Part shown: piece by piece, positions 1-64,000 of the stretch
Numbering within the stretch: the stretch's first letter is position 1
How the letters are laid out: every line of letters starts with the position of its first letter
Source of the DNA: Mumia xiangluensis
GTDB taxonomy: Bacteria > Actinomycetota > Actinomycetes > Propionibacteriales > Nocardioidaceae
Length of the DNA: 64,000 nt
Assembly (NCBI RefSeq): GCF_010994095.1
Contig: NZ_WJYO01000002.1
Location: 806,001 to 870,000, forward strand
Direction of reading: 5' to 3'
The notes under the pieces: model-generated
What the model was told of the DNA's origin: nothing
Seen by the model: the letters and a program-made list of their open reading frames with translations, nothing else
Database searches by the model: none
Program-made: the position numbers and the translations under genes

Positions 1-2208
1 GAGGACAGCCTGTGCCCCGACGGCACGACGACCGACACCAACGCGACCGTCGACGGAGTGGCGGCCTGCCTCAACGCGACCAACGCCAACATCTGCGACC
101 ACGGCAGCCACGTCGCCGGCATCGCTGCGGGCAGCGCGGCGACCGACAGCACCAACGCGCCGGGCGACGGTGTCGCTCCCGGAGCACAGCTCATCGCGAT
201 GCAGGTGTTCACCCGGTTCAACGACACCGCCGACTGCGACCCCGACGGCGTCGGTGACCCGACGCCCTGCGTGCTGACCTATCCCAGCGACCAGATCAAC
301 GCGCTCAACCAGCTCATCGCCCTGGACGCCGCGAACCCCGGTTGGAACGTCGTCGCCGCGAACATGAGCCTGGGCGGCGGTAACAACGGGACAGCGTGCG
401 ACGGCGACACGCGCAAGACCGCGATCGACGGCCTCCTCACGGCCGGCGTCGCCACCGTCATCTCCGCCGGGAACGACAGCCACCTCAACGCGACCGGCGC
501 ACCGGGCTGCATCTCGACGGCGTTCACCGTCGGCTCCACCACCGATGCCGACGCCGTCTCCGGCTTCAGCAACCGCGGAGGGCTCCTCGACGTGTTCGCA
601 CCGGGAAGCTCGATCATCTCGTCCGAGCCCGACGACACGTACGGGAGCAAGTCCGGTACGTCGATGGCGGCGCCCCACGTGACCGGAGCCCTCGCCGTGC
701 TGCGTGCCGCCTACCCGGCGCGTACGGTCGGCGACCTCATGAACGACCTGCGTACGACGGGGGTGCCGATCACCTATGCGACGAACGCGGCCGGGACGAC
801 GACCGCGACGACACCGCGCATCGACCTCCTCGCAGCTCTGCGCGCGCCCAACGAGCCGCCGACCGTGACGGCTGACGCGGCCACGGTCACGGCACCGGAG
901 GGCTCGACAGCCACGAACTCGGGCACGTTCGCAGATCCCGACAGCACCGTCACGAGCCTGTCGGCCTCACGCGGCGCCGTGGTGATGGGTGCCGGGACGT
1001 GGACGTGGAGCGAGCAGACGAGCGACGGACCGGACTCCGACCCGGTGACGATCACGGCCACCGACGACAAGGGCGAGACAGGCTCGGTCACCTTCACCCG
1101 GGACGTCACGAACGTCGTCCCGACGGTGACGGTCGACCCGGCGCAGGTGACCGCGACGGACGAGGGCGGAACCATCTCCGTCGAGGCGACGTTCGCCGAT
1201 CCCGGGTGGCCGGACACCCACACGGCGACCGTCGACTTCGGCACCGGCACGGGCGGACCGAGGCCGGCGACCGTCACGGTCGACGACCCGGGTGGCCCGG
1301 GGGCGCCACGGACGGGCACGATCACGGCCGACTTCCCGTACGGCGACAACGGGTCCTACACGGTCACGGTCGCGGTCACCGACGACGACGGCGGTGTGGG
1401 TACGGCGAACTTCCCGGTGGTCGTCACCAACCTCGGTCCGAGCGTCGCCATCGACGACGGCGACGCCGTGACCTTCCCGGGCGGCGCGTACGTCGTGACC
1501 GAGATCGGCGAGACGGCGACCGTGGAGGCCGACGGGTCCGACCCGGGCTCCGACGACCTCACGTTCACCTGGGACGACGGCAGCGGTCCGATCAGCATCA
1601 CCTCCTTCAACGACGGCGTCGGACCAGAGCCCGACGAGCCGCCCACGCCCACCCCGCTCGGGACCTTCCCGTTCTTCGCGAGCGACGATGTGGACGTCAA
1701 CGAGACCGTGCCGGGTGTGGTCGAGCTCCTCCTGGAGCTCGCGGACGACGACGGCGCGACGGCCTCCGACGACCTCGGCGTGATCGTCACGGGAGACGCC
1801 ACCTCCACGCAGGGGCAGGGCTGGTGGAAGCACCAGTACAGCGGCAAGGGCAAGCCTCACGTCGACCCGGCCTTCGCCGCGGGCTACCTCGAGATCGTCG
1901 ACGCGGTGTCCAGCGTGTTCTCCGAGGACACCTCGGCGCTGACGCCCTCCGAGGCCCACGCGGTGCTCCAGCCGACCGGTGGCGACCGGCGAGATCGTGC
2001 ACGCGCCGACCTGCTGCTGGCCTGGCTCGAGCTCGCGAGCGGCGCTGTCTCTTGGGACGCGACCGTCCCGCTCGGCGGGGGGCAGGGTTCGGTGGGATTC
2101 CTCCCGCTCATGTTCGACGCGGAGGAGACGATCCTGGACCCGGCTGCGACGAACGCGGAGCTGCAGGACGTGTCGAAGGACCTGTCCCGCGTGCGGCACG
2201 CGGGGTGA
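1..2208 (+). CDS. Secreted subtilisin-like serine protease (S8) with PKD-like repeats, 5' end outside the window
   Basis: The frame is open from base 1, so the start and the catalytic Asp lie upstream. Counting codons from base 1, the catalytic His is residue 34 (DHGSHVAG), the oxyanion Asn lies in ISAGND, and the catalytic Ser is residue 221 (SGTSMAAPH). The catalytic domain ends near residue 280. It is followed by two or three beta-sandwich modules rich in Asp, Thr and Val (PKD or HYR type) and a C-terminal module that begins with QGWWKHQY at about residue 607. No sorting signal or C-terminal membrane segment is visible. The protein is probably exported and degrades proteins outside the cell; its substrate is unknown. 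The gene ends 9 bp from the convergent permease. Confidence 0.9.
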   Translation, partial: EDSLCPDGTTTDTNATVDGVAACLNATNANICDHGSHVAGIAAGSAATDSTNAPGDGVAPGAQLIAMQVFTRFNDTADCDPDGVGDPTPCVLTYPSDQINALNQLIALDAANPGWNVVAANMSLGGGNNGTACDGDTRKTAIDGLLTAGVATVISAGNDSHLNATGAPGCISTAFTVGSTTDADAVSGFSNRGGLLDVFAPGSSIISSEPDDTYGSKSGTSMAAPHVTGALAVLRAAYPARTVGDLMNDLRTTGVPITYATNAAGTTTATTPRIDLLAALRAPNEPPTVTADAATVTAPEGSTATNSGTFADPDSTVTSLSASRGAVVMGAGTWTWSEQTSDGPDSDPVTITATDDKGETGSVTFTRDVTNVVPTVTVDPAQVTATDEGGTISVEATFADPGWPDTHTATVDFGTGTGGPRPATVTVDDPGGPGAPRTGTITADFPYGDNGSYTVTVAVTDDDGGVGTANFPVVVTNLGPSVAIDDGDAVTFPGGAYVVTEIGETATVEADGSDPGSDDLTFTWDDGSGPISITSFNDGVGPEPDEPPTPTPLGTFPFFASDDVDVNETVPGVVELLLELADDDGATASDDLGVIVTGDATSTQGQGWWKHQYSGKGKPHVDPAFAAGYLEIVDAVSSVFSEDTSALTPSEAHAVLQPTGGDRRDRARADLLLAWLELASGAVSWDATVPLGGGQGSVGFLPLMFDAEETILDPAATNAELQDVSKDLSRVRHAG

Positions 2209-2217
2209 GGTCGGGCG

Positions 2218-3669
2218 TCAGAGGTCGATGGTCCCCGCCGCCACGAGCGCGACACCCGCGACTGCTGCGCCGATGAGCACCACGCAGCACAGGGCCTCCG
2301 CGCGGGTGAACACCCTGCGCGACCGCTCGCGTCGGGCCACGACGTACAGGAGCGTGCCCGGCGCGTAGACGATGCACGCGAGCAGGAGGTACTCCACGCC
2401 CGCTGAGTAGAGGAGAAAGCAGGAGTAGACGACCGCAAGGACGGCGACCAGCTGCTGCCGACGCCGTTCACGCTCGTCGCCGGGCCCGTACGTCTCGCGC
2501 GTGATCGTCAGCTTGAGCGCGAAGCCGGCCGTGAGCAGGTACGGGACGAGGGTCAGGGCCGTGTCGAGCTTGAGCATGAAGTCGAGCGCGTCGTCGATGA
2601 CCAGCACCAGGAGCAGCAGCGCCTGGACGGCGATGTTCGTCACGAGCAGCGCGGCGATGGGTGTCTCGTGCCGGTTCGTCCGGGCGAGGAACCTCGGCAT
2701 GACCGCGGACCTCGCCGGCGTGTACAGGATCTCCGCGTTGAGCAGCGTCCACGCGAGGTACGCGCCCTGGACCGAGATCATCACGCCGATGCTGATGAAC
2801 GTCGCTCCCCACGGGCCCACGACGGACTCGAGCACAGCCCCCATCGACGGCTGCCGCGCGTCGGCGAGGTCGGCACGCGGGAGGACGCCGTACGAGACCA
2901 TCGTGACGGCCACGAAGATCGCGAGGACGCTCAGGAGACCCAGCACCGTCGCGCGGCCGACGTCACGCCGATGTGCCGCGAGACGTGAGTAGACGCTCGC
3001 ACCCTCGATCCCGAGGAAGACGAACGTCGTGATCAGCATCGTGTCCGTGACCTGCTCGAACAACGAGCTGGAGCCGCCGCCCTGCTCGCCGAGCATGTTG
3101 TCGGCGAACGTGGCCGGGTCGAACGCGACCGCGACGATCACGATGAACACGAGGATCGGCACGAGCTTCGCCGCCGTCACGACCCGGTTGACCACCGTGG
3201 CCTGACGGACACCTCGCGCGATCAGCGCATGGAACACCCAGACACCGACGGACGCGATCGCGACCGCGAGCACGGTGTCGCCGTCACCGAGCCCCGGGAA
3301 GAACTCGCCCAGCGTCGCCAGGGTGAGCACCATGAAGAAGACGTTCCCGGCGACGTTGCTCGCCCAGTAGCCCCACGCGGAGTTGAAGCCGAGATAGTTG
3401 CCGAATCCCGCCTGCGCGTAGCTGTAGATGCCGGCGTCGAGGTCAGGCCGGCGGATCGCCAACGACTGGAACACGAACGCCAGCATGAGCATGCCCGTGC
3501 CCGCGATGGTCCAGGCGACGACCGCGCCGAGCACACCCGTGGCCGCGCCGAACTCCTTCGGCAGCGTGAAGACGCCGCCGCCCACCATCGAGCCGACGAC
3601 GAGTCCCGCCAGGGTGAGGACGCCGACCTTCTGGACCGCGCTGGTGCTGGTCCGATCGTTCGTCGTCAT
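2218..3669 (-). CDS. APC superfamily amino acid permease (basic amino acid/polyamine antiporter type)
   Basis: This 483-residue protein has about twelve hydrophobic segments. The first helix carries the small-residue motif GSMVGGGVFTLP, typical of APC transporters that bind the amino acid backbone. The overall pattern resembles ArcD/LysP-like arginine-ornithine or lysine permeases. The gene starts 7 bp after the stop of lysX and is almost certainly co-transcribed with it. This context makes lysine or another cationic amino acid a reasonable substrate guess, but sequence alone does not fix specificity. Confidence 0.85.
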   Translation of the reverse strand: MTTNDRTSTSAVQKVGVLTLAGLVVGSMVGGGVFTLPKEFGAATGVLGAVVAWTIAGTGMLMLAFVFQSLAIRRPDLDAGIYSYAQAGFGNYLGFNSAWGYWASNVAGNVFFMVLTLATLGEFFPGLGDGDTVLAVAIASVGVWVFHALIARGVRQATVVNRVVTAAKLVPILVFIVIVAVAFDPATFADNMLGEQGGGSSSLFEQVTDTMLITTFVFLGIEGASVYSRLAAHRRDVGRATVLGLLSVLAIFVAVTMVSYGVLPRADLADARQPSMGAVLESVVGPWGATFISIGVMISVQGAYLAWTLLNAEILYTPARSAVMPRFLARTNRHETPIAALLVTNIAVQALLLLVLVIDDALDFMLKLDTALTLVPYLLTAGFALKLTITRETYGPGDERERRRQQLVAVLAVVYSCFLLYSAGVEYLLLACIVYAPGTLLYVVARRERSRRVFTRAEALCCVVLIGAAVAGVALVAAGTIDL

Positions 3670-3676
3670 CCCCGCG

Positions 3677-6600
3677 TCAGCGCTCCGGACGAACGAGGGG
3701 GAACAGGATGGTGTCGCGGATCGAGAGTCCGGTCAGGTTCATCACCAACCGGTCGATGCCGAGTCCCATCCCTCCCGTCGGCGGCATCCCGTACTCCAGC
3801 GCACGGAGGAAGTCCTCGTCGACCTGCATCGCCTCCGGATCGCCGGCCGCCGCACGCAGCGACTGCGAGACGAGGCGCTCGCGCTGGTCGACCGGGTCCA
3901 CCAGCTCCGAGTACGCCGTGCCCTGCTCGGCGGCGAAGATCACGAGGTCCCACTTCTCCGCCAGCCGCGGGTCGTCGCGGTGCTGGCGCGTCAGCGGGGA
4001 GTTCTCCTTGGGGAAGTCGGTGTAGAACACCGGCGTGGTCGTACGGCTCTCGCAGAGCTCCTCGTAGATCTCCTCGAGCAGCGGCCCCCAGTGCACGTCG
4101 GGATCCACCTCGAGCCCGATCGCTCCCGCGTGCCGGAGCAGGTCCTCGCGGGCGGTGTCCGGGGTGATCTCCTCGCCGAGCTTCTCCGAGACCGCCTCGC
4201 AGATGCTCTTCACCGGCCAGTCGCCCGAGAGGTCGTGCTCGGTGACCTTCCCGTCCGGTCCGGTGTGCAGCGCGACCGGTGAGCCGTGAACGGCGATCGC
4301 CGCCTCCTGGATGATCTCCTGCGTCAGCACCCGCATCGTGTGGTAGTCGCCGTACGTCTCGTAGACCTCCAACGACGTGAACTCCGGGTTGTGCTTGAAG
4401 TCGACGCCCTCGTTGCGGAACTGGCGCCCGACCTCGAAGACCTTCTCCATCCCTCCGACCAGCAGCCGCTTGAGATGGAGCTCGGTCGCGATGCGCAGGT
4501 AGAGGTCGAGGTCGTACGCGTTGAGGTGGGTCTCGAACGGACGCGCGTTCGCACCGCCGTGGATCAGCTGCAGCACGGGCGTCTCGACCTCGAAGAAGCC
4601 CCGCGCCTGGAGCGAGTCGCGGACGCTGCGTACGACCGTCGACCGCGTGTAGGCGATGTCGCGGGCCTCCGGACGCACGATCAGGTCGAGGTAGCGGTTG
4701 CGGATCCGCGCCTCCGGGTCGGTGAGCCCTTTGTGCTTGTCCGGGAGCGGCCGCAGCGACTTGCTGGTCAGCATCAGCTCCTGGACGCGGACCGACAGCT
4801 CGCCTCGCCGGGTGGTGATGACCTCGCCGGTCACGCCGATCTGGTCGCCGAGGTCGATGTCGTGCTGCCAGAGGTCGAACGTCTCGGCCGGGACGTCAGC
4901 CTCGTCGACCATCACCTGGAGGTCGCCGCTGCCGTCACGCAACGTGGCGAACCCGAGCCCGCCGAGGTTGCGCTTGAGCAGGATGCGGCCCACCACCGAC
5001 ACCTGCCGTCCGGTCGTGGTGTCCGGCGGCAGCTCCCCCGACTCTGCGACGACCTGGGCGAGAGTGTGGGTCCGCGGGCAGCCCACCGGGTACGGGTCGA
5101 TCCCCTTGGCGCGGATGCGGTCGAGCTTCTCGCGGCGGACGCGCATCTGCTCGGGCAGGTGGGTGGTCGAGAGCGCCTCCGCGACCAGGTCCGGCTCGGG
5201 CGGGATGAGGGCGAGGACCGCCTCGGCGTGGCTGGCGCTCGCCGTGTCCAGGGCGTTGCCCCCGTCGCGGCGGTGAAGGAGGCTCGAGAGGGTCGGCCGC
5301 GTCAGGAATCCCTCGGCGCTGCCCGCGGCCGTACCGACCCGTGGCAGGTCCGAGGCGTACTCGAAGCACATGAACCGCGGCTGCCAGGCCGGGTGGTACT
5401 TCGCGTTCGACCGATACAGCGACTCGAGCTGCCAGCTGCGGCTCGCGAGCAGCAGTGCCTGCCGCCAGAGCCGGGCGACCGGTCCGGCGCCGATCTGCGC
5501 GCCGCGCTCGAAGGCCTCTCGGAACATCGCGAAGTTCAGGGACACGCGGCCGACGCCGAAGTCGACCGCGTGCTCGGCGAGCGAGGCGACCATGAGCTCG
5601 ACCAGCCCGTTGTCTGCCGACGGGTCACGCCGCATGAGGTCGAGCGACAGCCCGCTCCTCCCCCACGGCACGAAGCTGAGGAACCCTCGCAGCGCCCCCT
5701 CGGGATCGTGTGCCTGGACCATCAGGCAGCGTCCGTCGAGGGGGTCGCCCATCCGGCCGAGCGCCATCGAGAAGCCACGCTCGTCGCCGCCGTCGCCGCG
5801 CCAGTCGGCAGCCGCCTCGCCGAGCGCGGCGAAGTCGTCGGCGCTCAGCGACTCGTGCCGCACGATGCGGGTCGTGTAGCCGTGCCGCTGCAGACGCGCC
5901 ACCGACTGCCGTACCGCTTTCATCCCCGGCCCGTTCAGCGAGAAGGCCTGGAGGTCGACGATCGCCTCGTCGCCGATGTCGAACGCGGTGAGACCCGCCT
6001 CGGCGTAGGCAGCCGCACCCTTCTCGCCGGCACCCATGACGGCGAGCGACAGACCGTTGGACCGGGCGGCGTCGCGCCACCGGGCGATCGCCACGTCCCA
6101 GCGTGCCGGGTCGCCGACGGGGTTTCCGCTCGCCAGGCTGACGGAGCCGACGGCCCGGTACGACACGCCCGCCCGGGCCTCTTCGGGGTTCTCCGTGTCC
6201 CAGACGACGGCCTTGTCCCGCCGCGTCGCGAAGTAGCCCAGCGAGTCCTCGTCGCCGAACTCACGCAGAAGGGTGCGGATGCGCGCCTCGTCGGCGACGG
6301 CGCCGGTGCGCGCGCTGCGCGGCGGTCGGAAGAGCAGCAGCGCCGAGAACAGCACGACCGCAGCGCCGCTCAGCCCGATCAGGGCACGGACCCAGATCGG
6401 CGCGGACACGCTCGTCTCCGAGCCGAACCGGCCGACGTCGGAGAGCATCCCACCCCAGACGTACTCGGCTGCTGCCTCGAACGTCGGGGCGTCCCCCACA
6501 CGGTGGACGAGGGCGGCCCCACCCAGAAGGACGACCGCTCCGCCGAGAAGGAAGAAGGCGAGGGCCGACCGGAGGCTGCCGGGGACGCGCCGTGCGGTGA

Positions 6601-7042
6601 ACTGCGGTCGCGCGACCCAGGCGACCACCAGCAGGCCCGCTCCGACCACCAGCCCGATCACGAGCGGCACGCTCGCATCCCCGGCGGCGACGGCGACGAT
6701 CCGTCCGACCTCGGGAAGAAGGAGCCACCAGAGGGCCAGCACCCACCAGGCCGCACGCAATCGGCGCCGCAGCGCCACGGCAAGGACGACGAGCAGCGCT
6801 CCGTACACGAGGCTCGGCACGATCGGGATCGTCATCAGCGACACCACGTCGTCGTCTCGCGAGAAGTAGCGCCGCCACGGCGGGACGAGGGCCACGATCA
6901 CGACGAACGTCGCGAACGCGTACACGACTGCCGCGAAGACGTCCGGCCAGCGGTCGTCGAGCAGCCGGCGGGAGCCCGCCGTGGCGCGACTCCCTGCCTC
7001 GTCGGAGCGGGCCGGCTCGGACCCCTGTGGCGTACGGCTCAT
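3677..7042 (-). CDS. lysX: Bifunctional lysylphosphatidylglycerol synthetase/lysine-tRNA ligase LysX
   Basis: The 1121-residue protein joins two activities. Residues about 40-255 form a multi-pass membrane domain. Residues about 255-585 are a DUF2156 (MprF-type, GNAT-like) aminoacyl transferase domain. After a linker, residues about 680-755 form the OB-fold anticodon-binding domain, followed by a class II lysyl-tRNA synthetase core with motif 2 (FRNEGVDFKHNPEF, near residue 872) and motif 3 (GMGLGIDRLVMNL, near 1087). In mycobacteria LysX charges tRNA with lysine and moves it to phosphatidylglycerol, lowering surface charge and raising resistance to cationic peptides. Its length is close to the roughly 1170 residues of the mycobacterial protein. 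It overlaps the upstream permease gene by 4 bp. A separate housekeeping LysRS is expected elsewhere. Confidence 0.95.
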   Translation of the reverse strand: MSRTPQGSEPARSDEAGSRATAGSRRLLDDRWPDVFAAVVYAFATFVVIVALVPPWRRYFSRDDDVVSLMTIPIVPSLVYGALLVVLAVALRRRLRAAWWVLALWWLLLPEVGRIVAVAAGDASVPLVIGLVVGAGLLVVAWVARPQFTARRVPGSLRSALAFFLLGGAVVLLGGAALVHRVGDAPTFEAAAEYVWGGMLSDVGRFGSETSVSAPIWVRALIGLSGAAVVLFSALLLFRPPRSARTGAVADEARIRTLLREFGDEDSLGYFATRRDKAVVWDTENPEEARAGVSYRAVGSVSLASGNPVGDPARWDVAIARWRDAARSNGLSLAVMGAGEKGAAAYAEAGLTAFDIGDEAIVDLQAFSLNGPGMKAVRQSVARLQRHGYTTRIVRHESLSADDFAALGEAAADWRGDGGDERGFSMALGRMGDPLDGRCLMVQAHDPEGALRGFLSFVPWGRSGLSLDLMRRDPSADNGLVELMVASLAEHAVDFGVGRVSLNFAMFREAFERGAQIGAGPVARLWRQALLLASRSWQLESLYRSNAKYHPAWQPRFMCFEYASDLPRVGTAAGSAEGFLTRPTLSSLLHRRDGGNALDTASASHAEAVLALIPPEPDLVAEALSTTHLPEQMRVRREKLDRIRAKGIDPYPVGCPRTHTLAQVVAESGELPPDTTTGRQVSVVGRILLKRNLGGLGFATLRDGSGDLQVMVDEADVPAETFDLWQHDIDLGDQIGVTGEVITTRRGELSVRVQELMLTSKSLRPLPDKHKGLTDPEARIRNRYLDLIVRPEARDIAYTRSTVVRSVRDSLQARGFFEVETPVLQLIHGGANARPFETHLNAYDLDLYLRIATELHLKRLLVGGMEKVFEVGRQFRNEGVDFKHNPEFTSLEVYETYGDYHTMRVLTQEIIQEAAIAVHGSPVALHTGPDGKVTEHDLSGDWPVKSICEAVSEKLGEEITPDTAREDLLRHAGAIGLEVDPDVHWGPLLEEIYEELCESRTTTPVFYTDFPKENSPLTRQHRDDPRLAEKWDLVIFAAEQGTAYSELVDPVDQRERLVSQSLRAAAGDPEAMQVDEDFLRALEYGMPPTGGMGLGIDRLVMNLTGLSIRDTILFPLVRPER

Positions 7043-7926
7043 GCGGTGCTTCCTTCCACGGGAACGTCCACGGGCTGCTCGGCAGAGACCTCACCATGCC
7101 GCGCCAGGCTCACTGCGCCGGCGATCGCCAGGACGAAGCCGACGATCGCCGCCCACTCCCACCCCTCGCGCGGTCGGTCGCCGAGGAGCGCGATGCCGAC
7201 CAGGGCGGGAGCGATCGTCTCCCCGACCACCAGCGGCGCGGTCGCCTGGGTCACGGTGCCCCGCTGCAGCGCGGTCGAGTACGTCAGCAGGGCGACGGCT
7301 CCCGCGACCAGCAGCGCGTACGTCGCTGGATCGCCGAGCAGGAGGCGCACGTCCTCGCCGAGAGCGTCGTACGACAGGGTCTCGGGCAGCATTCGGGCTG
7401 CGACGGCCGTCGCGCCGAAGGCGAGACCCGCGATCGCGCCGAGGGCGACCGCTCCGGCGGCACCGGCGAGCCGCGCGCACGGTACGGCGATCACCGCCAG
7501 CGCGATCGACACGACGAGGACACCCCACCGCTCGGCGTCGCTGACGTCGACCGCCCGGTCCTCAGCGGCGGAGAGGCCAACCAGGACGAGTCCGCCGATG
7601 ACGACCACCAGGGCCACCTTGTCGCGGGAGGTCAGCGGCATCCGGAGGAACACCGCGCCGAGCACGGCGGTGATCGCCAGGAAGCTGGCGACGATCGACT
7701 GCACGACGAACAGAGGCAACGACAGCACGGCGACGAGAGAGAGGACGAAGCCGAGCCCGTCGAGGCCGACGCCGAGGAGGTAGCGCCACGACCTGGCGAG
7801 GCGCAGCAGCAGGCGAGGGTCCAGGCCTTCGGCGACGTCGGTCTCGCGCGCAGCCACCGCCTGCAGGATCGAGCCCACGCCGTAGCAGAGCGCAGCGCCG
7901 AACGCGCCGATCAGCCCCCAGGTCAC
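7039..7926 (-). CDS. DMT superfamily (EamA-like) membrane transporter
   Basis: This 295-residue integral membrane protein has nine to ten hydrophobic segments and two related halves, as in the drug/metabolite transporter superfamily. The N-terminus (GAFGAALCYGVGSILQA) has the Gly/Ala-rich first helix common in EamA-like and NIPA-like proteins. The substrate cannot be assigned. It is the first gene of the lysX operon and overlaps lysX by an ATGA (4 bp). It is divergent from the gene at 7985, and about 58 bp between them must hold both promoters. Confidence 0.8.
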   Translation of the reverse strand: MTWGLIGAFGAALCYGVGSILQAVAARETDVAEGLDPRLLLRLARSWRYLLGVGLDGLGFVLSLVAVLSLPLFVVQSIVASFLAITAVLGAVFLRMPLTSRDKVALVVVIGGLVLVGLSAAEDRAVDVSDAERWGVLVVSIALAVIAVPCARLAGAAGAVALGAIAGLAFGATAVAARMLPETLSYDALGEDVRLLLGDPATYALLVAGAVALLTYSTALQRGTVTQATAPLVVGETIAPALVGIALLGDRPREGWEWAAIVGFVLAIAGAVSLARHGEVSAEQPVDVPVEGSTA

Positions 7927-7984
7927 TCCCGAAACCTAACCGAGTTCGCGGGCGGCGGCAGGGCGCGTCGGCGAGACTGTGCCC

Positions 7985-9292
7985 ATGCGGGGGACGCGCA
8001 GGCGACTTACCAGCCGCACCTCGGTCCTGGACGCGATCGACGGCGCGTTCTTCGCGTTCTCCGCCGTGTCGGCGGCGTGGTTCGCCGTGCTCCTCCTGAT
8101 CGAGGGCGTGCGGCCAGGTTGGCAGTCGATCCTTCTCGTCGTCTTCTGGGTGTTCGTCGCCTACCTCTTGCTCCCCCGTCTGCACCGGATCCTGACGCAC
8201 ATCTATCTCCCCGGGTACTTCATCGGGCGAGCGCGCACCAGCGACGGTCTGCTCGGCGACCCGGTCAACGTCGCCTGGCGCGGGCACGAAGTCCAGCTGC
8301 ACCGGGCGATGGAGACGGCGGGGTGGGTTCGCGCCGACGATCTCGACTTCAGCGCGGGACGCAAGATCGTCACCTCGACACTGCGACGGCGGAGCTACCC
8401 GCGAGCACCTGTCAGCCCGCTCGTCCTCTTCGACCGGCAGCAGGACTTCGCGTACGAGCGGGAGGTCGACGGCACGCCCTCTCAGCGCCACCACGTCCGC
8501 TTCTGGCGATGTCCCGACGGGTGGATGCTGCCCGGCGGCTTCGCCGTCGACTGGCTGGCCGCGGCGACGTACGACAAGCGTGTCGGCCTCTCCTTGTTCA
8601 CGCTCCAGGTCACCCACAAGATCGATGCCGACACCGACGTCGAGCGCGACCACGTCGTCTCGACGGTGACGTCGGCCGAGCCACGCGCCAGCGTCGCGAC
8701 CATCGCGAACTTCTCGACCGGCTACCACTCACGCAACGGTGGCGGGGATCTGATCGAGACCGACGGCGACCTTCCGGTGGTCGATGTTCGCGAAGTTGGC
8801 GTGCCACCGGATGCTCCGGTCACGCCGAGCGACAGCCGGAGCCGCCTGCCCGGTCCAACGGTGTTCGGAGCAGGTGTGGCTGCACTCCGAGCGATCTTCT
8901 ATCTCGCCGCAGTCGTCGTGGTGGTGGTGTCGCCGGACTCGCTCGCCGACTCGGTGAGCGGGGCAGGCGAGACGGTGTCGGCCGACGACGTCCGGCGGGT
9001 GACCGCGTTCGCCGCCCCCGTCCTCGCTCTCCTCGGGCTGATCGACCTCGGACTCGCGATCGGTGTGCTGCGCGGGAGCAACGTCGCACGGCTCGTCCTG
9101 ATGAGCGTGTGTGTCGTCGCGACGAGCACGGCCTTTCTCACAGACGTGGTAGGCCGCGCGGGGATCACGCTGGCCGGCGTGATGACGGTGGGTGTCAACA
9201 TCCTGGTGGTGCTGGCGCTGTCGAGTCACCGCGCCCGGGCGTACGCGACCCGTGAGCGTCCGTCAGTCGGCCGGACTAGGCTTCCCGGGTGA
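7985..9292 (+). CDS. LssY C-terminal domain-containing membrane protein
   Basis: About 435 residues from the ATG at 7985; a GTG two codons upstream is also possible. Two membrane segments lie near residues 15-60. They are followed by a soluble region with the LssY_C hallmarks: the RQQDFAYER stretch, then RHHVRFWR and a GGFAVDW segment. Three or four more membrane segments follow after residue 300. LssY_C proteins are poorly characterised and sometimes occur with PAP2-type phosphatases; no enzymatic role is established. The last bases overlap the next gene by GTGA, so the two are translationally coupled. Confidence 0.7.
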   Translation: MRGTRRRLTSRTSVLDAIDGAFFAFSAVSAAWFAVLLLIEGVRPGWQSILLVVFWVFVAYLLLPRLHRILTHIYLPGYFIGRARTSDGLLGDPVNVAWRGHEVQLHRAMETAGWVRADDLDFSAGRKIVTSTLRRRSYPRAPVSPLVLFDRQQDFAYEREVDGTPSQRHHVRFWRCPDGWMLPGGFAVDWLAAATYDKRVGLSLFTLQVTHKIDADTDVERDHVVSTVTSAEPRASVATIANFSTGYHSRNGGGDLIETDGDLPVVDVREVGVPPDAPVTPSDSRSRLPGPTVFGAGVAALRAIFYLAAVVVVVVSPDSLADSVSGAGETVSADDVRRVTAFAAPVLALLGLIDLGLAIGVLRGSNVARLVLMSVCVVATSTAFLTDVVGRAGITLAGVMTVGVNILVVLALSSHRARAYATRERPSVGRTRLPG

Positions 9293-9972
9293 AGAGCTGG
9301 CGCGGGGTGCTGCTCGTCGCCACCGGTGTCGTGGCGGGATTCCTCTACTCGAACTTCCTTCTCGACGTGATGGTCTCGCAGGACCACGACTGGTTCGCGG
9401 TGGTCAGCGAGCTCGAGGTCCCGGGCTCTCCGACGGCGGGGCTCCTCCGTGTCACCGACGTCGTCTGCGCGGTGCTCGTGCTCGCGCTGCTCCCCTGGGT
9501 GCGGGCCGCGCTGCCGGCCTCACGCTGGCGCACCGCCGGACTCTGGCTCACCGCGGTCTTCGCGCTCGGAGGCATCGTGGCCGCAATCGTTCCTCTCCCC
9601 TGTCGCACCGACGAGGTCTGCACAACGGCTGCCGACCAGTGGCAGCGGTGGGTCCACGACGGATCCAGCATCGTGTCCGCCGCAGCGCTGTTCCTCGGCG
9701 CGGTGGCCGTGGCGCTGGCCGCCGACGAGCGGCAGCGCTGGGTCCGCCGCGCCGGCTGGTTGACGTTCTGGATCGGTGGCGTCGTCGGGATCCTGCTCTT
9801 CGGCGGGTTCGCCGCCATCGACTCGTCCTCGTGGCAGTCGGGCATCGCGCAGCGTTTCCAGATCGCCGCGATGAGCATCTGGATCGTCTGCCTCGGTGTC
9901 CTGGCGGCGAGCGCGCCGGTCAGCCCTTCGGCAGCACCTCGGTCATCACCCGCTGCACGTTCCCGCCCATGA
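9289..9972 (+). CDS. DUF998 family membrane protein
   Basis: This 227-residue protein starts with GTG in a GTGA overlap with the preceding gene. It has six predicted membrane helices with a conserved extracellular pair of cysteines (PLPCRTDEVC), and follows the DUF998 pattern. The function of DUF998 is unknown. The Arg/Pro/Ser-rich C-terminal 20 or so residues lie over the 3' end of the convergent dipeptidase gene (53-bp overlap), so the tail may be incidental. Confidence 0.7.
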   Translation: MKSWRGVLLVATGVVAGFLYSNFLLDVMVSQDHDWFAVVSELEVPGSPTAGLLRVTDVVCAVLVLALLPWVRAALPASRWRTAGLWLTAVFALGGIVAAIVPLPCRTDEVCTTAADQWQRWVHDGSSIVSAAALFLGAVAVALAADERQRWVRRAGWLTFWIGGVVGILLFGGFAAIDSSSWQSGIAQRFQIAAMSIWIVCLGVLAASAPVSPSAAPRSSPAARSRP

Positions 9973-11125
9973 TCGCGGCGATGTCGGTGTCGCTGAAGCC
10001 TCGGTCGACGAGCTCCTGCGTGACGACGGCGATGTCGGAGGTGTCCCAGCGGACGGCGACCGAGCCGTCGTAGTCGCTGCCGAGCCCGACGTGCTCGATG
10101 CCGACGAGATCACGGACGTGGACCATCGCGTCGACGACGGCCTCGGCGCTCGTGTCACACACCGCTCCGTCGAAGTAGCCGATGCCGACCACGCCACCGG
10201 TGGCGGCGATCCCGCGGATCTCGTCGTCGGTGAGGTTCCGGTTGACCTCGCAGGTGGCCTGGACGCCGCCGTGGCTGGAGACGACCGGCTTCGTGGCGCG
10301 CTCGAGCATCTCGGCGACCGCGGGGTGGCTGGCGTGCGCGACGTCGACGATCATGCCGAGGCGCTCCATCTCGTCGAACACCTCGCGACCGAGGTCGGTG
10401 AGTCCTGCCTTCTCCTCGCCGTGCATCGAGCCCGAGACCTCGTTGTCGAAGAAGTGCGTGAAGCCCGCCATGCGGTAGCCGGCGTCGTACAGCTTCTCCA
10501 GATTGCCGGCGTCCCCCTCGAGGGGCTGGAGCCCTTCGAGGGACAGCAGTGCTCCGGTGACGTCCTCGCCCGCGGCTCGGTCGGCCATCAGGGAGGTGAG
10601 GTCCTCGCTGGTACGAACGATGCGCAGCCTGCCGTCCGACCGCTCCTCGGCGTCCTGGAGCCGATCCGCGTGGTACATCGAGCGCTCGAAGATCGAGCCC
10701 CAGGTCCGCGGCGGCTGGAGCTGCACGATCGTGAGCAGCGTGATGTTGTCGGTGTCGGCGCTGTTCGAGTCGAAGTTCTGGCCCTTGGGCGACTTGCTCA
10801 CCGACGAGAACACCTGGAGCGCGACGTTGCCGTCCTCGAGACGGGGCAGGTCGACGTGGCCGCGCTCGCTGCGGTCGAGGAGGTCGCGGTTCCACAGCAG
10901 CGTGTCGGAGTGCATGTCGAGGATCGTGAGCGAGTCGTGCAGCGCCTGGGTCTCCTCGGTCACCTCAGGGAGGGGTCCGGGCTCGATCGTGTTCATGCTG
11001 CGCTCGACGACCCCGGGCACGATCGTGAAGAAGGCGACGGCCGCGAGGACGACGAGGGCGAGCAGCGCGATCAGGACGCGTTTGACGGTGACGATGCGGC
11101 GGCGCGACGACGCGGGGGACGACAT
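9920..11125 (-). CDS. Membrane dipeptidase (renal dipeptidase-like, peptidase family M19)
   Basis: About 401 residues. A signal anchor (VKRVLIALLALVVLAAVAFF) near residues 14-33 places the enzyme outside the membrane. M19 zinc-site motifs are present in order: DMHSDT (His and Asp ligands), the Glu-containing GFTHFFDNE region, DVAHAS, SSHGG and GLGSDYDG. Family members hydrolyse dipeptides, including some D-amino-acid dipeptides, with a binuclear zinc centre. The ATG at 11125 is preferred because a GGAAGG ribosome-binding site lies about 8 bp upstream and the signal anchor follows. The longer frame to 11296 adds 57 low-complexity Arg/Pro residues with no site. Confidence 0.9.
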   Translation of the reverse strand: MSSPASSRRRIVTVKRVLIALLALVVLAAVAFFTIVPGVVERSMNTIEPGPLPEVTEETQALHDSLTILDMHSDTLLWNRDLLDRSERGHVDLPRLEDGNVALQVFSSVSKSPKGQNFDSNSADTDNITLLTIVQLQPPRTWGSIFERSMYHADRLQDAEERSDGRLRIVRTSEDLTSLMADRAAGEDVTGALLSLEGLQPLEGDAGNLEKLYDAGYRMAGFTHFFDNEVSGSMHGEEKAGLTDLGREVFDEMERLGMIVDVAHASHPAVAEMLERATKPVVSSHGGVQATCEVNRNLTDDEIRGIAATGGVVGIGYFDGAVCDTSAEAVVDAMVHVRDLVGIEHVGLGSDYDGSVAVRWDTSDIAVVTQELVDRGFSDTDIAAIMGGNVQRVMTEVLPKG

Positions 11126-11216
11126 GAGGGCAACCTTCCGAGAGGCGTCTTCCGGATGACGGACGCCACACCGTAACAGCACCACTGTCACGGTAGGCGC
11201 GCCACCCCAGGAGGGA

Positions 11217-12683
11217 TCAGCCGGAGGTCGATCCGGTGTACGGGCAGACGGCCGCTGCGGCGGGCGCGTCCTCGACCGCAGGCAGCGGCGTGCCACCCGT
11301 CGCTGGCCGGCGACGCGTGAGCGTGACGTGGAAGTCCTCCGGCATCAGCGTGAGCCGCTCGTTGATGGTCAGCTCGTACGACGCGTCGCCGGCGATGTCG
11401 TAGCGATGCAGGATCCGGGCGAGCGCCATCGTGGCCTCGTGCACCGCGAACTGGCGTCCGATGCAGGCGCGCTCGCCGGTGCCGAACGGCTTCGCGGTCG
11501 ACGCGAGGCGAGGCCTCGTACGGTCGGGGTCGAACACGTCGGCGTCCTCGCCCCAGACCGCGGGGTCACGCTGGACCAGCGGCAGCAGCACGAGCGCCCA
11601 GTCGTCGGGCGTCATCGTCCACCGCCCGCCGAGCGTGGTCGCCTCGCGCGGGCTGCGGGCGTAGCCGGGGGCCGTCGGCCACAGCCGGAGCGCCTCGTCG
11701 AGCACCTTGCGGAGGTAGCGGAACCGCGGGACCTGCTCGTACGACGGCGTCGCGTCCGGGTCGTCCCCCAGGATCGCGTCGGTCTCGGCAACGGCCTTCG
11801 CGAGCACGTCCGGGTGGCGGACGAGGTAGTAGAACGCGAACGACAGCGCGCCCGACGTCGTCTCGTGCCCGGCCACCAGGAAGGTCAGGATCTGGTAGCG
11901 GATGTTCTCGTCGCTCAGCCGCTGCCCGGTCACGGGGTGCGCCTGGTCGAGCATGATGCCGAGAAGGTCGTCGCCGCCGGTGGTCGCTGCCGTACGGCGT
12001 GAGCGCACGATGTCGTCGAGGAACCCGCGCACGTAGTCGAGCTGGTCGGCGTGCCGGCGGTCGAGCCGTCGCTCGAGGATCCGCGCGCCGGGCAGGGCAC
12101 CGATGACACCCTTGCGCCGACCGAGCGTCAGGGCCGTCACCATCCCCTCGACGAACGGGTGGACCTCGTCGGTCGTGAACGAGCCGAACGCCTGGCTGAA
12201 GCCCGTACGGCCGATCGTCTCGAGGGTCAGCCGGGTCATGTCCCCACCGACGTCGACGCGCCCGTCGCCGGAGTCCCAGACCACGAAGAGCTCGTCGAGC
12301 GTCTCGGCCATCACGGGGTGGTAGCGCTGCATGGCCTGCTTGGTGAACGCCGGCACGAGAAGGTCATGGGCGAGCTGCCAGTTGGGCTCGTCGTTGCGGG
12401 CGGTGAAGAGTCCGTCGCCGGCGATGCCCCGCAAGCCCTCGAGCGCGGGCGAGTTTGCCTTGACGAACCGCTTCTCGTCGTTGAGCTCGGCCGCGAGCTC
12501 AGCATCCGCGACGAACACGAACTTCTGGCCGAAGACGACGATCTCGAAGATGGGACCCAGGTCGCGATGGTGCTCGAGGATGTGCTGGACCGGACGCTCC
12601 GGATCCATGCTGTGGGCGTCCTTCATCCAGCGCCGACGCCCGGGAGGGTGCGGGAACGTGTGACCGGACCAGGCGTTGCGCAT
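11217..12683 (-). CDS. Cytochrome P450
   Basis: About 488 residues from the ATG at 12683, which has an AAGGAG site 5 bp upstream. All P450 landmarks are visible: the I-helix GHETTSG oxygen-activation motif, the K-helix ExxR (EALRLWP) and the heme loop FGTGERACIG with the cysteine thiolate ligand. The sequence resembles the heme domain of CYP102-like fatty-acid hydroxylases, but there is no fused reductase domain, so redox partners must be separate. No ferredoxin gene is adjacent. It is divergent from a TetR regulator, 73 bp apart, and this regulator is the likely controller. The substrate is unknown; a hydrophobic acid or lipid is an inference. Confidence 0.92.
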   Translation of the reverse strand: MRNAWSGHTFPHPPGRRRWMKDAHSMDPERPVQHILEHHRDLGPIFEIVVFGQKFVFVADAELAAELNDEKRFVKANSPALEGLRGIAGDGLFTARNDEPNWQLAHDLLVPAFTKQAMQRYHPVMAETLDELFVVWDSGDGRVDVGGDMTRLTLETIGRTGFSQAFGSFTTDEVHPFVEGMVTALTLGRRKGVIGALPGARILERRLDRRHADQLDYVRGFLDDIVRSRRTAATTGGDDLLGIMLDQAHPVTGQRLSDENIRYQILTFLVAGHETTSGALSFAFYYLVRHPDVLAKAVAETDAILGDDPDATPSYEQVPRFRYLRKVLDEALRLWPTAPGYARSPREATTLGGRWTMTPDDWALVLLPLVQRDPAVWGEDADVFDPDRTRPRLASTAKPFGTGERACIGRQFAVHEATMALARILHRYDIAGDASYELTINERLTLMPEDFHVTLTRRRPATGGTPLPAVEDAPAAAAVCPYTGSTSG

Positions 12684-12692
12684 CGAAACTCC

Positions 12693-12714
12693 TTGTTGCA
12701 CTTCGGTTCAACAA
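12693..12714. promoter_or_regulatory. Inverted repeat in the P450/TetR divergent promoter region, candidate operator
   Basis: TTGTTG and CAACAA flank a 10-bp centre in the 73-bp gap between the two start codons, just upstream of the P450 ribosome-binding site. A second weaker dyad, CTACT (12726-12730) and AGTAG (12743-12747), lies nearer the regulator. TetR proteins bind palindromes of about this size in such gaps. The assignment to the neighbouring regulator is inferred. Confidence 0.4.
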
Positions 12715-12756
12715 AGCCTGTCGCGCTACTGAACCGCTGTCAAGTAGTCTCCAGCC

Positions 12757-13389
12757 GTGGCCACGCGCACCCGCCTCTCCCCCGATCAACGCCGTGAGCA
12801 GCTGCTCGCTCACGGGGCACGGCTCTTCGCGACGCAGTCGTACGACGACGTCCACATCGAGCGCGTCGCCGAGATCGCCGAGGTCTCGCGCGGCCTCCTG
12901 TACCACTACTTCCCCAACAAGCGCGCATTCTTCGCGGCCCTGCTCGAGCGCGCCGCGACGCACCTCGCCGAGAGCACCGCGCCCGACCCCGCCCACTCCG
13001 CGCGCGAGCAGCTCTACACCGGGATCGAGAGCTACCTCGACCACTGCCGAGCGAACCGCCTCGGCATGCGCACCATCCACCGCGGCGCAGCGAGCGCCGA
13101 TCCCGACATCCAGGCGATCATCGAGCGCTCGACCCGGCTGCACGAGCAGCGCATCCTCGCGGCGCTCGAGCCGGACGAGCCGCACCCGCTCCTCACGATC
13201 ACGGTGAGCAGCTGGATCCCGCTGCTCCGGGCGGCCACGTTCTCCTGGCTCGACACGCCGGGGACGCCGGCCGCGTCCCGCGACGAGGTGCGCGACCTCT
13301 GCGTGGGTGCACTGATCGGCGCGCTGAGCGCGCTCCCGGACGCGGCCCGTCCCGCACGGCTCGCAGAGCTGGTCGACCCTGTCGGCTGA
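12757..13389 (+). CDS. TetR/AcrR family transcriptional regulator
   Basis: This 210-residue protein starts at GTG. Residues about 10-57 form the TetR helix-turn-helix (ARLFATQSYDDVHIERVAE, then SRGLLYHYFPNKRAFF). The C-terminal two thirds are the variable ligand-binding domain. Its divergent position suggests it represses the P450 gene and itself, and responds to a P450 substrate or product. It ends 8 bp from the convergent GH13 gene. Confidence 0.9.
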   Translation: MATRTRLSPDQRREQLLAHGARLFATQSYDDVHIERVAEIAEVSRGLLYHYFPNKRAFFAALLERAATHLAESTAPDPAHSAREQLYTGIESYLDHCRANRLGMRTIHRGAASADPDIQAIIERSTRLHEQRILAALEPDEPHPLLTITVSSWIPLLRAATFSWLDTPGTPAASRDEVRDLCVGALIGALSALPDAARPARLAELVDPVG

Positions 13390-13397
13390 GCAGTCGC

Positions 13398-15083
13398 TCA
13401 GAGACCTCCCGGGTCGCCCCGGCGTACCCGCATCCAGCGGTGCCCGTAGCCGTCGAGCGTCAGCTCGACCGCGCCGTCGCGACCGATCTCGGTCGCCTCG
13501 TGCGCGATGACGTCCTCGAGCCAGACGTGCTCGTCGCCCCTGAGATCGTCGGGATCCATCGGGATCCGGACCGTGACCGGGTCTGCAGACAGGTTGTGCA
13601 CGGCCACCACCGTCGACCCCTCCCAGTGGCACCGGTGCGCCATCACCGCTCTGCTCGGCGCAGCGAGGACCCGGAAGTCTCCCCATCCGAGCTCCGGGCA
13701 CAGTCGATAGGTCTGGATGAGCGTGCGCATGAAGCTCCACAACGAGTCGGGATCGCGCAACTGGTCTGCCACGTTGACGTGCTCGGGGCCGTAGCCGTCC
13801 GGGACCAGTCGTTGGATCAGCCGACGCGGCGGCGCGGTGGAGAACCCTCCGTTGCGCGTCGGCTCCCACTGCATCGGCGTCCGGACGGCCATCCGTCCCT
13901 CGGCCTCGAGGTCCTCGCCCATCCCGATCTCTTCGCCGTAGTACAGCGTCGGGGTCCCCGGGAGGCTGAAGAGGAGGCTGTAGACCATGCGGATCCGGCG
14001 CGGGTCACCGCCCATCATCGTCGGGAGGCGCCGCTTGAGACCTCGCCCGTAGATCTGCATCGCCGGCTCGGGACCGAACGCGGCGAACACGTCTGATCGT
14101 TCCTGGTCGGACAGCTTGTCGAGGATCAGCTCGTCGTGGTTGCGCACGAACGTCGCCCACTGGCAGTCCGGGTGGATCCTCGGCCGCGCCTTCAGGGCCT
14201 TGGCGAGCGGGCGGGCGTCCTCCCGCGCGAGCGCGAGGTAGAGCGCCTCCATGCCGAGGAAGTCGAACATCATCGTGAGCTCGTCCCCGTCGGACCCTCC
14301 GAAGTAGGCGCGCTGCTCCTTGTGCGGCAGGTTGACCTCCCCCAGCAGGATCGCGTCGCCGCGCCGCCTGCCGAGGAAGGAGCGCAGAGCCTTGAGGTAC
14401 TCGTGCGGGTCTCCCGGTACGTCGTCCCCGTCGGTGTCCACGTCGGCGATGAGGAACGGCACCGCGTCCACCCGGAATCCCGCCAGACCGAGCTGCAGCC
14501 AGAAGCCGATCGACTTGGCGATGTGCTCTCGCACCTTCGGGTTGGCGAAGTTGAGGTCCGGCTGGTGGCTGTAGAAGTGGTGCAGGTACCACTCGCCCGT
14601 GCGTTCGTCGTACGCCCAGATGCCGTCCTCCTTGTCAGGGAAGACGACCTTGTCCGAGGTGTCCGGCGGCGGGTCCGAACGCCAGACGTAGTAGTCGCGG
14701 TAGGGGTTGTCCTTGCTGCGACGCGCGGCTTTGAACCACGGGTGCTGCGCCGAGGTGTGGTTGACGACGAGGTCGGCGATCACCCGGATCCCGCGGTCGT
14801 CGGCGGCGCGGAGCAGCTCGACCAGGTCTCCGTGCGTGCCCAGCCTGCTGTCGACGCCGAACAGGTCGGTCACGTCGTAGCCGTCGTCGCGATCCGGCGT
14901 CGGGTAGAACGGCATCAGCCACAGGCACGTGACCCCGAGCTCGGCGAGGTAGTCGATGCGCTGGGTCAGCCCGATCAGGTCACCCACGCCGTCGCCGTCG
15001 GAGTCGGAGTAGGTCTCCACGTCCACGCAGTAGATGACGGCGTTCTTCCACCACAGGTCACCGGTGCTCACGCTCCGCGCCAT
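13398..15083 (-). CDS. GH13 family alpha-glucosidase/trehalose synthase-like protein
   Basis: The 561-residue protein has the alpha-amylase TIM barrel. Conserved region I is DLVVNHTSAQHPW, region II GFRVDAVPFL (nucleophile Asp), region III ILLGEVNLP (acid/base Glu) and region IV FVRNHDEL (transition-state Asp). The layout resembles trehalose synthase (TreS), which converts maltose to trehalose, and related alpha-glucosidases. TreS usually carries a C-terminal beta domain as here, but no maltokinase is fused. The gene starts 3 bp after the stop of the flavin oxidoreductase gene, so the two form an operon. The exact substrate is not certain. Confidence 0.85.
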   Translation of the reverse strand: MARSVSTGDLWWKNAVIYCVDVETYSDSDGDGVGDLIGLTQRIDYLAELGVTCLWLMPFYPTPDRDDGYDVTDLFGVDSRLGTHGDLVELLRAADDRGIRVIADLVVNHTSAQHPWFKAARRSKDNPYRDYYVWRSDPPPDTSDKVVFPDKEDGIWAYDERTGEWYLHHFYSHQPDLNFANPKVREHIAKSIGFWLQLGLAGFRVDAVPFLIADVDTDGDDVPGDPHEYLKALRSFLGRRRGDAILLGEVNLPHKEQRAYFGGSDGDELTMMFDFLGMEALYLALAREDARPLAKALKARPRIHPDCQWATFVRNHDELILDKLSDQERSDVFAAFGPEPAMQIYGRGLKRRLPTMMGGDPRRIRMVYSLLFSLPGTPTLYYGEEIGMGEDLEAEGRMAVRTPMQWEPTRNGGFSTAPPRRLIQRLVPDGYGPEHVNVADQLRDPDSLWSFMRTLIQTYRLCPELGWGDFRVLAAPSRAVMAHRCHWEGSTVVAVHNLSADPVTVRIPMDPDDLRGDEHVWLEDVIAHEATEIGRDGAVELTLDGYGHRWMRVRRGDPGGL

Positions 15084-15086
15084 CGG

Positions 15087-16049
15087 TCACGCCTCCTTCA
15101 GGCCCGGCAGCACCTGCGCGCCGAACGCGTCGATGAACTCGTTCTGCGACTGGCCCACGTGGTGGAGGTAGATCTCGTCGAAGCCCAGCTCCGCGTACGA
15201 GGCGAGCCGGTCGCGGTGCCATCCGAGGTCGGCGGAGACGTCGACCACCGAGCGCACCCGGTCGACCGTCACGTCCTCGGACACGAGGTCGAAGGCCTCA
15301 GCGGTCTCGAGGTCCCACGAGACCGGGGCACCGAAGATGTTGCTCCGCCACTGCTCGTGCGCGACCTGCTCCGCCTCAGCCTCCGTCGGAGCCCACGACA
15401 GGTGCACCTGCAGCGCGAGGGGCCCGGTGCCGCCGGCGTCGCGGTAGGCGTCGACGCGCTGCCGCAGGGCGTCGAGCGGCTGGTTCACCGTCACCATGCC
15501 CTCGCTCCACGCGGCGACCCTGGAGGCACTGTCCAGCGAGACCGCCGGTCCGACCAGCCGAGGCCGTGGCTCCGGGATCTCCCAGAGCCGCGCCCGATCG
15601 ACGGTCACGAGGCCGTCGTGGCTGACCTCCTCACCCTCGAGCAGCCGACGGATCACATCCACGCACTCCTCGAGCCGGCGCGTACGGACCTCCTTGCGGG
15701 GCCACCCGTCACCCGTGATGTGCTCGTTGCTCGCCTCGCCGCTGCCGAGCGCCACCCAGAAGCGCCCCGGGAACATCGTGCCGAGGGTGGCGATCGCCTG
15801 CGCGATCACGGCAGGGTGGTAGCGCTGTCCCGGCGCGTTCACCGCACCGAACGTGAGGTCGGTGGTGGCGAGCGCCGCGCCGAGCCAGGACCACGCGAAG
15901 GCAGAGTGTCCCTGGCGACTGCTCCACGGAGAGAAGTGGTCCGAGCACATCGCCACCTCGAACCCCGCACGCTCAGCGTGCTGCACGTCGGCGAGCAGCT
16001 GGCGCGGGCCGATCTGCTCGTGGCTGGCGTGGAAGCCGTAGCGGGTCAT
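15087..16049 (-). CDS. LLM class flavin-dependent oxidoreductase (TIGR03885-like)
   Basis: About 320 residues from the ATG at 16049; an alternative start at 16073 adds eight unlikely residues. The protein is a luciferase-like TIM barrel, beginning YGFHASHEQIGP and containing the SDHFSPW and GRFWVALGSGEASNEH segments typical of the family. It fits the subfamily described as probable non-F420 flavin oxidoreductases, so FMN rather than F420 is the likely cofactor. Its coupling to a GH13 enzyme suggests a role in sugar metabolism or sugar modification, which the sequence alone cannot prove. Confidence 0.8.
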   Translation of the reverse strand: MTRYGFHASHEQIGPRQLLADVQHAERAGFEVAMCSDHFSPWSSRQGHSAFAWSWLGAALATTDLTFGAVNAPGQRYHPAVIAQAIATLGTMFPGRFWVALGSGEASNEHITGDGWPRKEVRTRRLEECVDVIRRLLEGEEVSHDGLVTVDRARLWEIPEPRPRLVGPAVSLDSASRVAAWSEGMVTVNQPLDALRQRVDAYRDAGGTGPLALQVHLSWAPTEAEAEQVAHEQWRSNIFGAPVSWDLETAEAFDLVSEDVTVDRVRSVVDVSADLGWHRDRLASYAELGFDEIYLHHVGQSQNEFIDAFGAQVLPGLKEA

Positions 16050-16092
16050 GCGTCTTACACAACCCGATCGCACCCGAGCGCGCAGACCGCCG

Positions 16093-16638
16093 TCAGGACG
16101 ACGGCTCTGCCCGGTAGTCGGCGAGCAGGCTCCCGGTCGGCGTCCCGACCACGCGTTCCAGCTCCCACCGTCGCGCGTCGCCGGGTCCGTCCCAGAACCG
16201 GCGGCCTTCGCCCACGGAGACCGGCGCGACCACGAGTCGGAGCCGGTCCACGAGCTGGGCGGCGAGCAGCGAGGAGGTGAGTGCGAGGCTGCCGTGCACG
16301 CCGATGTCCCCGCCCGGCTGCTGCTTGAGGTCGCGCACGAAGTCCTCGACCGACCCGTCGACGACGGTCGTGCTCGCCCAGTCGTGCTCGAGCGGCGTCG
16401 ATGTCACGACGTACTTGTCGACCGCGTTGATGAAGCTCGCGAACGGCTCGTGCGAGGAGGTCGGCCAGAACGGCGCCCACTCGTCGTACGACCGTCGGCC
16501 GAGGAGCACCGCGTCCTGGGTCTCGATCACGCGACCCAGGTTGGCGTACATCACCTCGTCGAAGTCGAGGACGAACTGGTCAGGCGCCTCGGCCACACCG
16601 TCCAGGGACACGAGCAGGTAGGCGACGACGTTGCGCAT
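16093..16638 (-). CDS. Dihydrofolate reductase family protein (RibD C-terminal domain)
   Basis: This 181-residue protein starts at the ATG at 16638, which has an AAGGAG site 6 bp upstream. The N-terminus (VVAYLLVSLDGVAEAP), the LLGRRSYDEW segment and the GVHGSLALTSSLL nucleotide-binding loop match RibD-like reductases. These use NAD(P)H; most single-domain members have no known substrate and are not true DHFR. The frame remains open upstream through the dienelactone hydrolase gene, but that stretch is antisense-type shadow sequence. Confidence 0.82.
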   Translation of the reverse strand: MRNVVAYLLVSLDGVAEAPDQFVLDFDEVMYANLGRVIETQDAVLLGRRSYDEWAPFWPTSSHEPFASFINAVDKYVVTSTPLEHDWASTTVVDGSVEDFVRDLKQQPGGDIGVHGSLALTSSLLAAQLVDRLRLVVAPVSVGEGRRFWDGPGDARRWELERVVGTPTGSLLADYRAEPSS

Positions 16639-16697
16639 GGCGACTCCTTGATCGGGTTCATCGGGTACGCCGGGTGGACCGCGCCGCAGGACGGAAC

Positions 16698-17522
16698 TCA
16701 TCGCGCCCGCGGGATGAGCCGCTCGGTGAGGTAGGAGAGGATCGCGTCCCGCGCCTGCACCGTCGGGTGTCCTTCCTCGTCGACGAGGTGCGCGGTCACG
16801 ACGCTGTGCGGCGTCCCGACGACGTCGCGGAAGAACGGCGGCGGTTCGGCGTTGGCGACCTCCCCGCTGAGGACGCGCTCGTCGAACCGCTCCCCCAGCA
16901 GCCGGGCGTACGCGGCGAACCGTTGCCCCGTGCACCAGCGGTCGCCCTCGAAGCGCAGTCCGAGCGCGCGCAGGTCGGCGCTCGCGAAACGCGCCTTCAC
17001 CGCCTCCGCGTCCTCGGTGGACATCTCGAGCGCTGCTGGGTCGTCGAGCGGGAGCGACGGCTGGCTGAGGACAGCGGCGACGACGGAGGGCTCGAGCGTC
17101 ATCGTGAGCGCGAAGTTCCCGGTGAAGCACATCCCGACGGCACCGACGCCCGGCCCGCCGCACTCGTCGTGCGCCAGTCGAGCCAGCGCCCGGAGCCACG
17201 TCACGACCGGACTGGTCCCGCCGCCGGCGAACGCGCGGAACTCGGCGCTGACGCAGGCGCGCTTCATCACCGCCGCGCCGTCCTCGACCGTCGGGTACGC
17301 CCCGTCGGTCCCGAAGAGGGACGGTACGTAGACGGTGAAGCCCGCATCGCGGACCCACGCTGCGAAGCGCAGGACGTCCGGGCTGATCCCCGGCATCTCA
17401 GGCATCACGATGACGGCAGGACCCGCGCCGGCGACGTACACGTTCTTCTCGCTCCCGTCGGCGGCAAAGCTGCGGCGCTCGAAGTCCTCGAGCTGCGAGG
17501 CACCCGCGTCGTGCTTCCTCAT
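16698..17522 (-). CDS. Dienelactone hydrolase family protein
   Basis: About 274 residues from the ATG at 17522, which has GAGGAG 6 bp upstream. It is an alpha/beta hydrolase with a cysteine nucleophile elbow (GMCFTG) and a C-terminal His region (DEEGHPT), consistent with the Cys-Asp-His triad of dienelactone hydrolases. The MPEMPG segment near residue 40 matches the glutamate-bearing loop of the family. The substrate is probably a small lactone or ester. It lies 59 bp before the RibD-like gene and is divergent from the GlxA-type regulator at 17638. Confidence 0.85.
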   Translation of the reverse strand: MRKHDAGASQLEDFERRSFAADGSEKNVYVAGAGPAVIVMPEMPGISPDVLRFAAWVRDAGFTVYVPSLFGTDGAYPTVEDGAAVMKRACVSAEFRAFAGGGTSPVVTWLRALARLAHDECGGPGVGAVGMCFTGNFALTMTLEPSVVAAVLSQPSLPLDDPAALEMSTEDAEAVKARFASADLRALGLRFEGDRWCTGQRFAAYARLLGERFDERVLSGEVANAEPPPFFRDVVGTPHSVVTAHLVDEEGHPTVQARDAILSYLTERLIPRAR

Positions 17523-17581
17523 CTGGTCTCCTCTGGTCGGACGGACTCTCATCGTCGTCGCCTCGGACGGGGTGTTGGAGC

Positions 17582-17593
17582 GGCGAAATCGCC
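17582..17593. promoter_or_regulatory. Palindromic site GGCGA-AA-TCGCC in a divergent promoter region
   Basis: The near-perfect 12-bp dyad lies in the 115-bp gap between the hydrolase and the AraC-type regulator, about 45 bp before the regulator start. It is a possible binding site for that regulator or another factor. The evidence is only position and symmetry. Confidence 0.25.
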
Positions 17594-17637
17594 ATGATCA
17601 GAGGTAATCTCGCCACCTCGGACGAGGAGGCGGCACC

Positions 17638-18648
17638 ATGACGGAAGAACCCCTGCGCGTCGGCGTGCTCGCGTACCCCGGGTGCTTCGCGTCGGAGGTC
17701 TTCGGCGTTCTCGACCTGCTCACGATCGGCGGCCACGTGGCCCGAGCCAAGGGCACGGGGACGACGCCGTTCACGACGTCGGTGATGTCGCCGCGTCGGC
17801 GGGTCGTCGCCACGGGAGACGTGCCGATCGGCGTGCGGCCGATGCGTGAGGTCGACGTGCTCGTCGTCCCCGGCTTCGAGCTCGTGCCTTCTGTGGACCT
17901 CGACGCGAGGCTCGCCGACGTCGGACCCGAGATCGCGGCGATCACCCGCCACACCGACGGCGGACGGGCGGTGGTGTCGATCTGCGTCGGCGCGTTCCTC
18001 CTCGGCGCCGCGGGCCTGCTCGACGACCGCCGGGCGACCACGTCCTGGCTCTTCGCCGACGCGCTAGCCCGACGCTTCCCCCGTACGGTCGTCACGCCTG
18101 GAGACCTGGTCGTCAACGACGCGGGCGTCACGACCACCGCCGGGTTCTCCGCGATGTACGACTTCGTCCTCGACCTCGTCCGGCGGCACTGCGGTCCGAC
18201 CGCGGCTCGGCACACAGCGCGGATCGCACTGGTCGACGACGCCCGCTCCAGCCAAGCGCCGTACGTGGACGACCGGCTCCTCCCGGCCACGGGGGGCAGC
18301 TTCTCCGCCCGCGTCGAGCGTTGGCTCGACCAGCACCTCGACACGCCGTACGACCTGCCGGGCCTCGCCGCCACCTTCCACACGAGCACGCGAACGCTGC
18401 TGCGGCGCTTCAAGGCCGACACCGGAGAGACCCCGCTCGGCTACCTCCAACGGGCGCGCGTCCGCCGGGCGCAGCACCTGCTCGCGCGCACTGACCGCAC
18501 CGCGCAACAGGTCGCGCGCGACGTCGGCTACCGTGACGCGGCGACCTTCTCCCGGCTGTTCGCCCGGCACGTCGGGATCGGGCCCGGCGCGTACCGCGCG
18601 ACGTTCAGCGCTCGAGCGCCCGGCGCTGCAGACCCTCGATCACCGTAG
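17638..18648 (+). CDS. GlxA family transcriptional regulator (DJ-1/PfpI domain plus AraC HTH)
   Basis: The 336-residue protein starts at ATG with GAGGAGG 7 bp upstream. Residues about 7-185 are a DJ-1/PfpI (class I glutamine amidotransferase-like) domain, with the nucleophile elbow SICVGAFLLGAAGLL. Residues about 220-320 contain two AraC-type helix-turn-helix motifs (LPGLAATFHTSTRTLLRRFK and AQQVARDVGYRDAATFSRLF). Such regulators usually sense small metabolites and activate adjacent genes; here the divergent hydrolase is the likely target. The 3' end overlaps the convergent LOG gene by 44 bp. Confidence 0.9.
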   Translation: MTEEPLRVGVLAYPGCFASEVFGVLDLLTIGGHVARAKGTGTTPFTTSVMSPRRRVVATGDVPIGVRPMREVDVLVVPGFELVPSVDLDARLADVGPEIAAITRHTDGGRAVVSICVGAFLLGAAGLLDDRRATTSWLFADALARRFPRTVVTPGDLVVNDAGVTTTAGFSAMYDFVLDLVRRHCGPTAARHTARIALVDDARSSQAPYVDDRLLPATGGSFSARVERWLDQHLDTPYDLPGLAATFHTSTRTLLRRFKADTGETPLGYLQRARVRRAQHLLARTDRTAQQVARDVGYRDAATFSRLFARHVGIGPGAYRATFSARAPGAADPRSP

Positions 18649-19195
18649 GCAGGTCGGCGTCGACGACGAGGGCGTCGACGAGCTCGCGGCTCATGAACCC
18701 GGTGCCGGCGATGCGGTCGAGCATGGCGACGAGCGGGTCCCAGAACCCGTCCGGGTTGAGCAGACCGAGCGGCTTGGCGTGGAGGCCGAGGGTCTGCCAG
18801 GTCCACACCTCGAACATCTCCTCAAGCGTGCCGAGACCGCCGGGAAGGACGAGGAAGGCGTCGGCCCGAGCCGTCATCATCGCCTTGCGCTGGTGCATCG
18901 TGTCGACGACGTGCATCTCCAGCCCCGGCTCGCCGGTGCGCCCCCACTCGCGCTCGACCATGAACGACGGGATGACCCCGTACACGCGACCGCGGCGGTC
19001 GAGCGCACCCCGTGACACGGCACCCATCAGGCCGCTCCCGCCACCGCCGTACACGAGCTCGATGCCGCGCTCGGCGATCTGGGCACCGACCTCGTACGCC
19101 ATCTCGAGGAGCGAGGAGTCGTTGCCGTCGCGGGACGCCATGAAGACAGCGAGGCTGCCGAGCGGGCCCGAGGCACCAGAGGATGAGCGCTGCAT
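18605..19195 (-). CDS. TIGR00730/LOG family Rossmann-fold protein (cytokinin riboside 5'-monophosphate phosphoribohydrolase type)
   Basis: The 196-residue protein carries the family signature PGGLGTLEEMFE with the conserved Arg/Glu catalytic residues, and an N-terminal GGGGSGLMGAV nucleotide-binding loop. LOG proteins remove ribose 5-phosphate from nucleoside monophosphates such as AMP or cytokinin precursors. Bacterial copies were often mislabelled as lysine decarboxylases. The 3' end overlaps the convergent GlxA-type gene. No operon partner is evident. Confidence 0.88.
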   Translation of the reverse strand: MQRSSSGASGPLGSLAVFMASRDGNDSSLLEMAYEVGAQIAERGIELVYGGGGSGLMGAVSRGALDRRGRVYGVIPSFMVEREWGRTGEPGLEMHVVDTMHQRKAMMTARADAFLVLPGGLGTLEEMFEVWTWQTLGLHAKPLGLLNPDGFWDPLVAMLDRIAGTGFMSRELVDALVVDADLPTVIEGLQRRALER

Positions 19196-19293
19196 GCCCC
19201 GGATCGTACGGCGGGTGCGAAGCAGGGCCGCAACGACAACTACCCTTCTCTTGTGACACGGATCGCCACCTCACTCCCGGTCGGAGCGCACGC

Positions 19294-20229
19294 ATGAGCG
19301 TCGGACTCGCAGCCCTGCTCGACGACGTCGCCGCGCTCGCCCGTCTCGCTGCTGCGTCCGTCGACGACGTCGGCGCGGCTGCCGGCCGCGCAAGCGCCAA
19401 GGCTGCGGGGGTGGTCGTCGACGATGCAGCCGTGACGCCGCGCTACGTCCAGGGCCTCTCACCCAAGCGCGAGCTCTCGGTGATCGGACGCATCGCCAAG
19501 GGGTCGCTGCGCAACAAGCTGCTGATCATCCTCCCGGCGGCGCTGCTCCTCAGCCAGTTCCTCCCGTGGCTCCTCACCCCGATCCTCATGGTCGGCGGCA
19601 CCTACCTCTGCTACGAGGGCGCCGAGAAGCTGTGGGAGAAGGTCTCCGGGCACCACGCGCCGGAGAAGCCTTCGACGGCGGAGGGTGCCGATCAGGAGAA
19701 GACGGTCGTGTCCGGCGCCATCCGGACCGACTTCATCCTGTCGGCCGAGATCATGGTGATCGCCCTCAACGAGGTGGCCGACGAGCCGTTCGTGTCGCGC
19801 GCGATCATCCTCATCGTCGTCGCGCTCGGCATCACCGCTCTCGTCTACGGCGTCGTCGCGCTGATCGTCAAGATGGACGACATCGGCCTCGCCCTCGCCC
19901 AGCGGACGTCCGCTGCGTCGCGTGCGGTCGGCAACGGGCTCGTGAAGGCGATGCCCGTGGTCCTCGCGACCCTCTCGGCCGTCGGTGTCGTCGCCATGCT
20001 GTGGGTCGGCGGCCACATCCTGCTGGTGGGCGCCGACGAGCTCGGCCTGCACGCGCCGTACGAGCTCGTCCACCACCTCGAGGAGGCCGTGCACGACGCC
20101 GTGGCCGGTGCCGGCGCGGCGCTCGGCTGGCTCGTCAACACCATCGCGTCCGCGATCATCGGCCTTGTCGTCGGCGCGATCGTCGTCGCCGTGATGCACG
20201 TCGTCCCACGGCGCGCCGCAGCACACTGA
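19294..20229 (+). CDS. DUF808 family inner membrane protein (YedI-like)
   Basis: About 311 residues from the ATG at 19294. The N-terminus (GLAALLDDVAALARLAA) and the DDAAVTPRYVQGLSPKRE segment are hallmarks of DUF808 proteins. Six or more hydrophobic segments follow, ending in a long one near residues 280-305. The molecular function is unknown. It stands alone, 52 bp before the exchanger gene on the same strand. Confidence 0.82.
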   Translation: MSVGLAALLDDVAALARLAAASVDDVGAAAGRASAKAAGVVVDDAAVTPRYVQGLSPKRELSVIGRIAKGSLRNKLLIILPAALLLSQFLPWLLTPILMVGGTYLCYEGAEKLWEKVSGHHAPEKPSTAEGADQEKTVVSGAIRTDFILSAEIMVIALNEVADEPFVSRAIILIVVALGITALVYGVVALIVKMDDIGLALAQRTSAASRAVGNGLVKAMPVVLATLSAVGVVAMLWVGGHILLVGADELGLHAPYELVHHLEEAVHDAVAGAGAALGWLVNTIASAIIGLVVGAIVVAVMHVVPRRAAAH

Positions 20230-20281
20230 CCCGAGGGCATCTGGGCCTGCGTCCACCGTCGGAGCCTGCCAGAGTGTCCCC

Positions 20282-21247
20282 ATGTCGACGGTGCTCGTCA
20301 TGGTGCTCGGTCTGGTCGGCCTCGTCATCGGCGCCGAGCTCCTCGTCCGTGGCGGCTCCGGCGTCGCGGTACGACTCGGGATCGCCCCGATCACGATCGG
20401 TCTGACCGTCGTCGCGCTGGGCACGAGCATGCCTGAGCTCGCGATCGGCGTCGATGCCGCCCGGCGCGGGAGCGGCGGCCTCGCCGTGGGCAACATCGTC
20501 GGCACCAACCTGGTGAACCTCCTGCTCATCCTCGGCCTGAGTGCAGCGATCCGGCCGATCGCGCTCGCAACCCGCACGCTCCGCTTCGACCTCCCGGCGA
20601 TGACCGCCGCCGCGCTGGTCGTGTTCGTGATGGGCAGCGACGGCACGCTCACCACGGTCGAGGGTGCGGTGCTGCTCGTGCTCGGCGTCGCCTACACGTA
20701 CGGCGTGCTCCGCGCAGGACGCGCTGACGCGGCGGAGCGTACGCCCGAGGGTGCAGGTGGAGCCACGACGGAAGGCTCCCCCTCAGGCGGTCTCGCTCGC
20801 GACGTCATCGGGCTCGTGGCCGGACTCGTGGTCATCGTCGTCGGCGCCGACCTGCTCGTCAGCGGCGCGGTCGACGCCGCGTCGTCGCTCGGGATCAGCG
20901 ATGCCGTCATCGGTCTGACCGTGATCGCCATCGGCACGTCGGCGCCCGAGCTCGTGACCACGCTCGTGTCGACGTTCCGCGGCGACCGGGAGCTGGCGCT
21001 CGGCAACCTCATCGGGTCGAGCGTCTACAACCTCGTGTTCATCCTCGGCGTGACAGCGATTGCCGCTCCGGAGAGCGTGCCCGTGCCTGACGAGGTCCTG
21101 GCCGCCGACCTCGTGCTGATGGCCGTCGTCGCGGTCGCCTGTGTGCCGGTCTTCATGACCGGTCGCCGCATCAGCCGGATCGAAGGTGGCGTGTTCGTCG
21201 CCGCGTACGTGGTCTACCTCAGCTGGCTGGTCGCCGTGCGAGCCTGA
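20282..21247 (+). CDS. Calcium/sodium antiporter (CaCA family, YrbG-like)
   Basis: The 321-residue protein has ten membrane segments in two homologous halves. Each half contains a cation-binding alpha repeat: VVALGTSMPELAIGV with GNIVGTNLVNLL in the first, and IAIGTSAPELVTTLV with GNLIGSSVYNLVF in the second. The acidic residue in each GTSxPE is essential in characterised exchangers. It probably exports Ca2+ or imports Na+ across the cytoplasmic membrane. It ends 10 bp from the convergent methyltransferase gene. Confidence 0.92.
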   Translation: MSTVLVMVLGLVGLVIGAELLVRGGSGVAVRLGIAPITIGLTVVALGTSMPELAIGVDAARRGSGGLAVGNIVGTNLVNLLLILGLSAAIRPIALATRTLRFDLPAMTAAALVVFVMGSDGTLTTVEGAVLLVLGVAYTYGVLRAGRADAAERTPEGAGGATTEGSPSGGLARDVIGLVAGLVVIVVGADLLVSGAVDAASSLGISDAVIGLTVIAIGTSAPELVTTLVSTFRGDRELALGNLIGSSVYNLVFILGVTAIAAPESVPVPDEVLAADLVLMAVVAVACVPVFMTGRRISRIEGGVFVAAYVVYLSWLVAVRA

Positions 21248-21257
21248 CCGCCCGCAG

Positions 21258-21947
21258 TCACGGCGTACGGCGCGCGACCAGCGTCGAGTCGTGCACGGAC
21301 ACCTCGACGCCTTCGCGAACCATCGCCCGTGGGCGCTGCTCGACCGCGAGGACCTCGAAGTCCGACGGGAGTCCGGGCAGCAGGTCCTCCGCCACGAACA
21401 TCGCCCGTCGCTGGTTCGGGCTCAGGTGGGTGAAGAACGCCTCGGACGGCGCGTGGCCCACCACGAGGAGGCGTCCGCCCGGAGCGACCGCCTCGGCGAG
21501 CCGGGCGACGACCTCGACCATCCCGCCGTTCGGCGGGTGGAGGAAATGCGTGCTGACCAGGTCGTACGCCCGTCCGTCCGCCGCGAAGCTGCGCGCGTCC
21601 ACCTGCCACCAGTCGACCTTGTCGGCGACGCCGGCGTCCTTGGCGTGCCGTGCAGCCCGCGCGAGTCCGTTGGCCGAGAAGTCGGCGCCGGTCACCTTCC
21701 AGCCCTGGCTCGCGAGCCAGATGACGTCGCCGCCCTCGCCGCATCCCACGTCCAGCGCGGTGCCGGGTGTCAGGACGGACACCTCAGCCACGAGCTGGGC
21801 GTTCGGCTTCCCGCTCCAGACGGTCTCCTCGCCGGAGTAGCGCTCGTCCCAGCTCGGCGGCTCGAACATCGCCGCCTCCTCCTCGGTCAGCGGCTGGGTG
21901 TCCGCCTCGGCGGCGGCGGGGGCGTCGTACGACTCGTTCGTCTCCAT
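21258..21947 (-). CDS. Class I SAM-dependent methyltransferase
   Basis: About 229 residues if it starts at the ATG at 21947; the ATG 27 codons further in, just before the WDERY segment, is an alternative. The SAM motif I is LDVGCGEGGDVIWLA, followed by an acidic motif II (VTGADFS). The WDERYSGEETVWSGKPN stretch is typical of small methyltransferases annotated as thiopurine or tellurite-type. The substrate is unknown. It lies just upstream of no obvious partner, with DUF1254 behind it on the same strand. Confidence 0.85.
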   Translation of the reverse strand: METNESYDAPAAAEADTQPLTEEEAAMFEPPSWDERYSGEETVWSGKPNAQLVAEVSVLTPGTALDVGCGEGGDVIWLASQGWKVTGADFSANGLARAARHAKDAGVADKVDWWQVDARSFAADGRAYDLVSTHFLHPPNGGMVEVVARLAEAVAPGGRLLVVGHAPSEAFFTHLSPNQRRAMFVAEDLLPGLPSDFEVLAVEQRPRAMVREGVEVSVHDSTLVARRTP

Positions 21948-22012
21948 GCCCACCAGCCTGCCGACCCGCACGGCCGGCGACAATCTGTGTTGCCGGACCG
22001 GCAATACGGCAG

Positions 22013-22984
22013 TCAGGCCTGGAGCCCCGGGGACACCTCGGTAGCCGGCACCAGCGGCGGCACCGTCCAGGTTCCGTCGAGGACCTCGGCGCGCGGCCGA
22101 TAGAGACGGACCAGGAAGTTCCAGCCGTCGGGAACGGGGATCGCGTTCGGTCGCGGGTCCTCGGGGTCGGTGACGAACCGCACGGTGATCGAACCGTCGT
22201 CGTTCGGGACGCCGGTGATGCTGTTGATGGTGTAGCGGCCGCTGGAGGTCGGTTCGAAGAAGCCGCGGGCGTTGTAGACCGAGATGGACCAGAACGCGTC
22301 AACTGGGACGTCCTCGAGAGTCATCTCGTAGTCGCCCGGGTCCACGCGCGGCTCGACCCCGACGTAGGAGGCCTCGCTGGTCGGCAGCCCGCCCCACCCT
22401 GCCGCCGCGCCGATCAGGTGACGGACCGGGTCAACTTCCTCGCGGGTCCCGAACATGCGGTCGAACCCGGACAAGAACGTGGCGAGCTGGAGCAGTCCGT
22501 CCCGGGTGCCGTCGAAGCTGACGGCGTCGTACTCGGGAGAGACGAACGGCCGTGCGGACCCCGCCTCCAGCGTGATCCGGTCCTGCAGCCGAGAGACCTC
22601 GGCGATGTCTGCGGCGTCTGCCGGGTCGACCAGGGTCCGGACCCCGACCATCACGTGCTCGGTGCCGAACTGGTCGACCGTCAGCTCGTACGTGCCCGCG
22701 CCGTGGAAGATCGCGTCGACGTAGTGGTCGTTGTTGACCACCATCGCCGACATGTAGCGGTCGCCTGCGTCAGGCAGCGTCACCCGCGCCCCGGCGGAGA
22801 TGTCGACGACAGCGAAGCTGTAGAGCGTGTCGCGGTTCAGCCGGATCACGGTCTGCTCGTCGATCGGCGCCGGCTCCCGGTTGTGCCGGAAGGCGTTGAT
22901 GCCGCCGGCGTCTGCCTGGATGGCGGCGAACATCCGGTCGGTCTCGGCGCGCACGAAATTGTCGACGCTCACCGTGGTCGTCAT
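22013..22984 (-). CDS. DUF1254/DUF1214 domain-containing protein
   Basis: The 323-residue protein has an N-terminal DUF1254 part (FRHNREPAPIDEQTVIRLNRDTLYSF split across two segments) and a C-terminal DUF1214 part (WSISVYNARGFFEP, then YTINS). No signal peptide is visible, which is unusual for the family because many members are exported. The function is unknown. The start lies 77 bp from the 3' end of the initiator tRNA gene. Confidence 0.82.
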   Translation of the reverse strand: MTTTVSVDNFVRAETDRMFAAIQADAGGINAFRHNREPAPIDEQTVIRLNRDTLYSFAVVDISAGARVTLPDAGDRYMSAMVVNNDHYVDAIFHGAGTYELTVDQFGTEHVMVGVRTLVDPADAADIAEVSRLQDRITLEAGSARPFVSPEYDAVSFDGTRDGLLQLATFLSGFDRMFGTREEVDPVRHLIGAAAGWGGLPTSEASYVGVEPRVDPGDYEMTLEDVPVDAFWSISVYNARGFFEPTSSGRYTINSITGVPNDDGSITVRFVTDPEDPRPNAIPVPDGWNFLVRLYRPRAEVLDGTWTVPPLVPATEVSPGLQA

Positions 22985-23060
22985 ACGGTCCCCTTGCCCC
23001 CAAAGGCGAGAGGCCGCCTCCGGTGACTCCGAAAACGGCCTCTGCCACTGCTTCTCTGAG

Positions 23061-23134
23061 TAGCGGGGACAGGATTTGAACCTGTGACCTCTGGGTTATG
23101 AGCCCAGCGAGCTACCGAGCTGCTCCACCCCGCG
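23061..23134 (-). tRNA. Initiator tRNA-fMet (anticodon CAT), first copy
   Basis: A 74-nt cloverleaf. Three consecutive G:C pairs in the anticodon stem and an unpaired C1:U72 end mark it as an initiator tRNA. The T stem is ACAGG/CCTGT. The 3' CCA is not encoded; CTC follows the discriminator A. A second initiator gene lies at 52536-52612. Confidence 0.95.
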
Positions 23135-23251
23135 TCGCTGTGACGACCCTACCGGAGCCGCCTGGGCCGGCCGCATCCAGGGGTGCCGACGCAGGCGTGA
23201 TCACCCTGCACGAGTGACGCGGCGACCACCGTCGTACGCGATCCTTGGCAC

Positions 23252-24694
23252 ATGGTGGCGTGGCTCGCAGCGGCTCTGTACGTGATCGACCTGACGATCA
23301 AGATCGTCGCGCTGGGCGTCGTGCCCAAGAACCGGCGACCGTCCAGCGGCATGGCGTGGCTGCTCCTGATCCTCATCATCCCGCTGTTCGGATTCGTGCT
23401 GTTCCTCGTCCTCGGTCGGACGAAGCTCGAGCAGCGCCGCCACCAGGAGCAGGCGGCGATCAACGCGATGATCGCCGAGCAGACGGCGGACGTCCCGACG
23501 CTCGAGGCCGCGTACGACGGTCCGGCGTACGTCTCCTCGGTCGCCACCTTGAACCGGACCCTCGGAGCCAAGCCGGTCGCGCCCGGCAACAGGATCGACC
23601 TGTTCCCCGGGTATGCCGACAGCCTTGCGGCGATGGCCGTCGCGATCGACGCGGCGACCAGCTTCGTGCATGTGGAGTTCTACATCAGCGCCTGGGACGA
23701 CGTGACCGCACCGGTGTTCGAGGCGCTCGCGCGCGCCGCGGATCGCGGAGTGACCGTGCGGCTGCTGTTCGACCACCTGGGATCCCGCGGCATCCCCGGG
23801 TTCGAGGACTTCCAGAAGCGCCTCGACACCACCGCGATCGAGTGGCACATGATGCTCCCGATCCAGCCGCTCAAAGGCAAGTGGCGCCGCCCGGACCTGC
23901 GCAACCACCGCAAGATCATGGTCGTCGACGGCACGGTCGCGTTCACCGGCTCGCAGAACCTCATCGAGCCCGGCTACAACAAGCCCAAGAACCACAAGGC
24001 CGGCCGTGAGTGGGTCGAGCTCATGGCGCGCGTCGAGGGACCCGCGGTGAGCGCCCTGAACCTCCTGTTCGCGACCGACTGGTACGCCGAGTCCGGAGTC
24101 CGGCTGATCAACGAGATCGCCGCCCCGCCTCCGCCCCGGGGCGAGATCGAGGCGCAGGTGATCCCGAGCGGGCCGGGGTTCGCGACCGAGAACAACCTGC
24201 GGGCCTTCACGACGCTCATCTACTCGGCGCAGCGCCGGCTGTCGATCACCAGCCCGTACTTCGTGCCCGACGAGTCGCTGCTGTACGCCGTGACGACCGC
24301 GGCCCAGCGCGGAGTCGACGTCGAGCTGTTCGTGAGCGAGGCCGGCGACCAGTTCATGGTGTTCCACGCACAGCGCTCGTACTACGAGGCGCTGCTGCGG
24401 GCGGGCGTACGCATCTACTTCTATCCGGCACCCGCGATCCTGCACTCGAAGTTCTTCACCGTCGACGACGACGTCGCCGTGCTCGGGTCGAGCAACATGG
24501 ATATGCGGTCGTTCGCGCTGAACTACGAGGTGTCGCTGATGCTGCTGGGGTCCGACGCCGTCGCGAAGGTGACCGCGGTCGAGGACAGCTACCGCGCCGT
24601 CTCCCACGAGCTGACGCTCGACGAGTGGCTCAACCGCCCGAGGCGCTCCGCCTACATCGACAACGTCATGCGTCTGACCGCCGCGCTGCAGTAG
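23252..24694 (+). CDS. cls: Cardiolipin synthase (phospholipase D superfamily)
   Basis: The 480-residue protein has two N-terminal membrane helices (residues about 3-22 and 32-52, the PLDc_N region) and two HKD catalytic motifs: NHRKIMVVDG near residue 217 and LHSKFFTVDD near residue 397. Each is followed by the usual GSQN or GSSNMD segment. Bacterial Cls joins two phosphatidylglycerol molecules to make cardiolipin and glycerol. Many actinobacteria use a CDP-alcohol type cardiolipin synthase, so this PLD-type copy may be additional. It is a single-gene unit starting 117 bp from the divergent tRNA. Confidence 0.92.
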   Translation: MVAWLAAALYVIDLTIKIVALGVVPKNRRPSSGMAWLLLILIIPLFGFVLFLVLGRTKLEQRRHQEQAAINAMIAEQTADVPTLEAAYDGPAYVSSVATLNRTLGAKPVAPGNRIDLFPGYADSLAAMAVAIDAATSFVHVEFYISAWDDVTAPVFEALARAADRGVTVRLLFDHLGSRGIPGFEDFQKRLDTTAIEWHMMLPIQPLKGKWRRPDLRNHRKIMVVDGTVAFTGSQNLIEPGYNKPKNHKAGREWVELMARVEGPAVSALNLLFATDWYAESGVRLINEIAAPPPPRGEIEAQVIPSGPGFATENNLRAFTTLIYSAQRRLSITSPYFVPDESLLYAVTTAAQRGVDVELFVSEAGDQFMVFHAQRSYYEALLRAGVRIYFYPAPAILHSKFFTVDDDVAVLGSSNMDMRSFALNYEVSLMLLGSDAVAKVTAVEDSYRAVSHELTLDEWLNRPRRSAYIDNVMRLTAALQ

Positions 24695-24706
24695 ACGCGG
24701 ACGCGG

Positions 24707-25213
24707 TCAGGTCAGGGAGTCGATGGCCACGACGACGCCGAGCACGAGCGCCTCGTCCTCCCCTGCGGCGATCTCGACGCCGTAGGTGTCGCGGACGCGG
24801 AACCACTTCTTCGACACCCGAGCGACCGTGTCCCCGTCGCGTTCGATCTCGTACTCGTGGTCGACGACGTTGCCGTGCGCCTTGAGGTCGTGCCCGCCCT
24901 CGACGTCGATCGCGAAGCGGTCCCGGATGCCGACCAGCGCCTTGCGGACCGTGGCGATCGTCTGGTCGTCGCGCTCGACCGCCACCTTGTCACGGACGCT
25001 CAGCTTGCGCTCCTGGATCCTGGCGACCTCGTGACCGGACAGGTCCTCCAGCACGAAGGTGTCGCGGATCCGCATGGCTTTGCCGTTGACTCGGAACGCG
25101 CGGTTGCCGTCCTCGTCCTCGATCCAGAAGTCGTCACCGATCGAGGCGAGCTTCTCGCGCATGCGGAATCGCCGCACGTCCCCGTCGTCTCCTCGTCCGC
25201 GCAGAAGTCCCAT
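24707..25213 (-). CDS. LURP-one-related (LOR/DUF567) family protein
   Basis: This 168-residue protein consists of repeated short beta strands with the LOR pattern: REKLASIGDDFWIED, then RVNGKAMRIRDTFVLED and KKWFRVRDTYGVEI. LOR proteins share the Tubby/scramblase beta-barrel fold around a central helix. Their bacterial role is unknown; membrane lipid binding is a suggestion from the fold. It lies 12 bp from the convergent cls and just downstream of the small lipoprotein gene. Confidence 0.8.
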   Translation of the reverse strand: MGLLRGRGDDGDVRRFRMREKLASIGDDFWIEDEDGNRAFRVNGKAMRIRDTFVLEDLSGHEVARIQERKLSVRDKVAVERDDQTIATVRKALVGIRDRFAIDVEGGHDLKAHGNVVDHEYEIERDGDTVARVSKKWFRVRDTYGVEIAAGEDEALVLGVVVAIDSLT

Positions 25214-25237
25214 GGTCGTGTCCCTTCTCGTCGTTCG

Positions 25238-25645
25238 TCAGCACGTCGCCTTGACGTCGTTGACGAGGCTCTCCACTGCGGTTCCGAAGCTGGTCAGGGC
25301 GGTGCCGACCGCCGACAGGGTGCTCGCCGACGCATCGGCGGTCGCCGCGTTGATGCTGGACGTGAGGGCGGTGAAGCTGGTCTCGACCGTGGTGAGCGGA
25401 TCGGAGAACTCGGACTTCGCCTCGGACTTGACGTCCGCCAGGGCGTTGCCGACCTCGGTCAGCGAGGCCTTGACCTCGTCGAGGCTTCCTGAAGCCGTGA
25501 GGTCGATGTCCTTCACGTCCTGGACCGAGTCCTCGAGGCTGTTCACGGAACCACAGATCGCCGGGGTCTCGGTGTCCTCGCTGCAGGCGGCGAGCGACAC
25601 TCCCAGGAACACGGTCGACACGGCAAGGGTCGCGACGCGTCTCAT
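25238..25645 (-). CDS. Small lipoprotein of unknown function
   Basis: About 135 residues from the ATG at 25645, which has AAGGAG 7 bp upstream. The signal peptide (MRRVATLAVSTVFLGVSLAAC) ends in a lipobox with Cys21. The mature part is an alpha-helical, Ala/Ser/Asp/Val-rich region with predicted amphipathic heptads and a C-terminal Cys. It resembles no family that I can name. The longer frame to 25732 has no support. It is 24 bp upstream of the LOR gene, and the two may be co-transcribed. Confidence 0.7.
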   Translation of the reverse strand: MRRVATLAVSTVFLGVSLAACSEDTETPAICGSVNSLEDSVQDVKDIDLTASGSLDEVKASLTEVGNALADVKSEAKSEFSDPLTTVETSFTALTSSINAATADASASTLSAVGTALTSFGTAVESLVNDVKATC

Positions 25646-25754
25646 CAGCCACTCCTTCGTACGACGGAGCCTCCGGAGCAGTCGCCCGTTCGGCACCTCC
25701 AGGATCCACCCGCAGACCGCCACCGTCGTCACCCACAGCGTGTGATTCGCGGGT

Positions 25755-26762
25755 CTACGGCCGCAGCGCCACCCAGGTCGGCGTGGAGGTCGCGAAGCTG
25801 CTGACCCGACGCCCGATCGTCTCCCCCGCTCCGAGCTCGAACGCCTCGATCGTGGACGAGTTCTCGTTCGAGGCGAGGAGGAGCCCCTCGGTCAGGGCGA
25901 AGTGTCGCGGCCAGCGACCCGCGGTGGGGTGCTCGGAGACGAGGTCGAGCTCAGACGTCCCCACCGTGAAGACGGCGATGGTGTCGGGACCGCGGTTGGA
26001 GACGAGGACGCTGTCGCCGTACGTCGTCAGCTGGGCGGGCCACGAACGCTCGGGGTGCGTCGTCGTCGGCACCTCGGCGAGCACCTCGGCCTCGTCGGCC
26101 GCCCCCAGGCGGACGCGCAGCAACGTCGCACTGAGCTCGCCGACGACCAGGGCGGAGTCGGCGTCAGGGAGGGCGACGATCTGGCGAGGGCCCGTGCCGG
26201 GTGGCAGGTGCCAGGTGCGCTCCTGCCGGAGCGCGCCGTCCGGTGTGATCGCGAGCGAGGTGAGCGTGTCGGCCCCCAGGTCGACGCAGATCAGGCTGTG
26301 CCCGAGGACGTCGGTCGCGATCATGTGGGGGTGTGCGTGCTGCTGGCGCTCGGGATCGGGGCCGCTCCCGACGATCGTGGTGGTGCCGACCGTGGCGACG
26401 GGTCGTCCGTCCGGCGCGAGCTTGATGAGGGACACGGTGCCACCGGTGTAGTCGGCGGTGAGCAACCAGCGCTCGTCACGGGTGATCGCCGCGTGGCAGG
26501 GGTGGCCGCCGGTGGGAGCCGAGCCCAGCGCGCGCATGTGTCCCGCGTCGTCGATGGCCACCGCCGTGACTCCGCCTGCTGCGGACTCGTTCGTCGCGTA
26601 CGCCACGGGCAGCGTCGGGTGCCAGGCGACGCACGACGGCGACTCGATCTCCAGCACGCTCAGCGGCTCGAGCCGGCCGCTGGGATGCACGCGGACAGAC
26701 TGCAGGCCTGGGGCGCCGCGGGTGGTGTAGCCCCCGACCAGCGCGAGAGGAGTCGTCGTCAC
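25755..26762 (-). CDS. Lactonase family protein (6-phosphogluconolactonase-like beta-propeller)
   Basis: The 335-residue protein has the seven-bladed propeller pattern of the YbhE/Pgl family: HPTLPVAYATNE, QQHAHPHMIATD, GTGPRQIV and the blade ending LLLASNENSSTI. Family members hydrolyse 6-phosphogluconolactone or other lactones. No signal peptide is present. It overlaps the upstream MFS gene by an ATGA, so it is translated with it. Confidence 0.85.
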   Translation of the reverse strand: MTTTPLALVGGYTTRGAPGLQSVRVHPSGRLEPLSVLEIESPSCVAWHPTLPVAYATNESAAGGVTAVAIDDAGHMRALGSAPTGGHPCHAAITRDERWLLTADYTGGTVSLIKLAPDGRPVATVGTTTIVGSGPDPERQQHAHPHMIATDVLGHSLICVDLGADTLTSLAITPDGALRQERTWHLPPGTGPRQIVALPDADSALVVGELSATLLRVRLGAADEAEVLAEVPTTTHPERSWPAQLTTYGDSVLVSNRGPDTIAVFTVGTSELDLVSEHPTAGRWPRHFALTEGLLLASNENSSTIEAFELGAGETIGRRVSSFATSTPTWVALRP

Positions 26763-28267
26763 GCACGGACCTTACCGTCCTCGGCAGACAGCGGTGCGCG
26801 CCCGGGAGCCGTACGACGGGTGTTGAGGACGGCACAGGCGATGAGGACGAGCGCGGTGAACAGCCCGACGGCGTGCAACGCGTCGTTCCCTGCCGCGGTG
26901 AGCGCGTCGAGGACGGCCTGCGGGTCCGACGAGCTCTGTGCGGCGGCTCGCGTCTCCGCCATGGTCGTCGTGCCCGAGAGCCCGAGGGCGGCCGCCTCCG
27001 GTCGGAGCGCCAGCGCGTACACCGTCGTGGCGAGGCTGCCGACGGCCGCGAACCCGAGCGACGAGCCGAGGTGGTTGCCCGTCTCCGCGAGCGCGGCGGC
27101 ACAGCCGGCGGCGGACTGCGGCGCGCTCGAGACGATGCGCTGCGTGCCGAACGCGAAGAGTGGTCCGCACCCGAACGCGGTGAGCGTCACGCCGACGATC
27201 ATCGGCGCGTAGCCGAGGTCCGCCGAGACGGTCAGCTGCAGCAGCGACCCGAGCGCCGCGACCACCAGACCTGCGGGAACCAGCCGGTCCGGGTCGACAC
27301 GCCTCGCGAGGGCCGGCGAGACCGACGCGCCCGCCGCGATGCCCAGCGCCATCGGCATGAACACGATCGCCGCCACGAGCGGCGTGAGTCCCGCGACCGA
27401 CTGGAGGTACTGGGTCACCCAGAACCCGGTCCCCGCGAGCGCGACGGCGGCGAGGGTCAGGCTCGTCACGGCCACGACGATGGCCCTCTCACGGAGCAGA
27501 CCGAGGTCGAGGAACGGGTCGGCAAGGCGCTGCTGGCGGCGGACGAAGGCCACGCCAGCCGCACCGGCGACCGCCACTGCGAGCACGGCGACGGTCGTCG
27601 GGGTGGCAGAGCCCGGGATGCACGCCTTGATGGCGGTGAACACCGCGAGGAGGGCAGCCATCAGCAGCCCCGCGCTCAGCAGGTCGACGCGCGGTGCACG
27701 GTCGGCCGGTCGCGACCGCGGGAGCAACCGCGGACCCAGCGCGAGGACGATCGCGCACACCGGGACCGAGAGCAGGAACACCGAGCCCCACCAGAACCAG
27801 TGGAGAAGCAGCCCGCCGACGACCGGTCCCAGTGATGCGAACGCGAACTGGCAGGTCGCCCACGTGGCGATCGCCTTCGTGCGTGCGCCCTCGTCGGGGA
27901 AGATGTCGCCGATCAGCGCGAGCGTCGACGGCATCAGGGTCGCGCCCGCCACGCCCTGGAGGACGCGGGCGAGCAGCAGCACCTCAGCGGTCGGCGCGTA
28001 CGCCGCCAGCACCGACGCCGCGAGGAACCCCGCACAGCCGAGCAGCAGGAGACGTCGTCGGCCGACGCGGTCACCGACGGCCCCGGCCACGATCGCGAGG
28101 ACGCCCACCACCAGGCCGTACACATCGGTGATCCAGAGCTGCTGCGTCGCCGTGGCCCCGAGGTCGGCGGTGAGCTCGGGAACGGCGAGGAACAGGACGT
28201 TGATGTCGACGGCGACGACGGCCGTCGGGAGCAGGAGGAGCATCAGGCTCAGGCGAGGTCGGTTCAT
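26759..28267 (-). CDS. MFS transporter, DHA2 family (14-TM EmrB/QacA type)
   Basis: About 502 residues from the ATG at 28267. The first helix holds the DHA2 motif VVAVDINVLFLAVPEL. Motif A is present (GAVGDRVGRRRLLL), as is a motif C-like Gly/Pro stretch (ASLGPVVGGLLLHWFWWG). Fourteen membrane segments are expected. DHA2 pumps export drugs or quaternary ammonium compounds by proton antiport. A longer frame to 28645 runs over the DGPF gene and is not supported. The gene is divergent from the DGPF/ECF42 pair. Confidence 0.9.
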   Translation of the reverse strand: MNRPRLSLMLLLLPTAVVAVDINVLFLAVPELTADLGATATQQLWITDVYGLVVGVLAIVAGAVGDRVGRRRLLLLGCAGFLAASVLAAYAPTAEVLLLARVLQGVAGATLMPSTLALIGDIFPDEGARTKAIATWATCQFAFASLGPVVGGLLLHWFWWGSVFLLSVPVCAIVLALGPRLLPRSRPADRAPRVDLLSAGLLMAALLAVFTAIKACIPGSATPTTVAVLAVAVAGAAGVAFVRRQQRLADPFLDLGLLRERAIVVAVTSLTLAAVALAGTGFWVTQYLQSVAGLTPLVAAIVFMPMALGIAAGASVSPALARRVDPDRLVPAGLVVAALGSLLQLTVSADLGYAPMIVGVTLTAFGCGPLFAFGTQRIVSSAPQSAAGCAAALAETGNHLGSSLGFAAVGSLATTVYALALRPEAAALGLSGTTTMAETRAAAQSSSDPQAVLDALTAAGNDALHAVGLFTALVLIACAVLNTRRTAPGRAPLSAEDGKVRA

Positions 28268-28412
28268 ACTCCTCGGTCGTCGCCCGGTCGCGCGGATCGA
28301 CACGATCGGCGAGGAGCGGCAAAGATTCTCGTGCCGGGGTGTCGTGCGAGCGCGGACGGTGACGACCACCTGGTGGCTCCCGAACCGCGGTGCCCCGTCC
28401 AGAGGAGGACCC

Positions 28413-28781
28413 ATGAAGTACCTGATCCTGATGCATGTCGACCCCGCCGTCCTGGAGCAGCTCACCGAGGAGCAGCAGCAGGCGATCGGGGAGGGCCACG
28501 GCCAGTTCATGGCTGCGACGAAGGAGAACGGCGAGTTCATCTCGACGCAGGCGCTCGGCGACCCGAGCCGGTCGAAGGTGGTCCGCAGCAACGGCGAGGG
28601 GCCCGAGGTCACCGACGGCCCCTTCGTGGAGGCCAAGGAGTTCATGGGCGGCTTCTACCTGCTCGACGTGGAGGACGAGGCGCGGGCGATCGAGCTCGCG
28701 AGCCTGATCCCCGACGCGAGCATCCCCGGTCTGGCCGTCGAGGTCCGCCCGGTCGTGTTCTCCGACCTGGGCGACGGGTGA
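28413..28781 (+). CDS. YCII-related DGPF domain protein
   Basis: The 122-residue protein contains the TDGPFVEAKEFMGGFYLLDV segment that defines the DGPF family. The start has GAGGAGG 6 bp upstream. DGPF proteins are the conserved genomic partners of ECF42 sigma factors and are thought to be their regulators or targets; the mechanism is not settled. Its stop overlaps the sigma factor start by GTGA. Confidence 0.9.
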   Translation: MKYLILMHVDPAVLEQLTEEQQQAIGEGHGQFMAATKENGEFISTQALGDPSRSKVVRSNGEGPEVTDGPFVEAKEFMGGFYLLDVEDEARAIELASLIPDASIPGLAVEVRPVVFSDLGDG

Positions 28782-30019
28782 GCCGTCCGTCCTCCGCCGG
28801 CGAGGGTCTGTGGCGCGAGCTCGCGCCCCAGACCCTCGCCAGGCTGCTCCGCACGTACGGCAGCAGCCAGTTCGACCTCTGTGAGGACGCCGTCCAGGAG
28901 GCACTGATCGACGCGTACGTCCGGTGGCCGGCCGATCCGCCCGACGATCCGCAGGCGTGGCTGGCCACGACCGCGCGGCGGCGGTACGTCGACCGGGTCC
29001 GCAGCGACCAGCGGCGGCGCGATCGCGAGGGCCGGGTCGCGCTGCTCGAGGAGCCGCTCGGTCGTGAGGGCGCCCAGAGCGACGACACGCTGCTGCTGCT
29101 CCAGCTGTGCTGCGACCCCGCGCTGTCGCGATCCGCGCAGGTCGCCCTGACGCTGCGTGCTGTCGCGGGACTGACGACCGAGCAGATCGCGAACGCCTAC
29201 CAGCTGCCCGTGGCGACCATCGCCCAGCGGATCACCCGGGCGAAGCGCCGGCTCGCGACCCTCGACAGCGACCTCTCACGGCCCGGCGATGCCGCGGAGC
29301 GCCTCGCGCCGGTGCTCGACGTCCTCTATGTGATGTTCACCGAGGCGCACCACACGACCACGGGCGCGCCCGCGCAGAACACCGACCTCGCCCGCGAGGC
29401 GATCCACCTCGCGCGCCTCCTCCGGCAGGCCGCCCCCGACTCCACCGAGGTCGCAGGGCTGCTCGCCCTCATGCTCCTGACGGAGGCGCGGCATCCCGCG
29501 CGCGTGGGTCAGCAGGGGGAGCTGATCCCGCTCGACGAGCAGGACCGGACACGATGGGACCGCCGGCTCGTCGACGAGGGCCTCGCGCTGCTCGACGTGG
29601 TGGCTCCCGGCGCCGACGCGGGGCCGTACCTCCTGCAGGCCTGCATCGCCGGCGTCCACGCGCACGCGGCCGACACGGAGACGACCGACTGGCTCGAGAT
29701 CCACGCCCTCTACACGGTGCTCGAGCACACCACCGACGGCCGGAACCCGATGATCGCGCTGAACAGGATCGTCGCGTACGGGATGCTCCGTGGGCCCGAG
29801 GAGGCGCTTTCGCAGCTGGACGACCTGGCCGCGAGCCACCCGCGCCTCGCGCGCGTCGACGCCGTACGCGCCCACCTCCTCGAGCGGGCCGGGCGGGTCG
29901 ACGAGGCGGCAGCGTCGTACCGCCTGGCGATCGCCGCCACCGTCAACGTCGCGGAGCAGGGCCACCTGCGGGACCGGCTGCGGCGGCTCACGGCGCCGGA
30001 TCAGCCACCCCGGACGTGA
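28778..30019 (+). CDS. ECF42-type RNA polymerase sigma factor
   Basis: About 413 residues from the GTG at 28778. Region 2 includes DLCEDAVQEALIDAYVRWP and the LATTARRRYVDRVRSD stretch. Region 4 follows (LTTEQIANAYQLPVATIAQRITRAKRRL). The C-terminal 240 residues form the helical TPR-like extension (DUF6596) characteristic of ECF42 and needed for activity in studied members. There is no anti-sigma gene beside it, as is usual for ECF42. Confidence 0.9.
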   Translation: MSRPSSAGEGLWRELAPQTLARLLRTYGSSQFDLCEDAVQEALIDAYVRWPADPPDDPQAWLATTARRRYVDRVRSDQRRRDREGRVALLEEPLGREGAQSDDTLLLLQLCCDPALSRSAQVALTLRAVAGLTTEQIANAYQLPVATIAQRITRAKRRLATLDSDLSRPGDAAERLAPVLDVLYVMFTEAHHTTTGAPAQNTDLAREAIHLARLLRQAAPDSTEVAGLLALMLLTEARHPARVGQQGELIPLDEQDRTRWDRRLVDEGLALLDVVAPGADAGPYLLQACIAGVHAHAADTETTDWLEIHALYTVLEHTTDGRNPMIALNRIVAYGMLRGPEEALSQLDDLAASHPRLARVDAVRAHLLERAGRVDEAAASYRLAIAATVNVAEQGHLRDRLRRLTAPDQPPRT

Positions 30020-30077
30020 CGGCGATGGTCATGCCATCGCTGTTTACTGACCAATCGTTCTGGATTAGCGTCACTCC

Positions 30078-32120
30078 ATGAGCCCACTGCTGGAGAGCTA
30101 CGCCGCAGGCCGATGGTTCCGCGCACCGGACGAGGGTCGCCCGATCCTCGACGCGACCAGCGGGGAGGAGGTCGCGCGCGTCTCCAGCCAGGGACTCGAC
30201 CACTCAGCGGTCGTCGCTCACGCCCGCGACGTGGGCGGCCCCGCCGTGCGTGCGCTGACCTTCCACGAGCGTGCGGGGATCCTCAAGGCGCTCGCTACCG
30301 ATCTCGGGCAGCTCACGGACGAGCTCTACGCCCTCTCCCTCCACACGGGGGCAACCCGGCGCGACTCGGCGGTCGACGTCGACGGCGGCATCGGGACGGT
30401 GTTCTCGTATGCCAGCAAGGCCCGTCGCGAGCTCCCCGACGACATGGTCGTGCTGGACGGCGCCCTGGAGCAGCTCGGCCGCCGCGGCACCTTCGTCGGC
30501 CAGCACCTCTACGCGTCACGGCCCGGCGTCGCCGTACAGATCAATGCCTTCAACTTTCCCGTGTGGGGCATGCTCGAGAAGCTCGCGCCCGCATTCCTCG
30601 CGGGGCTGCCGAGCATCGTGAAGCCGGCCAGCCAGACCGCGTACGTCACCGCGGCCGTCGTACGCCGGATCATCGAGTCGGGTCTCCTCCCCGAGGGGAG
30701 CCTCCAGCTCGTGTGCGGCACCACCGGGACGCTGCTGGACCACCTCGGCGCGCAGGACTCCGTCGGGTTCACCGGCTCCGCCCACACCGCGGGGATCCTT
30801 CGCCGTCATCCGTCCGTGCTCGACCACGGCGTACGCCTCGGGGTCGAGGCCGACTCCCTCAACTGCTCCATCCTCGGCCTCGACGTCACCGCCGACTCGC
30901 CCGAGCTCGACCTCTTCGTCAAGGGCGTCGTCACGGAGATGACGGTGAAGACCGGGCAGAAGTGCACGGCGATCCGTCGCATCATCGTCCCCGAGGCGCT
31001 CGCCGACGAGGTGACCGAGGCGATCAGCGCCCGGCTCGCGGCAGTGACGGTCGGTGACCCTGCCGACGAGTCCGTACGCATGGGGCCGCTGGTCAGCCTC
31101 GAGCAGCGGGACCAGGTGCGTACCGCGATCGAGAAGCTGCGCGGCGGCGCCGACATCGCGTACGGCGATCCCGCGCACGTCGAGGTCGTCGGAGCCGACG
31201 CGCAGCGAGGGGCGTTCCTCTCCCCCGTGCTGCTGCGCGCGCGACCCGGTGCGGACGAGCCGCACGACGTGGAGCCGTTCGGGCCGGTCAGCACCGTCAT
31301 GACGTACGGGTCCAACGCCGAGGCGATCGCCCTCGCAGCGCGTGGCCGAGGCAGCCTCGTCGGGTCGCTCGTGACCCACGATCCCGGTGTCGCGCGCGAC
31401 GTCGTCCTGGGCCTCGCGCCGTGGCACGGGAGGATCCTGGTCCTCGACCGCGACGACGCCGCCGAGTCGACCGGGCACGGCAGCCCCCTGCCGACGCTGG
31501 TGCACGGCGGCCCCGGACGCGCCGGCGGCGGCGAGGAGCTGGGAGGCATCCGCAGCGTCCTGAACCACATGCAGCGCACCGCGGTCCAGGCCTCGCCCGA
31601 TGCGATGACCGCGATCACCCGACGGTGGACGAAGGGGTCGGCGCGCACGGTCGACGGCGCCCACCCATTCCGCAAGAGCCTGCGCGAGCTGCGGGTCGGC
31701 GACACCATCGAGTCGGCCACCCGCACCGTCACCCTCGACGACATCGACCAGTTCGCGGAGCTCACCGGCGACACGTTCTATGCCCACACCGACCCTGAGG
31801 CAGCGGCCGCGAACCCGCTGTTCGGCGGGATCGTCGCCCACGGCTACCTCGTCGTCTCGCTGGCGGGGGGGCTCTTCGTCGAACCGAACCCGGGTCCTGT
31901 GCTGGCAAACTTCGGCGTCGACAACCTGCGCTTCCTGACCCCCGTCAAGGCCGACGACACGATCCGGGTCACGCTCGTCGCGAAGCAGATCACGGCACGC
32001 GCGAACGCCGACTACGGCGAGGTCCGGTGGGACGCGGTCGTCACCAACCAGGACGACGACCCCGTGGCGACGTACGACGTCCTCACGCTGGTCGCGAAGA
32101 CCTGGCCGCCCGAGGGGTGA
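30078..32120 (+). CDS. paaZ: Bifunctional oxepin-CoA hydrolase/3-oxo-5,6-dehydrosuberyl-CoA semialdehyde dehydrogenase PaaZ
   Basis: The 680-residue protein joins an aldehyde dehydrogenase domain (residues 1-520) to a MaoC-like hydratase (residues about 530-680). The dehydrogenase has its Glu near position 257 (GVEADSLNC) and catalytic Cys near 296 (TGQKCTAIRR). The hydratase has the Asp/His dyad in FYAHTDPEAA and GGIVAHGY. In phenylacetate degradation PaaZ opens the oxepin-CoA ring and oxidises the aldehyde formed. No other paa gene is adjacent, so it is isolated here. The 58 bp before it are AT-rich, with a partial dyad near TGACCAATCGTT. Confidence 0.93.
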   Translation: MSPLLESYAAGRWFRAPDEGRPILDATSGEEVARVSSQGLDHSAVVAHARDVGGPAVRALTFHERAGILKALATDLGQLTDELYALSLHTGATRRDSAVDVDGGIGTVFSYASKARRELPDDMVVLDGALEQLGRRGTFVGQHLYASRPGVAVQINAFNFPVWGMLEKLAPAFLAGLPSIVKPASQTAYVTAAVVRRIIESGLLPEGSLQLVCGTTGTLLDHLGAQDSVGFTGSAHTAGILRRHPSVLDHGVRLGVEADSLNCSILGLDVTADSPELDLFVKGVVTEMTVKTGQKCTAIRRIIVPEALADEVTEAISARLAAVTVGDPADESVRMGPLVSLEQRDQVRTAIEKLRGGADIAYGDPAHVEVVGADAQRGAFLSPVLLRARPGADEPHDVEPFGPVSTVMTYGSNAEAIALAARGRGSLVGSLVTHDPGVARDVVLGLAPWHGRILVLDRDDAAESTGHGSPLPTLVHGGPGRAGGGEELGGIRSVLNHMQRTAVQASPDAMTAITRRWTKGSARTVDGAHPFRKSLRELRVGDTIESATRTVTLDDIDQFAELTGDTFYAHTDPEAAAANPLFGGIVAHGYLVVSLAGGLFVEPNPGPVLANFGVDNLRFLTPVKADDTIRVTLVAKQITARANADYGEVRWDAVVTNQDDDPVATYDVLTLVAKTWPPEG

Positions 32121-32325
32121 GCAGCCCGACCACGTGACGGCGTGAGTCGTCGTGCCTGCCGGAGGGCGTCGCGGGATCGATTTCTTCGAATCCAATCAGG
32201 CTGAGTGAAAGTCTACAAAACACATCGAGTTGGTCCGGAATCTGCCAAGGTGATCCAGCCGTGGCCCCCCACGGCGTCGAGTTCCACGACTCGGCACCGC
32301 CTTCTCGAGCCTGATTGGAGCACCG
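32121..32325. promoter_or_regulatory. Leader region of the pst-type operon
   Basis: This 205-bp gap precedes pstC. Its central 60 bp are clearly AT-richer than the surrounding DNA, which suits a promoter. No direct-repeat PHO box of the streptomycete type could be recognised, so phosphate control is not shown by sequence. No ORF or RNA structure was recognised here. Confidence 0.4.
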
Positions 32326-33360
32326 GTGCACCCGGAGACGAGCCCGCTCGACGTCGCCGACGATGCTCTCGACGACGACGTCCCACGCGACCTCTCGGCG
32401 CGACCCGTCGGTTCCGACCGTGTCTTCGTCGGGGTCACCCGAGGCGTCGGCGTCCTCGTGTTCGTCATCGTCACCGCCATCGGTCTGTTCCTCGGTCTGC
32501 AGTCCGCACCGACGTTCGCCCACTACGGCTTCTCGTTCCTCACCGAGTCGCGCTGGCTCCCCAGTCAGGACATCATCGGCATCGCGTCGGTGGCGCTCGG
32601 CACCGTGCAGGTGGCGATCATCGCGCTCGTCCTCGCGATCCCGCTCGCCCTCGGCACGGCCCTGTTCATCACCGACTGGTCGCCCGAGAAGTGGCGGGCC
32701 GGGCTCACCTCGGCCGTCGACCTGATGGCGGCCGTCCCGGGAATCGTGTTCGGTCTGTGGGTGCTGCTGCTCGTCCAGCCCCACGCCACCCACGTCACGC
32801 ACTGGATCAGCAAGCACTTCGGCTGGATCCCGTTCCTCGAGGTCCACACCGACGTCGACTACCCGATCTGGAACCAGGCGCCCGGCTACCCCTCGTACGC
32901 GGGATCCGCTGCGATCGCTGCGATCGCGGTCGCCGCGATGATCTTCCCGATGGCCACCTCCGTGATGCGTGAGGTGTTCGCGCAGGCGCCCGCCGGGGAG
33001 AAGGAGGCCGCGCTGGCGCTCGGCGGCACGCGCTGGGCAGTCGTGCGCAACGTCGTCCTGCCGTTCGGCAAGAGCGGCATCATCGGCGGCTCGATGCTCG
33101 CGCTCGGCCGGGCGCTGGGCGAGACCATCTCCGTCGTCCTCGTCATCAATCAGGCGTTCGAGCTGAAGATCCGAGCCCTCGAGTCCGGCACCTCGACGAT
33201 CTCGGCCCTGATCGCGACCGGCTACAAGGAGGCCAGCCCGGCGCAGCTGTCGGCGCTGCTGACCGCAGGCTTCCTGCTGTTCGTGGTGACCCTCGTGGTC
33301 AACACCCTGGCCGCCGGCGTCGTGGCACGGGCGCGATCCGGAGCGGTGAGCGAGCTGTGA
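32326..33360 (+). CDS. pstC: Phosphate ABC transporter permease PstC
   Basis: The 344-residue GTG-started protein has six membrane segments and the BPD transporter EAA loop (EKEAALALGGTRWAVVRNVVLP). The region between helices 3 and 4 carries the long external loop common to PstC. Together with PstA it forms the membrane channel of the phosphate importer. The stop overlaps the GTG of pstA. The N-terminal 45 residues are acidic and precede the first helix. Confidence 0.92.
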   Translation: MHPETSPLDVADDALDDDVPRDLSARPVGSDRVFVGVTRGVGVLVFVIVTAIGLFLGLQSAPTFAHYGFSFLTESRWLPSQDIIGIASVALGTVQVAIIALVLAIPLALGTALFITDWSPEKWRAGLTSAVDLMAAVPGIVFGLWVLLLVQPHATHVTHWISKHFGWIPFLEVHTDVDYPIWNQAPGYPSYAGSAAIAAIAVAAMIFPMATSVMREVFAQAPAGEKEAALALGGTRWAVVRNVVLPFGKSGIIGGSMLALGRALGETISVVLVINQAFELKIRALESGTSTISALIATGYKEASPAQLSALLTAGFLLFVVTLVVNTLAAGVVARARSGAVSEL

Positions 33361-34460
33361 GCGCCCGCACCCTCACCCCTGCCGCCGAAACGCCTGCCTC
33401 CACCCAAGGCCCTGTCGCCGAGACGCTGCGGCAGACCCGCTCCACGACGCGCGACGACCGGATCGCGCTCGCGGGAGCCGTCCTCGCGTCGCTCGCCACC
33501 ACCTGGCTCCTGTACACGCAGGTCCTGCCCCTGTCGGGCCGCCTCGGTTTCATCATCGTCTGGTACGCCGTGTTCATCGCCTACTTCGCGGGACTGACCG
33601 CGTTGACCAGGCCCTGGCCGATCGTCGCCGACCGGATCGCGACGATCCTCGTCGTCGCCGCCCCCGTGATCGTCGGCGCCGCTCTGGCCAGCGCCGTCCT
33701 GTCGACCGTCATCGAGGGCTTCGAGCCGCTGATGCACGCCAACTTCTACGTCGACGACATGAGCGGGGTCCAGGGCGACGACGCGTTCGACAAGGGCGGG
33801 CTCCTGCACGCGATCGCCGGGACCGTCATCCAGATGAGCATCGCCGTCGCGATCGCCATGCCGCTCGGTCTGCTCACCGCGATCTTCACCGCCGAGGTCG
33901 GCGGCAAGATGGCGAACACGGTGCGGTCGGTGATCGAGGCGATGACCGCGATGCCGTCCGTCGTCGCCGGCCTGTTCATCTACACGGTCTGGCTCGTCTA
34001 CCTCGGCCAGCAGACCAGCGGGTTCGCCGCCTCGCTGGCCCTCGCCATCATGGCGCTGCCGATCATGGCGCGCGCGAGCGACGTCGTGCTGCGCGTCGTC
34101 CCCGGCGGACTGCGCGAGGCGTCGTACGCGCTCGGCGCCACCCGCTGGCAGACCGTCTGGCACGTCGTCCTGCCGACTGCCCGTCCGGCGCTGGCGACCG
34201 CGCTGATCCTCGGTGTCGCGCGCGCCGTCGGAGAGACCTCTCCGCTCCTCCTGACCTCCGGCGCGTCGACCTACTTCAACGCCAACCCGTTCAGCGAGCC
34301 GATGAACTCGCTGCCGCTCTACATCTACTCGAGCGCGTCGTCGGGCATCCCCCAGATGGCAGAGCGCGCCAACGCCGCTGCCGCGGTGCTGCTCGTCGTC
34401 GTGCTCACCCTGTTCACCACCGCCCGACTGATCGCCCGCCGAAAGGGAGCCCGAGGATGA
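33357..34460 (+). CDS. pstA: Phosphate ABC transporter permease PstA
   Basis: The 367-residue protein has six membrane helices and the EAA loop (GLREASYALGATRWQTVWHVVLP). The helix-flanking GLLTAIFTAEVGGK segment is typical of PstA. It pairs with PstC. The gene overlaps both neighbours by 4 bp (GTGA upstream, ATGA downstream), so translation is coupled through the operon. Confidence 0.92.
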   Translation: MSARTLTPAAETPASTQGPVAETLRQTRSTTRDDRIALAGAVLASLATTWLLYTQVLPLSGRLGFIIVWYAVFIAYFAGLTALTRPWPIVADRIATILVVAAPVIVGAALASAVLSTVIEGFEPLMHANFYVDDMSGVQGDDAFDKGGLLHAIAGTVIQMSIAVAIAMPLGLLTAIFTAEVGGKMANTVRSVIEAMTAMPSVVAGLFIYTVWLVYLGQQTSGFAASLALAIMALPIMARASDVVLRVVPGGLREASYALGATRWQTVWHVVLPTARPALATALILGVARAVGETSPLLLTSGASTYFNANPFSEPMNSLPLYIYSSASSGIPQMAERANAAAAVLLVVVLTLFTTARLIARRKGARG

Positions 34461-36142
34461 GGCCCGCCATGTTCGTACGACGCACCGTCGCCGTGGCGGT
34501 GAGCCTCGTCCTGGTCGGTCTCTTCGGCCCGACCGGCCCCGCGCAAGCGGCCGGCTACGCGCTGATCCAGGGTTCGGGCTCGAGCTGGGCCGCCAATGCC
34601 GTCAACCAGTGGGTCGCCGACGTGGCGGCCCAGGATCTCAAGGTCGTCTACACCGCCAACGGTGCCGCGCAGGGCCGCAAGGACTACGCCAACGTGCGCA
34701 CCGAGTTCGGCATCACCGACTCCCCCTACCGCGGGAAGGACCCGACGACCGGCGCCACGGACTCGTCCCTCGGGCGCTCCTTCGCCTACCTGCCCGTCGT
34801 CTCCGGCGGCACCTCCTTCCCGTACCACCTGGAGGTCAACGGGAAGATGCACCGCAGCCTGCGACTCTCCGGCGAGACGATCGCGAAGATCTTCACGAAC
34901 CAGATCACCAACTGGAACGACCCTGCGGTCACCCGGGACAACAACGGCAAGCAGCTGCCGTCCATCCCGATCATCCCGGTCGTCCGCGCCGACGGTGCCG
35001 GGGTCACGAACCAGTTCACGACCTGGATGAGCGACCAGTTCCCGACGCTGTGGCGGGGCTGCAACGGCGGGACGAACGCACCGACCGACTACTTCCCGCT
35101 CAACTGCGGGAAGTCATCGGGGCCGCAGAAGGCGCAGACCGGCTCCGACGGCGTCATGAACTACATCAAGTCCGGCGGCGCGAACGGCTCCATCGCCATG
35201 GAGGAGTACTCCTACCCGCTGCTCGCGAACTACCCCGTCGCGCGCATGCTCAACAAGGCGGGCTTCTACGTGCTGCCCACCCAGTACAACGTCGCGGTCG
35301 CCCTGACGAAGGCGAAGATCAACACCGACAAGGGCTCGCCGGACTACCTCACCCAGGACCTCGACAACGTCTACGTCAACGCCGACCGGCGCACGTACCC
35401 GCTGTCCTCCTACGTCTACGCGATCATCCCGACGGCCAAGTCGGACCGGCGCATGACCAAGGCGAAGTCGCAGAGCCTCGCCGACTTCCTCTACCACTCG
35501 ATCTGCCAGGGTCAGCGCGGCATCGGCCCGATCGGCTACTCGCCGCTGCCGATCAACCTGGTCCAGGCCGGCTTCGAGCAGATCGGCAAGCTGACGACGT
35601 TCGGCGCCACGATGAAGGACCGCAACGTCTCGACGTGCAACAACCCGACCTTCATCAAGGGGAAGCCGAACCAGAACTACCTCGCACAGATCGCCCCGAA
35701 CCCGCCCGCGTGCGCGAGGGCCGGCAACCCGCCCTGCGAGAACAACGAGGACGCGGTCATCGCCAACCCGACGTCGGACGGCAAGGCGCCGGCGGCGTCC
35801 GGCCCGAAGGCCCCCTCGGGCTCCGGCGGCAGCGGCGGCAGCGGCGGCCCGAAGGCGAACGGCGGCCCGAAGGCGAACGGCGCACCGCCGGCGGGCGGCG
35901 GCCCGTCCGCGGCCGCACCATCGGCGGGCTCGGCGCCGCCCAACGACCTCGGTGTCGTCACCTCCGACACCGCCGTCGCCGCGGGCGACGTCGCCGTCGT
36001 CCCGACGACCCTCAGCAGCGACGCCCGCTCCGGTCCGGGGCCGCTCCTGACGGCGCTGGTGGTCGCCCTGTTCGTCGGCGTCGTCGCGGCGCCCGCCGCT
36101 GTCGTCACCCTCGCCGGCCGTTCCACCAGGGGTCGCCGATGA
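34457..36142 (+). CDS. PstS-like phosphate-binding protein with C-terminal membrane anchor
   Basis: The 561-residue protein has a signal peptide (residues 1-31) and a PstS-type domain. The domain starts GSGSSWAANAVNQW and contains the LSGETIAKIFTNQITNWND segment that lines up with the PstS hinge region. After residue 440 comes a Gly/Ser/Pro/Lys linker, then a hydrophobic helix (about 528-553) and the basic tail RSTRGRR. The protein is therefore bound to the membrane by its C-terminus rather than by an N-terminal lipid. Typical PstS is a 370-residue lipoprotein. No LPxTG-like signal precedes the helix. It is coupled by ATGA to both neighbours. Confidence 0.8.
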   Translation: MRPAMFVRRTVAVAVSLVLVGLFGPTGPAQAAGYALIQGSGSSWAANAVNQWVADVAAQDLKVVYTANGAAQGRKDYANVRTEFGITDSPYRGKDPTTGATDSSLGRSFAYLPVVSGGTSFPYHLEVNGKMHRSLRLSGETIAKIFTNQITNWNDPAVTRDNNGKQLPSIPIIPVVRADGAGVTNQFTTWMSDQFPTLWRGCNGGTNAPTDYFPLNCGKSSGPQKAQTGSDGVMNYIKSGGANGSIAMEEYSYPLLANYPVARMLNKAGFYVLPTQYNVAVALTKAKINTDKGSPDYLTQDLDNVYVNADRRTYPLSSYVYAIIPTAKSDRRMTKAKSQSLADFLYHSICQGQRGIGPIGYSPLPINLVQAGFEQIGKLTTFGATMKDRNVSTCNNPTFIKGKPNQNYLAQIAPNPPACARAGNPPCENNEDAVIANPTSDGKAPAASGPKAPSGSGGSGGSGGPKANGGPKANGAPPAGGGPSAAAPSAGSAPPNDLGVVTSDTAVAAGDVAVVPTTLSSDARSGPGPLLTALVVALFVGVVAAPAAVVTLAGRSTRGRR

Positions 36143-38967
36143 GGACCCGACGCTGGTCGCGCGTCCTGCTCGCGACCGCCGTGGTGACCGGCACCCTCGG
36201 CGTGGTCCAGCTCGCCGGAAGCGCCGGAGCGGACGACTGGGCCTTCTCGGGGTCCGTCGTCGCCAAGCGCGCACACATCGGCGAGGACGGGTCGGCGTCG
36301 AAGGACGACGCCACTCAGACCAGGGTGGACGTGAAGGTGTCCGCGGTCGAGAACCTCCGCGGCCGGCAGTCGGTGCGGGTCGCGTGGAGCGGTGCTCACC
36401 CCACCGGGGGCGTCGTGCTGGACCCGACCTCGGCCGAGGCGAAGGACCAGGAGTACCCGGTCGTCGTGCTCCAGTGCCGCGGCGTCGACACGACCGGCGC
36501 CGTACCACGAGGACAGTCGCGGCTCGGCCCGGAGACCTGCTGGACCCAGAGCGCCCCGGAACGCTACTTCGCCTCGTCGTCGCAGACGCCGCCGTGGCGG
36601 GTCGACGCGTACGCGAGCGCTGCCGACCGCGCCCCGTCCGTCGGCGCCCCCGACCCGCTGCCGGAGGCGTGCTCGCGCCTCTCGAAGCCGATCACTGCGC
36701 GCTGGCTCCCGCTGCTCGCCATCGACGGCGAGACCTACTACGGCGGACCCGACCCCGGCGTCGGCTGTGCCAGCACCGCCCCCGAGGCGAGCGACACGAC
36801 CGACGTCGGCCTGCCCAGCAACACCGTGTACGGCGCGACCGCCAAGGACGGCACCGGACAGGCAGAGTTCGCGGTCTGGACGCGCTCGGAGAACGCCACG
36901 CTCGGATGCTCTGCCAGCGTCCGGTGCGCACTCGTCGTCGTGCCGATCGCCGGGCTGAGCTGCGACGCCTGGGGGAACAACCTCCGAGCACCGCAGCTCC
37001 AGGCCAACGGCACTCCCCTGACCAGCACCCAGAAGTCGAACGCCGATGCGACGTGCCGACGCACGGGTGCCTATGCCCCCGGGGAGACACGCGACTCGAC
37101 CAAGAGCTCCGACCAGGCCGTACGAGGTGCGTACTGGTGGTCGGCGTCCAACTGGCGCAACCGCGTCACGGTGCCGTTGTCCTTCGCCCCGACGGGCGAC
37201 GCATGCTCGGCCACGGGCGCCGGCGACGCCGTCGAGATCGGCGGTTCCGTCGTGCTCAACGAGCTGACCGCATCGTGGCGACCCGCCTTCTGCGCCGACG
37301 ACTCGCTGTTCGCCTTCAGCCACGTGCAGCAAGCCGACTTCTTCGCCCTCGACCAGGTCGACAGCGGCACCCTGCCGGCGGCGTTCGCGAGCACGGCACG
37401 CGGGACGGAGTTCAGCAGGCCCGTCGTGCCGGCGCCGGTCACCGTCGGTGGTTTCGCGATCGCGTTCGCGATCGACGACGCCAGCAAGAACCGGCAGGAG
37501 ACGCTCAAGCTGAACGCCAGGCTCGTCGCCAAGCTGGTCACGCAGTCGTACCCGGTGACGACCTGGCTCCGGTCGGGACGCGACGACCTGGCCGACAACC
37601 CTCTCAACATGTCGGTCGACCCGGAGTTCCGCGCCCTCAACCCGGGGTTGAAGTCCGACACCGACCTCAGCTCCGCCGGCGCGCTCCAGCTGCTGTCGGA
37701 GCGGGCGGACCTCACCGCGGCACTGACGGCGTGGATCGATGCCGACCCCGAGGCGCGCGCGTGGCTCGACGGCTCGGCTGACCCGTGGGGCATGCGGGTC
37801 AACGACCAGTACAAGGCCAAGCGGCTGTCGAGCATCGACGGGTTCCTGCTCGACACCTTCGAGGCTCCCGACTGGTACAAGACCGCGAACAAGTGCTACG
37901 GCAACTCGCCGTCGCCCTACCTCAACCTCGTCGCCAACCCCCAGGCGAACCTCTCCGCCATCACGATCAACCTCCAGTACGCCAGCTCCGCGGTGCTCAC
38001 GGCGTGCAACTTCCTCACCGAGGACCCGATCGGTTCGCTACCGCTGCGCAAGGAGGGACGCCAGGCGATCGGCAACCGGTTCGTCCTCGGCCTGGTCACC
38101 CTGTCGTCTGCCCAGCGCTACAACCTCCGTACGGCCGACCTCCAGACCGCGTCGACCGTTCCCGACGGCGCGACGTTCACCGACGCGTCCGGCCGCACGT
38201 TCGTGCACGGGGACACCGCCGCCCTCAAGGCCGCCGCCGCCGGGTTGAAGGCCGACCCTGAGACGAAGGTGTGGTCGTTCGACTACTCCACGCTCCAGAC
38301 CGACGACGGCAAGCAGGCGTACCCCGGTGCGCTGCCGGTGTATCTCGCCGCACCCACGACCGGCCTGACCGACGCCAACGCTCAAGACCTGGCGAAGCTC
38401 CTCTGCTACGCCGTCGACCCCGAGCGCGGCGCGAAGCAGGGCACCGCGAACGGGACGCTCCCGGCCGGGTACCTCGCGCTCACCGACTCGAACGGGCTCG
38501 GGGCGCAGCGCGCGTACACCCTGAACGCGGTCTCGGCCATCCGCAACCAGACCAAGTCGGTCCCGGCGCTCGACGCGAAGACGCTGTCGTACGACTCGGT
38601 GTGCAGCTTCAGGACCGCCGCAACGCCGACACCGACCACGGGAGCCCCTTCTGATCCCCCGGCCACAGCGAAGGTTCCGGACGCTCCGACCGCCGCCCCC
38701 GCCCCGGTGGCGCCGCTCGCCGCCCCTGACGTGCCGGTCAAGAAGGCTGCGCCGGTCGACGTGGCGACCGCGGTCTCGGAGGAGGTCACGCTGACCTCGG
38801 GGCAGCACTCGCGTCTCGGCAGCATCGGAGCACCGCTGCTGCTCGTCCTGGCGTTGGCCGCCGGGCTTGCGGGGTCGGTGCTGCGGCTGAGCCCCGAGCA
38901 GCTGGACACCTTCAGTCGCCGGGTCCGCTCAGGGGCACGATCGATCACGCGCGGCAGGCGACCATGA
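36139..38967 (+). CDS. Large secreted, C-terminally anchored protein with a PstS-like segment
   Basis: The 942-residue protein starts at the ATG overlapping the preceding stop by ATGA. A signal peptide occupies residues 1-31. The middle (residues about 425-500) has a pattern like the hinge of phosphate-binding proteins: PVTVGGFAIAFAID, then LKLNARLVAKLVTQSYP and DPEFRALNPGL. The N-terminal half is a distinct beta-rich region with many paired cysteines. A Pro/Ala-rich linker (about 833-880) leads to a membrane helix (about 895-915) and a basic tail. No sorting motif is seen. I do not recognise the family; a binding or adhesive role at the surface is inferred from context. Confidence 0.65.
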   Translation: MRTRRWSRVLLATAVVTGTLGVVQLAGSAGADDWAFSGSVVAKRAHIGEDGSASKDDATQTRVDVKVSAVENLRGRQSVRVAWSGAHPTGGVVLDPTSAEAKDQEYPVVVLQCRGVDTTGAVPRGQSRLGPETCWTQSAPERYFASSSQTPPWRVDAYASAADRAPSVGAPDPLPEACSRLSKPITARWLPLLAIDGETYYGGPDPGVGCASTAPEASDTTDVGLPSNTVYGATAKDGTGQAEFAVWTRSENATLGCSASVRCALVVVPIAGLSCDAWGNNLRAPQLQANGTPLTSTQKSNADATCRRTGAYAPGETRDSTKSSDQAVRGAYWWSASNWRNRVTVPLSFAPTGDACSATGAGDAVEIGGSVVLNELTASWRPAFCADDSLFAFSHVQQADFFALDQVDSGTLPAAFASTARGTEFSRPVVPAPVTVGGFAIAFAIDDASKNRQETLKLNARLVAKLVTQSYPVTTWLRSGRDDLADNPLNMSVDPEFRALNPGLKSDTDLSSAGALQLLSERADLTAALTAWIDADPEARAWLDGSADPWGMRVNDQYKAKRLSSIDGFLLDTFEAPDWYKTANKCYGNSPSPYLNLVANPQANLSAITINLQYASSAVLTACNFLTEDPIGSLPLRKEGRQAIGNRFVLGLVTLSSAQRYNLRTADLQTASTVPDGATFTDASGRTFVHGDTAALKAAAAGLKADPETKVWSFDYSTLQTDDGKQAYPGALPVYLAAPTTGLTDANAQDLAKLLCYAVDPERGAKQGTANGTLPAGYLALTDSNGLGAQRAYTLNAVSAIRNQTKSVPALDAKTLSYDSVCSFRTAATPTPTTGAPSDPPATAKVPDAPTAAPAPVAPLAAPDVPVKKAAPVDVATAVSEEVTLTSGQHSRLGSIGAPLLLVLALAAGLAGSVLRLSPEQLDTFSRRVRSGARSITRGRRP

Positions 38968-39884
38968 CGCTCCTCGAGGAACGGGCCCGGACGCAGCTGC
39001 ACGACGGGGTCGTCGACGCGTCGCCTCCGCCCTCGTCCACCGCAGTCCCGAGCCGTGTCACCGTGGCGACCGTGCTGCAGGCGCTGGCACTGCTCATCGT
39101 GTGGCTGCTGCTGTACCTGACCGTCCTGAGCAGCTTCCAGCACGGCCACGCGCAGCGGAGCCTGTACGCCGAGCTGCGTACCGAGCTCGCGCTCGGCGAG
39201 GCTCCGTCCGGTGCACCGATCGTGCCCGGCACTCCCCTCGCCGTGCTGTCGATCCCCGCCCTCGATCTCGGCGACGAGGTGGTGGTCGAGGGATCACGCA
39301 ACGAGCAGCTGCGGGTCGGCCCCGGACACGTCACCGGCACGGTGCTCCCCGGTCAGATCGGCGTGAGCGTCCTGGCGGGCCGCTCGACGACGTTCGGTGG
39401 ACCGTTCGGCGGCCTCGACGAGCTGCGCGCAGGCGACCCGATCGTCGTCACCACGGTGCAGGGGACGTTCCGGTACGACGTCGTCGCCGTCAGGGTCAAG
39501 GGAGACCCGGTCCCCGCTCCCCCGAAGGAGGGCCAGGGCCGGCTGACCCTGGTCAGCTCGTTGCCCGGACCCGGACCGCTCGGAGCGCTCCGACCCGCGA
39601 ACACCGTCTACGTCGACGCCGCGCTGGAGTCCGGTGCCGTCGCCGCCGGACCGGTCGGCCAGACCGACCTCGAGGCGACGTACATGTCGGGCCGGCTCGA
39701 CGTACCGACGCTCGCCCAGCTCGCCCTCGCCCTCCAGCTCCTCCTGCTCGCAGTCGCCGGGTTCGCCTGGGGCTGGCACCGCGGGAACCGCCGCGTCGTG
39801 TGGGCAGCAGGCATCCCCGTGGTCGTGGCCGCGCTGTGGCTCGCGACGTCGCTGTCCGCCCACCTCATCCCCGGCCTGATCTGA
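38964..39884 (+). CDS. Sortase-fold membrane protein lacking the catalytic His and Cys
   Basis: The 306-residue protein has an N-terminal membrane helix (residues about 34-57), a sortase-like domain (about 80-225) and two C-terminal helices. The domain follows class E/F sortase order: GPGHVTGTVLPGQ, then AGRSTTFGGPFGGLDEL where sortases have AGH, and LTLVSS where they have LTLVTC. Arg140 replaces the catalytic His and Ser199 replaces the catalytic Cys; Arg210 may be the retained catalytic Arg. As read, the protein cannot perform normal transpeptidation. It is coupled by ATGA to the 942-residue protein. A scaffolding or binding role is inferred. Confidence 0.75.
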   Translation: MTLLEERARTQLHDGVVDASPPPSSTAVPSRVTVATVLQALALLIVWLLLYLTVLSSFQHGHAQRSLYAELRTELALGEAPSGAPIVPGTPLAVLSIPALDLGDEVVVEGSRNEQLRVGPGHVTGTVLPGQIGVSVLAGRSTTFGGPFGGLDELRAGDPIVVTTVQGTFRYDVVAVRVKGDPVPAPPKEGQGRLTLVSSLPGPGPLGALRPANTVYVDAALESGAVAAGPVGQTDLEATYMSGRLDVPTLAQLALALQLLLLAVAGFAWGWHRGNRRVVWAAGIPVVVAALWLATSLSAHLIPGLI

Positions 39885-39968
39885 GTGCGCACCCAGGCCA
39901 GGGCACCGAACCGCAACACCCGAACCCACCCCAGTCCCCGTTTCACACCCGATATCGAAAGGCTCACC

Positions 39969-41333
39969 ATGTTCCGCACCCGGACCCTCGCCGCGACGGC
40001 GGTCGCCGGGCTGGTCGCATCGACCGCCCTGCTGGCCACCACCCCGGCCCAGGCCGATACCGCCCCGCAGGAGAAGGACGTCGTCTCGACCGGCTCCGAC
40101 ATCCTGCAGACCGCGTACAACTTCCTCGCCGACGGCTACGGCGACCTGCCCGGCTACAACACCGCCGGCAACCGCTGGCGCTTCATCAACTTCGACTCCT
40201 CCGGCGACGCCCAGGGACGTACGGCCTACACGGACCCGCGCCTGCTCACCACGATCACCGGCAACGGGACCGTCGGCGAGAGCGGCGTCAAGTACGTCAA
40301 GCAGAGCGAGGTCCAGGTCCTCAACCCGACGGTGTCCCTGCGTGCGGGACAGCCGCTGGTGGTCCGTCCCTCGGGCGGTGGCGGTGGCGGCCGTGACGCG
40401 ATCATCAACGACTACGTCGACGACAAGGGCATCGGCGACTGGATCGACGTGGGCCGCAGCCCCGACCCGGTCGACGCGTCGGGGGTGGCCAACCAGAACA
40501 AGGCCCAGGCACAGCTCGGCACGAAGCTCTACAGCGTCCAGTTCGGCACCGACCGGCAGGTCATCGCCACGGCCGCCGTGACGAACGCCCCGGCGACGCT
40601 GTCCGCCGAGACGGTGAAGAAGATCTACAAGGGCGAGATCACGAAGTGGAACCAGGTCCCCGGCAACGAGAGCGGCAGCCCCGAGACGATCATCCCGCTC
40701 ACGCTGCCCGACGACGCGGGCATGTGGAACACGTTCCTCGCCGGCATCCGCGCCGCCAACCAGCTGACCTCGACGACGTGGACCGACGCCGACGCCCGCT
40801 CGAACCCGAACAGCTTCAACGTCCAGCAGAACGACCCGACGGCGATCACCAACCTGCCGGAGGCCCAGCGCAGGAACGCCATCGTGCCGTTCCCGCGTAG
40901 CCGCGCCACGGTCGTCAACAACGGCTACTACACGGTCGCCCAGGACGGCGCGGGGCAGACCAACCCGTACAACGGCACCCGCACCTACACCGGCTCGTTC
41001 ACCTCGGGCGGGCAGACGCTCGGCCGGCACCGGGTCTCCGCGACCGCCTCGGGCATCAAGCTGCTCGCGGCGACCTCGACCGGCACGACCGCGTCCGACC
41101 CCTACGGTCAGAACTTCGCGCTGCGCGCGATCTTCCGCGAGTCCGACCTCGAGGACCCCACCCCGTGGCAGCCGGGCAGCAAGCTCAACTGGGCGCGGAC
41201 GCTGTTCTACAACCCGGGTGGCGCCACGCCGTTCGTCCAGACGCCTGCGGGCAAGGCACTCATCGAGGCCGCCGGCCAGGTCCCGACCTACCGCGTCTTC
41301 GGCACCGACAACCAGGAGATCGACGTCGACTGA
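39969..41333 (+). CDS. Second PstS-like secreted substrate-binding protein
   Basis: About 454 residues from the ATG at 39969. A signal peptide (residues 1-30) ends after TPAQA. The binding-protein hinge is clear: LSAETVKKIYKGEITKWNQV, with a following PLTLPDDAGMWNTFL segment. There is no lipobox and no C-terminal helix, so the protein is predicted to be released or held non-covalently. The 84-bp gap to the sortase-like gene is the first break in coupling in the operon. It is clearly different in sequence from the first PstS-like protein. Confidence 0.8.
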   Translation: MFRTRTLAATAVAGLVASTALLATTPAQADTAPQEKDVVSTGSDILQTAYNFLADGYGDLPGYNTAGNRWRFINFDSSGDAQGRTAYTDPRLLTTITGNGTVGESGVKYVKQSEVQVLNPTVSLRAGQPLVVRPSGGGGGGRDAIINDYVDDKGIGDWIDVGRSPDPVDASGVANQNKAQAQLGTKLYSVQFGTDRQVIATAAVTNAPATLSAETVKKIYKGEITKWNQVPGNESGSPETIIPLTLPDDAGMWNTFLAGIRAANQLTSTTWTDADARSNPNSFNVQQNDPTAITNLPEAQRRNAIVPFPRSRATVVNNGYYTVAQDGAGQTNPYNGTRTYTGSFTSGGQTLGRHRVSATASGIKLLAATSTGTTASDPYGQNFALRAIFRESDLEDPTPWQPGSKLNWARTLFYNPGGATPFVQTPAGKALIEAAGQVPTYRVFGTDNQEIDVD

Positions 41334-41357
41334 CGTCGATCTCGAGGAGAGCCAGCC

Positions 41358-42044
41358 GTGAGCACCTCGCTGAACAGATCCGCACCGACCGACTCCGAGC
41401 CATTCGAGTCCGGGCCAGTCGAGTCCGGGCCAGTCGAGTCCGACCCGACCGGGGCACGCGTACGCCGCATGCCCCGGCGGGTGGGGGTCCTCGTCATCGC
41501 CACGGTGGTGGTCGTCACCACGGCCGTCGCGTGGTTCGCCAGCCGTGACCAGGTCGTCCCGTACACCGATCCGCAGTCCACCGGGCTGCTGACGCTGTGC
41601 GACGAGTCTGGCAAGCCCGTCACCGAGGGCAGGGTCGACGACACCCCGTTCGCGCCGATCGTCGTCGGTGCGACGCCCCTGGACGGCCGGATTCCCGGCG
41701 ACCTGGTCGCGAACGCCACGCTCTACGGCTACCAGCCGCGCGAGGCGATCGAGCCGCTGGAGTTCAGCGGGTCGCCGATCGGCGGACCTGTGCCGTTCGT
41801 GGATCACGAACGGCCGGCGACGCGGGTCGTACCGGACGCGTGGAGCATCGCGAACTTCGTCGAGGTGTTCCCCGCGGACCTCGACGGCTACGTCCAGCTC
41901 CGCCTGATCACCAGCGTCAGCGGCTTCGGCGCGAACACCACGTCGTACGACACCGCTGACATCAAGGTGGACGGCGAATCGTGGCACGTGGTGCGCGGCG
42001 GTCACGCCGACTGCACCGGCGCGGCGGCCCTCCTCGGCGACTGA
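41358..42044 (+). CDS. Membrane-anchored extracellular protein of unknown function
   Basis: The 228-residue GTG-started protein has a charged cytoplasmic tail, a single membrane helix (residues about 43-62) and an extracellular beta-rich domain with two Cys. The tail contains a short in-frame repeat (ESGPV twice, from 15-bp repeats around 41408-41437). I recognise no domain. Its place between the second pstS-like gene and the Ig-like gene suggests it belongs to the same surface apparatus. Confidence 0.6.
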   Translation: MSTSLNRSAPTDSEPFESGPVESGPVESDPTGARVRRMPRRVGVLVIATVVVVTTAVAWFASRDQVVPYTDPQSTGLLTLCDESGKPVTEGRVDDTPFAPIVVGATPLDGRIPGDLVANATLYGYQPREAIEPLEFSGSPIGGPVPFVDHERPATRVVPDAWSIANFVEVFPADLDGYVQLRLITSVSGFGANTTSYDTADIKVDGESWHVVRGGHADCTGAAALLGD

Positions 42045-42086
42045 GTCGCCCCTACCAGACCTCTTCGACCCATCAGGAGATCCACC

Positions 42087-43304
42087 ATGAAGATCACTCC
42101 ACGAACAGTGGCGAGCGTGGCCGCAAGCCTCGCGCTCGTCGCGGGCGCCGGCGGCGTCGCGGTCGCCGCCGACCCGCTCGACTGGTACGACGGTGACAGC
42201 GCGACCGTCGCCGACCCCGACGACGTCACGACACTCAAGATCGTCAGGGCCGACGGGACCGAGGTCACCTCGGGCACGCTCGACGACCCGCTCGGCGCGT
42301 TCGCCGTCGCGGCGGACGAGGTCCGCGCCGGCGACACGTCCGCGTCGTTGTTCGTCCACCTCACCTCGGCGGCGACGGCGGCGGGTGCCTGGAGCGGGCA
42401 GCAAGCCTCCGGTACGACCCGCTTCAGCGGCAGCGGCGCCGTCCCTGGCCCCACCGGGGTCGGTGCGAAGCCGTTCGTCTCGCTGGCGGGCTCGCTTCCG
42501 CTGGACCAGACGGTCGAGGCACTGCCGAGCACGGAGACGACCGGAACCTTCCCGGGCGTGTACGCGCTGCGTCTGCGCACCAGCTCGGCCACCGGCGGCG
42601 TCTCTAACGCGTACGCCTCCGCGTACGTCAAGGTCACCGGCTCGAGCTGGACCCTGACCGACCCGCCCAGCGGTGTCCCGACCACGCCCCCACCGGCGCC
42701 GGTGGCGACGGTGCGGCCGACGTGGGGCGCCGGCTTCGCGTACGGCGCGACGCGCAACGTCACGGTCGCCGTGGGCGGCGGCAGCACGGCCGCCAAGGGC
42801 ACCGTACGGCTGTACTCGGGGTCCACTGCCGTGAGCAGCACGAAGGCGCTGGACGCATCCGGCCGGGCGACGCTCACGATCGCGCGGGGCGTGCTGCGTC
42901 CCGGTGTGCGCAGGGTCAAGGTCGTCTTCACGTCCACCAACACGGCCGTCGTCCGGTCCGCGACGACCGCTGAGCACGCGTACGCAGTCGCCCGGGGCAC
43001 CGCTCCCGCGCCGACCTGGAAGGTGAGCAAGAAGGTGACGGCGAGGAAGGCCGGCAAGCTCCTCGTCTCCGTCGCGAGGCCAGCGGGTCTCGTCCAGCCC
43101 ACCGGCAGGGTCACCGTCGTGCTCAAGCGCGGCAAGAAGACCGTCGTCATCCGCAACAAGGCCCTCTCGAGCTCGGGCAAGGTCACCGTGACCGTGCCCA
43201 AGCAGAAGGCCGGCAAGTGGAAGGTGACCGTGAAGTACCTCGGCAGCACCGTCTACCTGCCGCGCAGCTCGGCCGCGAAGACGCTGGTCGTCGCCAAGAA
43301 GTGA
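42087..43304 (+). CDS. Secreted Ig-like repeat protein
   Basis: The 405-residue protein has a signal peptide (residues 1-28). Residues about 30-190 form an unassigned globular region. They are followed, after a Pro-rich linker (TPPPAPVATVRPTW), by two immunoglobulin-like beta-sandwich repeats of the Big_3/Big_5 type, the second very Lys-rich (VTARKAGKLLVSVARPAG, then VTVVLKRGKKTVVIR). Basic Ig-like tails often bind cell-wall polymers. It has no membrane anchor. An attachment role is inferred. Confidence 0.7.
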   Translation: MKITPRTVASVAASLALVAGAGGVAVAADPLDWYDGDSATVADPDDVTTLKIVRADGTEVTSGTLDDPLGAFAVAADEVRAGDTSASLFVHLTSAATAAGAWSGQQASGTTRFSGSGAVPGPTGVGAKPFVSLAGSLPLDQTVEALPSTETTGTFPGVYALRLRTSSATGGVSNAYASAYVKVTGSSWTLTDPPSGVPTTPPPAPVATVRPTWGAGFAYGATRNVTVAVGGGSTAAKGTVRLYSGSTAVSSTKALDASGRATLTIARGVLRPGVRRVKVVFTSTNTAVVRSATTAEHAYAVARGTAPAPTWKVSKKVTARKAGKLLVSVARPAGLVQPTGRVTVVLKRGKKTVVIRNKALSSSGKVTVTVPKQKAGKWKVTVKYLGSTVYLPRSSAAKTLVVAKK

Positions 43305-43318
43305 GCACGTGTCCGATC

Positions 43319-43354
43319 GCCCTGCGGGGACGTCGTACGGCGTCCCCGCAGGGC
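43319..43354. terminator. Strong hairpin between the Ig-like gene and pstB
   Basis: A perfect 14-bp inverted repeat (GCCCTGCGGGGACG and its complement) flanks an 8-bp loop. There is no U-tract, as is common in high-GC actinobacteria. It lies only 20 bp before the pstB start, so it may end most transcripts or lower pstB expression relative to the upstream genes. Confidence 0.65.
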
Positions 43355-43373
43355 ACACACCGGGAGCAGAACC

Positions 43374-44207
43374 ATGACCACTGACCAGACCGTCATCGTG
43401 CCCGCGCTGGGCACGCTTCCGGCTCCGTCGCTCGCCTCGACCCTCCACGCACGGGAGGTGTCCGCGTGGTTCGGCCGCGCCAAGGTCCTCGACCGGGTCT
43501 CGATCGAGATGCCGGCCGGTCAGGTCACCGCGCTGATCGGTCCGTCCGGGTGCGGCAAGTCGACGTTCCTGCGGATCCTCAACCGGATGCACGAGCTCGT
43601 GCCAGGGGCGCGGCTCGCGGGGCAGGTCCTGCTCGACGGGCAGGACGTCTACGACCCCGAACGCCGGCTCACGGAGGCGCGCAAGTCGATCGGGATGGTC
43701 TTCCAGAAGCCGAACCCGTTCCCCGCGATGTCGATCCGCGAGAACGTCCTCGCGGGCCTGAAGATCACCGGCTCGCGGATCGGCAAGGACGAGCGCATCC
43801 ACCTCGTCGAGGAGTCACTGACCCGCGCCGGCCTCTGGAAGGAGGTGCGCGACCGGCTCGACGAACCCGGCTCGGCGCTGTCCGGAGGCCAGCAGCAGCG
43901 CCTCTGCATCGCCCGGTCTCTCGCGGTGAAGCCGAAGATCCTGCTGATGGACGAGCCGTGCTCGGCGCTCGACCCGACGTCGACCCGCGTCGTGGAGGAG
44001 ACGATCACCCAGATCGCGCAGGACGTCACGATCGTGATCGTCACGCACAACATGCAGCAGGCTGCCCGCGTCTCGCAGCGCTGCGCGTTCTTCCTGGCCT
44101 CGCACGGCACCCCGGGCGTCGTCGTCGAGCAGGGTCCGACGGACGTCATGTTCGACAACCCGGCCGATGCACGCACCGCCGACTACGTGAGCGGGCGCTT
44201 CGGCTGA
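43374..44207 (+). CDS. pstB: Phosphate ABC transporter ATP-binding protein PstB
   Basis: The 277-residue protein has Walker A (GPSGCGKST), Q-loop (VFQKPNPFP), signature (LSGGQQQR), Walker B (ILLMDEP) and the D-loop SALDPTST. The LNRMHEL and NPFPAMSI segments are PstB-specific. The N-terminal 27 residues are an extension beyond the usual length of about 250. It is the last gene of the locus and is separated by a strong hairpin, unlike the usual pstSCAB order. No phoU follows. Confidence 0.93.
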   Translation: MTTDQTVIVPALGTLPAPSLASTLHAREVSAWFGRAKVLDRVSIEMPAGQVTALIGPSGCGKSTFLRILNRMHELVPGARLAGQVLLDGQDVYDPERRLTEARKSIGMVFQKPNPFPAMSIRENVLAGLKITGSRIGKDERIHLVEESLTRAGLWKEVRDRLDEPGSALSGGQQQRLCIARSLAVKPKILLMDEPCSALDPTSTRVVEETITQIAQDVTIVIVTHNMQQAARVSQRCAFFLASHGTPGVVVEQGPTDVMFDNPADARTADYVSGRFG

Positions 44208-44286
44208 TCAGGGTGCAGGCTGGGCCATCTGCGGGATCGCTGCGACGACTCGGCATGGAGCGGCGCGCGCGGGGAACGGGGCATGC

Positions 44287-45846
44287 ATGAGCGATCCGCT
44301 CGAGGTCTACCGCCGCAAGCGCGACTTCACGCACACCCCCGAGCCGGCGGGCGACGCGCCGGCCGCGGGTGGGCCCGGCCGGTTCGTCGTCCAGCGACAC
44401 CGTGCGAGCCGGCTGCACTACGACCTGCGCTTCGAGATCGACGGCGTCCTCGTCAGCTGGGCCGTGCCCAAGGGGCCGACACTCGACCCCGGCACACGCC
44501 GGCTCGCCATGCACGTCGAGGACCACCCGATCGAGTACCTGTACTTCGAGGGCGTCATCCCGTCGCGGGAGTACGGCGGGGGCGACGTCATCGTGTGGGA
44601 CACCGGCACCTGGGAGTCCGTCAAGACGGACGACCCGCGCGCTGCCGTGGAGAAGGGCGAGCTGCACGCCGAGGTGCACGGCCAGAAGCTCCGCGGGCGT
44701 CTGGTCCTCGTACGGCGCGAGGGCGACGGTGACGCCTGGATGCTGCTCCACAAGCGGGACGACCACGCCGTCGAGGGCTGGGACCCGGAGGAGCACCCGC
44801 GCTCGGTGCTGAGCGGACGGACGAACGACGAGGTCAAGGCCGACCCACACTTCCTCTGGCGTTCGGACGCGCCGGCCGCGGAGGCCAGCGTCTCGCTCCT
44901 GCCCGATCCGCTGCCGGACGACGCGATCGGCGAGCTCGAGTCCCTGGGCAAGCAGGGCACGTGGGACGTCTTCGGCCGACCGCTGAAGGTCACGAACCTC
45001 GACAAGGTGCTCTTCCCCGGTGACCCGCCGGTGACCAAGCGCGAGCTGCTCGCGTACGCCGCGCGCGTCGCCCCAGTCGCGCTGCCGTACCTCGAGGGCC
45101 GCGCACTCAACCTGCACCGCTATCCGGACGGCGCTGACAAGACGGGGTTCTGGCACAAGCAGCGACCCGCTCACGCACCCGAGTGGCTCGGCTCCTGGAA
45201 GAACGCCGAGGCCGACGACGGCGAGACCACCACGTACGTCGTCGCCGAGGAGCCGGCGACGGTGGTGTGGGCCGCGAACTTCGGCGCCCTCGAGTGGCAT
45301 CCGTGGACCTCCCGTACGACGGCACCGCACGAGCCGACGTACGCGCTGATCGACCTCGACCCTGGGGAGTCGACCTCCTGGGCGGATCTGCTCGTGCTCG
45401 CGCGGCTGCACCGTACGGCGCTCGAGCACCTCGGCGTGACAGGCCGACCCAAGGTGACAGGCCGCCGGGGCATCCAGATCTGGATCCCGATCGTTGCGGG
45501 CTACTCGTTCGACGACACCCGCGCGTGGGTGGAGAAGCTCTCGAAGACGGTCGGTCGGGTCGTGCCGGAGCTGGTCAGCTGGAAGTGGGAGGTGAAGGAG
45601 CGCAAGGGGCTCGCGCGACTCGACTACACACAGAACGCCGTCAACAAGACCCTCGTCGCGCCGTACTCACCCCGCCCGGCCTTCGGCGCACCGGTCTCGG
45701 TGCCGCTCGCCTGGGACGAGCTGGACGACCCTGACCTGCGCCCCGACCGGTGGACCATCCGAACCCTGCTCGACCGGCTGGAGTCTGACGGCGATCCCTT
45801 CCGCGTCCTGCTCGGCGCTGCGCAGGAGCTGCCTGAGATCAGGTGA
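44287..45846 (+). CDS. LigD-type NHEJ protein: 3'-phosphoesterase plus primase-polymerase domains, no ligase domain
   Basis: The 519-residue protein has a phosphoesterase domain (residues about 1-190) with RFVVQRHRASRLHYDLR and SWAVPKGP. It is followed by a polymerase/primase domain (about 225-515) with the LIDLDPG metal-binding motif and HRYPDGADKTGFWHK. Full-length LigD adds an ATP-dependent ligase domain, which is missing here. The polymerase adds nucleotides, often ribonucleotides, at breaks, and the esterase trims 3' ends. The ligase and Ku must be encoded elsewhere. The gene stands alone after pstB. Confidence 0.88.
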   Translation: MSDPLEVYRRKRDFTHTPEPAGDAPAAGGPGRFVVQRHRASRLHYDLRFEIDGVLVSWAVPKGPTLDPGTRRLAMHVEDHPIEYLYFEGVIPSREYGGGDVIVWDTGTWESVKTDDPRAAVEKGELHAEVHGQKLRGRLVLVRREGDGDAWMLLHKRDDHAVEGWDPEEHPRSVLSGRTNDEVKADPHFLWRSDAPAAEASVSLLPDPLPDDAIGELESLGKQGTWDVFGRPLKVTNLDKVLFPGDPPVTKRELLAYAARVAPVALPYLEGRALNLHRYPDGADKTGFWHKQRPAHAPEWLGSWKNAEADDGETTTYVVAEEPATVVWAANFGALEWHPWTSRTTAPHEPTYALIDLDPGESTSWADLLVLARLHRTALEHLGVTGRPKVTGRRGIQIWIPIVAGYSFDDTRAWVEKLSKTVGRVVPELVSWKWEVKERKGLARLDYTQNAVNKTLVAPYSPRPAFGAPVSVPLAWDELDDPDLRPDRWTIRTLLDRLESDGDPFRVLLGAAQELPEIR

Positions 45847-45880
45847 GACTGAGGTGCCGGGAAGCGGGTACCAGGGCGGA

Positions 45881-46060
45881 ATGACGATCACACCAGACGA
45901 ACCGAATCCCGACCCGTCGGTCGTGCCCTCGGGCGACCCAGTCCCGATCGATCCCGACGTCGACCCGCGGGAGCCGAACCCTGATCTGCCCGATCCGGAG
46001 ATCGTTCCCCCCGAGGACGCCGTCACGATCGCGACCGCCGACCGTCCTGACGATCTCTGA
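45881..46060 (+). CDS. Small Pro/Asp-rich acidic protein
   Basis: About 59 residues from the ATG at 45881, or 68 from a GTG at 45854. It is very rich in Pro, Asp and Glu, with repeated DPxVDP-like runs, and has no membrane segment. A weak GGCGGA site precedes the ATG. Codon choice is GC-biased as in its neighbours. It resembles the small disordered proteins often annotated as hypothetical in actinobacteria. Its reality is uncertain. Confidence 0.35.
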   Translation: MTITPDEPNPDPSVVPSGDPVPIDPDVDPREPNPDLPDPEIVPPEDAVTIATADRPDDL

Positions 46061-46145
46061 CGTCGCACGTTCCGGTCAGGAGCCTGCGAGCGCGCGCACG
46101 GCGCGTTCGACCACCTCGCGATCGACTGGTTCGAACGCGCCCGTA

Positions 46146-46556
46146 TCAAGCCGTCAGCTTGATCGAGTTGAACGGCGTCAGGGAACCGTGGAAAGCCTGA
46201 CCCGCGCGTAGGACGACGAGGCAGTTCGTGCCGTTGTACCCCAAGCAGAGCATGACCTTTGCACCGCCCGTCTGATGGTTCCACACCACGTGGTCGCCGT
46301 ACTCCGCGACGAAGCTGTAGGCGCCGTAGTGGTAGTACCGGTGCTCCGTCGGCGGGTTGCCGATGACGTGGAGCCCTTCCCAGACGCACGCGTAGCCCCA
46401 CGGACAGTCCGCGAACTGTAGCCCGCTCCCGATCGGCCCATAACCCGGGTTCTCGTCGATGTACATCGCCGACGCCCTCTGGGGAGTGGCGATCGAGGTC
46501 GCGAGCAGAAGCAGCAACGTCGCGACGACGACCCGTACCGCTCGACGCGCCCTCAC
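46146..46556 (-). CDS. Secreted small Cys-containing protein, peptidase inhibitor I36-like
   Basis: The 136-residue protein has a signal peptide (residues 1-30, hydrophobic core VVVATLLLLLATSIA) and a mature domain with DCPWGYACVWEGLHVIG followed by aromatic residues and a CLGYNGTNC pair. The CPxGxxCVW pattern is typical of proteins annotated as peptidase inhibitor family I36, whose streptomycete founder inhibits metalloproteases. It overlaps the upstream RibD-like gene by ATGA. Confidence 0.7.
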   Translation of the reverse strand: MRARRAVRVVVATLLLLLATSIATPQRASAMYIDENPGYGPIGSGLQFADCPWGYACVWEGLHVIGNPPTEHRYYHYGAYSFVAEYGDHVVWNHQTGGAKVMLCLGYNGTNCLVVLRAGQAFHGSLTPFNSIKLTA

Positions 46557-47137
46557 GGGTGGAGGGTGGGCTGATAGGTGAGCTCCTGGATGCGACCGTC
46601 GAACACCCGGCTCTCGATCAGCTCGAGGTCGAAGTCGGCCGCGTCCCCGAGGACCAGATGCGTCCCTGTACGGCCCGTGATCACCGGGAAGATCGTCAGC
46701 TGCACCCGGTCGACGAGACCGGCTGCCATCAGCGACCGGTTCATCGACAGGCTTCCGGCAGACCGCAGCGGCACGTCCGACTCGGCCTTGAGGCGGCGGA
46801 CGACGTCCACGGCATCGCCGGCCACCAGCGTTGCGTCAGGCCAGTCGAGCGGTCCTTCGAGCGTCGTCGAGACGACCGTCGTCGGGAGGCTTCTCATCCG
46901 GTCGTTCACCGGGTCGAGCGACTCTGACTCCACCGCGCTGAGCCCTAGCATCTCCTCCATCTCCCGGTACGTGTTGGCGCCGAAGACCATCCGCTGGTCC
47001 TGGCTGTAGACGGCGAGCCGGTGGTCCAGGAACTCGGGGCCCTGCTTGCTCCAGTAGCCACCCCAGTCGGCGTCGTCCCCGTAGGAACCGAAGCCGTCGA
47101 CGGTGGCGAAGACGTCGAAGGTGTAGACAGCGGTCAT
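46553..47137 (-). CDS. Dihydrofolate reductase family protein (RibD-like), second copy
   Basis: The 194-residue protein begins VYTFDVFATVDGFGSY, with MVFGANTYREMEEML and the SLSMNRSLMAAGLVDR nucleotide-binding loop region. It is clearly related in fold to the protein at 16093 but not close in sequence. It is divergent from the LysR regulator (116-bp gap) and coupled to the I36-like gene, so the three probably form one regulated unit. Confidence 0.82.
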   Translation of the reverse strand: MTAVYTFDVFATVDGFGSYGDDADWGGYWSKQGPEFLDHRLAVYSQDQRMVFGANTYREMEEMLGLSAVESESLDPVNDRMRSLPTTVVSTTLEGPLDWPDATLVAGDAVDVVRRLKAESDVPLRSAGSLSMNRSLMAAGLVDRVQLTIFPVITGRTGTHLVLGDAADFDLELIESRVFDGRIQELTYQPTLHP

Positions 47138-47253
47138 GGTGAGCTCCTCGCGAATTGATCGGCGTCACCCATGCTCGTCGCCTGCGCGCGGGGCGATCAA
47201 CGACTCAATCCGGATGAGATCCAGTAGCCAAACTCATCGATGCCACTAAGATC

Positions 47254-48147
47254 GTGCTCGTGGAGCTGCGCGAGATCGAGGTGTTCCTCGTCCTTTCCGA
47301 CGAGCTCCACTTCGGCCGTACCGCCGAGCGGCTCTTCATCACGCAGAGTCGGGTCAGCCAGACGGTCCGGGCCATGGAGAGTCGCATCGGCGGGCGGCTC
47401 TTCGACCGCACGAGCCGCAGGGTCGCCCTCACTCCGCTGGGCGTCCAGCTGCGTGACGAGGTCCGCCCAGCGTACGACGAGCTCAGACGCGCTGTCGCCC
47501 ACGCGCGCGAGACGGCCACGGGAGTCAGTGGGGTCCTGCGCATCTGCGTTCCGACGTACTCGATGGCCGGGCTGCACTTCACCACCATCGTCCGCGAGTT
47601 CCAGCGTCGCTTCCCCGCGTGCCGGCTCACGGTGACCGAGGAGTTCCCCGGAGACTTCGAGCGGCTGCGCGACGGCGCCTTCGACGTGATGTGCCAACGC
47701 CACCCGATCGACGAGCCCGACCTCACGGTGGGCGCCACGTTGAGCGTCGAGGAGCGGGTGCTCCTCGTCCGCGCCGGGCATCCCCTGACCGCGAAGAGCC
47801 GCGTCGACGCCGAGGACCTCGCTGACTACAGCCTGATCCAGCGCAGCGGCATCCCGCGAAGCATGTACGACGAGTTCTGGCCCGCGACAACCCCGTCGGG
47901 CCGCCCCATCGCAAGAGGGCCGGCGATCGCGACGACCAGCGACGTGCTCCAGCTCGTCGCGCGGGGCGAGATCGTGCACCCCACGGTGAGCTCCTTCAGC
48001 ACGTACTACCGGCACCCCGAGGTCGTCGAGATCCCCCTCGACGGATTCGCCGCGGTCCGCAGCATGCTCGTCTGGGTCACCGACCACGAGACGTCGTCGA
48101 TCCGGGCGCTCGACGACCTCGCGCGGGAGATCGTCGGGGACCTCTGA
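47254..48147 (+). CDS. LysR family transcriptional regulator
   Basis: The 297-residue protein starts at GTG 47254; GTG 47260 is equally plausible. Residues about 3-62 are the winged helix-turn-helix (FGRTAERLFITQSRVSQTV). The remainder is the periplasmic-binding-protein-like effector domain. Regulators of this type usually control the divergent gene, here the RibD-like reductase at 46553. The gap contains the dyad ATCCGGAT near 47208. It ends 33 bp before the initiator tRNA terminator hairpin, so the island lies next to it. Confidence 0.88.
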   Translation: MLVELREIEVFLVLSDELHFGRTAERLFITQSRVSQTVRAMESRIGGRLFDRTSRRVALTPLGVQLRDEVRPAYDELRRAVAHARETATGVSGVLRICVPTYSMAGLHFTTIVREFQRRFPACRLTVTEEFPGDFERLRDGAFDVMCQRHPIDEPDLTVGATLSVEERVLLVRAGHPLTAKSRVDAEDLADYSLIQRSGIPRSMYDEFWPATTPSGRPIARGPAIATTSDVLQLVARGEIVHPTVSSFSTYYRHPEVVEIPLDGFAAVRSMLVWVTDHETSSIRALDDLAREIVGDL

Positions 48148-48152
48148 CCCGC

Positions 48153-48186
48153 ACATGCAATCAGGCCGGTGACATGCAATCAGGCC
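48153..48186 (+). repeat. 15-bp direct repeat beside the tRNA terminator
   Basis: ACATGCAATCAGGCC occurs at 48153-48167 and 48172-48186, with four bases between. The second copy runs into the stem of the hairpin. It probably reflects a small local duplication and has no evident function. Confidence 0.8.
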
Positions 48187-48212
48187 CGGAGTTCCGTAGA
48201 ACTCCGGGCCTG
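48181..48212. terminator. Hairpin after the displaced tRNA-fMet 3' end
   Basis: A perfect 13-bp inverted repeat (CAGGCCCGGAGTT and its complement) with a 6-bp loop. It sits just past the displaced 3' tRNA fragment and was probably the original terminator of the host tRNA gene. It also lies after the LysR stop and could serve both strands. Confidence 0.7.
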
Positions 48213-48218
48213 AATCTT

Positions 48219-48254
48219 GTAGCGGGGGCAGGATTTGAACCTGCGACCTCTGGG
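48219..48254 (-). other. attL: displaced 3' fragment of tRNA-fMet
   Basis: These 36 bp are identical to 52538-52573 and correspond to the 3' part of the initiator tRNA gene, from the anticodon stem to the discriminator base. The 5' half of the tRNA is absent here. It marks the left end of the mercury island. Similarity continues leftward with two mismatches (CCTGAAT). The displaced copy does not encode CCA. Confidence 0.85.
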
Positions 48255-48651
48255 CAAGATCGGAGGCCCGTCCCGCACTACCTCAAACTTTGGGTCCCTC
48301 TGGAAAACCTCGGGTTGATCTGGAGGTTCTCCATCGGACAGCGCAAAGTCTATCGGAACGCCTCGGAACGGATGCCCGTCGTTTCCGATGACCTTTCGAT
48401 GACCTGTCGAAATCCCGCGGCGGGGCCGCGATCTACGGGAGTCGAAGCACGATCACTTGCTCGGGCTCAAGGCGAAGCCCTCGGGGGTCACCGGCGACCT
48501 CGGTTCCGTTGCTGATCAGCTTGACCTTCTCGCCGCGCTTTGGACCCGCCGCCGCCAAAGCGTGCGATGACTCATGCGGGCCATAGGGGCCTGTAGCGGA
48601 GACTCTGGGGTCGGCCACGCCACCGTCACCGCCCGTGACAGGCTCGGCCAG
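48255..48651. other. Gene-poor left end of the island
   Basis: These 397 bp contain no convincing gene. A 61-codon minus-strand frame (48433-48618) ends GLRLEPEQVIVLRLP, which looks like the last strands of a glycosidase or similar enzyme, so the segment may be a decayed remnant. Composition drops to AT-richer values around 48340-48420. Confidence 0.45.
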
Positions 48652-49041
48652 TTACAGGTAGCGGCAGACCTCGTCAGCGCTGCAGGTGTCTGGTTCGGGA
48701 TCTGCGGCGGCGTCGCGGAGCGCGGCGACGTTGACGCGAAGTGCGAGGAGATCGGTGATCTGTCGGTCGATGTCGGCCAGGCGTGCATCCAGCAGGTCAC
48801 GCACGTGGCCGCAGGGAGCCTGGCCGTGGTCGCGGATGTCGAGGATCTGCTTGATCTGGGCGAGGGTGAGCCCGGCGGCTTGGCCGCGGTGGACGAAGTC
48901 GAGCCGGGTGACGGCCTCGGGGGTGTAGGCGCGGTAGCCGGCCGGTGTGCGTTCGGCGGGCGGGAGTAGCCCTTGATCCTCGTAGAACCTCAGCGTCTTG
49001 GTGGTCGTGCCCGCAGCCTCGGCGAGCTCCCCGATCCGCAT
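48652..49041 (-). CDS. merR: MerR family mercury-responsive regulator
   Basis: About 129 residues from the ATG at 49041, with GGGAGG upstream. The N-terminus is the MerR winged helix (MRIGELAEAAGTTTKTLRFY), followed by the dimerisation helix. Cys77, Cys120 and Cys126 match the three-cysteine plan of mercury sensors, although the spacing differs from Tn501 MerR (82, 117, 126). It is divergent from merA across a canonical operator, which supports Hg(II) sensing. A related heavy-metal sensor remains possible. Confidence 0.85.
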   Translation of the reverse strand: MRIGELAEAAGTTTKTLRFYEDQGLLPPAERTPAGYRAYTPEAVTRLDFVHRGQAAGLTLAQIKQILDIRDHGQAPCGHVRDLLDARLADIDRQITDLLALRVNVAALRDAAADPEPDTCSADEVCRYL

Positions 49042-49068
49042 CCGGCCTCCCTTGTGTCGCAGGTCTCG

Positions 49069-49098
49069 CTTGACCTTCCCCTTCACTGGAAGGTCCAG
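49069..49098 (+). promoter_or_regulatory. mer operator-promoter
   Basis: CTTGACCTTCC and GGAAGGTCCAG form an 11-bp dyad with 10 matches around an 8-bp centre. The -35 TTGACC (49070-49075) and a -10-like CAGTAT (49096-49101) are 20 bp apart, the over-long spacing that MerR proteins correct by bending DNA. The dyad sits within this spacer, as in known mer and zinc or copper MerR promoters. Confidence 0.8.
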
Positions 49099-49145
49099 TA
49101 TCGCTGCATCAAGAGCTTTTCCCAACCACTCCGGGAGGAATCGGG

Positions 49146-50570
49146 ATGCAGACCAGGTACGACCTCGCGATCATCGGGTCGGGCGGCGCGGCGTTCGCCG
49201 CGGCCATTCGCGCGACCACGCTGGGCAAGTCGGTGGTCATGGTTGAGCGTGGCACGTTCGGCGGCACGTGTGTGAACACCGGCTGCGTGCCGTCCAAGGC
49301 ACTGATCGCGGCCGCCGAGGCCCGGCACGTCGCCGCGGACGCGTCGACCCGGTTCCCGGGCATCGCCACCGCCGCCGACCTGGTGGACATGGCCGCGCTG
49401 GTCGGCGGCAAGCAGGACCTCGTCGAGGCACTGCGCGGCGAGAAGTACGTCGACATCGCGGACTCCTACGGCTGGCAGATCCGCCACGGCGACGCGGCGT
49501 TCGCCGGCACCCCGGACGCTCCCGTGCTCGAGGTCACCGCGGCCGACGGCACCGTCGAGACCATCGAGGCCGAGCACTACCTGGTGGCCACCGGGTCCCG
49601 CCCTTGGGCCCCGCCGATCGACGGGCTGGACGAGGTCGGGTACCTGACCTCGACCACGGCGATGGAACTGACCGAGGTCCCGGAGTCGCTGCTGGTGCTC
49701 GGGGGCGGCTACGTGGCGCTGGAGCAGGCGCAGCTGTTCGCCCGTCTCGGGTCGAAGGTGACCCTGCTGGTTCGCTCCCGGCTAGCGTCGAAGGAGGAGC
49801 CGGAAGTCTCCAAGGCCGTGCAGGAGGTCTTCGCCCACGAGGGCATCCGGGTGGTCCGCCGCGCGGTCCCGACCCGCGTGACCCGCCATGAGGCCACCGG
49901 CCAGGTCGTCGTCACCGCAGACGTCTCGGGCGGTGAGCAGGAATTCCGCGCCGACCAGGTCCTGCTCGCACTCGGTCGACGGCCGGTCACCGACGCCCTG
50001 AACCTCGACGCGGTTGAGGTGAAGACCGGCGAGACCGGCGCGATCGTGGTCACCGACCAGCTGGGATCCTCCAACCCGCGGATCTGGGCGGCCGGCGACG
50101 TGACCGGGCACCCCGAGTTCGTCTACGTCGCAGCCCGCCACGGCACCCTGGTCGCCGAGAACGCGTTCACCGGCACCGGTAGGTCGGTGGACTACACCCG
50201 GTTGCCGCGGGTGACGTTCACCGGCCCCGCGATCGGTGCGGTCGGGATGACCGAGGCCCAGGTGCTCGCGGCCGGGATCCGCTGCGACTGCCGGGTGCTG
50301 CCGCTGGACTACGTGCCCCGGGCGCTGGTGAATCGGGACGTCCGTGGCTTCATCAAGATGGTCGCCAACGCCGACACCGGCGAGATCCTCGGCCTCACCG
50401 CGGTGAGCAAGGACGCCGGCGAGCTCGCCGCCGCCGGCGTCCACATCCTCGGCAAGACCATCTCCGAGGTCGCCGACGCCTGGGCGCCCTACCTGACCAT
50501 GACCGAGGGCATCCGGATCGTCGCCAAGGCCTTCACCACCGACGTCTCGAAGTTGTCCTGCTGCGCCTGA
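49146..50570 (+). CDS. merA: Mercury(II) reductase MerA
   Basis: The 474-residue flavoprotein has the FAD-binding start (DLAIIGSGGAAFAAA), the redox disulfide GGTCVNTGCVPSK (Cys42, Cys47), the NADPH-binding LLVLGGGYVALEQAQLF and the AAGDVTG segment. The C-terminal Cys pair (Cys472-Cys473) that delivers Hg(II) to the partner subunit is present in SCCA. The N-terminal NmerA metal-binding domain of many enzymes is absent, as in most actinobacterial forms. It reduces Hg(II) to volatile Hg(0). The start has GGGAGGAA 6 bp upstream. Confidence 0.95.
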   Translation: MQTRYDLAIIGSGGAAFAAAIRATTLGKSVVMVERGTFGGTCVNTGCVPSKALIAAAEARHVAADASTRFPGIATAADLVDMAALVGGKQDLVEALRGEKYVDIADSYGWQIRHGDAAFAGTPDAPVLEVTAADGTVETIEAEHYLVATGSRPWAPPIDGLDEVGYLTSTTAMELTEVPESLLVLGGGYVALEQAQLFARLGSKVTLLVRSRLASKEEPEVSKAVQEVFAHEGIRVVRRAVPTRVTRHEATGQVVVTADVSGGEQEFRADQVLLALGRRPVTDALNLDAVEVKTGETGAIVVTDQLGSSNPRIWAAGDVTGHPEFVYVAARHGTLVAENAFTGTGRSVDYTRLPRVTFTGPAIGAVGMTEAQVLAAGIRCDCRVLPLDYVPRALVNRDVRGFIKMVANADTGEILGLTAVSKDAGELAAAGVHILGKTISEVADAWAPYLTMTEGIRIVAKAFTTDVSKLSCCA

Positions 50571-50618
50571 CGCGGCACCCAGACAGCCCCAACGCCACTC
50601 AAGAAGGAGGGCATCACA

Positions 50619-51281
50619 ATGTCGGACCTCAGCACGCAACTTCCCCAACGACTCAACCGCCCCGAGGAGACCGGTCTCGACGCCGGCCTGCTGATCCCGC
50701 TGCTGCGCCTGCTCGTCGACGGCGACCCCGTGACCATCGAGCAGCTCGCCGCCGCCGCGGGCCGCACCCTCGACGAAGTACGGCGTGGTCTGGCTGCGGT
50801 GCCGGACACCGAGTACGACAACCAGGGCCGGGTCATCGGCCAGGGCCTCACGCTGCGCCCCACCCCGCACCGGTTCACCGTGGCGGGCGAGGAGCTCTAC
50901 ACCTGGTGTGCTCTGGATACCTTGATCTTCCCCGCCCTCCTCGACCGCCTGGCACACGTCGAGTCGGTCTCCCCGGTCAGCGGCGAGCCGATCCGGGTCA
51001 CCGTCGACCCCACCGAAGGGGTGACCAGCGTAGAGCCGGCCACCGCGATGGTGTCCCTGGTCAACCCTGAGGAGATCACCTCGATCCGCTCGTCCTTCTG
51101 CAACCAGGTGCACTACTTCACCTCCCCCGAGGACGCCGCAGGCTGGCTGGCCGAGCACCGCGACGCCGAGGTGGCCCCGGTGGCCGAGGCGTACCGCATC
51201 GGGGCCGCCTTCACCACCGGCCTGCTCGACCGCCTCCAAGCCGAGCCCGCCGTGGCCGACGGCTGCCACAGCTGCTGCTGA
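50619..51281 (+). CDS. merB: Organomercurial lyase MerB
   Basis: The 220-residue protein carries the MerB catalytic triad: Cys97 and Asp100 in YTWCALD, and Cys161 in SSFCNQVHYF. These match Cys96, Asp99 and Cys159 of the plasmid R831b enzyme. It breaks C-Hg bonds and passes Hg(II) to MerA. The conserved third cysteine region (usually CPATG) reads VSPVSG, so Cys117 of the reference is missing. The C-terminus ends GCHSCC, an extra Cys-rich tail that may bind mercury. It lies 48 bp after merA. Confidence 0.92.
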   Translation: MSDLSTQLPQRLNRPEETGLDAGLLIPLLRLLVDGDPVTIEQLAAAAGRTLDEVRRGLAAVPDTEYDNQGRVIGQGLTLRPTPHRFTVAGEELYTWCALDTLIFPALLDRLAHVESVSPVSGEPIRVTVDPTEGVTSVEPATAMVSLVNPEEITSIRSSFCNQVHYFTSPEDAAGWLAEHRDAEVAPVAEAYRIGAAFTTGLLDRLQAEPAVADGCHSCC

Positions 51282-51343
51282 CCAAACCCCCGAGACGGTC
51301 GCGTTTGGTTTCGTCAGGGCCCGCGGGCGTTACCGCAACCCGC

Positions 51344-52369
51344 CTACAAGCCGAGATCCTTGCTGGACGTGGTGGCGAGCGCCTCGAGCGGCCGGATGTA
51401 GCGGTTGACCACTACGCCGAGGTCCTTGTGCCGGGTCTGGGCGGCGATTCGGTTCAGCGGGACACCGGCGAGCGCGGCCGCGGTGGCGTGTCCGGCGCGG
51501 AGCGAGTGGGCGGTGATCCGGGTGCCGTCGAGTCCGGCGGCTTCGGCGCGGGTGCGGAGCATTCGGGCGGGGACGTGTCCCGAGAGGCGCTCGGAGCTGA
51601 CGCTGCTGCCCCAGATCCGGGTGAACAGGGCGCCGGGCGCATTGCCACGGATGGTCCGCCAGGCGTTGACGGCGGCGACTGGGTCTGTGAGGGCGTGCTG
51701 GCCGTGGACGACAGCGACCTGTTGGCCGTGACCTTCCGGGTCGGTCTTGGATTGCCGGATGTGTAGCAGGAGCCCGGCGGGCTTGTGCTCGATGTCGGCG
51801 AGGTCAAGGGCGACGAGTTCGGCTCGGCGCATCGCGGATGCGTAGCCGAGCAGGATGATCGCGGCATCGCGGATGCCGTGCGGGCTGGTGCGATCGATGC
51901 AGCCGACGATCTGGCGGATCTCCTCGACCGACAGTGGTCGGGCGAGACGTCGAGGTGCTGCGCCATAGGTGCGACGGAGTCCGCGGCGGACTTGGCGGAC
52001 GGCCTCGGAGGCGATCGGGTCGACGGTTCCGGTGGTCCTGTGGACGTGCCGGATGACGGTGCAGGCCATGTCGAGGGTGCCGGTGGCGCGGCCGGCTTCG
52101 GCGCGTTCGGTCAGGTAGGCGCAGACGGTGAGTGGGTCGGCGGGCACGGCGGCGACGCCGCGTTCGGTGCACCAGCGTTGCCATTGGCCCCAAACGATGT
52201 CGTAGAGGCGCCGGGTGCCGTCGGTGCGCGCGGCGGCGAGGGCCTCACCGATGCGCGCGGCATCCGCGGGCGTGAGTCCGGCGCGCCTCAGGTCAGGATC
52301 GTCCGTGGTGGTGGACGAGAAGGTGGGTCGGGCGGTGGCCGGCAGCGCGGCGATCATGAGTGTGTTCAT
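51344..52369 (-). CDS. Tyrosine recombinase/integrase of the mer island
   Basis: About 341 residues from the ATG at 52369; a start at 52486 would add 39 Arg/Trp-rich residues. The N-terminal core-binding domain is followed by the catalytic domain with Arg181 (SAMRRAEL), His288-x-x-Arg291 (HSLR), His314 (TRHKD) and nucleophile Tyr324 (NRYIRP). All five key positions are visible, so it should be active. Its place beside attR at the intact tRNA end is typical of tRNA-targeting integrases. Confidence 0.88.
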   Translation of the reverse strand: MNTLMIAALPATARPTFSSTTTDDPDLRRAGLTPADAARIGEALAAARTDGTRRLYDIVWGQWQRWCTERGVAAVPADPLTVCAYLTERAEAGRATGTLDMACTVIRHVHRTTGTVDPIASEAVRQVRRGLRRTYGAAPRRLARPLSVEEIRQIVGCIDRTSPHGIRDAAIILLGYASAMRRAELVALDLADIEHKPAGLLLHIRQSKTDPEGHGQQVAVVHGQHALTDPVAAVNAWRTIRGNAPGALFTRIWGSSVSSERLSGHVPARMLRTRAEAAGLDGTRITAHSLRAGHATAAALAGVPLNRIAAQTRHKDLGVVVNRYIRPLEALATTSSKDLGL

Positions 52370-52499
52370 GGCCCTGTCGTAGCGGCGTCGACGTCGCCAC
52401 CAGCGGCGGGGCTCAGCCTCGACCGGGGTGACGCGACCGGCCACGACCTTGGTCAGATAAGGCTGACTTTGTGATGACCGAGTCAAGTTAGAAAGCTTT

Positions 52500-52531
52500 C
52501 AGGCTCGGTTCCCCAGAGGGAACCGAGCCTG
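52500..52531. terminator. Hairpin after the intact tRNA-fMet
   Basis: A perfect 14-bp inverted repeat (CAGGCTCGGTTCCC and its complement) with a 4-bp loop. It follows the tRNA on the minus strand and also lies between the tRNA and the integrase start. It is the island-side counterpart of the host hairpin at 48181-48212. Confidence 0.7.
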
Positions 52532-52535
52532 AATT

Positions 52536-52612
52536 TGGTAGCGGGGGCAGGATTTGAACCTGCGACCTCTGGGTTATGAGCCCAGCGAGCTACCGAGCTG
52601 CTCCACCCCGCG
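52536..52612 (-). tRNA. Initiator tRNA-fMet (anticodon CAT), second copy, rebuilt by the island
   Basis: A 77-nt initiator tRNA with encoded CCA, three G:C pairs in the anticodon stem and the C1:U72 end. The T stem is GCAGG/CCTGC, one compensated pair different from the copy at 23061. Bases 52538-52573 (the 3' half) come from the attR repeat, so the 3' end was probably supplied by the island. Confidence 0.95.
52538..52573 (-). other. attR: core repeat within the intact tRNA-fMet
   Basis: This is the right-hand copy of the 36-bp direct repeat that bounds the mer island. It covers the anticodon-stem to acceptor-stem 3' part of the tRNA. The crossover must lie within it; the exact point cannot be set because the repeat is identical. 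Confidence 0.85.
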
Positions 52613-52720
52613 TCGGCATGTACGACCCTACCGGACGCCCGTTCGAGACCCAAATCCGGGGCGAGCTGCCGTCGACAATTCGAAACGCCGTCGTCACTGT
52701 GCTGGTCTAGCGTGCCAATC

Positions 52721-54144
52721 ATGAGCACGCTGCGTCGTACCGCGATCGTCGCCGCCACGGCATGCTTCGCCCTCGCGGGCAGCGCCGTCCCGGCCACCGC
52801 CTCCCCCTCACCGGCCTGCGACCATCGCCCGGCGGGACGTGTGCGGGCGACCCCTACTTCCCGGTGATGGGCGCGACCGGTTACGACGCGCTGACCTACC
52901 ACCTCTACCTCGACTACACGCCGGTCGACGCGAGCAGCGGCACCCTCGACGCCACCTCGACGATGACGCTGCGCGCCACCGAGACGCTGTCGTCGTTCAA
53001 CCTCGACCTCCGCGGTCTCGACGTCGCATCGGTCCGTGTCAACGGCCTGCGCGCGACGTACACGCACACCGACGGCGAGCTGACGGTCACGCCGCGCCTG
53101 CCGTTGCTCGCCCATCTCCCCGCGGTCGTGACGATCGACTACGGCGGTACGACCGGCCGCCCGACGGACATCGAGGGCTCTCTGTACGGGTGGGTGTCCA
53201 CCTCGGACGGCGCGATGGTCGTCAACGAGCCGGACGGCGCACCGACGTGGTTCCCCGTCAACGACGATCCGAATGACAAGGCGATCTACACGTTCAGCAT
53301 CACCGTGCCCGAAGGCAAGGCCGCCATCGCCAACGGGCTCCCGATCGGCAAGCCCCGCACGCGCGACGGCCGTACGACGTACCGGTGGTTCGAGCCGAGC
53401 CCGATGGCGAGCTACCTCACGACAGCATCGGTGGGCGACTTCGACGTCACGACGACCAAGACAGTCGACGGGCTCCCGATCATCAACGCGATCGACCGCG
53501 ACGTCACCCCCGCCAACCGGACGATCAGCGATGCGGCACTGGCCAAGCAGGCGGACATGATCGCGTTCTTCAGCGACCACTTCGGCCCCTATCCGTTCAC
53601 CTCGGCCGGCGCGATCGTGGACGACGACAACGTCGGCTACGCGCTCGAGACGCAGTCGCGCGCGGTCTACTCGCGCGTCGCCCGGGAGGGCACCGTCGCG
53701 CACGAGATCGCGCACCAGTGGTACGGCAACACCGTCTCCCCGCACCGCTGGGCTGACATCTGGCTCAACGAGGGCTTCGCGACGTTCGCCGCCTGGATGT
53801 GGGCGGAGCAGACCGGCGGCCAGACCGTCGCGACGAGCGCAGCCGCTGTGTACGCGACTCCCGCGACCTCCCCGTTCTGGTCGACGATCGTCGCCGATCC
53901 AGGGCCGACCGGCCTCTTCGCGTCGGCGATCTACAACCGCGGCGCGCTCACCCTCTACGAGCTGCAGCAGGAGATCGGCGCGCAGGACTTCGCCACGCTG
54001 CTCAAGGCATGGCCGAAGAAGCACCGGTACGCGACGGGGTCCACCAGCGACTTCATCGCTCTCGCCGAACGCATCTCCGGTCAGGACCTGGGCGCCTTCT
54101 TCGACGCCTGGGTCTACACCGGGACCAAGCCGACCACCTGGTGA
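52721..54144 (+). CDS. M1 family metallopeptidase with an apparent frameshift after the signal peptide
   Basis: The enzyme frame (from about 52762) has HEIAHQWYGN and the downstream NEGFA glutamate that bind zinc, and an N-terminal beta domain (GYDALTYHLYLDY). It resembles short secreted M1 aminopeptidases that end after the catalytic region. A typical signal peptide starts at ATG 52721 (MSTLRRTAIVAATACFALAG) but in another frame and stops at 52869. Adding one G to the GGG run at 52834-52836 joins them into one protein of about 475 residues. As printed, the product would lack a signal peptide. Either an assembly error or a true frameshift is possible. Confidence 0.8.
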
Positions 54145-54286
54145 CCGGTCCTCCGCGCCGCAAGCGTCGCAAGCTCCGCGGACGCCGCGGGGTCGGTCGT
54201 GAGCGGTGTCCGCGCATGACGAGACCCTTCGGCGCACACGTTCAGCGTGCGGCGCATACGTTCAGGTGGTTCGTCCGATCTGATCG

Positions 54287-55801
54287 TCACGTGCGTGGCG
54301 TCAAGGTATGGCGTCTGAGGTGGCGGAGCGCGGTCACGTCGCCGACCTCGGCCTCGTGCTCCGGCGCCGTGACCGGCGCCGTGACCGGCGCCGTGGCCAT
54401 GGCCCGCGCCGTGGCCGCCGAGCGAATGTCCGCCGTCACGCCCTGCGGCCCGGCCACAGTGGGGCCCTTCGGCCGCACGCCGACTCTGACGGTCCCGAGC
54501 TCGCGGAGGTAGTCGGAGAGGCGTCGCCGATTCAGCCGTTCACGGTCGTCGATCTCACGCTTCGAGGCGCCGAACCGCCTCATGAAGACGAACCCGCCGG
54601 CACCGTCGACGGTGATCTCCAGCCTTCCGGCATGGGCGTTCATGTGACACGACCGGCACAGGCCGACAAGGTTCTCGAAGTCGGTCGGCCCACCATCCCG
54701 GCGCCACCACGACACGTGGTGGACGTCGGCGATCCGATGACGACAACCCGGATTCGCACAGTGCCCACGCTGCCGCGCGCGCACCGCTTCGCGCTGCTTA
54801 GCCGTCGCCAACCGCCGTGTCCGCCCCACGTTCAGCACTGCCGCAAACGGCGTCGGCCCACCGGTCACCCCATCGGTCAAGACCTCGGTGTGGTCGCCGG
54901 TGCAAGCGAGATATCCGTACAGGTCACGACCGATCGGCCCGAACCCCTCCAGCTCCGGCGGCGCGGCACCAGGCTCGTGGTCCAGCCAGTCCGCATCAAC
55001 CATCACGTGCACCTGCGGCCGCAACCGACGATCGGACGGCACCCCACCCGCGGCGGCCACATCCAACAACTCGCTCAGCGCATCCGCACGACGCTGTGCC
55101 GCCGTCCGCAGATCCTTGCGACCGCCGCAGACGGAGTCGTCCGTGGCCTCGCAATCGCCTTGCGACCGCGGTGACGACGCTCCGATCAGGAACGACCGCA
55201 ACCGGGCACCGAGCTCGACATCGAGGAATCCCGTCAGATGGAAACCCTCACCGGCACGAGCGAGCTTGATGTCACGCTTGTCCATCCCGTCTTCCCACGC
55301 CTTGACCGCCCGCTCTGGTCGGACGAGCTCATCGACACGGTCGATCGCCTTGCGCAGATCAGCCGGCGGCGCCTGCTTCGCCAACGGCAGCAGCACGCCC
55401 TCGGTCGCATCCACCAGCACCTCGTGATCGATCCGCCGCAGCGCCCCGGTGAACGCCGCCACATGATCCAACCGGATCTCCCCGGCAGCCATCGCCGCCC
55501 CCACACCCGGCAACATCCGCATCGTGCGACCTGCCGCCCGGAGCCGAGAAGTCGTCCTGTCATCAAGGCGGAGCTCACCCCGTGCCCACGCCACTGCCGA
55601 CGGGGCGCCGTCATCGGCATATCCAGCGGTCTCGTCAAGCTGATTCAGCAGCTGTGCTCGCCAGCCCTCCAGGCGGTCGGCCATCTCCTGGGCGGTCCGC
55701 AACGCCGCACGCGTCTGCGCGCCGTCAGCGAGCGCGACCGGCATCTCGAGGGCACCCTCGAGAGTGGCCTGCGCCATCGCGACCCGGCTTGAATCGAACA
55801 T
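54287..55801 (-). CDS. DUF222 and HNH endonuclease domain protein (13E12-type)
   Basis: About 504 residues from the ATG at 55801; the frame extends to 55897 without a better start. The N-terminal DUF222 domain (residues about 30-330) leads to an HNH nuclease domain near residues 370-420 with zinc Cys pairs and the HHV catalytic motif (HCANPGCRHRIADVHHVSWW). Such genes are abundant in actinobacteria, often in several copies, and may be mobile or defensive. No partner gene is visible. A short PVTA repeat (MATAPVTAPVTAPEHE) lies near its C-terminus. Confidence 0.85.
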   Translation of the reverse strand: MFDSSRVAMAQATLEGALEMPVALADGAQTRAALRTAQEMADRLEGWRAQLLNQLDETAGYADDGAPSAVAWARGELRLDDRTTSRLRAAGRTMRMLPGVGAAMAAGEIRLDHVAAFTGALRRIDHEVLVDATEGVLLPLAKQAPPADLRKAIDRVDELVRPERAVKAWEDGMDKRDIKLARAGEGFHLTGFLDVELGARLRSFLIGASSPRSQGDCEATDDSVCGGRKDLRTAAQRRADALSELLDVAAAGGVPSDRRLRPQVHVMVDADWLDHEPGAAPPELEGFGPIGRDLYGYLACTGDHTEVLTDGVTGGPTPFAAVLNVGRTRRLATAKQREAVRARQRGHCANPGCRHRIADVHHVSWWRRDGGPTDFENLVGLCRSCHMNAHAGRLEITVDGAGGFVFMRRFGASKREIDDRERLNRRRLSDYLRELGTVRVGVRPKGPTVAGPQGVTADIRSAATARAMATAPVTAPVTAPEHEAEVGDVTALRHLRRHTLTPRT

Positions 55802-55915
55802 ATGATCATTGTCCTCGGTGCCGCTGACACCCGCCAGAAGGCCGACACCGACTGTGGACGACGACCACCTTCCACAGCCGAACCCGACCTGACCCACCCG
55901 GCAGGCTGGTGGGTA

Positions 55916-56100
55916 GGGTCTCGATCGCTTCGCGCCTCGGCCAGCGGGGTGGGGCTACGCCTCGACCGGCGGGGTGGGGCTACGCCTCGACCAGCGGAGG
56001 TCTCGATACGCGGCTCGTGCCTCGCCGCTACTCGACCAGCGAGGGGAAGCGCGTCAGAGCGGGGTGGGGCTGCGCCTCGACCAGCGAGGGGAAGCGGCTC
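55916..56100. repeat. REP-like repeat cluster downstream of the mce operon
   Basis: Four variant copies of GCGGGGTGGGGCTACGCCTC or its shorter form are mixed with CTCGACCAGCG ends. One full element includes TCTCGATACGCGGCTCG. Such elements are dispersed in Nocardioidaceae-like genomes. The cluster fills the gap between the HNH gene and the last mce-associated gene, and its final bases reach the stop codon of the latter. Confidence 0.75.
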
Positions 56101-56623
56101 ACAGGGGCGTGAGGCCGGTGACCTTCCATACCCCGCCGACCTTCTCGGCATCGACGGCGAGCTGTGCAGCGGACACGCTCGCCTCTTGGTCCGACGCGCG
56201 CTGCGAGGACTGGTCCAGGAAGACGAGCAGCTCGGCGGAGTCGTCGGTCAACGTCTTCACGGCAGCGACCTGCACCTGCGCGGTGAGGACGAGCTGCTGC
56301 CCCGGAGCCCGTTCCTGGAGCGACGCGAAGAGCTTGTCGTACTCCTCCCGGGCGTCACCCGCGAGCACCTCGTCGGCTGCCTGCTCGGTCGGGGTCGGGT
56401 CGGAGTAGTCGTATGACAGCACACTCACCAGGGCGCGCGACACCTCCGACTGCACGGCGGCGGTGGCGTCTTCGTCGACGACGGCGAGGTTCTGGGCGGC
56501 GTCGGCGGATCGGAGGTCGTACGCCGTCCAGAGTCCGACGATGCCGATCGCCAGCATCAGTGCGGACAGGATGAGGACGAGGTGCGGTCGGACCGCGTCG
56601 AGGGTCTGCTTCACGGCACTCAC
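56099..56623 (-). CDS. Mce-associated membrane protein, second of two
   Basis: About 174 residues from the GTG at 56623 in a GTGA overlap with the previous gene. One membrane helix near residues 13-35 (LVLILSALMLAIGIVGLW) is followed by an alpha/beta NTF2-like periplasmic domain with the VLSYDYSDPTP segment typical of Mas proteins. In mycobacteria these are thought to stabilise or assist Mce transporters. It is the last gene of the operon. Confidence 0.8.
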   Translation of the reverse strand: MSAVKQTLDAVRPHLVLILSALMLAIGIVGLWTAYDLRSADAAQNLAVVDEDATAAVQSEVSRALVSVLSYDYSDPTPTEQAADEVLAGDAREEYDKLFASLQERAPGQQLVLTAQVQVAAVKTLTDDSAELLVFLDQSSQRASDQEASVSAAQLAVDAEKVGGVWKVTGLTPL

Positions 56624-57189
56624 GAGATGTTCACCGCCACCTGTTCGAGGCTCTCGAGGAGCCACGTGCCGTCGACGTACACGAGGTCGGACGTGAACCG
56701 GTTGCGCTTGATCGTGGGCTCCTCGTCGGGCGACGCGTCGTCCTTCACCGTGACCTCGACGGACGCCACGACCGTCGCCTTCTCCTCGTCCACCGAGAAG
56801 ACGGCCGCGTCGACGACCTTGCCGGTCGAGATCTTCTTCTGGTCGGCGAGCAGCTGACGCTCCTCGTCGCCGACCTGTGCGAGCTGGTCGTGCAGCGTGC
56901 CCGTGGTGACGTCGAGCCAGGCGTCGAGTCCCGCGTCGACCTCTCGGTAGTCGAGCGTGTTCATCGTCTCGATGTTCTGCGTGGCCGCGATCAGGACCTC
57001 GTCGCGGGTCTGGGCGAGGCTCACCTGCTCGTCCGTCGCCGCACGCCACCAGAGGAACACACCCACCACGAGGACGACCGCAGCAACGGCCGGCAGGGCG
57101 TACCGTCTCCACCGCGGGGTACGCGGCGGCTCGGGCGTCTCCTCGATGTCATGCTCTGCCTCGTCGGCGCTCTCGACCTGGTCGATCAT
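56620..57189 (-). CDS. Mce-associated membrane protein, first of two
   Basis: The 189-residue protein has an acidic N-terminal tail, a membrane helix (residues about 32-50) and a periplasmic domain with the NIETMNTLDYREVDAGLDAW stretch that fits Mas proteins. It overlaps mceF by ATGA and the second Mas gene by 4 bp. Its role is inferred from operon position. Confidence 0.82.
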   Translation of the reverse strand: MIDQVESADEAEHDIEETPEPPRTPRWRRYALPAVAAVVLVVGVFLWWRAATDEQVSLAQTRDEVLIAATQNIETMNTLDYREVDAGLDAWLDVTTGTLHDQLAQVGDEERQLLADQKKISTGKVVDAAVFSVDEEKATVVASVEVTVKDDASPDEEPTIKRNRFTSDLVYVDGTWLLESLEQVAVNIS

Positions 57190-58361
57190 TCATTCCCTCC
57201 CAGCAGGTCCCCGAGCGTGTCGGGGACCGACACCCTAGCCGCAGCAGGGCCCTTGCCGCCGGACTTCGGCAGCGCGTTCGGTCCGCGGACGTTGGTGCCC
57301 GACGACGGAGACGCGTCGCAGCCGGCCTTCGTGTTGAACGGCTTGCCCGCGGACGTCACGGTGCCGGGGCGCTTCGTCGTACCGCCGTACCCCGCGGTGC
57401 AGGGCGGCGGATCGAAGAACGTCGTGGCGAGGCCGAGGTTCATGCCCTTCGAACCGTTGACGGCCCATCCGACGCTGATCGCCTCGGGCACGCGGATGAG
57501 TGCGTCCTCGACGCCGCTCGCGTTGGTGCCGAAGACCTGCGCGGTCGAGACGAGGTTGCTCATCAGCACGCCGAGCGGCTGCCCGACCTGGGTGAACAGC
57601 TGGTCGACCTCGCGCGCGGCGGCCGGGGAGTTTGCGATGAGTGAACGAAGGTCGGCGTCCGAGTCGGCCATCGTGGTGGCGAGGAGGCTGAGGTCCGCGC
57701 TGTACGACTTGATGCTCTCGGCGGCCGCCTGCTGGGTCTCCAGCACGGTCTCCGAGTTCTTGATGAGCGCCGCCGAGACGAGGAAGTTGCGGTCGGCGAC
57801 CTCGTGGAACTCCAAGGACGTGTCGACGAGGCGGCGCAGCGGGAGGTTGGCCCCCTGCGAGAAGTCGTAGCTCTCGTCGATGACCGTGTTCAGCGAGTCC
57901 TCCGGCACGGACGCGGTGAAGTCGCGCGCGGTGTTCAGCAGCACGTCGATGTCCTGCGGGATCGCCTCCTCGCCCCCGCTCAGGCGGTCTCCGTCAGCGA
58001 GGACCTCGTCGGTGCCGGAGGTGCCGCTGAGGTCGACGTACTGCTCACCGATCGTGGACCGGTTCGCGACCTGGACGGACACGTCGGCCGGGATGTCCAC
58101 GGTGTCGCTCTCGATCCGCAGCACGGCCTCGACACCACCACCGCGGACGTTGGTGAGGGTCTCGATCCGGCCCACCGGCACGCCGAGGTAGGTGACCTCG
58201 CCGTTCTCGAAGATGCCGCCGGCCTCGGGCAGCGACACGGTCACGCGGTAGTCGGAGCTGAAGGGGTCGATGCCGACGTACTTCGCGCCGAGGTACGTCG
58301 TGCCGACCACCGCGAGCACGGTGAAGGCGGCGAGCTGGGTCTTCGTACGGCTGGTGAGCAT
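57186..58361 (-). CDS. mceF: Mce family protein, MceF
   Basis: The 391-residue protein has an N-terminal membrane helix (residues about 8-26) and the MlaD/Mce domain (SLPEAGGIFENGEVTYLGVPVGRI). Helical regions follow, then a Pro/Gly-rich C-terminus. The domain forms part of a hexameric tunnel for lipid transport. The start overlaps the mceE stop by one base (TGATG). Confidence 0.88.
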   Translation of the reverse strand: MLTSRTKTQLAAFTVLAVVGTTYLGAKYVGIDPFSSDYRVTVSLPEAGGIFENGEVTYLGVPVGRIETLTNVRGGGVEAVLRIESDTVDIPADVSVQVANRSTIGEQYVDLSGTSGTDEVLADGDRLSGGEEAIPQDIDVLLNTARDFTASVPEDSLNTVIDESYDFSQGANLPLRRLVDTSLEFHEVADRNFLVSAALIKNSETVLETQQAAAESIKSYSADLSLLATTMADSDADLRSLIANSPAAAREVDQLFTQVGQPLGVLMSNLVSTAQVFGTNASGVEDALIRVPEAISVGWAVNGSKGMNLGLATTFFDPPPCTAGYGGTTKRPGTVTSAGKPFNTKAGCDASPSSGTNVRGPNALPKSGGKGPAAARVSVPDTLGDLLGGNE

Positions 58362-59944
58362 CAGTCGTCACCCTCCTTCACGGCCGTGGCATCCGACGGC
58401 GTCGGATCAGTCGGTGTGGGGCTCGGGTCGTCGGACGGTGCGGGACTGGTCGGCGCCGTGGTCGGACCGTCGGTCGGCGCGTCGAGCGGTGACGGCGTCG
58501 CCGGCACGGGGATCGTCGGCGAGGGCGCGCCCGGGGTCGGCGAGCTCGTGGGCGGCAGCAGTGTCGGCGGCGCCTCGGTCGCGTCCGGTCCGTCCGACGA
58601 GTCGTCGGTCGGGGGCTTCAGAAGACTGCCGGGTACGCCGCTGGCTGAGGCCGCGCTGACCTGCGGCCAGTCGCAGCTCGCGGTCGTGCAGCCGGACGGC
58701 AGGGTCCGGAAGTTCGTCGTCACGAACACGTTGAGGTAGTCGCCCTTGATCGCGCCGAGCACCGAGTCAGGGAACGGGTAGGTCAGGAGGATCTCGAGCG
58801 AGTTCGGGAGGTCGGATCCGGCCTTCGCGAGCTGCGTCAGGATCGGCTCGAGCAGCTTGAGGTCGGCGACGATGTCGTCTTGGGCCTTGTCGAGCGTCTC
58901 GACGGTCACGTCGGACAACCTGTCGAGCGACTGGAGCATCTTGACCAGGTCCTCGCGCTGGTCGACGAGCACCTCCATGCCGGGGCTGAGTCCGTCGAGT
59001 GCGTTCGCGATCTTGTCCTTGTCCTCGTTCAGCGTCGTGGACAGTGCCGCGAGGCCGTCGATCGCGTCGGTGATCGCTCCCTTGCGCTTGTCGAGCGCGG
59101 TGACGAACGTGTTCATCTCCTGGAGGAACGCCTTGATCTCCTCCGGGCGCCCGTTGCTCACCTGCTGGAGCTCACGGGAGATCTCCTGGAACTGGCCGAT
59201 GCCACCGCCGTTGAGCACCATCGACAGCGCGCCGAGGACCTGCTCGACCTGGGCCGCCTGGGAGGTGTCGGCGAGCGCGATCTCGTCGCCGTCGGCCACG
59301 GGAGACCCGGCAGCAGGCTGCTCCGGGCGTACGAGTGCGACGTACTTCTCACCGAGCAGCGAGGTCTGCTGCAGCCGCGCCGTCGTGCCCGCGGGGAGCG
59401 TGATGGAGCTGTTGACGACGAGCTCGACCTTCGCGCTCTTGCCGTCGGCGTTGAGCGCGATCTTGGAGACCCGGCCGATGTCGACGTTGTCGACCTTGAC
59501 GCTCGACTGCGGGACGAGGTCGAGCACGTCCTCGAAGTCCGCGGTGATCGTCATCGGGTCGGAGCCCACGTCGGCACCTCCGGGCAGCGGCGCCTCGTAC
59601 ACCCCGCCGCTCAGCGCGCCGCACCCCGACAGGGTGAGCACACCGGCCGCGACGAGCGCGGCGACCCGCCACCGACGGCTGGTTGAGCCGGCCGAGGCGC
59701 TAGCCCCCCTTCCGCTGGTTGAGCCGGCCGAGGCGCTGGCCCCCCTTCCGCTGGTTGAGCCGGCCGAGGCGCTAGCCGAGGCCGTGTCGAAACCAAGGGG
59801 TTTCGACACGCTTCGCTCGCTCAACCAACGGAGTGATGGCTCGCTCAACCAACGGAGTGATGGCTCGCTCAACCAACGGAGTGATGGCTCGCTCAACCAG
59901 CGGGAGAGCCGGCGGACAGCCAAGCGGCGGTGAGGCCCCCTCAT
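58361..59944 (-). CDS. mceE: Mce family lipoprotein, MceE (LprK type), with repeat-expanded N-terminus
   Basis: The ATG at 59944 overlaps the mceD stop by ATGA. The first residues (MRGPHRRLAVRRLSR) are followed by about 75 residues encoded by repeats before the hydrophobic lipoprotein signal and lipobox LSGC at Cys108. Normally the lipobox of this family is near residue 25. The Mce domain follows (SVKVDNVDIGRVSKI), then helices and a Pro/Thr-rich acidic tail from about residue 435. The function is to anchor part of the Mce tunnel at the membrane. Whether the long leader still permits export is unclear. Confidence 0.88.
   Translation of the reverse strand: MRGPHRRLAVRRLSRWLSEPSLRWLSEPSLRWLSEPSLRWLSERSVSKPLGFDTASASASAGSTSGRGASASAGSTSGRGASASAGSTSRRWRVAALVAAGVLTLSGCGALSGGVYEAPLPGGADVGSDPMTITADFEDVLDLVPQSSVKVDNVDIGRVSKIALNADGKSAKVELVVNSSITLPAGTTARLQQTSLLGEKYVALVRPEQPAAGSPVADGDEIALADTSQAAQVEQVLGALSMVLNGGGIGQFQEISRELQQVSNGRPEEIKAFLQEMNTFVTALDKRKGAITDAIDGLAALSTTLNEDKDKIANALDGLSPGMEVLVDQREDLVKMLQSLDRLSDVTVETLDKAQDDIVADLKLLEPILTQLAKAGSDLPNSLEILLTYPFPDSVLGAIKGDYLNVFVTTNFRTLPSGCTTASCDWPQVSAASASGVPGSLLKPPTDDSSDGPDATEAPPTLLPPTSSPTPGAPSPTIPVPATPSPLDAPTDGPTTAPTSPAPSDDPSPTPTDPTPSDATAVKEGDD
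59680..59904. repeat. Composite REP block inside mceE
   Basis: Two 36-bp units (59681-59716, 59717-59752) and a partial third, then a perfect 11-bp palindrome pair (GTGTCGAAACC at 59784-59794 and its complement at 59799-59809), then three 24-bp units (59817-59840, 59841-59864, 59865-59888) and a partial fourth. GGTTGAG and CTCAACC bracket the block in inverted orientation. All unit lengths are multiples of three, so the mceE frame stays open. Confidence 0.85.
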
Positions 59945-60975
59945 CGCCCCTCCCCCAGACCCGGCAGCAGGACCGGCGGCGCGTCATCGGACGACTTGGC
60001 GTCGAGCCCGTTCGTGGACCACAGCGACACCTCGTTGAGGTTGCCGCGGCCGTCGACGGTGTTGGTCTGCACGTTGTACGCCGTGAGGAAGTTCTGGAGG
60101 GCGAGCGGGATGGTCCGCACCGCCTCGTCGAGCGACTTGCGCTGGTTCACGAGCACCTGGGTCGGTCCCTTGAGGTTGTCGACGCTGGTCTTGAGGTTGG
60201 CGCGGTTGTCCTTGATGAAGTCGTCGAGGATGACCATCGCGTCGCCGAGGTTCTCGACGGCCTCGGCCATCTGCTCGCGGTCCTCGGCGAGGTAGTCGCT
60301 GACCGACGCGAACTGCCGGTTGACGTCGGCGACGCTCTGGTCGTTCTCGACGAGCATGTCGTTGAACGACTTGAGGTTGGCGATCGTCGCGAACAGGTCG
60401 TCGTCGCTGTTGGACAGCGTCCCGGTGGCCTTGCCGAACTCCGCGATCATCGTGTTGAGGTCGGCGCCCTGCCCGTCGAGGTTCTTCGCAGCGACGTCGA
60501 GGAGCCGCGACAGCGCACCGTTCTTGTTCGCGCCGTCGGGGCCGAGCTGCTGGCCGACGTCGTTGAGGCTCGCGTACAGGTCGTCGATCTCGACGGGCAC
60601 CGCCGTCTTCTCGATGACGGCGCCGGACTCGAGCTTGGCTCCGCCGGTGTACGGCTCGGTGAGCTGGACGTAGCGGTCGCTGACGAGCGTCGGCGCGACG
60701 ATGACGGCAGCGGACTCGGCGCCGACGTCCTGGCCGCGGTCGAGCTTCATCGACACGCGGACCTTGCCGGCCTCGGGCTCCACGGCTGTGACGGTGCCGA
60801 CTGGCACGCCGAGCACCTGCACGTCGGAGCCGGGATAGAGGCCGACGGTCGACTCGAACAGCGCCGACACCTCGGTCCCACCCGCGGCGAGCACGCGGTC
60901 GCTCGCGAACCCGGAGAGTCCGAGCGCCGCGATGATCACCGCTCCGATGACCCACTGCTTGGTGTTGATCCTCAT
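59941..60975 (-). CDS. mceD: Mce family protein, MceD
   Basis: About 344 residues from the ATG at 60975 in an ATGA overlap with mceC. A membrane helix (residues about 8-28) precedes the Mce domain (VGLYPGSDVQVLGVPVGTV). Helical tunnel-forming segments follow. The end overlaps the mceE start by ATGA. Longer upstream frame is not needed. Confidence 0.88.
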   Translation of the reverse strand: MRINTKQWVIGAVIIAALGLSGFASDRVLAAGGTEVSALFESTVGLYPGSDVQVLGVPVGTVTAVEPEAGKVRVSMKLDRGQDVGAESAAVIVAPTLVSDRYVQLTEPYTGGAKLESGAVIEKTAVPVEIDDLYASLNDVGQQLGPDGANKNGALSRLLDVAAKNLDGQGADLNTMIAEFGKATGTLSNSDDDLFATIANLKSFNDMLVENDQSVADVNRQFASVSDYLAEDREQMAEAVENLGDAMVILDDFIKDNRANLKTSVDNLKGPTQVLVNQRKSLDEAVRTIPLALQNFLTAYNVQTNTVDGRGNLNEVSLWSTNGLDAKSSDDAPPVLLPGLGEGR

Positions 60976-62000
60976 CGGACGGGCCCCTTCGGGTCGCAGT
61001 CGCGGACGACGTCGTTCTCGAGGACCGGCCGCTGCTGCTCGTCGAAGAGCCCGCAGAGGTACGAGTCGACCCATCGGCCGTTGCCCATCGCCGAGGCGAG
61101 CATCCGGTAGTAGGGGCCGATCTTCTGCAGTGCCGCCGTCAGGTTGTCCTGGTTGCGTTGGAGGATCTCGGTGACCTTGTCGAGCTCGGCGAGGGCCGGG
61201 CGCAGCTGCTTCTCGTTGTCGGTGACGAGCCCCTGGAGCTGGGTGCCGAGGGACGACGTGCCGTCGAGCATCGCCTTGACCGCCTTGCGTCGCGTCTCGA
61301 GCTCGCCGAGCAGCGCGCTGCCGTCGTCGATGATCTTCGCGAACTCCTCGTTGCGCTGCTCGAGCGTGCCGGTGACGCTGGCCGTCGACGCGAACAGGTC
61401 GGCGAGCTCCTCGTCGCGGCTCGAGATCGTGCGGGAGAGCGCCGTGAGACCGGTGACCATCCCCTGCACCGACTCCGGCGTGTCCTCGAACGCGTCGGCG
61501 AGGGCGTTGAAGCTGTCCTCGAGCTGCACGGTGTCGATCGTGTCGATCGTGGTCGAGAGATCGGAGAACGCCGCATTGACGTCGTACGGGGTGGTCGTGT
61601 TGTCGACGGGGATCGCCCCGTCAAGGGAGTCGCGGCCGGCGGGTGCGAGCGAGAGGTACTTCTGGCCGAGCATCGTCTTGACCTTCACCGCGGCGGTGGT
61701 CTCGCTGCCGAGTTCGACGCCCTTGATGCGGAACTCGACGACGACCCTGTCGCCCTCGAGCGAGATGTCGGTGACCTCGCCGACCTTCACGCCGGCGACG
61801 CGGACCTCGTTGCCCTCCTTGAGCCCGCCGGCCTCGGCGAAGTACGCCTGCTGCACGTCGCCGCCGCCGATCACCGGCAGTGCCTGCGCGTTGAAAGTGA
61901 CGAGGAAGACGAGCGCCGCGGCGAGCATCCCGACGATCGCGATGACGACCTTGTTGCGTTCGGCGAACGCCGTGGGATAGCGACGGATCTTGCGCGACAT
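60972..62000 (-). CDS. mceC: Mce family protein, MceC
   Basis: About 342 residues from the ATG at 62000, which overlaps the mceB stop by one base. A membrane helix (residues about 17-35) is followed by the Mce domain (GGLKEGNEVRVAGVKVGEV) and a long helical part. The C-terminal cysteine-containing region (SYLCGLF, RDCDPKG) is common to these proteins. The 34 residues upstream in frame are not needed. Confidence 0.88.
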   Translation of the reverse strand: MSRKIRRYPTAFAERNKVVIAIVGMLAAALVFLVTFNAQALPVIGGGDVQQAYFAEAGGLKEGNEVRVAGVKVGEVTDISLEGDRVVVEFRIKGVELGSETTAAVKVKTMLGQKYLSLAPAGRDSLDGAIPVDNTTTPYDVNAAFSDLSTTIDTIDTVQLEDSFNALADAFEDTPESVQGMVTGLTALSRTISSRDEELADLFASTASVTGTLEQRNEEFAKIIDDGSALLGELETRRKAVKAMLDGTSSLGTQLQGLVTDNEKQLRPALAELDKVTEILQRNQDNLTAALQKIGPYYRMLASAMGNGRWVDSYLCGLFDEQQRPVLENDVVRDCDPKGPVR

Positions 62001-63010
62001 CAGCGGCACCTCCCCGCGACCGGCTTCACACCGAGGTCGCCCATGTAGCCCTCGGGCAGCGGGATCCGGCCCTCGATGGAGCAGACGTAGAAGTTGAGCC
62101 ACGACCCGTACGACGCCAGCCGGCCGATCTTGTCGAGCTTGACGGGCAGGTTCTTGAGGAAGTCGTCGAGCACGGGGCCTTCCTTGGCGAGGTTGTTCGA
62201 GAGGACCTGCACGGCGCTGATCGAGTCCTTGAGCGGTGGCCGCGACTCCTCGAGGAGCCCCGAGACGCTCGTCGTGAGGTCGCCGAGGCCGACGATGGTG
62301 TTTCCGATGACCTCGCGGTCCTCCGCCAGTCCGCTGACGAGCTTCTGGAGGGTGATGAGGGTCGTGTCGAGCTGGGTGGAGCGTTCGTCGACCACGGTGA
62401 GGACGTCGTTGAGGTTCGTGATGAGCTGGCCGATCACCTCGTCGCGCTCGGCGAGGGTCGACGCGAGGTCGGCGGTGCTCGAGAGCAGCCCGTCGACGGT
62501 CGCCCCCTCGCCCTGGAACACGGCGACGATCTGCTCGCTGAGGCGGTTGACGTCCTTCGGATCGAGCATCCGGAACAGCGGCTGGAACCCGTTGAACAGC
62601 ATCGTGAGGTCGAGCGCCGGACGCGTGTCGTCGAGGGTGAACGTGTGTCCGGCGGGCAGGCTCACGGCGCCGGAGGTCTCGGACGGCGAGAGCGCGATGT
62701 AGCGCTGTCCGACGAGGTTGCGGAACCGGAGCTCGGCCCGCGCACCCGAGGTGAGCCGCACCTCGTCGGTGACGCTGAAGGTCACCTCGGCGTTGCTGTC
62801 CTCGGTGACGGTGATGTCCTGGACGGTGCCGACCTTCACGCCGGCCATCCGTACGTCGTCGCCCTTGTTGAGGCTGGTCGCGTCGGAGAACAATGCCGTG
62901 AACCGGCGCCCGTCGTCGCCGGTGCTGTTGCGGATCGTGCCGGCGAGCGCGACCGTCGCGAGCACGGTCACGACCGTGAAGACGATGCTCTTGATCAGTG
63001 TGGAGGTCAT
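62000..63010 (-). CDS. mceB: Mce family protein, MceB
   Basis: About 336 residues from the ATG at 63010 in an ATGA overlap with mceA. A membrane helix (residues about 6-26) and the Mce domain (ATSLNKGDDVRMAGVKVGTV) are clear. The C-terminus has the SWLNFYVCSIEGRIPLPEGY stretch. It is part of the same hexameric lipid importer. Confidence 0.88.
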   Translation of the reverse strand: MTSTLIKSIVFTVVTVLATVALAGTIRNSTGDDGRRFTALFSDATSLNKGDDVRMAGVKVGTVQDITVTEDSNAEVTFSVTDEVRLTSGARAELRFRNLVGQRYIALSPSETSGAVSLPAGHTFTLDDTRPALDLTMLFNGFQPLFRMLDPKDVNRLSEQIVAVFQGEGATVDGLLSSTADLASTLAERDEVIGQLITNLNDVLTVVDERSTQLDTTLITLQKLVSGLAEDREVIGNTIVGLGDLTTSVSGLLEESRPPLKDSISAVQVLSNNLAKEGPVLDDFLKNLPVKLDKIGRLASYGSWLNFYVCSIEGRIPLPEGYMGDLGVKPVAGRCR

Positions 63011-64000
63011 CGGACGATCACCATGGCTTCGCGGAGCGTCGGCCCGACGAGGAGGCTGCTCCACTCGGGGTAGTCGGACGGGGAGGTGCCTTCCTCGGCG
63101 GCCAGGATCTCGGTGATGAGCGTGTTCTCGGCGGGCGAGTTGGCGTCACCGAGACCCGACCCTGCAGCCATCTGCTGCTCGAGGCGGCTGGTCGGCGGTG
63201 CCGGGATCGACGGCGGCTGGTCGGCGGCGGCGCCTCCGGCGCGGGCGGGCTTCGTGCCGGGCTGGCCGTTCATGTACGGGCAGCGCGGCGCACCGCCGTC
63301 ACGGTAGGTGACCTTGTCCTTGCCTGCGACGTACTTGCCTCGAGCCTCGACGACGTTCAGGACGACGTGCATCCCGGGCTCGTCGGTGCCCTTGCCGAGC
63401 ACCCGGTCCATCTCGGGGATGAAGGAGCGCACGGCCTTGAAGAGGCACGGGAACTGCGTGGCGTACGGCGCGGTGGCCGCGAGCGCCTTCTGGCTGTCCT
63501 CGGACAGCACCACGATCGTGTCCTGGTTGTCCTCGACCCAGCCGGAGGACGTGTCGGCGCCGGCGATCACGTTGGCGTACACCTCGCCGAGCTCGGTCCG
63601 CTGCTCCACCAGGGTGTCGGCGGTGGTGGTCATGGTGTCGAGGGCGTTGAGCAGGTCGGGCACGGCTTCGTCGTACTCGGTGGCGACCTTGCCGAGGGCC
63701 TCGAAGTCGTCGGCCATCTGAGGCACGAGCGGGTTCATCTTGGCCAGGTAGTCGCCCCAGCTCGCCATCGACTCACCGATGGTGGCGCCTTCGCCGCGCA
63801 GCATCGTGGACAGCTCGCCGAGCGTCGCCGACAGCTTGTCGGGCTGGATGGACTGGAGCACAGGGAGGAGCTCGTCGAAGACCTGCTCGAGCTCGACGGC
63901 CTCGGCGGACGTGTCCTGATGGATGGTGTCTCCGCCAGACAGCCCGCTCGCCGGGACGTCGCGCGGGACGACGAGCGAGACGTATCGCTCGCCGAACAGT
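63007..64000 (-). CDS. mceA: Mce family protein, MceA, 5' end outside the window
   Basis: The frame is open to the window end on the minus strand. The visible part begins LFGERYVSLVVPRDVPASG, which matches the inside of an Mce domain, and continues through helical segments and a Pro/Ala-rich C-terminus. Upstream genes are expected to be the yrbE permeases. The mce operon is thus mceABCDEF plus two Mas genes, all coupled by 1-4 bp overlaps. Confidence 0.85.
   Translation of the reverse strand, partial: LFGERYVSLVVPRDVPASGLSGGDTIHQDTSAEAVELEQVFDELLPVLQSIQPDKLSATLGELSTMLRGEGATIGESMASWGDYLAKMNPLVPQMADDFEALGKVATEYDEAVPDLLNALDTMTTTADTLVEQRTELGEVYANVIAGADTSSGWVEDNQDTIVVLSEDSQKALAATAPYATQFPCLFKAVRSFIPEMDRVLGKGTDEPGMHVVLNVVEARGKYVAGKDKVTYRDGGAPRCPYMNGQPGTKPARAGGAAADQPPSIPAPPTSRLEQQMAAGSGLGDANSPAENTLITEILAAEEGTSPSDYPEWSSLLVGPTLREAMVIVR

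Follow-up and report, generated by a model that had tools for sequence, protein, structure and literature searches.

What might a sortase-like protein do inside a pst locus when its catalytic residues appear to have been replaced? Sortases are known as enzymes. We address this question for a gene in Mumia xiangluensis, using a stretch of 64,000 nucleotides (hereafter the window; NZ_WJYO01000002.1, positions 806,001 to 870,000) and related loci.

Organization of the locus

The gene (38964..39884, + strand) is a real open reading frame for a protein of 306 amino acids, a class E-like sortase that is predicted to be catalytically dead and is called the pseudosortase below. It follows, all on the + strand, genes for a PstC-like permease (32326..33360; TIGR02138, 228.8 bits, above the cut-off of 196.45), a PstA-like permease (33357..34460; TIGR00974, 228.9 bits, above the cut-off of 193.45), the PstS-like binding protein S561 (34457..36142) and the protein P942 (36139..38967). 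S561 has an N-terminal signal-like segment, a long linker and a C-terminal membrane segment; P942 combines an N-terminal beta-rich region, a PstS-fold domain and a C-terminal membrane segment. From PstC to the pseudosortase, the genes are joined by four consecutive 4-base overlaps, GTGA between PstC and PstA and ATGA at the junctions of PstA with S561, S561 with P942, and P942 with the pseudosortase.

Further downstream, on the same strand, lie genes for a second PstS-like protein, SBP2 (39969..41333, using the ATG at 39969, with an upstream GTG listed at 39885; Pfam PBP_like_2, 8.1e-10), for g228 (41358..42044), which matched no family and has an N-terminal hydrophobic segment, for Ig405 (42087..43304), with Ig-like (Big_3_5) repeats, and for a PstB-like ATPase (43374..44207; TIGR00972, 336.9 bits against a cut-off of 343.2, but by far the best family). 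Among the best 80 of 218 related loci, g228 was found in 11 and Ig405 in 10. The presence of PstC, PstA, PstB and PstS-like proteins in one cluster confirms the position inside a pst locus given in the initial annotation. As in the PstSCAB importer, PstC, PstA and PstB homologues are clustered, and S561 and P942 are PstS-like; in contrast to that system, the PstS of the window is C-terminally membrane-anchored, and the cluster adds the giant PstS-fold protein P942 and the pseudosortase.

A canonical Pst set is encoded elsewhere in the genome (C1:1194070-1197236). A PHO-box-like pattern matched 11 times in the window against 5.1 expected, but 5 of 100 shuffles scored as high and the window scan placed no match directly upstream of pstC, so we make no regulatory claim. 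A plasmid-borne gene was also considered and rejected, as none of 72,556 plasmid records covered 80% of the query and three matches were partial.

Fold and classification of the pseudosortase

The pseudosortase matched the Pfam Sortase family (E 3.3e-14; 53.1 bits, above the cut-off of 26.6). Its top class model was the NCBIfam class E sortase (NF033747; E 1.4e-19), at 70.8 bits and therefore below the model's own cut-off of 160, and the NCBIfam class F model matched weakly (E 0.025). We thus describe the protein as class E-like rather than class E/F. In the AlphaFold2 model (mean pLDDT 90.4), long helices at residues 29-77, 247-273 and 276-301 enclose a sortase barrel at about 91-221, and all 50 structures among the Foldseek PDB matches listed were sortases (top match 4d70, 1.8e-11; SrtE 5go6, 8.3e-10). 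A sortase beta-barrel fold is predicted with confidence, and we infer that the barrel is extracytoplasmic. The class E/F plan originally proposed therefore stands for the sortase fold and for a likeness to class E, on the combined Pfam, NCBIfam, AlphaFold2 and Foldseek results, but the class F label was dropped.

The pseudosortase shares the barrel, an N-terminal membrane helix, the GPGH and GxPF motifs and the phylum with the class E sortase SrtE of Streptomyces (5cuw, 5go5, 5go6). It differs in the replaced His, Cys and Arg, in two additional C-terminal helices and in its linkage to Pst genes. The nearest active relatives fetched after a profile search are class E-like proteins whose C-terminal membrane region ends in LLP (for example, L142, L143, L144, L147 and L156). 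The profile match reaches into this region in these relatives, as it does for the pseudosortase, but unlike it they keep His, Cys and Arg.

Loss of the catalytic residues across the family

To assign the catalytic positions, we aligned the protein with three active sortases encoded in its own genome. Arg140 (codon 39381..39383, + strand) takes the place of the catalytic His and Ser199 (39558..39560, + strand) that of the catalytic Cys, in agreement with the initial annotation, and Thr214 (39603..39605, + strand) stands at the catalytic Arg, a third loss that had been overlooked. Judged from this alignment, all three catalytic residues are replaced in the window copy. We counted residues in 111 homologues (31 plus 80 named loci, the best 80 of 218), all of them retrieved using the pseudosortase family itself and including some genomes twice (100 distinct sortase-domain strings). 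None retains the His, the Cys or the Arg: the His position is R in 108 and K in 3, the Cys position is A in 89, S in 15, G in 6 and T in 1, and the Arg position is V in 44, T in 30, A in 23 and other residues in the rest. An order-level set of 63 genomes was counted by hand, with active sites read only in those among the 31 rows.

Could the protein be an enzyme with new chemistry, in which a different residue acts as nucleophile in place of the lost Cys? The window copy carries Ser199, Arg140 is conserved, and Asp218 (39615..39617, + strand), in a VDA motif, is near-invariant in the family (D in 110 of 111) at a place where the three active sortases of the genome have H or F. However, a Ser nucleophile at position 199 is not conserved, given the prevalence there of Ala and the presence of Gly, and the third catalytic residue is lost as well. 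We rejected Ser199 as nucleophile for the Ala found in most relatives and regard new chemistry of any such kind as very improbable.

Another proposal is that the emptied site binds phosphate or teichoic-acid-like polymers through conserved arginines and so feeds or senses phosphate for Pst. It would fit the R or K at position 140 in 111 of 111 homologues, the additional arginines (R124 in 100 and R123 in 78 of the 111), the Pst context and a phytase-like protein in one relative's locus (L098). The window copy, however, has Val123 and Thr124 and thus lacks both extra arginines, and Arg140 may instead form a putative pair with Asp218. We find such anion binding quite unlikely.

The residue that follows the GPGH-type motif is aromatic in 15 of 15 active rows and in none of the 111 pseudosortase rows, which indicates that the substrate groove has been altered. 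The class E tyrosine is Tyr229 in SrtE1 (PMC5148588).

Selection and phylogeny

Twelve homologue pairs, chosen for closeness, gave dN/dS values of 0.054-0.284, indicating purifying selection, and 15 columns are invariant in 63 sequences. For the phylogeny, we used a separate, hand-picked set of 111 rows (91 from the pseudosortase family, 5 deep pseudosortases and 15 active sortases), with the catalytic columns included and a midpoint root. In this tree, a single branch parts the 96 pseudosortase rows from the 15 active class E-like rows with support of 99/99. Between the active rows and the five deepest pseudosortase rows, one change suffices in 98% of 200 bootstrap trees.

Loss of catalytic residues would also be expected of a decaying gene carried along in an operon, and the gene is patchy within its own genus, with P942 found in none of the five other genus members examined. 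Decay confined to a single copy was rejected on the dN/dS values and on the identical three losses in all 111 homologues. These observations, together with the invariant columns and the spread of the loci over many genera of the phylum, make decay in any form barely credible. In the initial annotation, His and Cys kept by orthologues of the locus would have counted against the pseudoenzyme reading; neither residue occurs in any of the 111 homologues. This absence, with purifying selection between close pairs, strongly supports the description of the protein as a pseudoenzyme.

Linkage to Pst genes in other Actinomycetota

Many Actinomycetota carry a variant Pst operon comprising PstC, PstA, a membrane-anchored PstS, a giant PstS-fold protein, the pseudosortase and PstB. 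Among the best 80 of 218 loci, many of them interrupted by contig or flank ends, we identified P942 in 75, PstB in 74, S561 in 71, PstA in 69 and PstC in 53. As the 111 homologues had all come from the pseudosortase family, a search from the P942 side is a less biased test. It gave 8 strong matches (>600 bits) in 7 of 396 genomes, and a pseudosortase lay beside all 8, full-length, on the same contig and strand and no more than 5.8 kb away, with neither His nor Cys in any of them. Beyond these 7 genomes, weak partial P942-like matches (46-79 bits) occurred in 9 of the 396. Of these, three (G310, G325, G674) carry a deep pseudosortase on the contig with the match, one (G582) carries an active sortase on a different contig, and five (G347, G383, G669, G693, G700) gave no match to the pseudosortase profile at E 1e-10. 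Profile A2 also catches ordinary class E sortases, so its matches in 223 of 396 genomes should not be read as a tally of pseudosortases. Within the 5-17 kb fetched around each of 12 active relatives, we detected no PstC, PstA, S561 or P942. The steady linkage shows a shared task, although it is not proof of binding.

The anchored binding proteins and their tails

S561 and P942 each terminate in a strongly hydrophobic segment, as expected of the C-terminally anchored proteins that they were initially taken to be, and these predicted membrane tails are retained in their relatives. In the AlphaFold2 model of P942 (pLDDT 86.5), a helix spans residues 892-916 at the C-terminal end, and Foldseek matches point to a PstS fold (1pc3, 8e-10; 5wnn, TMt 0.73). 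S561 scored 162.2 bits against TIGR00975 (PstS), below the cut-off of 205, and its phosphate loop reads RADGAGV rather than the RSDDSGT of the genome's canonical PstS, which makes phosphate doubtful as the cargo of the window copy. A general loss of the loop in S561 proteins was rejected, since the Ser that is replaced in the window copy is still present in 64 of 72 aligned rows; Ala occurs only in the window's clade of 8.

In the window, the neighbouring proteins have no LPxTG-type signal, as first reported: S561, P942, the pseudosortase, SBP2, g228 and Ig405 all lack a match to any LPXTG anchor model at E 0.1. The statement does not extend to all relatives. Among the best 80 of 218 loci, a scan for LAxTG-type tails gave 20 matches, and chance surely accounts for some of them. 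Nine belong to genes whose end lies no more than about 1.2 kb upstream of the pseudosortase, six to S561 tails and five to other places. Four loci from Compostimonas and Cryobacterium (L078, L084, L093 and L097) have an S561 tail that itself reads LPDTG, LAETG or LADTG ahead of the membrane segment.

These tails, the weak anchor-model matches in some loci and the four His- and Cys-bearing sortases elsewhere in the genome are consistent with an adaptor or competitor that binds LAxTG-type signals uncut and either delivers them to the active class E sortases or keeps them away from these enzymes. The scan, however, saw no such upstream tail in 71 of the 80 loci (best 80 of 218), the window proteins match no anchor model, and the groove has been altered, as judged from the missing aromatic residue. 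We therefore judge the adaptor unlikely. Some relatives' loci, with LAxTG tails and matches to WxL or WxL-interacting domains (most of the latter below cut-off), resemble the Csc/WxL clusters of Firmicutes. We know of no Pst transporter or pseudosortase in those clusters, and the window contains no WxL match at E 0.1.

Proposed role

An active site that is lost in a protein still protected by evolution suggests that the protein docks partners instead of catalysing a reaction. We propose, at what we consider even chances, that this dead class E-like sortase has become a permanent component of a variant Pst importer, without enzymatic function, and docks its membrane-anchored binding proteins; the scaffold or binding role suggested earlier for the anchored proteins is accordingly plausible. 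With its three membrane helices, the protein would position the barrel over the membrane surface. What was once the substrate groove would bind but not cleave an exposed stretch of the anchored PstS-like S561, of P942 or of both. The binding proteins would thereby be kept beside the PstC/PstA channel by a device that replaces the lipid anchor typical of PstS in Gram-positive bacteria. The module may, in some lineages, additionally retain LAxTG or WxL-type surface proteins encoded in the same locus. More tentatively, and as less likely than not, we suggest that a sortase family has here turned receptor, a non-covalent reader of sorting-signal-like peptides that, as an obligate ABC importer subunit, docks C-terminally anchored PstS in Gram-positive Actinomycetota.

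In a search of open-access papers, we found no description of a dead sortase in a Pst operon. That a phylum-wide family keeps its fold under purifying selection while losing three catalytic residues suggests that the groove is valuable in itself. If the docking role is true, Gram-positive bacteria would have a non-lipoprotein route for holding binding proteins by a transporter. 'Sortase' genes in such genomes may not be enzymes, a caution for annotators and for inhibitor screens.

A linker motif in S561 relatives

A DPETG-like motif in the linker of most relatives' S561 is, on its sequence, a candidate ligand of the pseudosortase. With a pattern composed after the alignment had been inspected, the strict form DPxTG occurs in 39 and the broad form in 55 of 72 S561 rows (shuffle means 0.4 and 2.4), and in 0 and 1, respectively, of 76 P942 tails. 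The motif also resembles a beta-turn repeat, DxxxGxxxxG, and chance may therefore explain the similarity to LPxTG. It is absent from 7 of the 8 rows of the window's clade, including the S561 of the window, where it therefore cannot be the ligand.

As a separate observation, the phytase-like protein in the locus of one relative is encoded at L098:11645-12712 (E 4.6e-41).

A sortase-fold protein in a variant Pst operon

We identified a variant Pst operon in which PstC (start 32326) and PstA (start 33357), both passing their curated cut-offs, are followed by the PstS-like protein S561 (34457-36142; under the cut-off), the larger protein P942 (36139-38967) and, as fifth gene of the run, a 306-residue pseudosortase (38964-39884, forward strand). 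All four junctions in this run are 4-base overlaps (GTGA or ATGA). A second PstS-like protein (SBP2, start 39969), a protein of no matched family (g228) and a protein with Ig-like repeats (Ig405) come after the pseudosortase, and PstB (start 43374) is 6 bits short of its cut-off. The AlphaFold2 model of P942 is confident (pLDDT 86.5) and its best PDB matches in Foldseek are PstS proteins (1pc3, 8e-10; 5wnn, TMt 0.73); thus, P942 is a second, giant PstS-fold protein. Elsewhere the genome encodes a canonical Pst set (C1:1194070-1197236), whose PstS is over the cut-off at 224.7 bits, and a second variant locus (L161) with the identical order PstC-PstA-S561-P942-pseudosortase-SBP2-PstB. P942 was found in none of five other members of the genus (G085, G088, G277, G293, G294), so the variant locus is patchy there.

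The pseudosortase matches the Pfam sortase family (3.3e-14). The initial annotation had assigned it a class E/F plan; among NCBIfam class models, class E fits best (1.4e-19, with a score far under the model's cut-off), and the class F part of the assignment finds a marginal match. AlphaFold2, given 63 aligned sequences, modelled the protein with confidence (mean pLDDT 90.4; nowhere do 3 or more consecutive residues fall below 50): a long helix spans residues 29-77, a beta barrel occupies 91-221, and two C-terminal helices follow at 247-273 and 276-301. Sortases made up all 50 of the PDB matches listed by Foldseek.

Catalytic losses and selection

Alignment with three of the genome's active sortases confirmed the earlier reading that Arg140 stands at the catalytic His and Ser199 at the Cys, and placed Thr214 at the catalytic Arg. 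An orthologue alignment had been proposed for the first two substitutions; across 111 homologues all three losses proved fixed: the His place holds Arg (108) or Lys (3), the Cys place Ala (89), Ser (15), Gly (6) or Thr (1), and the Arg place Val (44), Thr (30), Ala (23) and others, never Arg. Asp is kept at the Asp218 column in 110 of the 111. The aromatic residue that follows the GPGH-type motif in 15/15 active rows occurs in none of the 111 homologues, which have Arg (78), Leu (24), Val (6), Lys (2) or Gln (1). The genome also encodes four sortases with His and Cys kept, and a second pseudosortase (C1:176230-177057; 43% identical).

The pseudosortase is enzymatically dead, yet the protein is maintained. 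It is not decaying, as dN/dS is 0.054-0.284 across twelve close pairs. In a tree of 111 rows, a different set from the 111 homologues counted above, one branch (99/99) parts 15 active sortases from 96 pseudosortase rows; with the active rows set against the five deepest pseudosortase rows alone, one change was needed in 98% of 200 bootstrap trees. Stages of loss can be read from the alignment in four deep rows: L149 keeps His and Arg with Ser for Cys, L154 keeps Arg with His replaced by Arg and Cys by Ser, and none of the three catalytic residues is left in L153 and L155. Because of long branches, the exact place of L149, L153 and L155 in the tree is unsure.

Linkage to Pst genes across Actinomycetota

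The pseudosortase loci belong to Nocardioides, Aeromicrobium, Cryobacterium, Streptomyces, Cellulomonas, Jiangella, Acidimicrobiaceae and other taxa. In 80 loci (the best 80 of 218 found), tblastn detected P942 in 75, PstB in 74, S561 in 71, PstA in 69, PstC in 53, SBP2 in 44, g228 in 11 and Ig405 in 10. The five loci lacking P942 (L062, L081, L106, L123, L128) begin 15 to 2,316 bases from the pseudosortase start, so the gene may lie beyond the end of the locus sequence. One of them, L106 (3,414 bases), carries an actinobacterial-type pseudosortase and PstB on a short contig titled Stenotrophomonas maltophilia, and is probably contamination of that assembly. PstC, PstA and PstB were all present in seven of an additional eight pseudosortase loci; L149, on a 4.5 kb contig, gave weak S561 and SBP2 matches only.

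Searching 396 genomes of the phylum from the P942 side, we found matches at E 1e-10 in 16. Each of the eight strong matches (>600 bits; seven genomes) is accompanied within 5.8 kb, on its own contig and strand, by a full-length pseudosortase; none of these retains His or Cys. The remaining nine genomes have weak partial matches (46-79 bits, some with internal stops): in three (G310, G325, G674) the contig also encodes a deep pseudosortase, in G582 an active sortase lies on a different contig, and the pseudosortase profile matches nothing in G347, G383, G669, G693 and G700. By hand count, 63 of 293 genomes of the order have a near-full-length pseudosortase match (E <= 7.2e-29).

None of 12 loci of active sortase relatives matched PstC, PstA, S561 or P942. 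A weak PstB-like match (50-70 bits) was seen in seven of them (L141, L144, L146, L147, L148, L152, L156), on the strand opposite the active class E-like sortase; this ORF is probably another ABC ATPase.

Anchored proteins, cargo and proposed role

S561 and P942 end in a variable Ala/Gly/Pro-rich linker and a terminal membrane segment. Two islands are conserved in the S561 linker. The first, VDPETG or YDENG (Gly in 63/69 tails at its G column), resembles a sortase pentapeptide in which Asp replaces Leu; it is also similar to common beta-turn repeats. The corresponding DPxTG pattern, composed after the alignment had been inspected, occurs in strict form in 39 and in broad form in 55 of 72 S561 tails (shuffle means 0.4 and 2.4), as against 0 and 1 of 76 P942 tails used as a control. 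The motif is absent from S561 of the window, as from seven of the eight rows of its clade, this one included. The second island (Leu in 59/69) directly precedes the membrane segment and reads LPDTG, LAETG or LADTG in L078, L084, L093 and L097; its Thr is not constant among closely related Cryobacterium, which would fit an absence of cleavage at this site.

We infer that the pseudosortase is best read as a docking subunit, whose old substrate groove or barrel surface would hold anchored binding proteins next to PstCA. Among titles and abstract openings of the open-access literature, we found no description of a pseudosortase or of any Pst operon that includes a sortase. The open-access full texts searched do not contain the term "pseudosortase".

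The phosphate loop RSDGSGT/S is kept in most S561 relatives (Ser in 64 of 72 rows), and Ala takes the place of this Ser in the window's clade of eight (the window S561 and L050-L056), possibly reflecting a change of ligand. Given this distribution, phosphate is the likely cargo of variant Pst systems in general, by homology to PstS, and an uncertain one for the window copy.

In 9 of 80 loci (L068, L080, L084, L090, L092, L100, L101, L124, L125), a scan of tails without shuffle control found an LAxTG-type tail on a gene that lies upstream of the pseudosortase and ends at most about 1.2 kb from it. L100 encodes a WxL-interacting-protein domain over its cut-off (9.6e-10), with weaker matches under the cut-off in L120 and L064 and a weak WxL match, also under cut-off, in L058; the WxL-interacting queries from L100 and L120 match proteins in L158 (338 bits), L159 (268) and L160 (135). 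In one locus, from Actinophytocola, a phytase-like protein (L098:11645-12712; E 4.6e-41) lies between the pseudosortase and PstB. These features connect the system with the cell surface and, loosely, with phosphate.

Other features of the window

Positions 48652-52612 are possibly a mercury-resistance island, with putative MerR-, mercuric reductase- and organomercury lyase-like ORFs adjoined by a presumed tyrosine recombinase-like ORF (51344-52486) and a tRNA-Met (52536-52612). A run of what are presumably mce-like proteins occupies 57186-63861 on the reverse strand.
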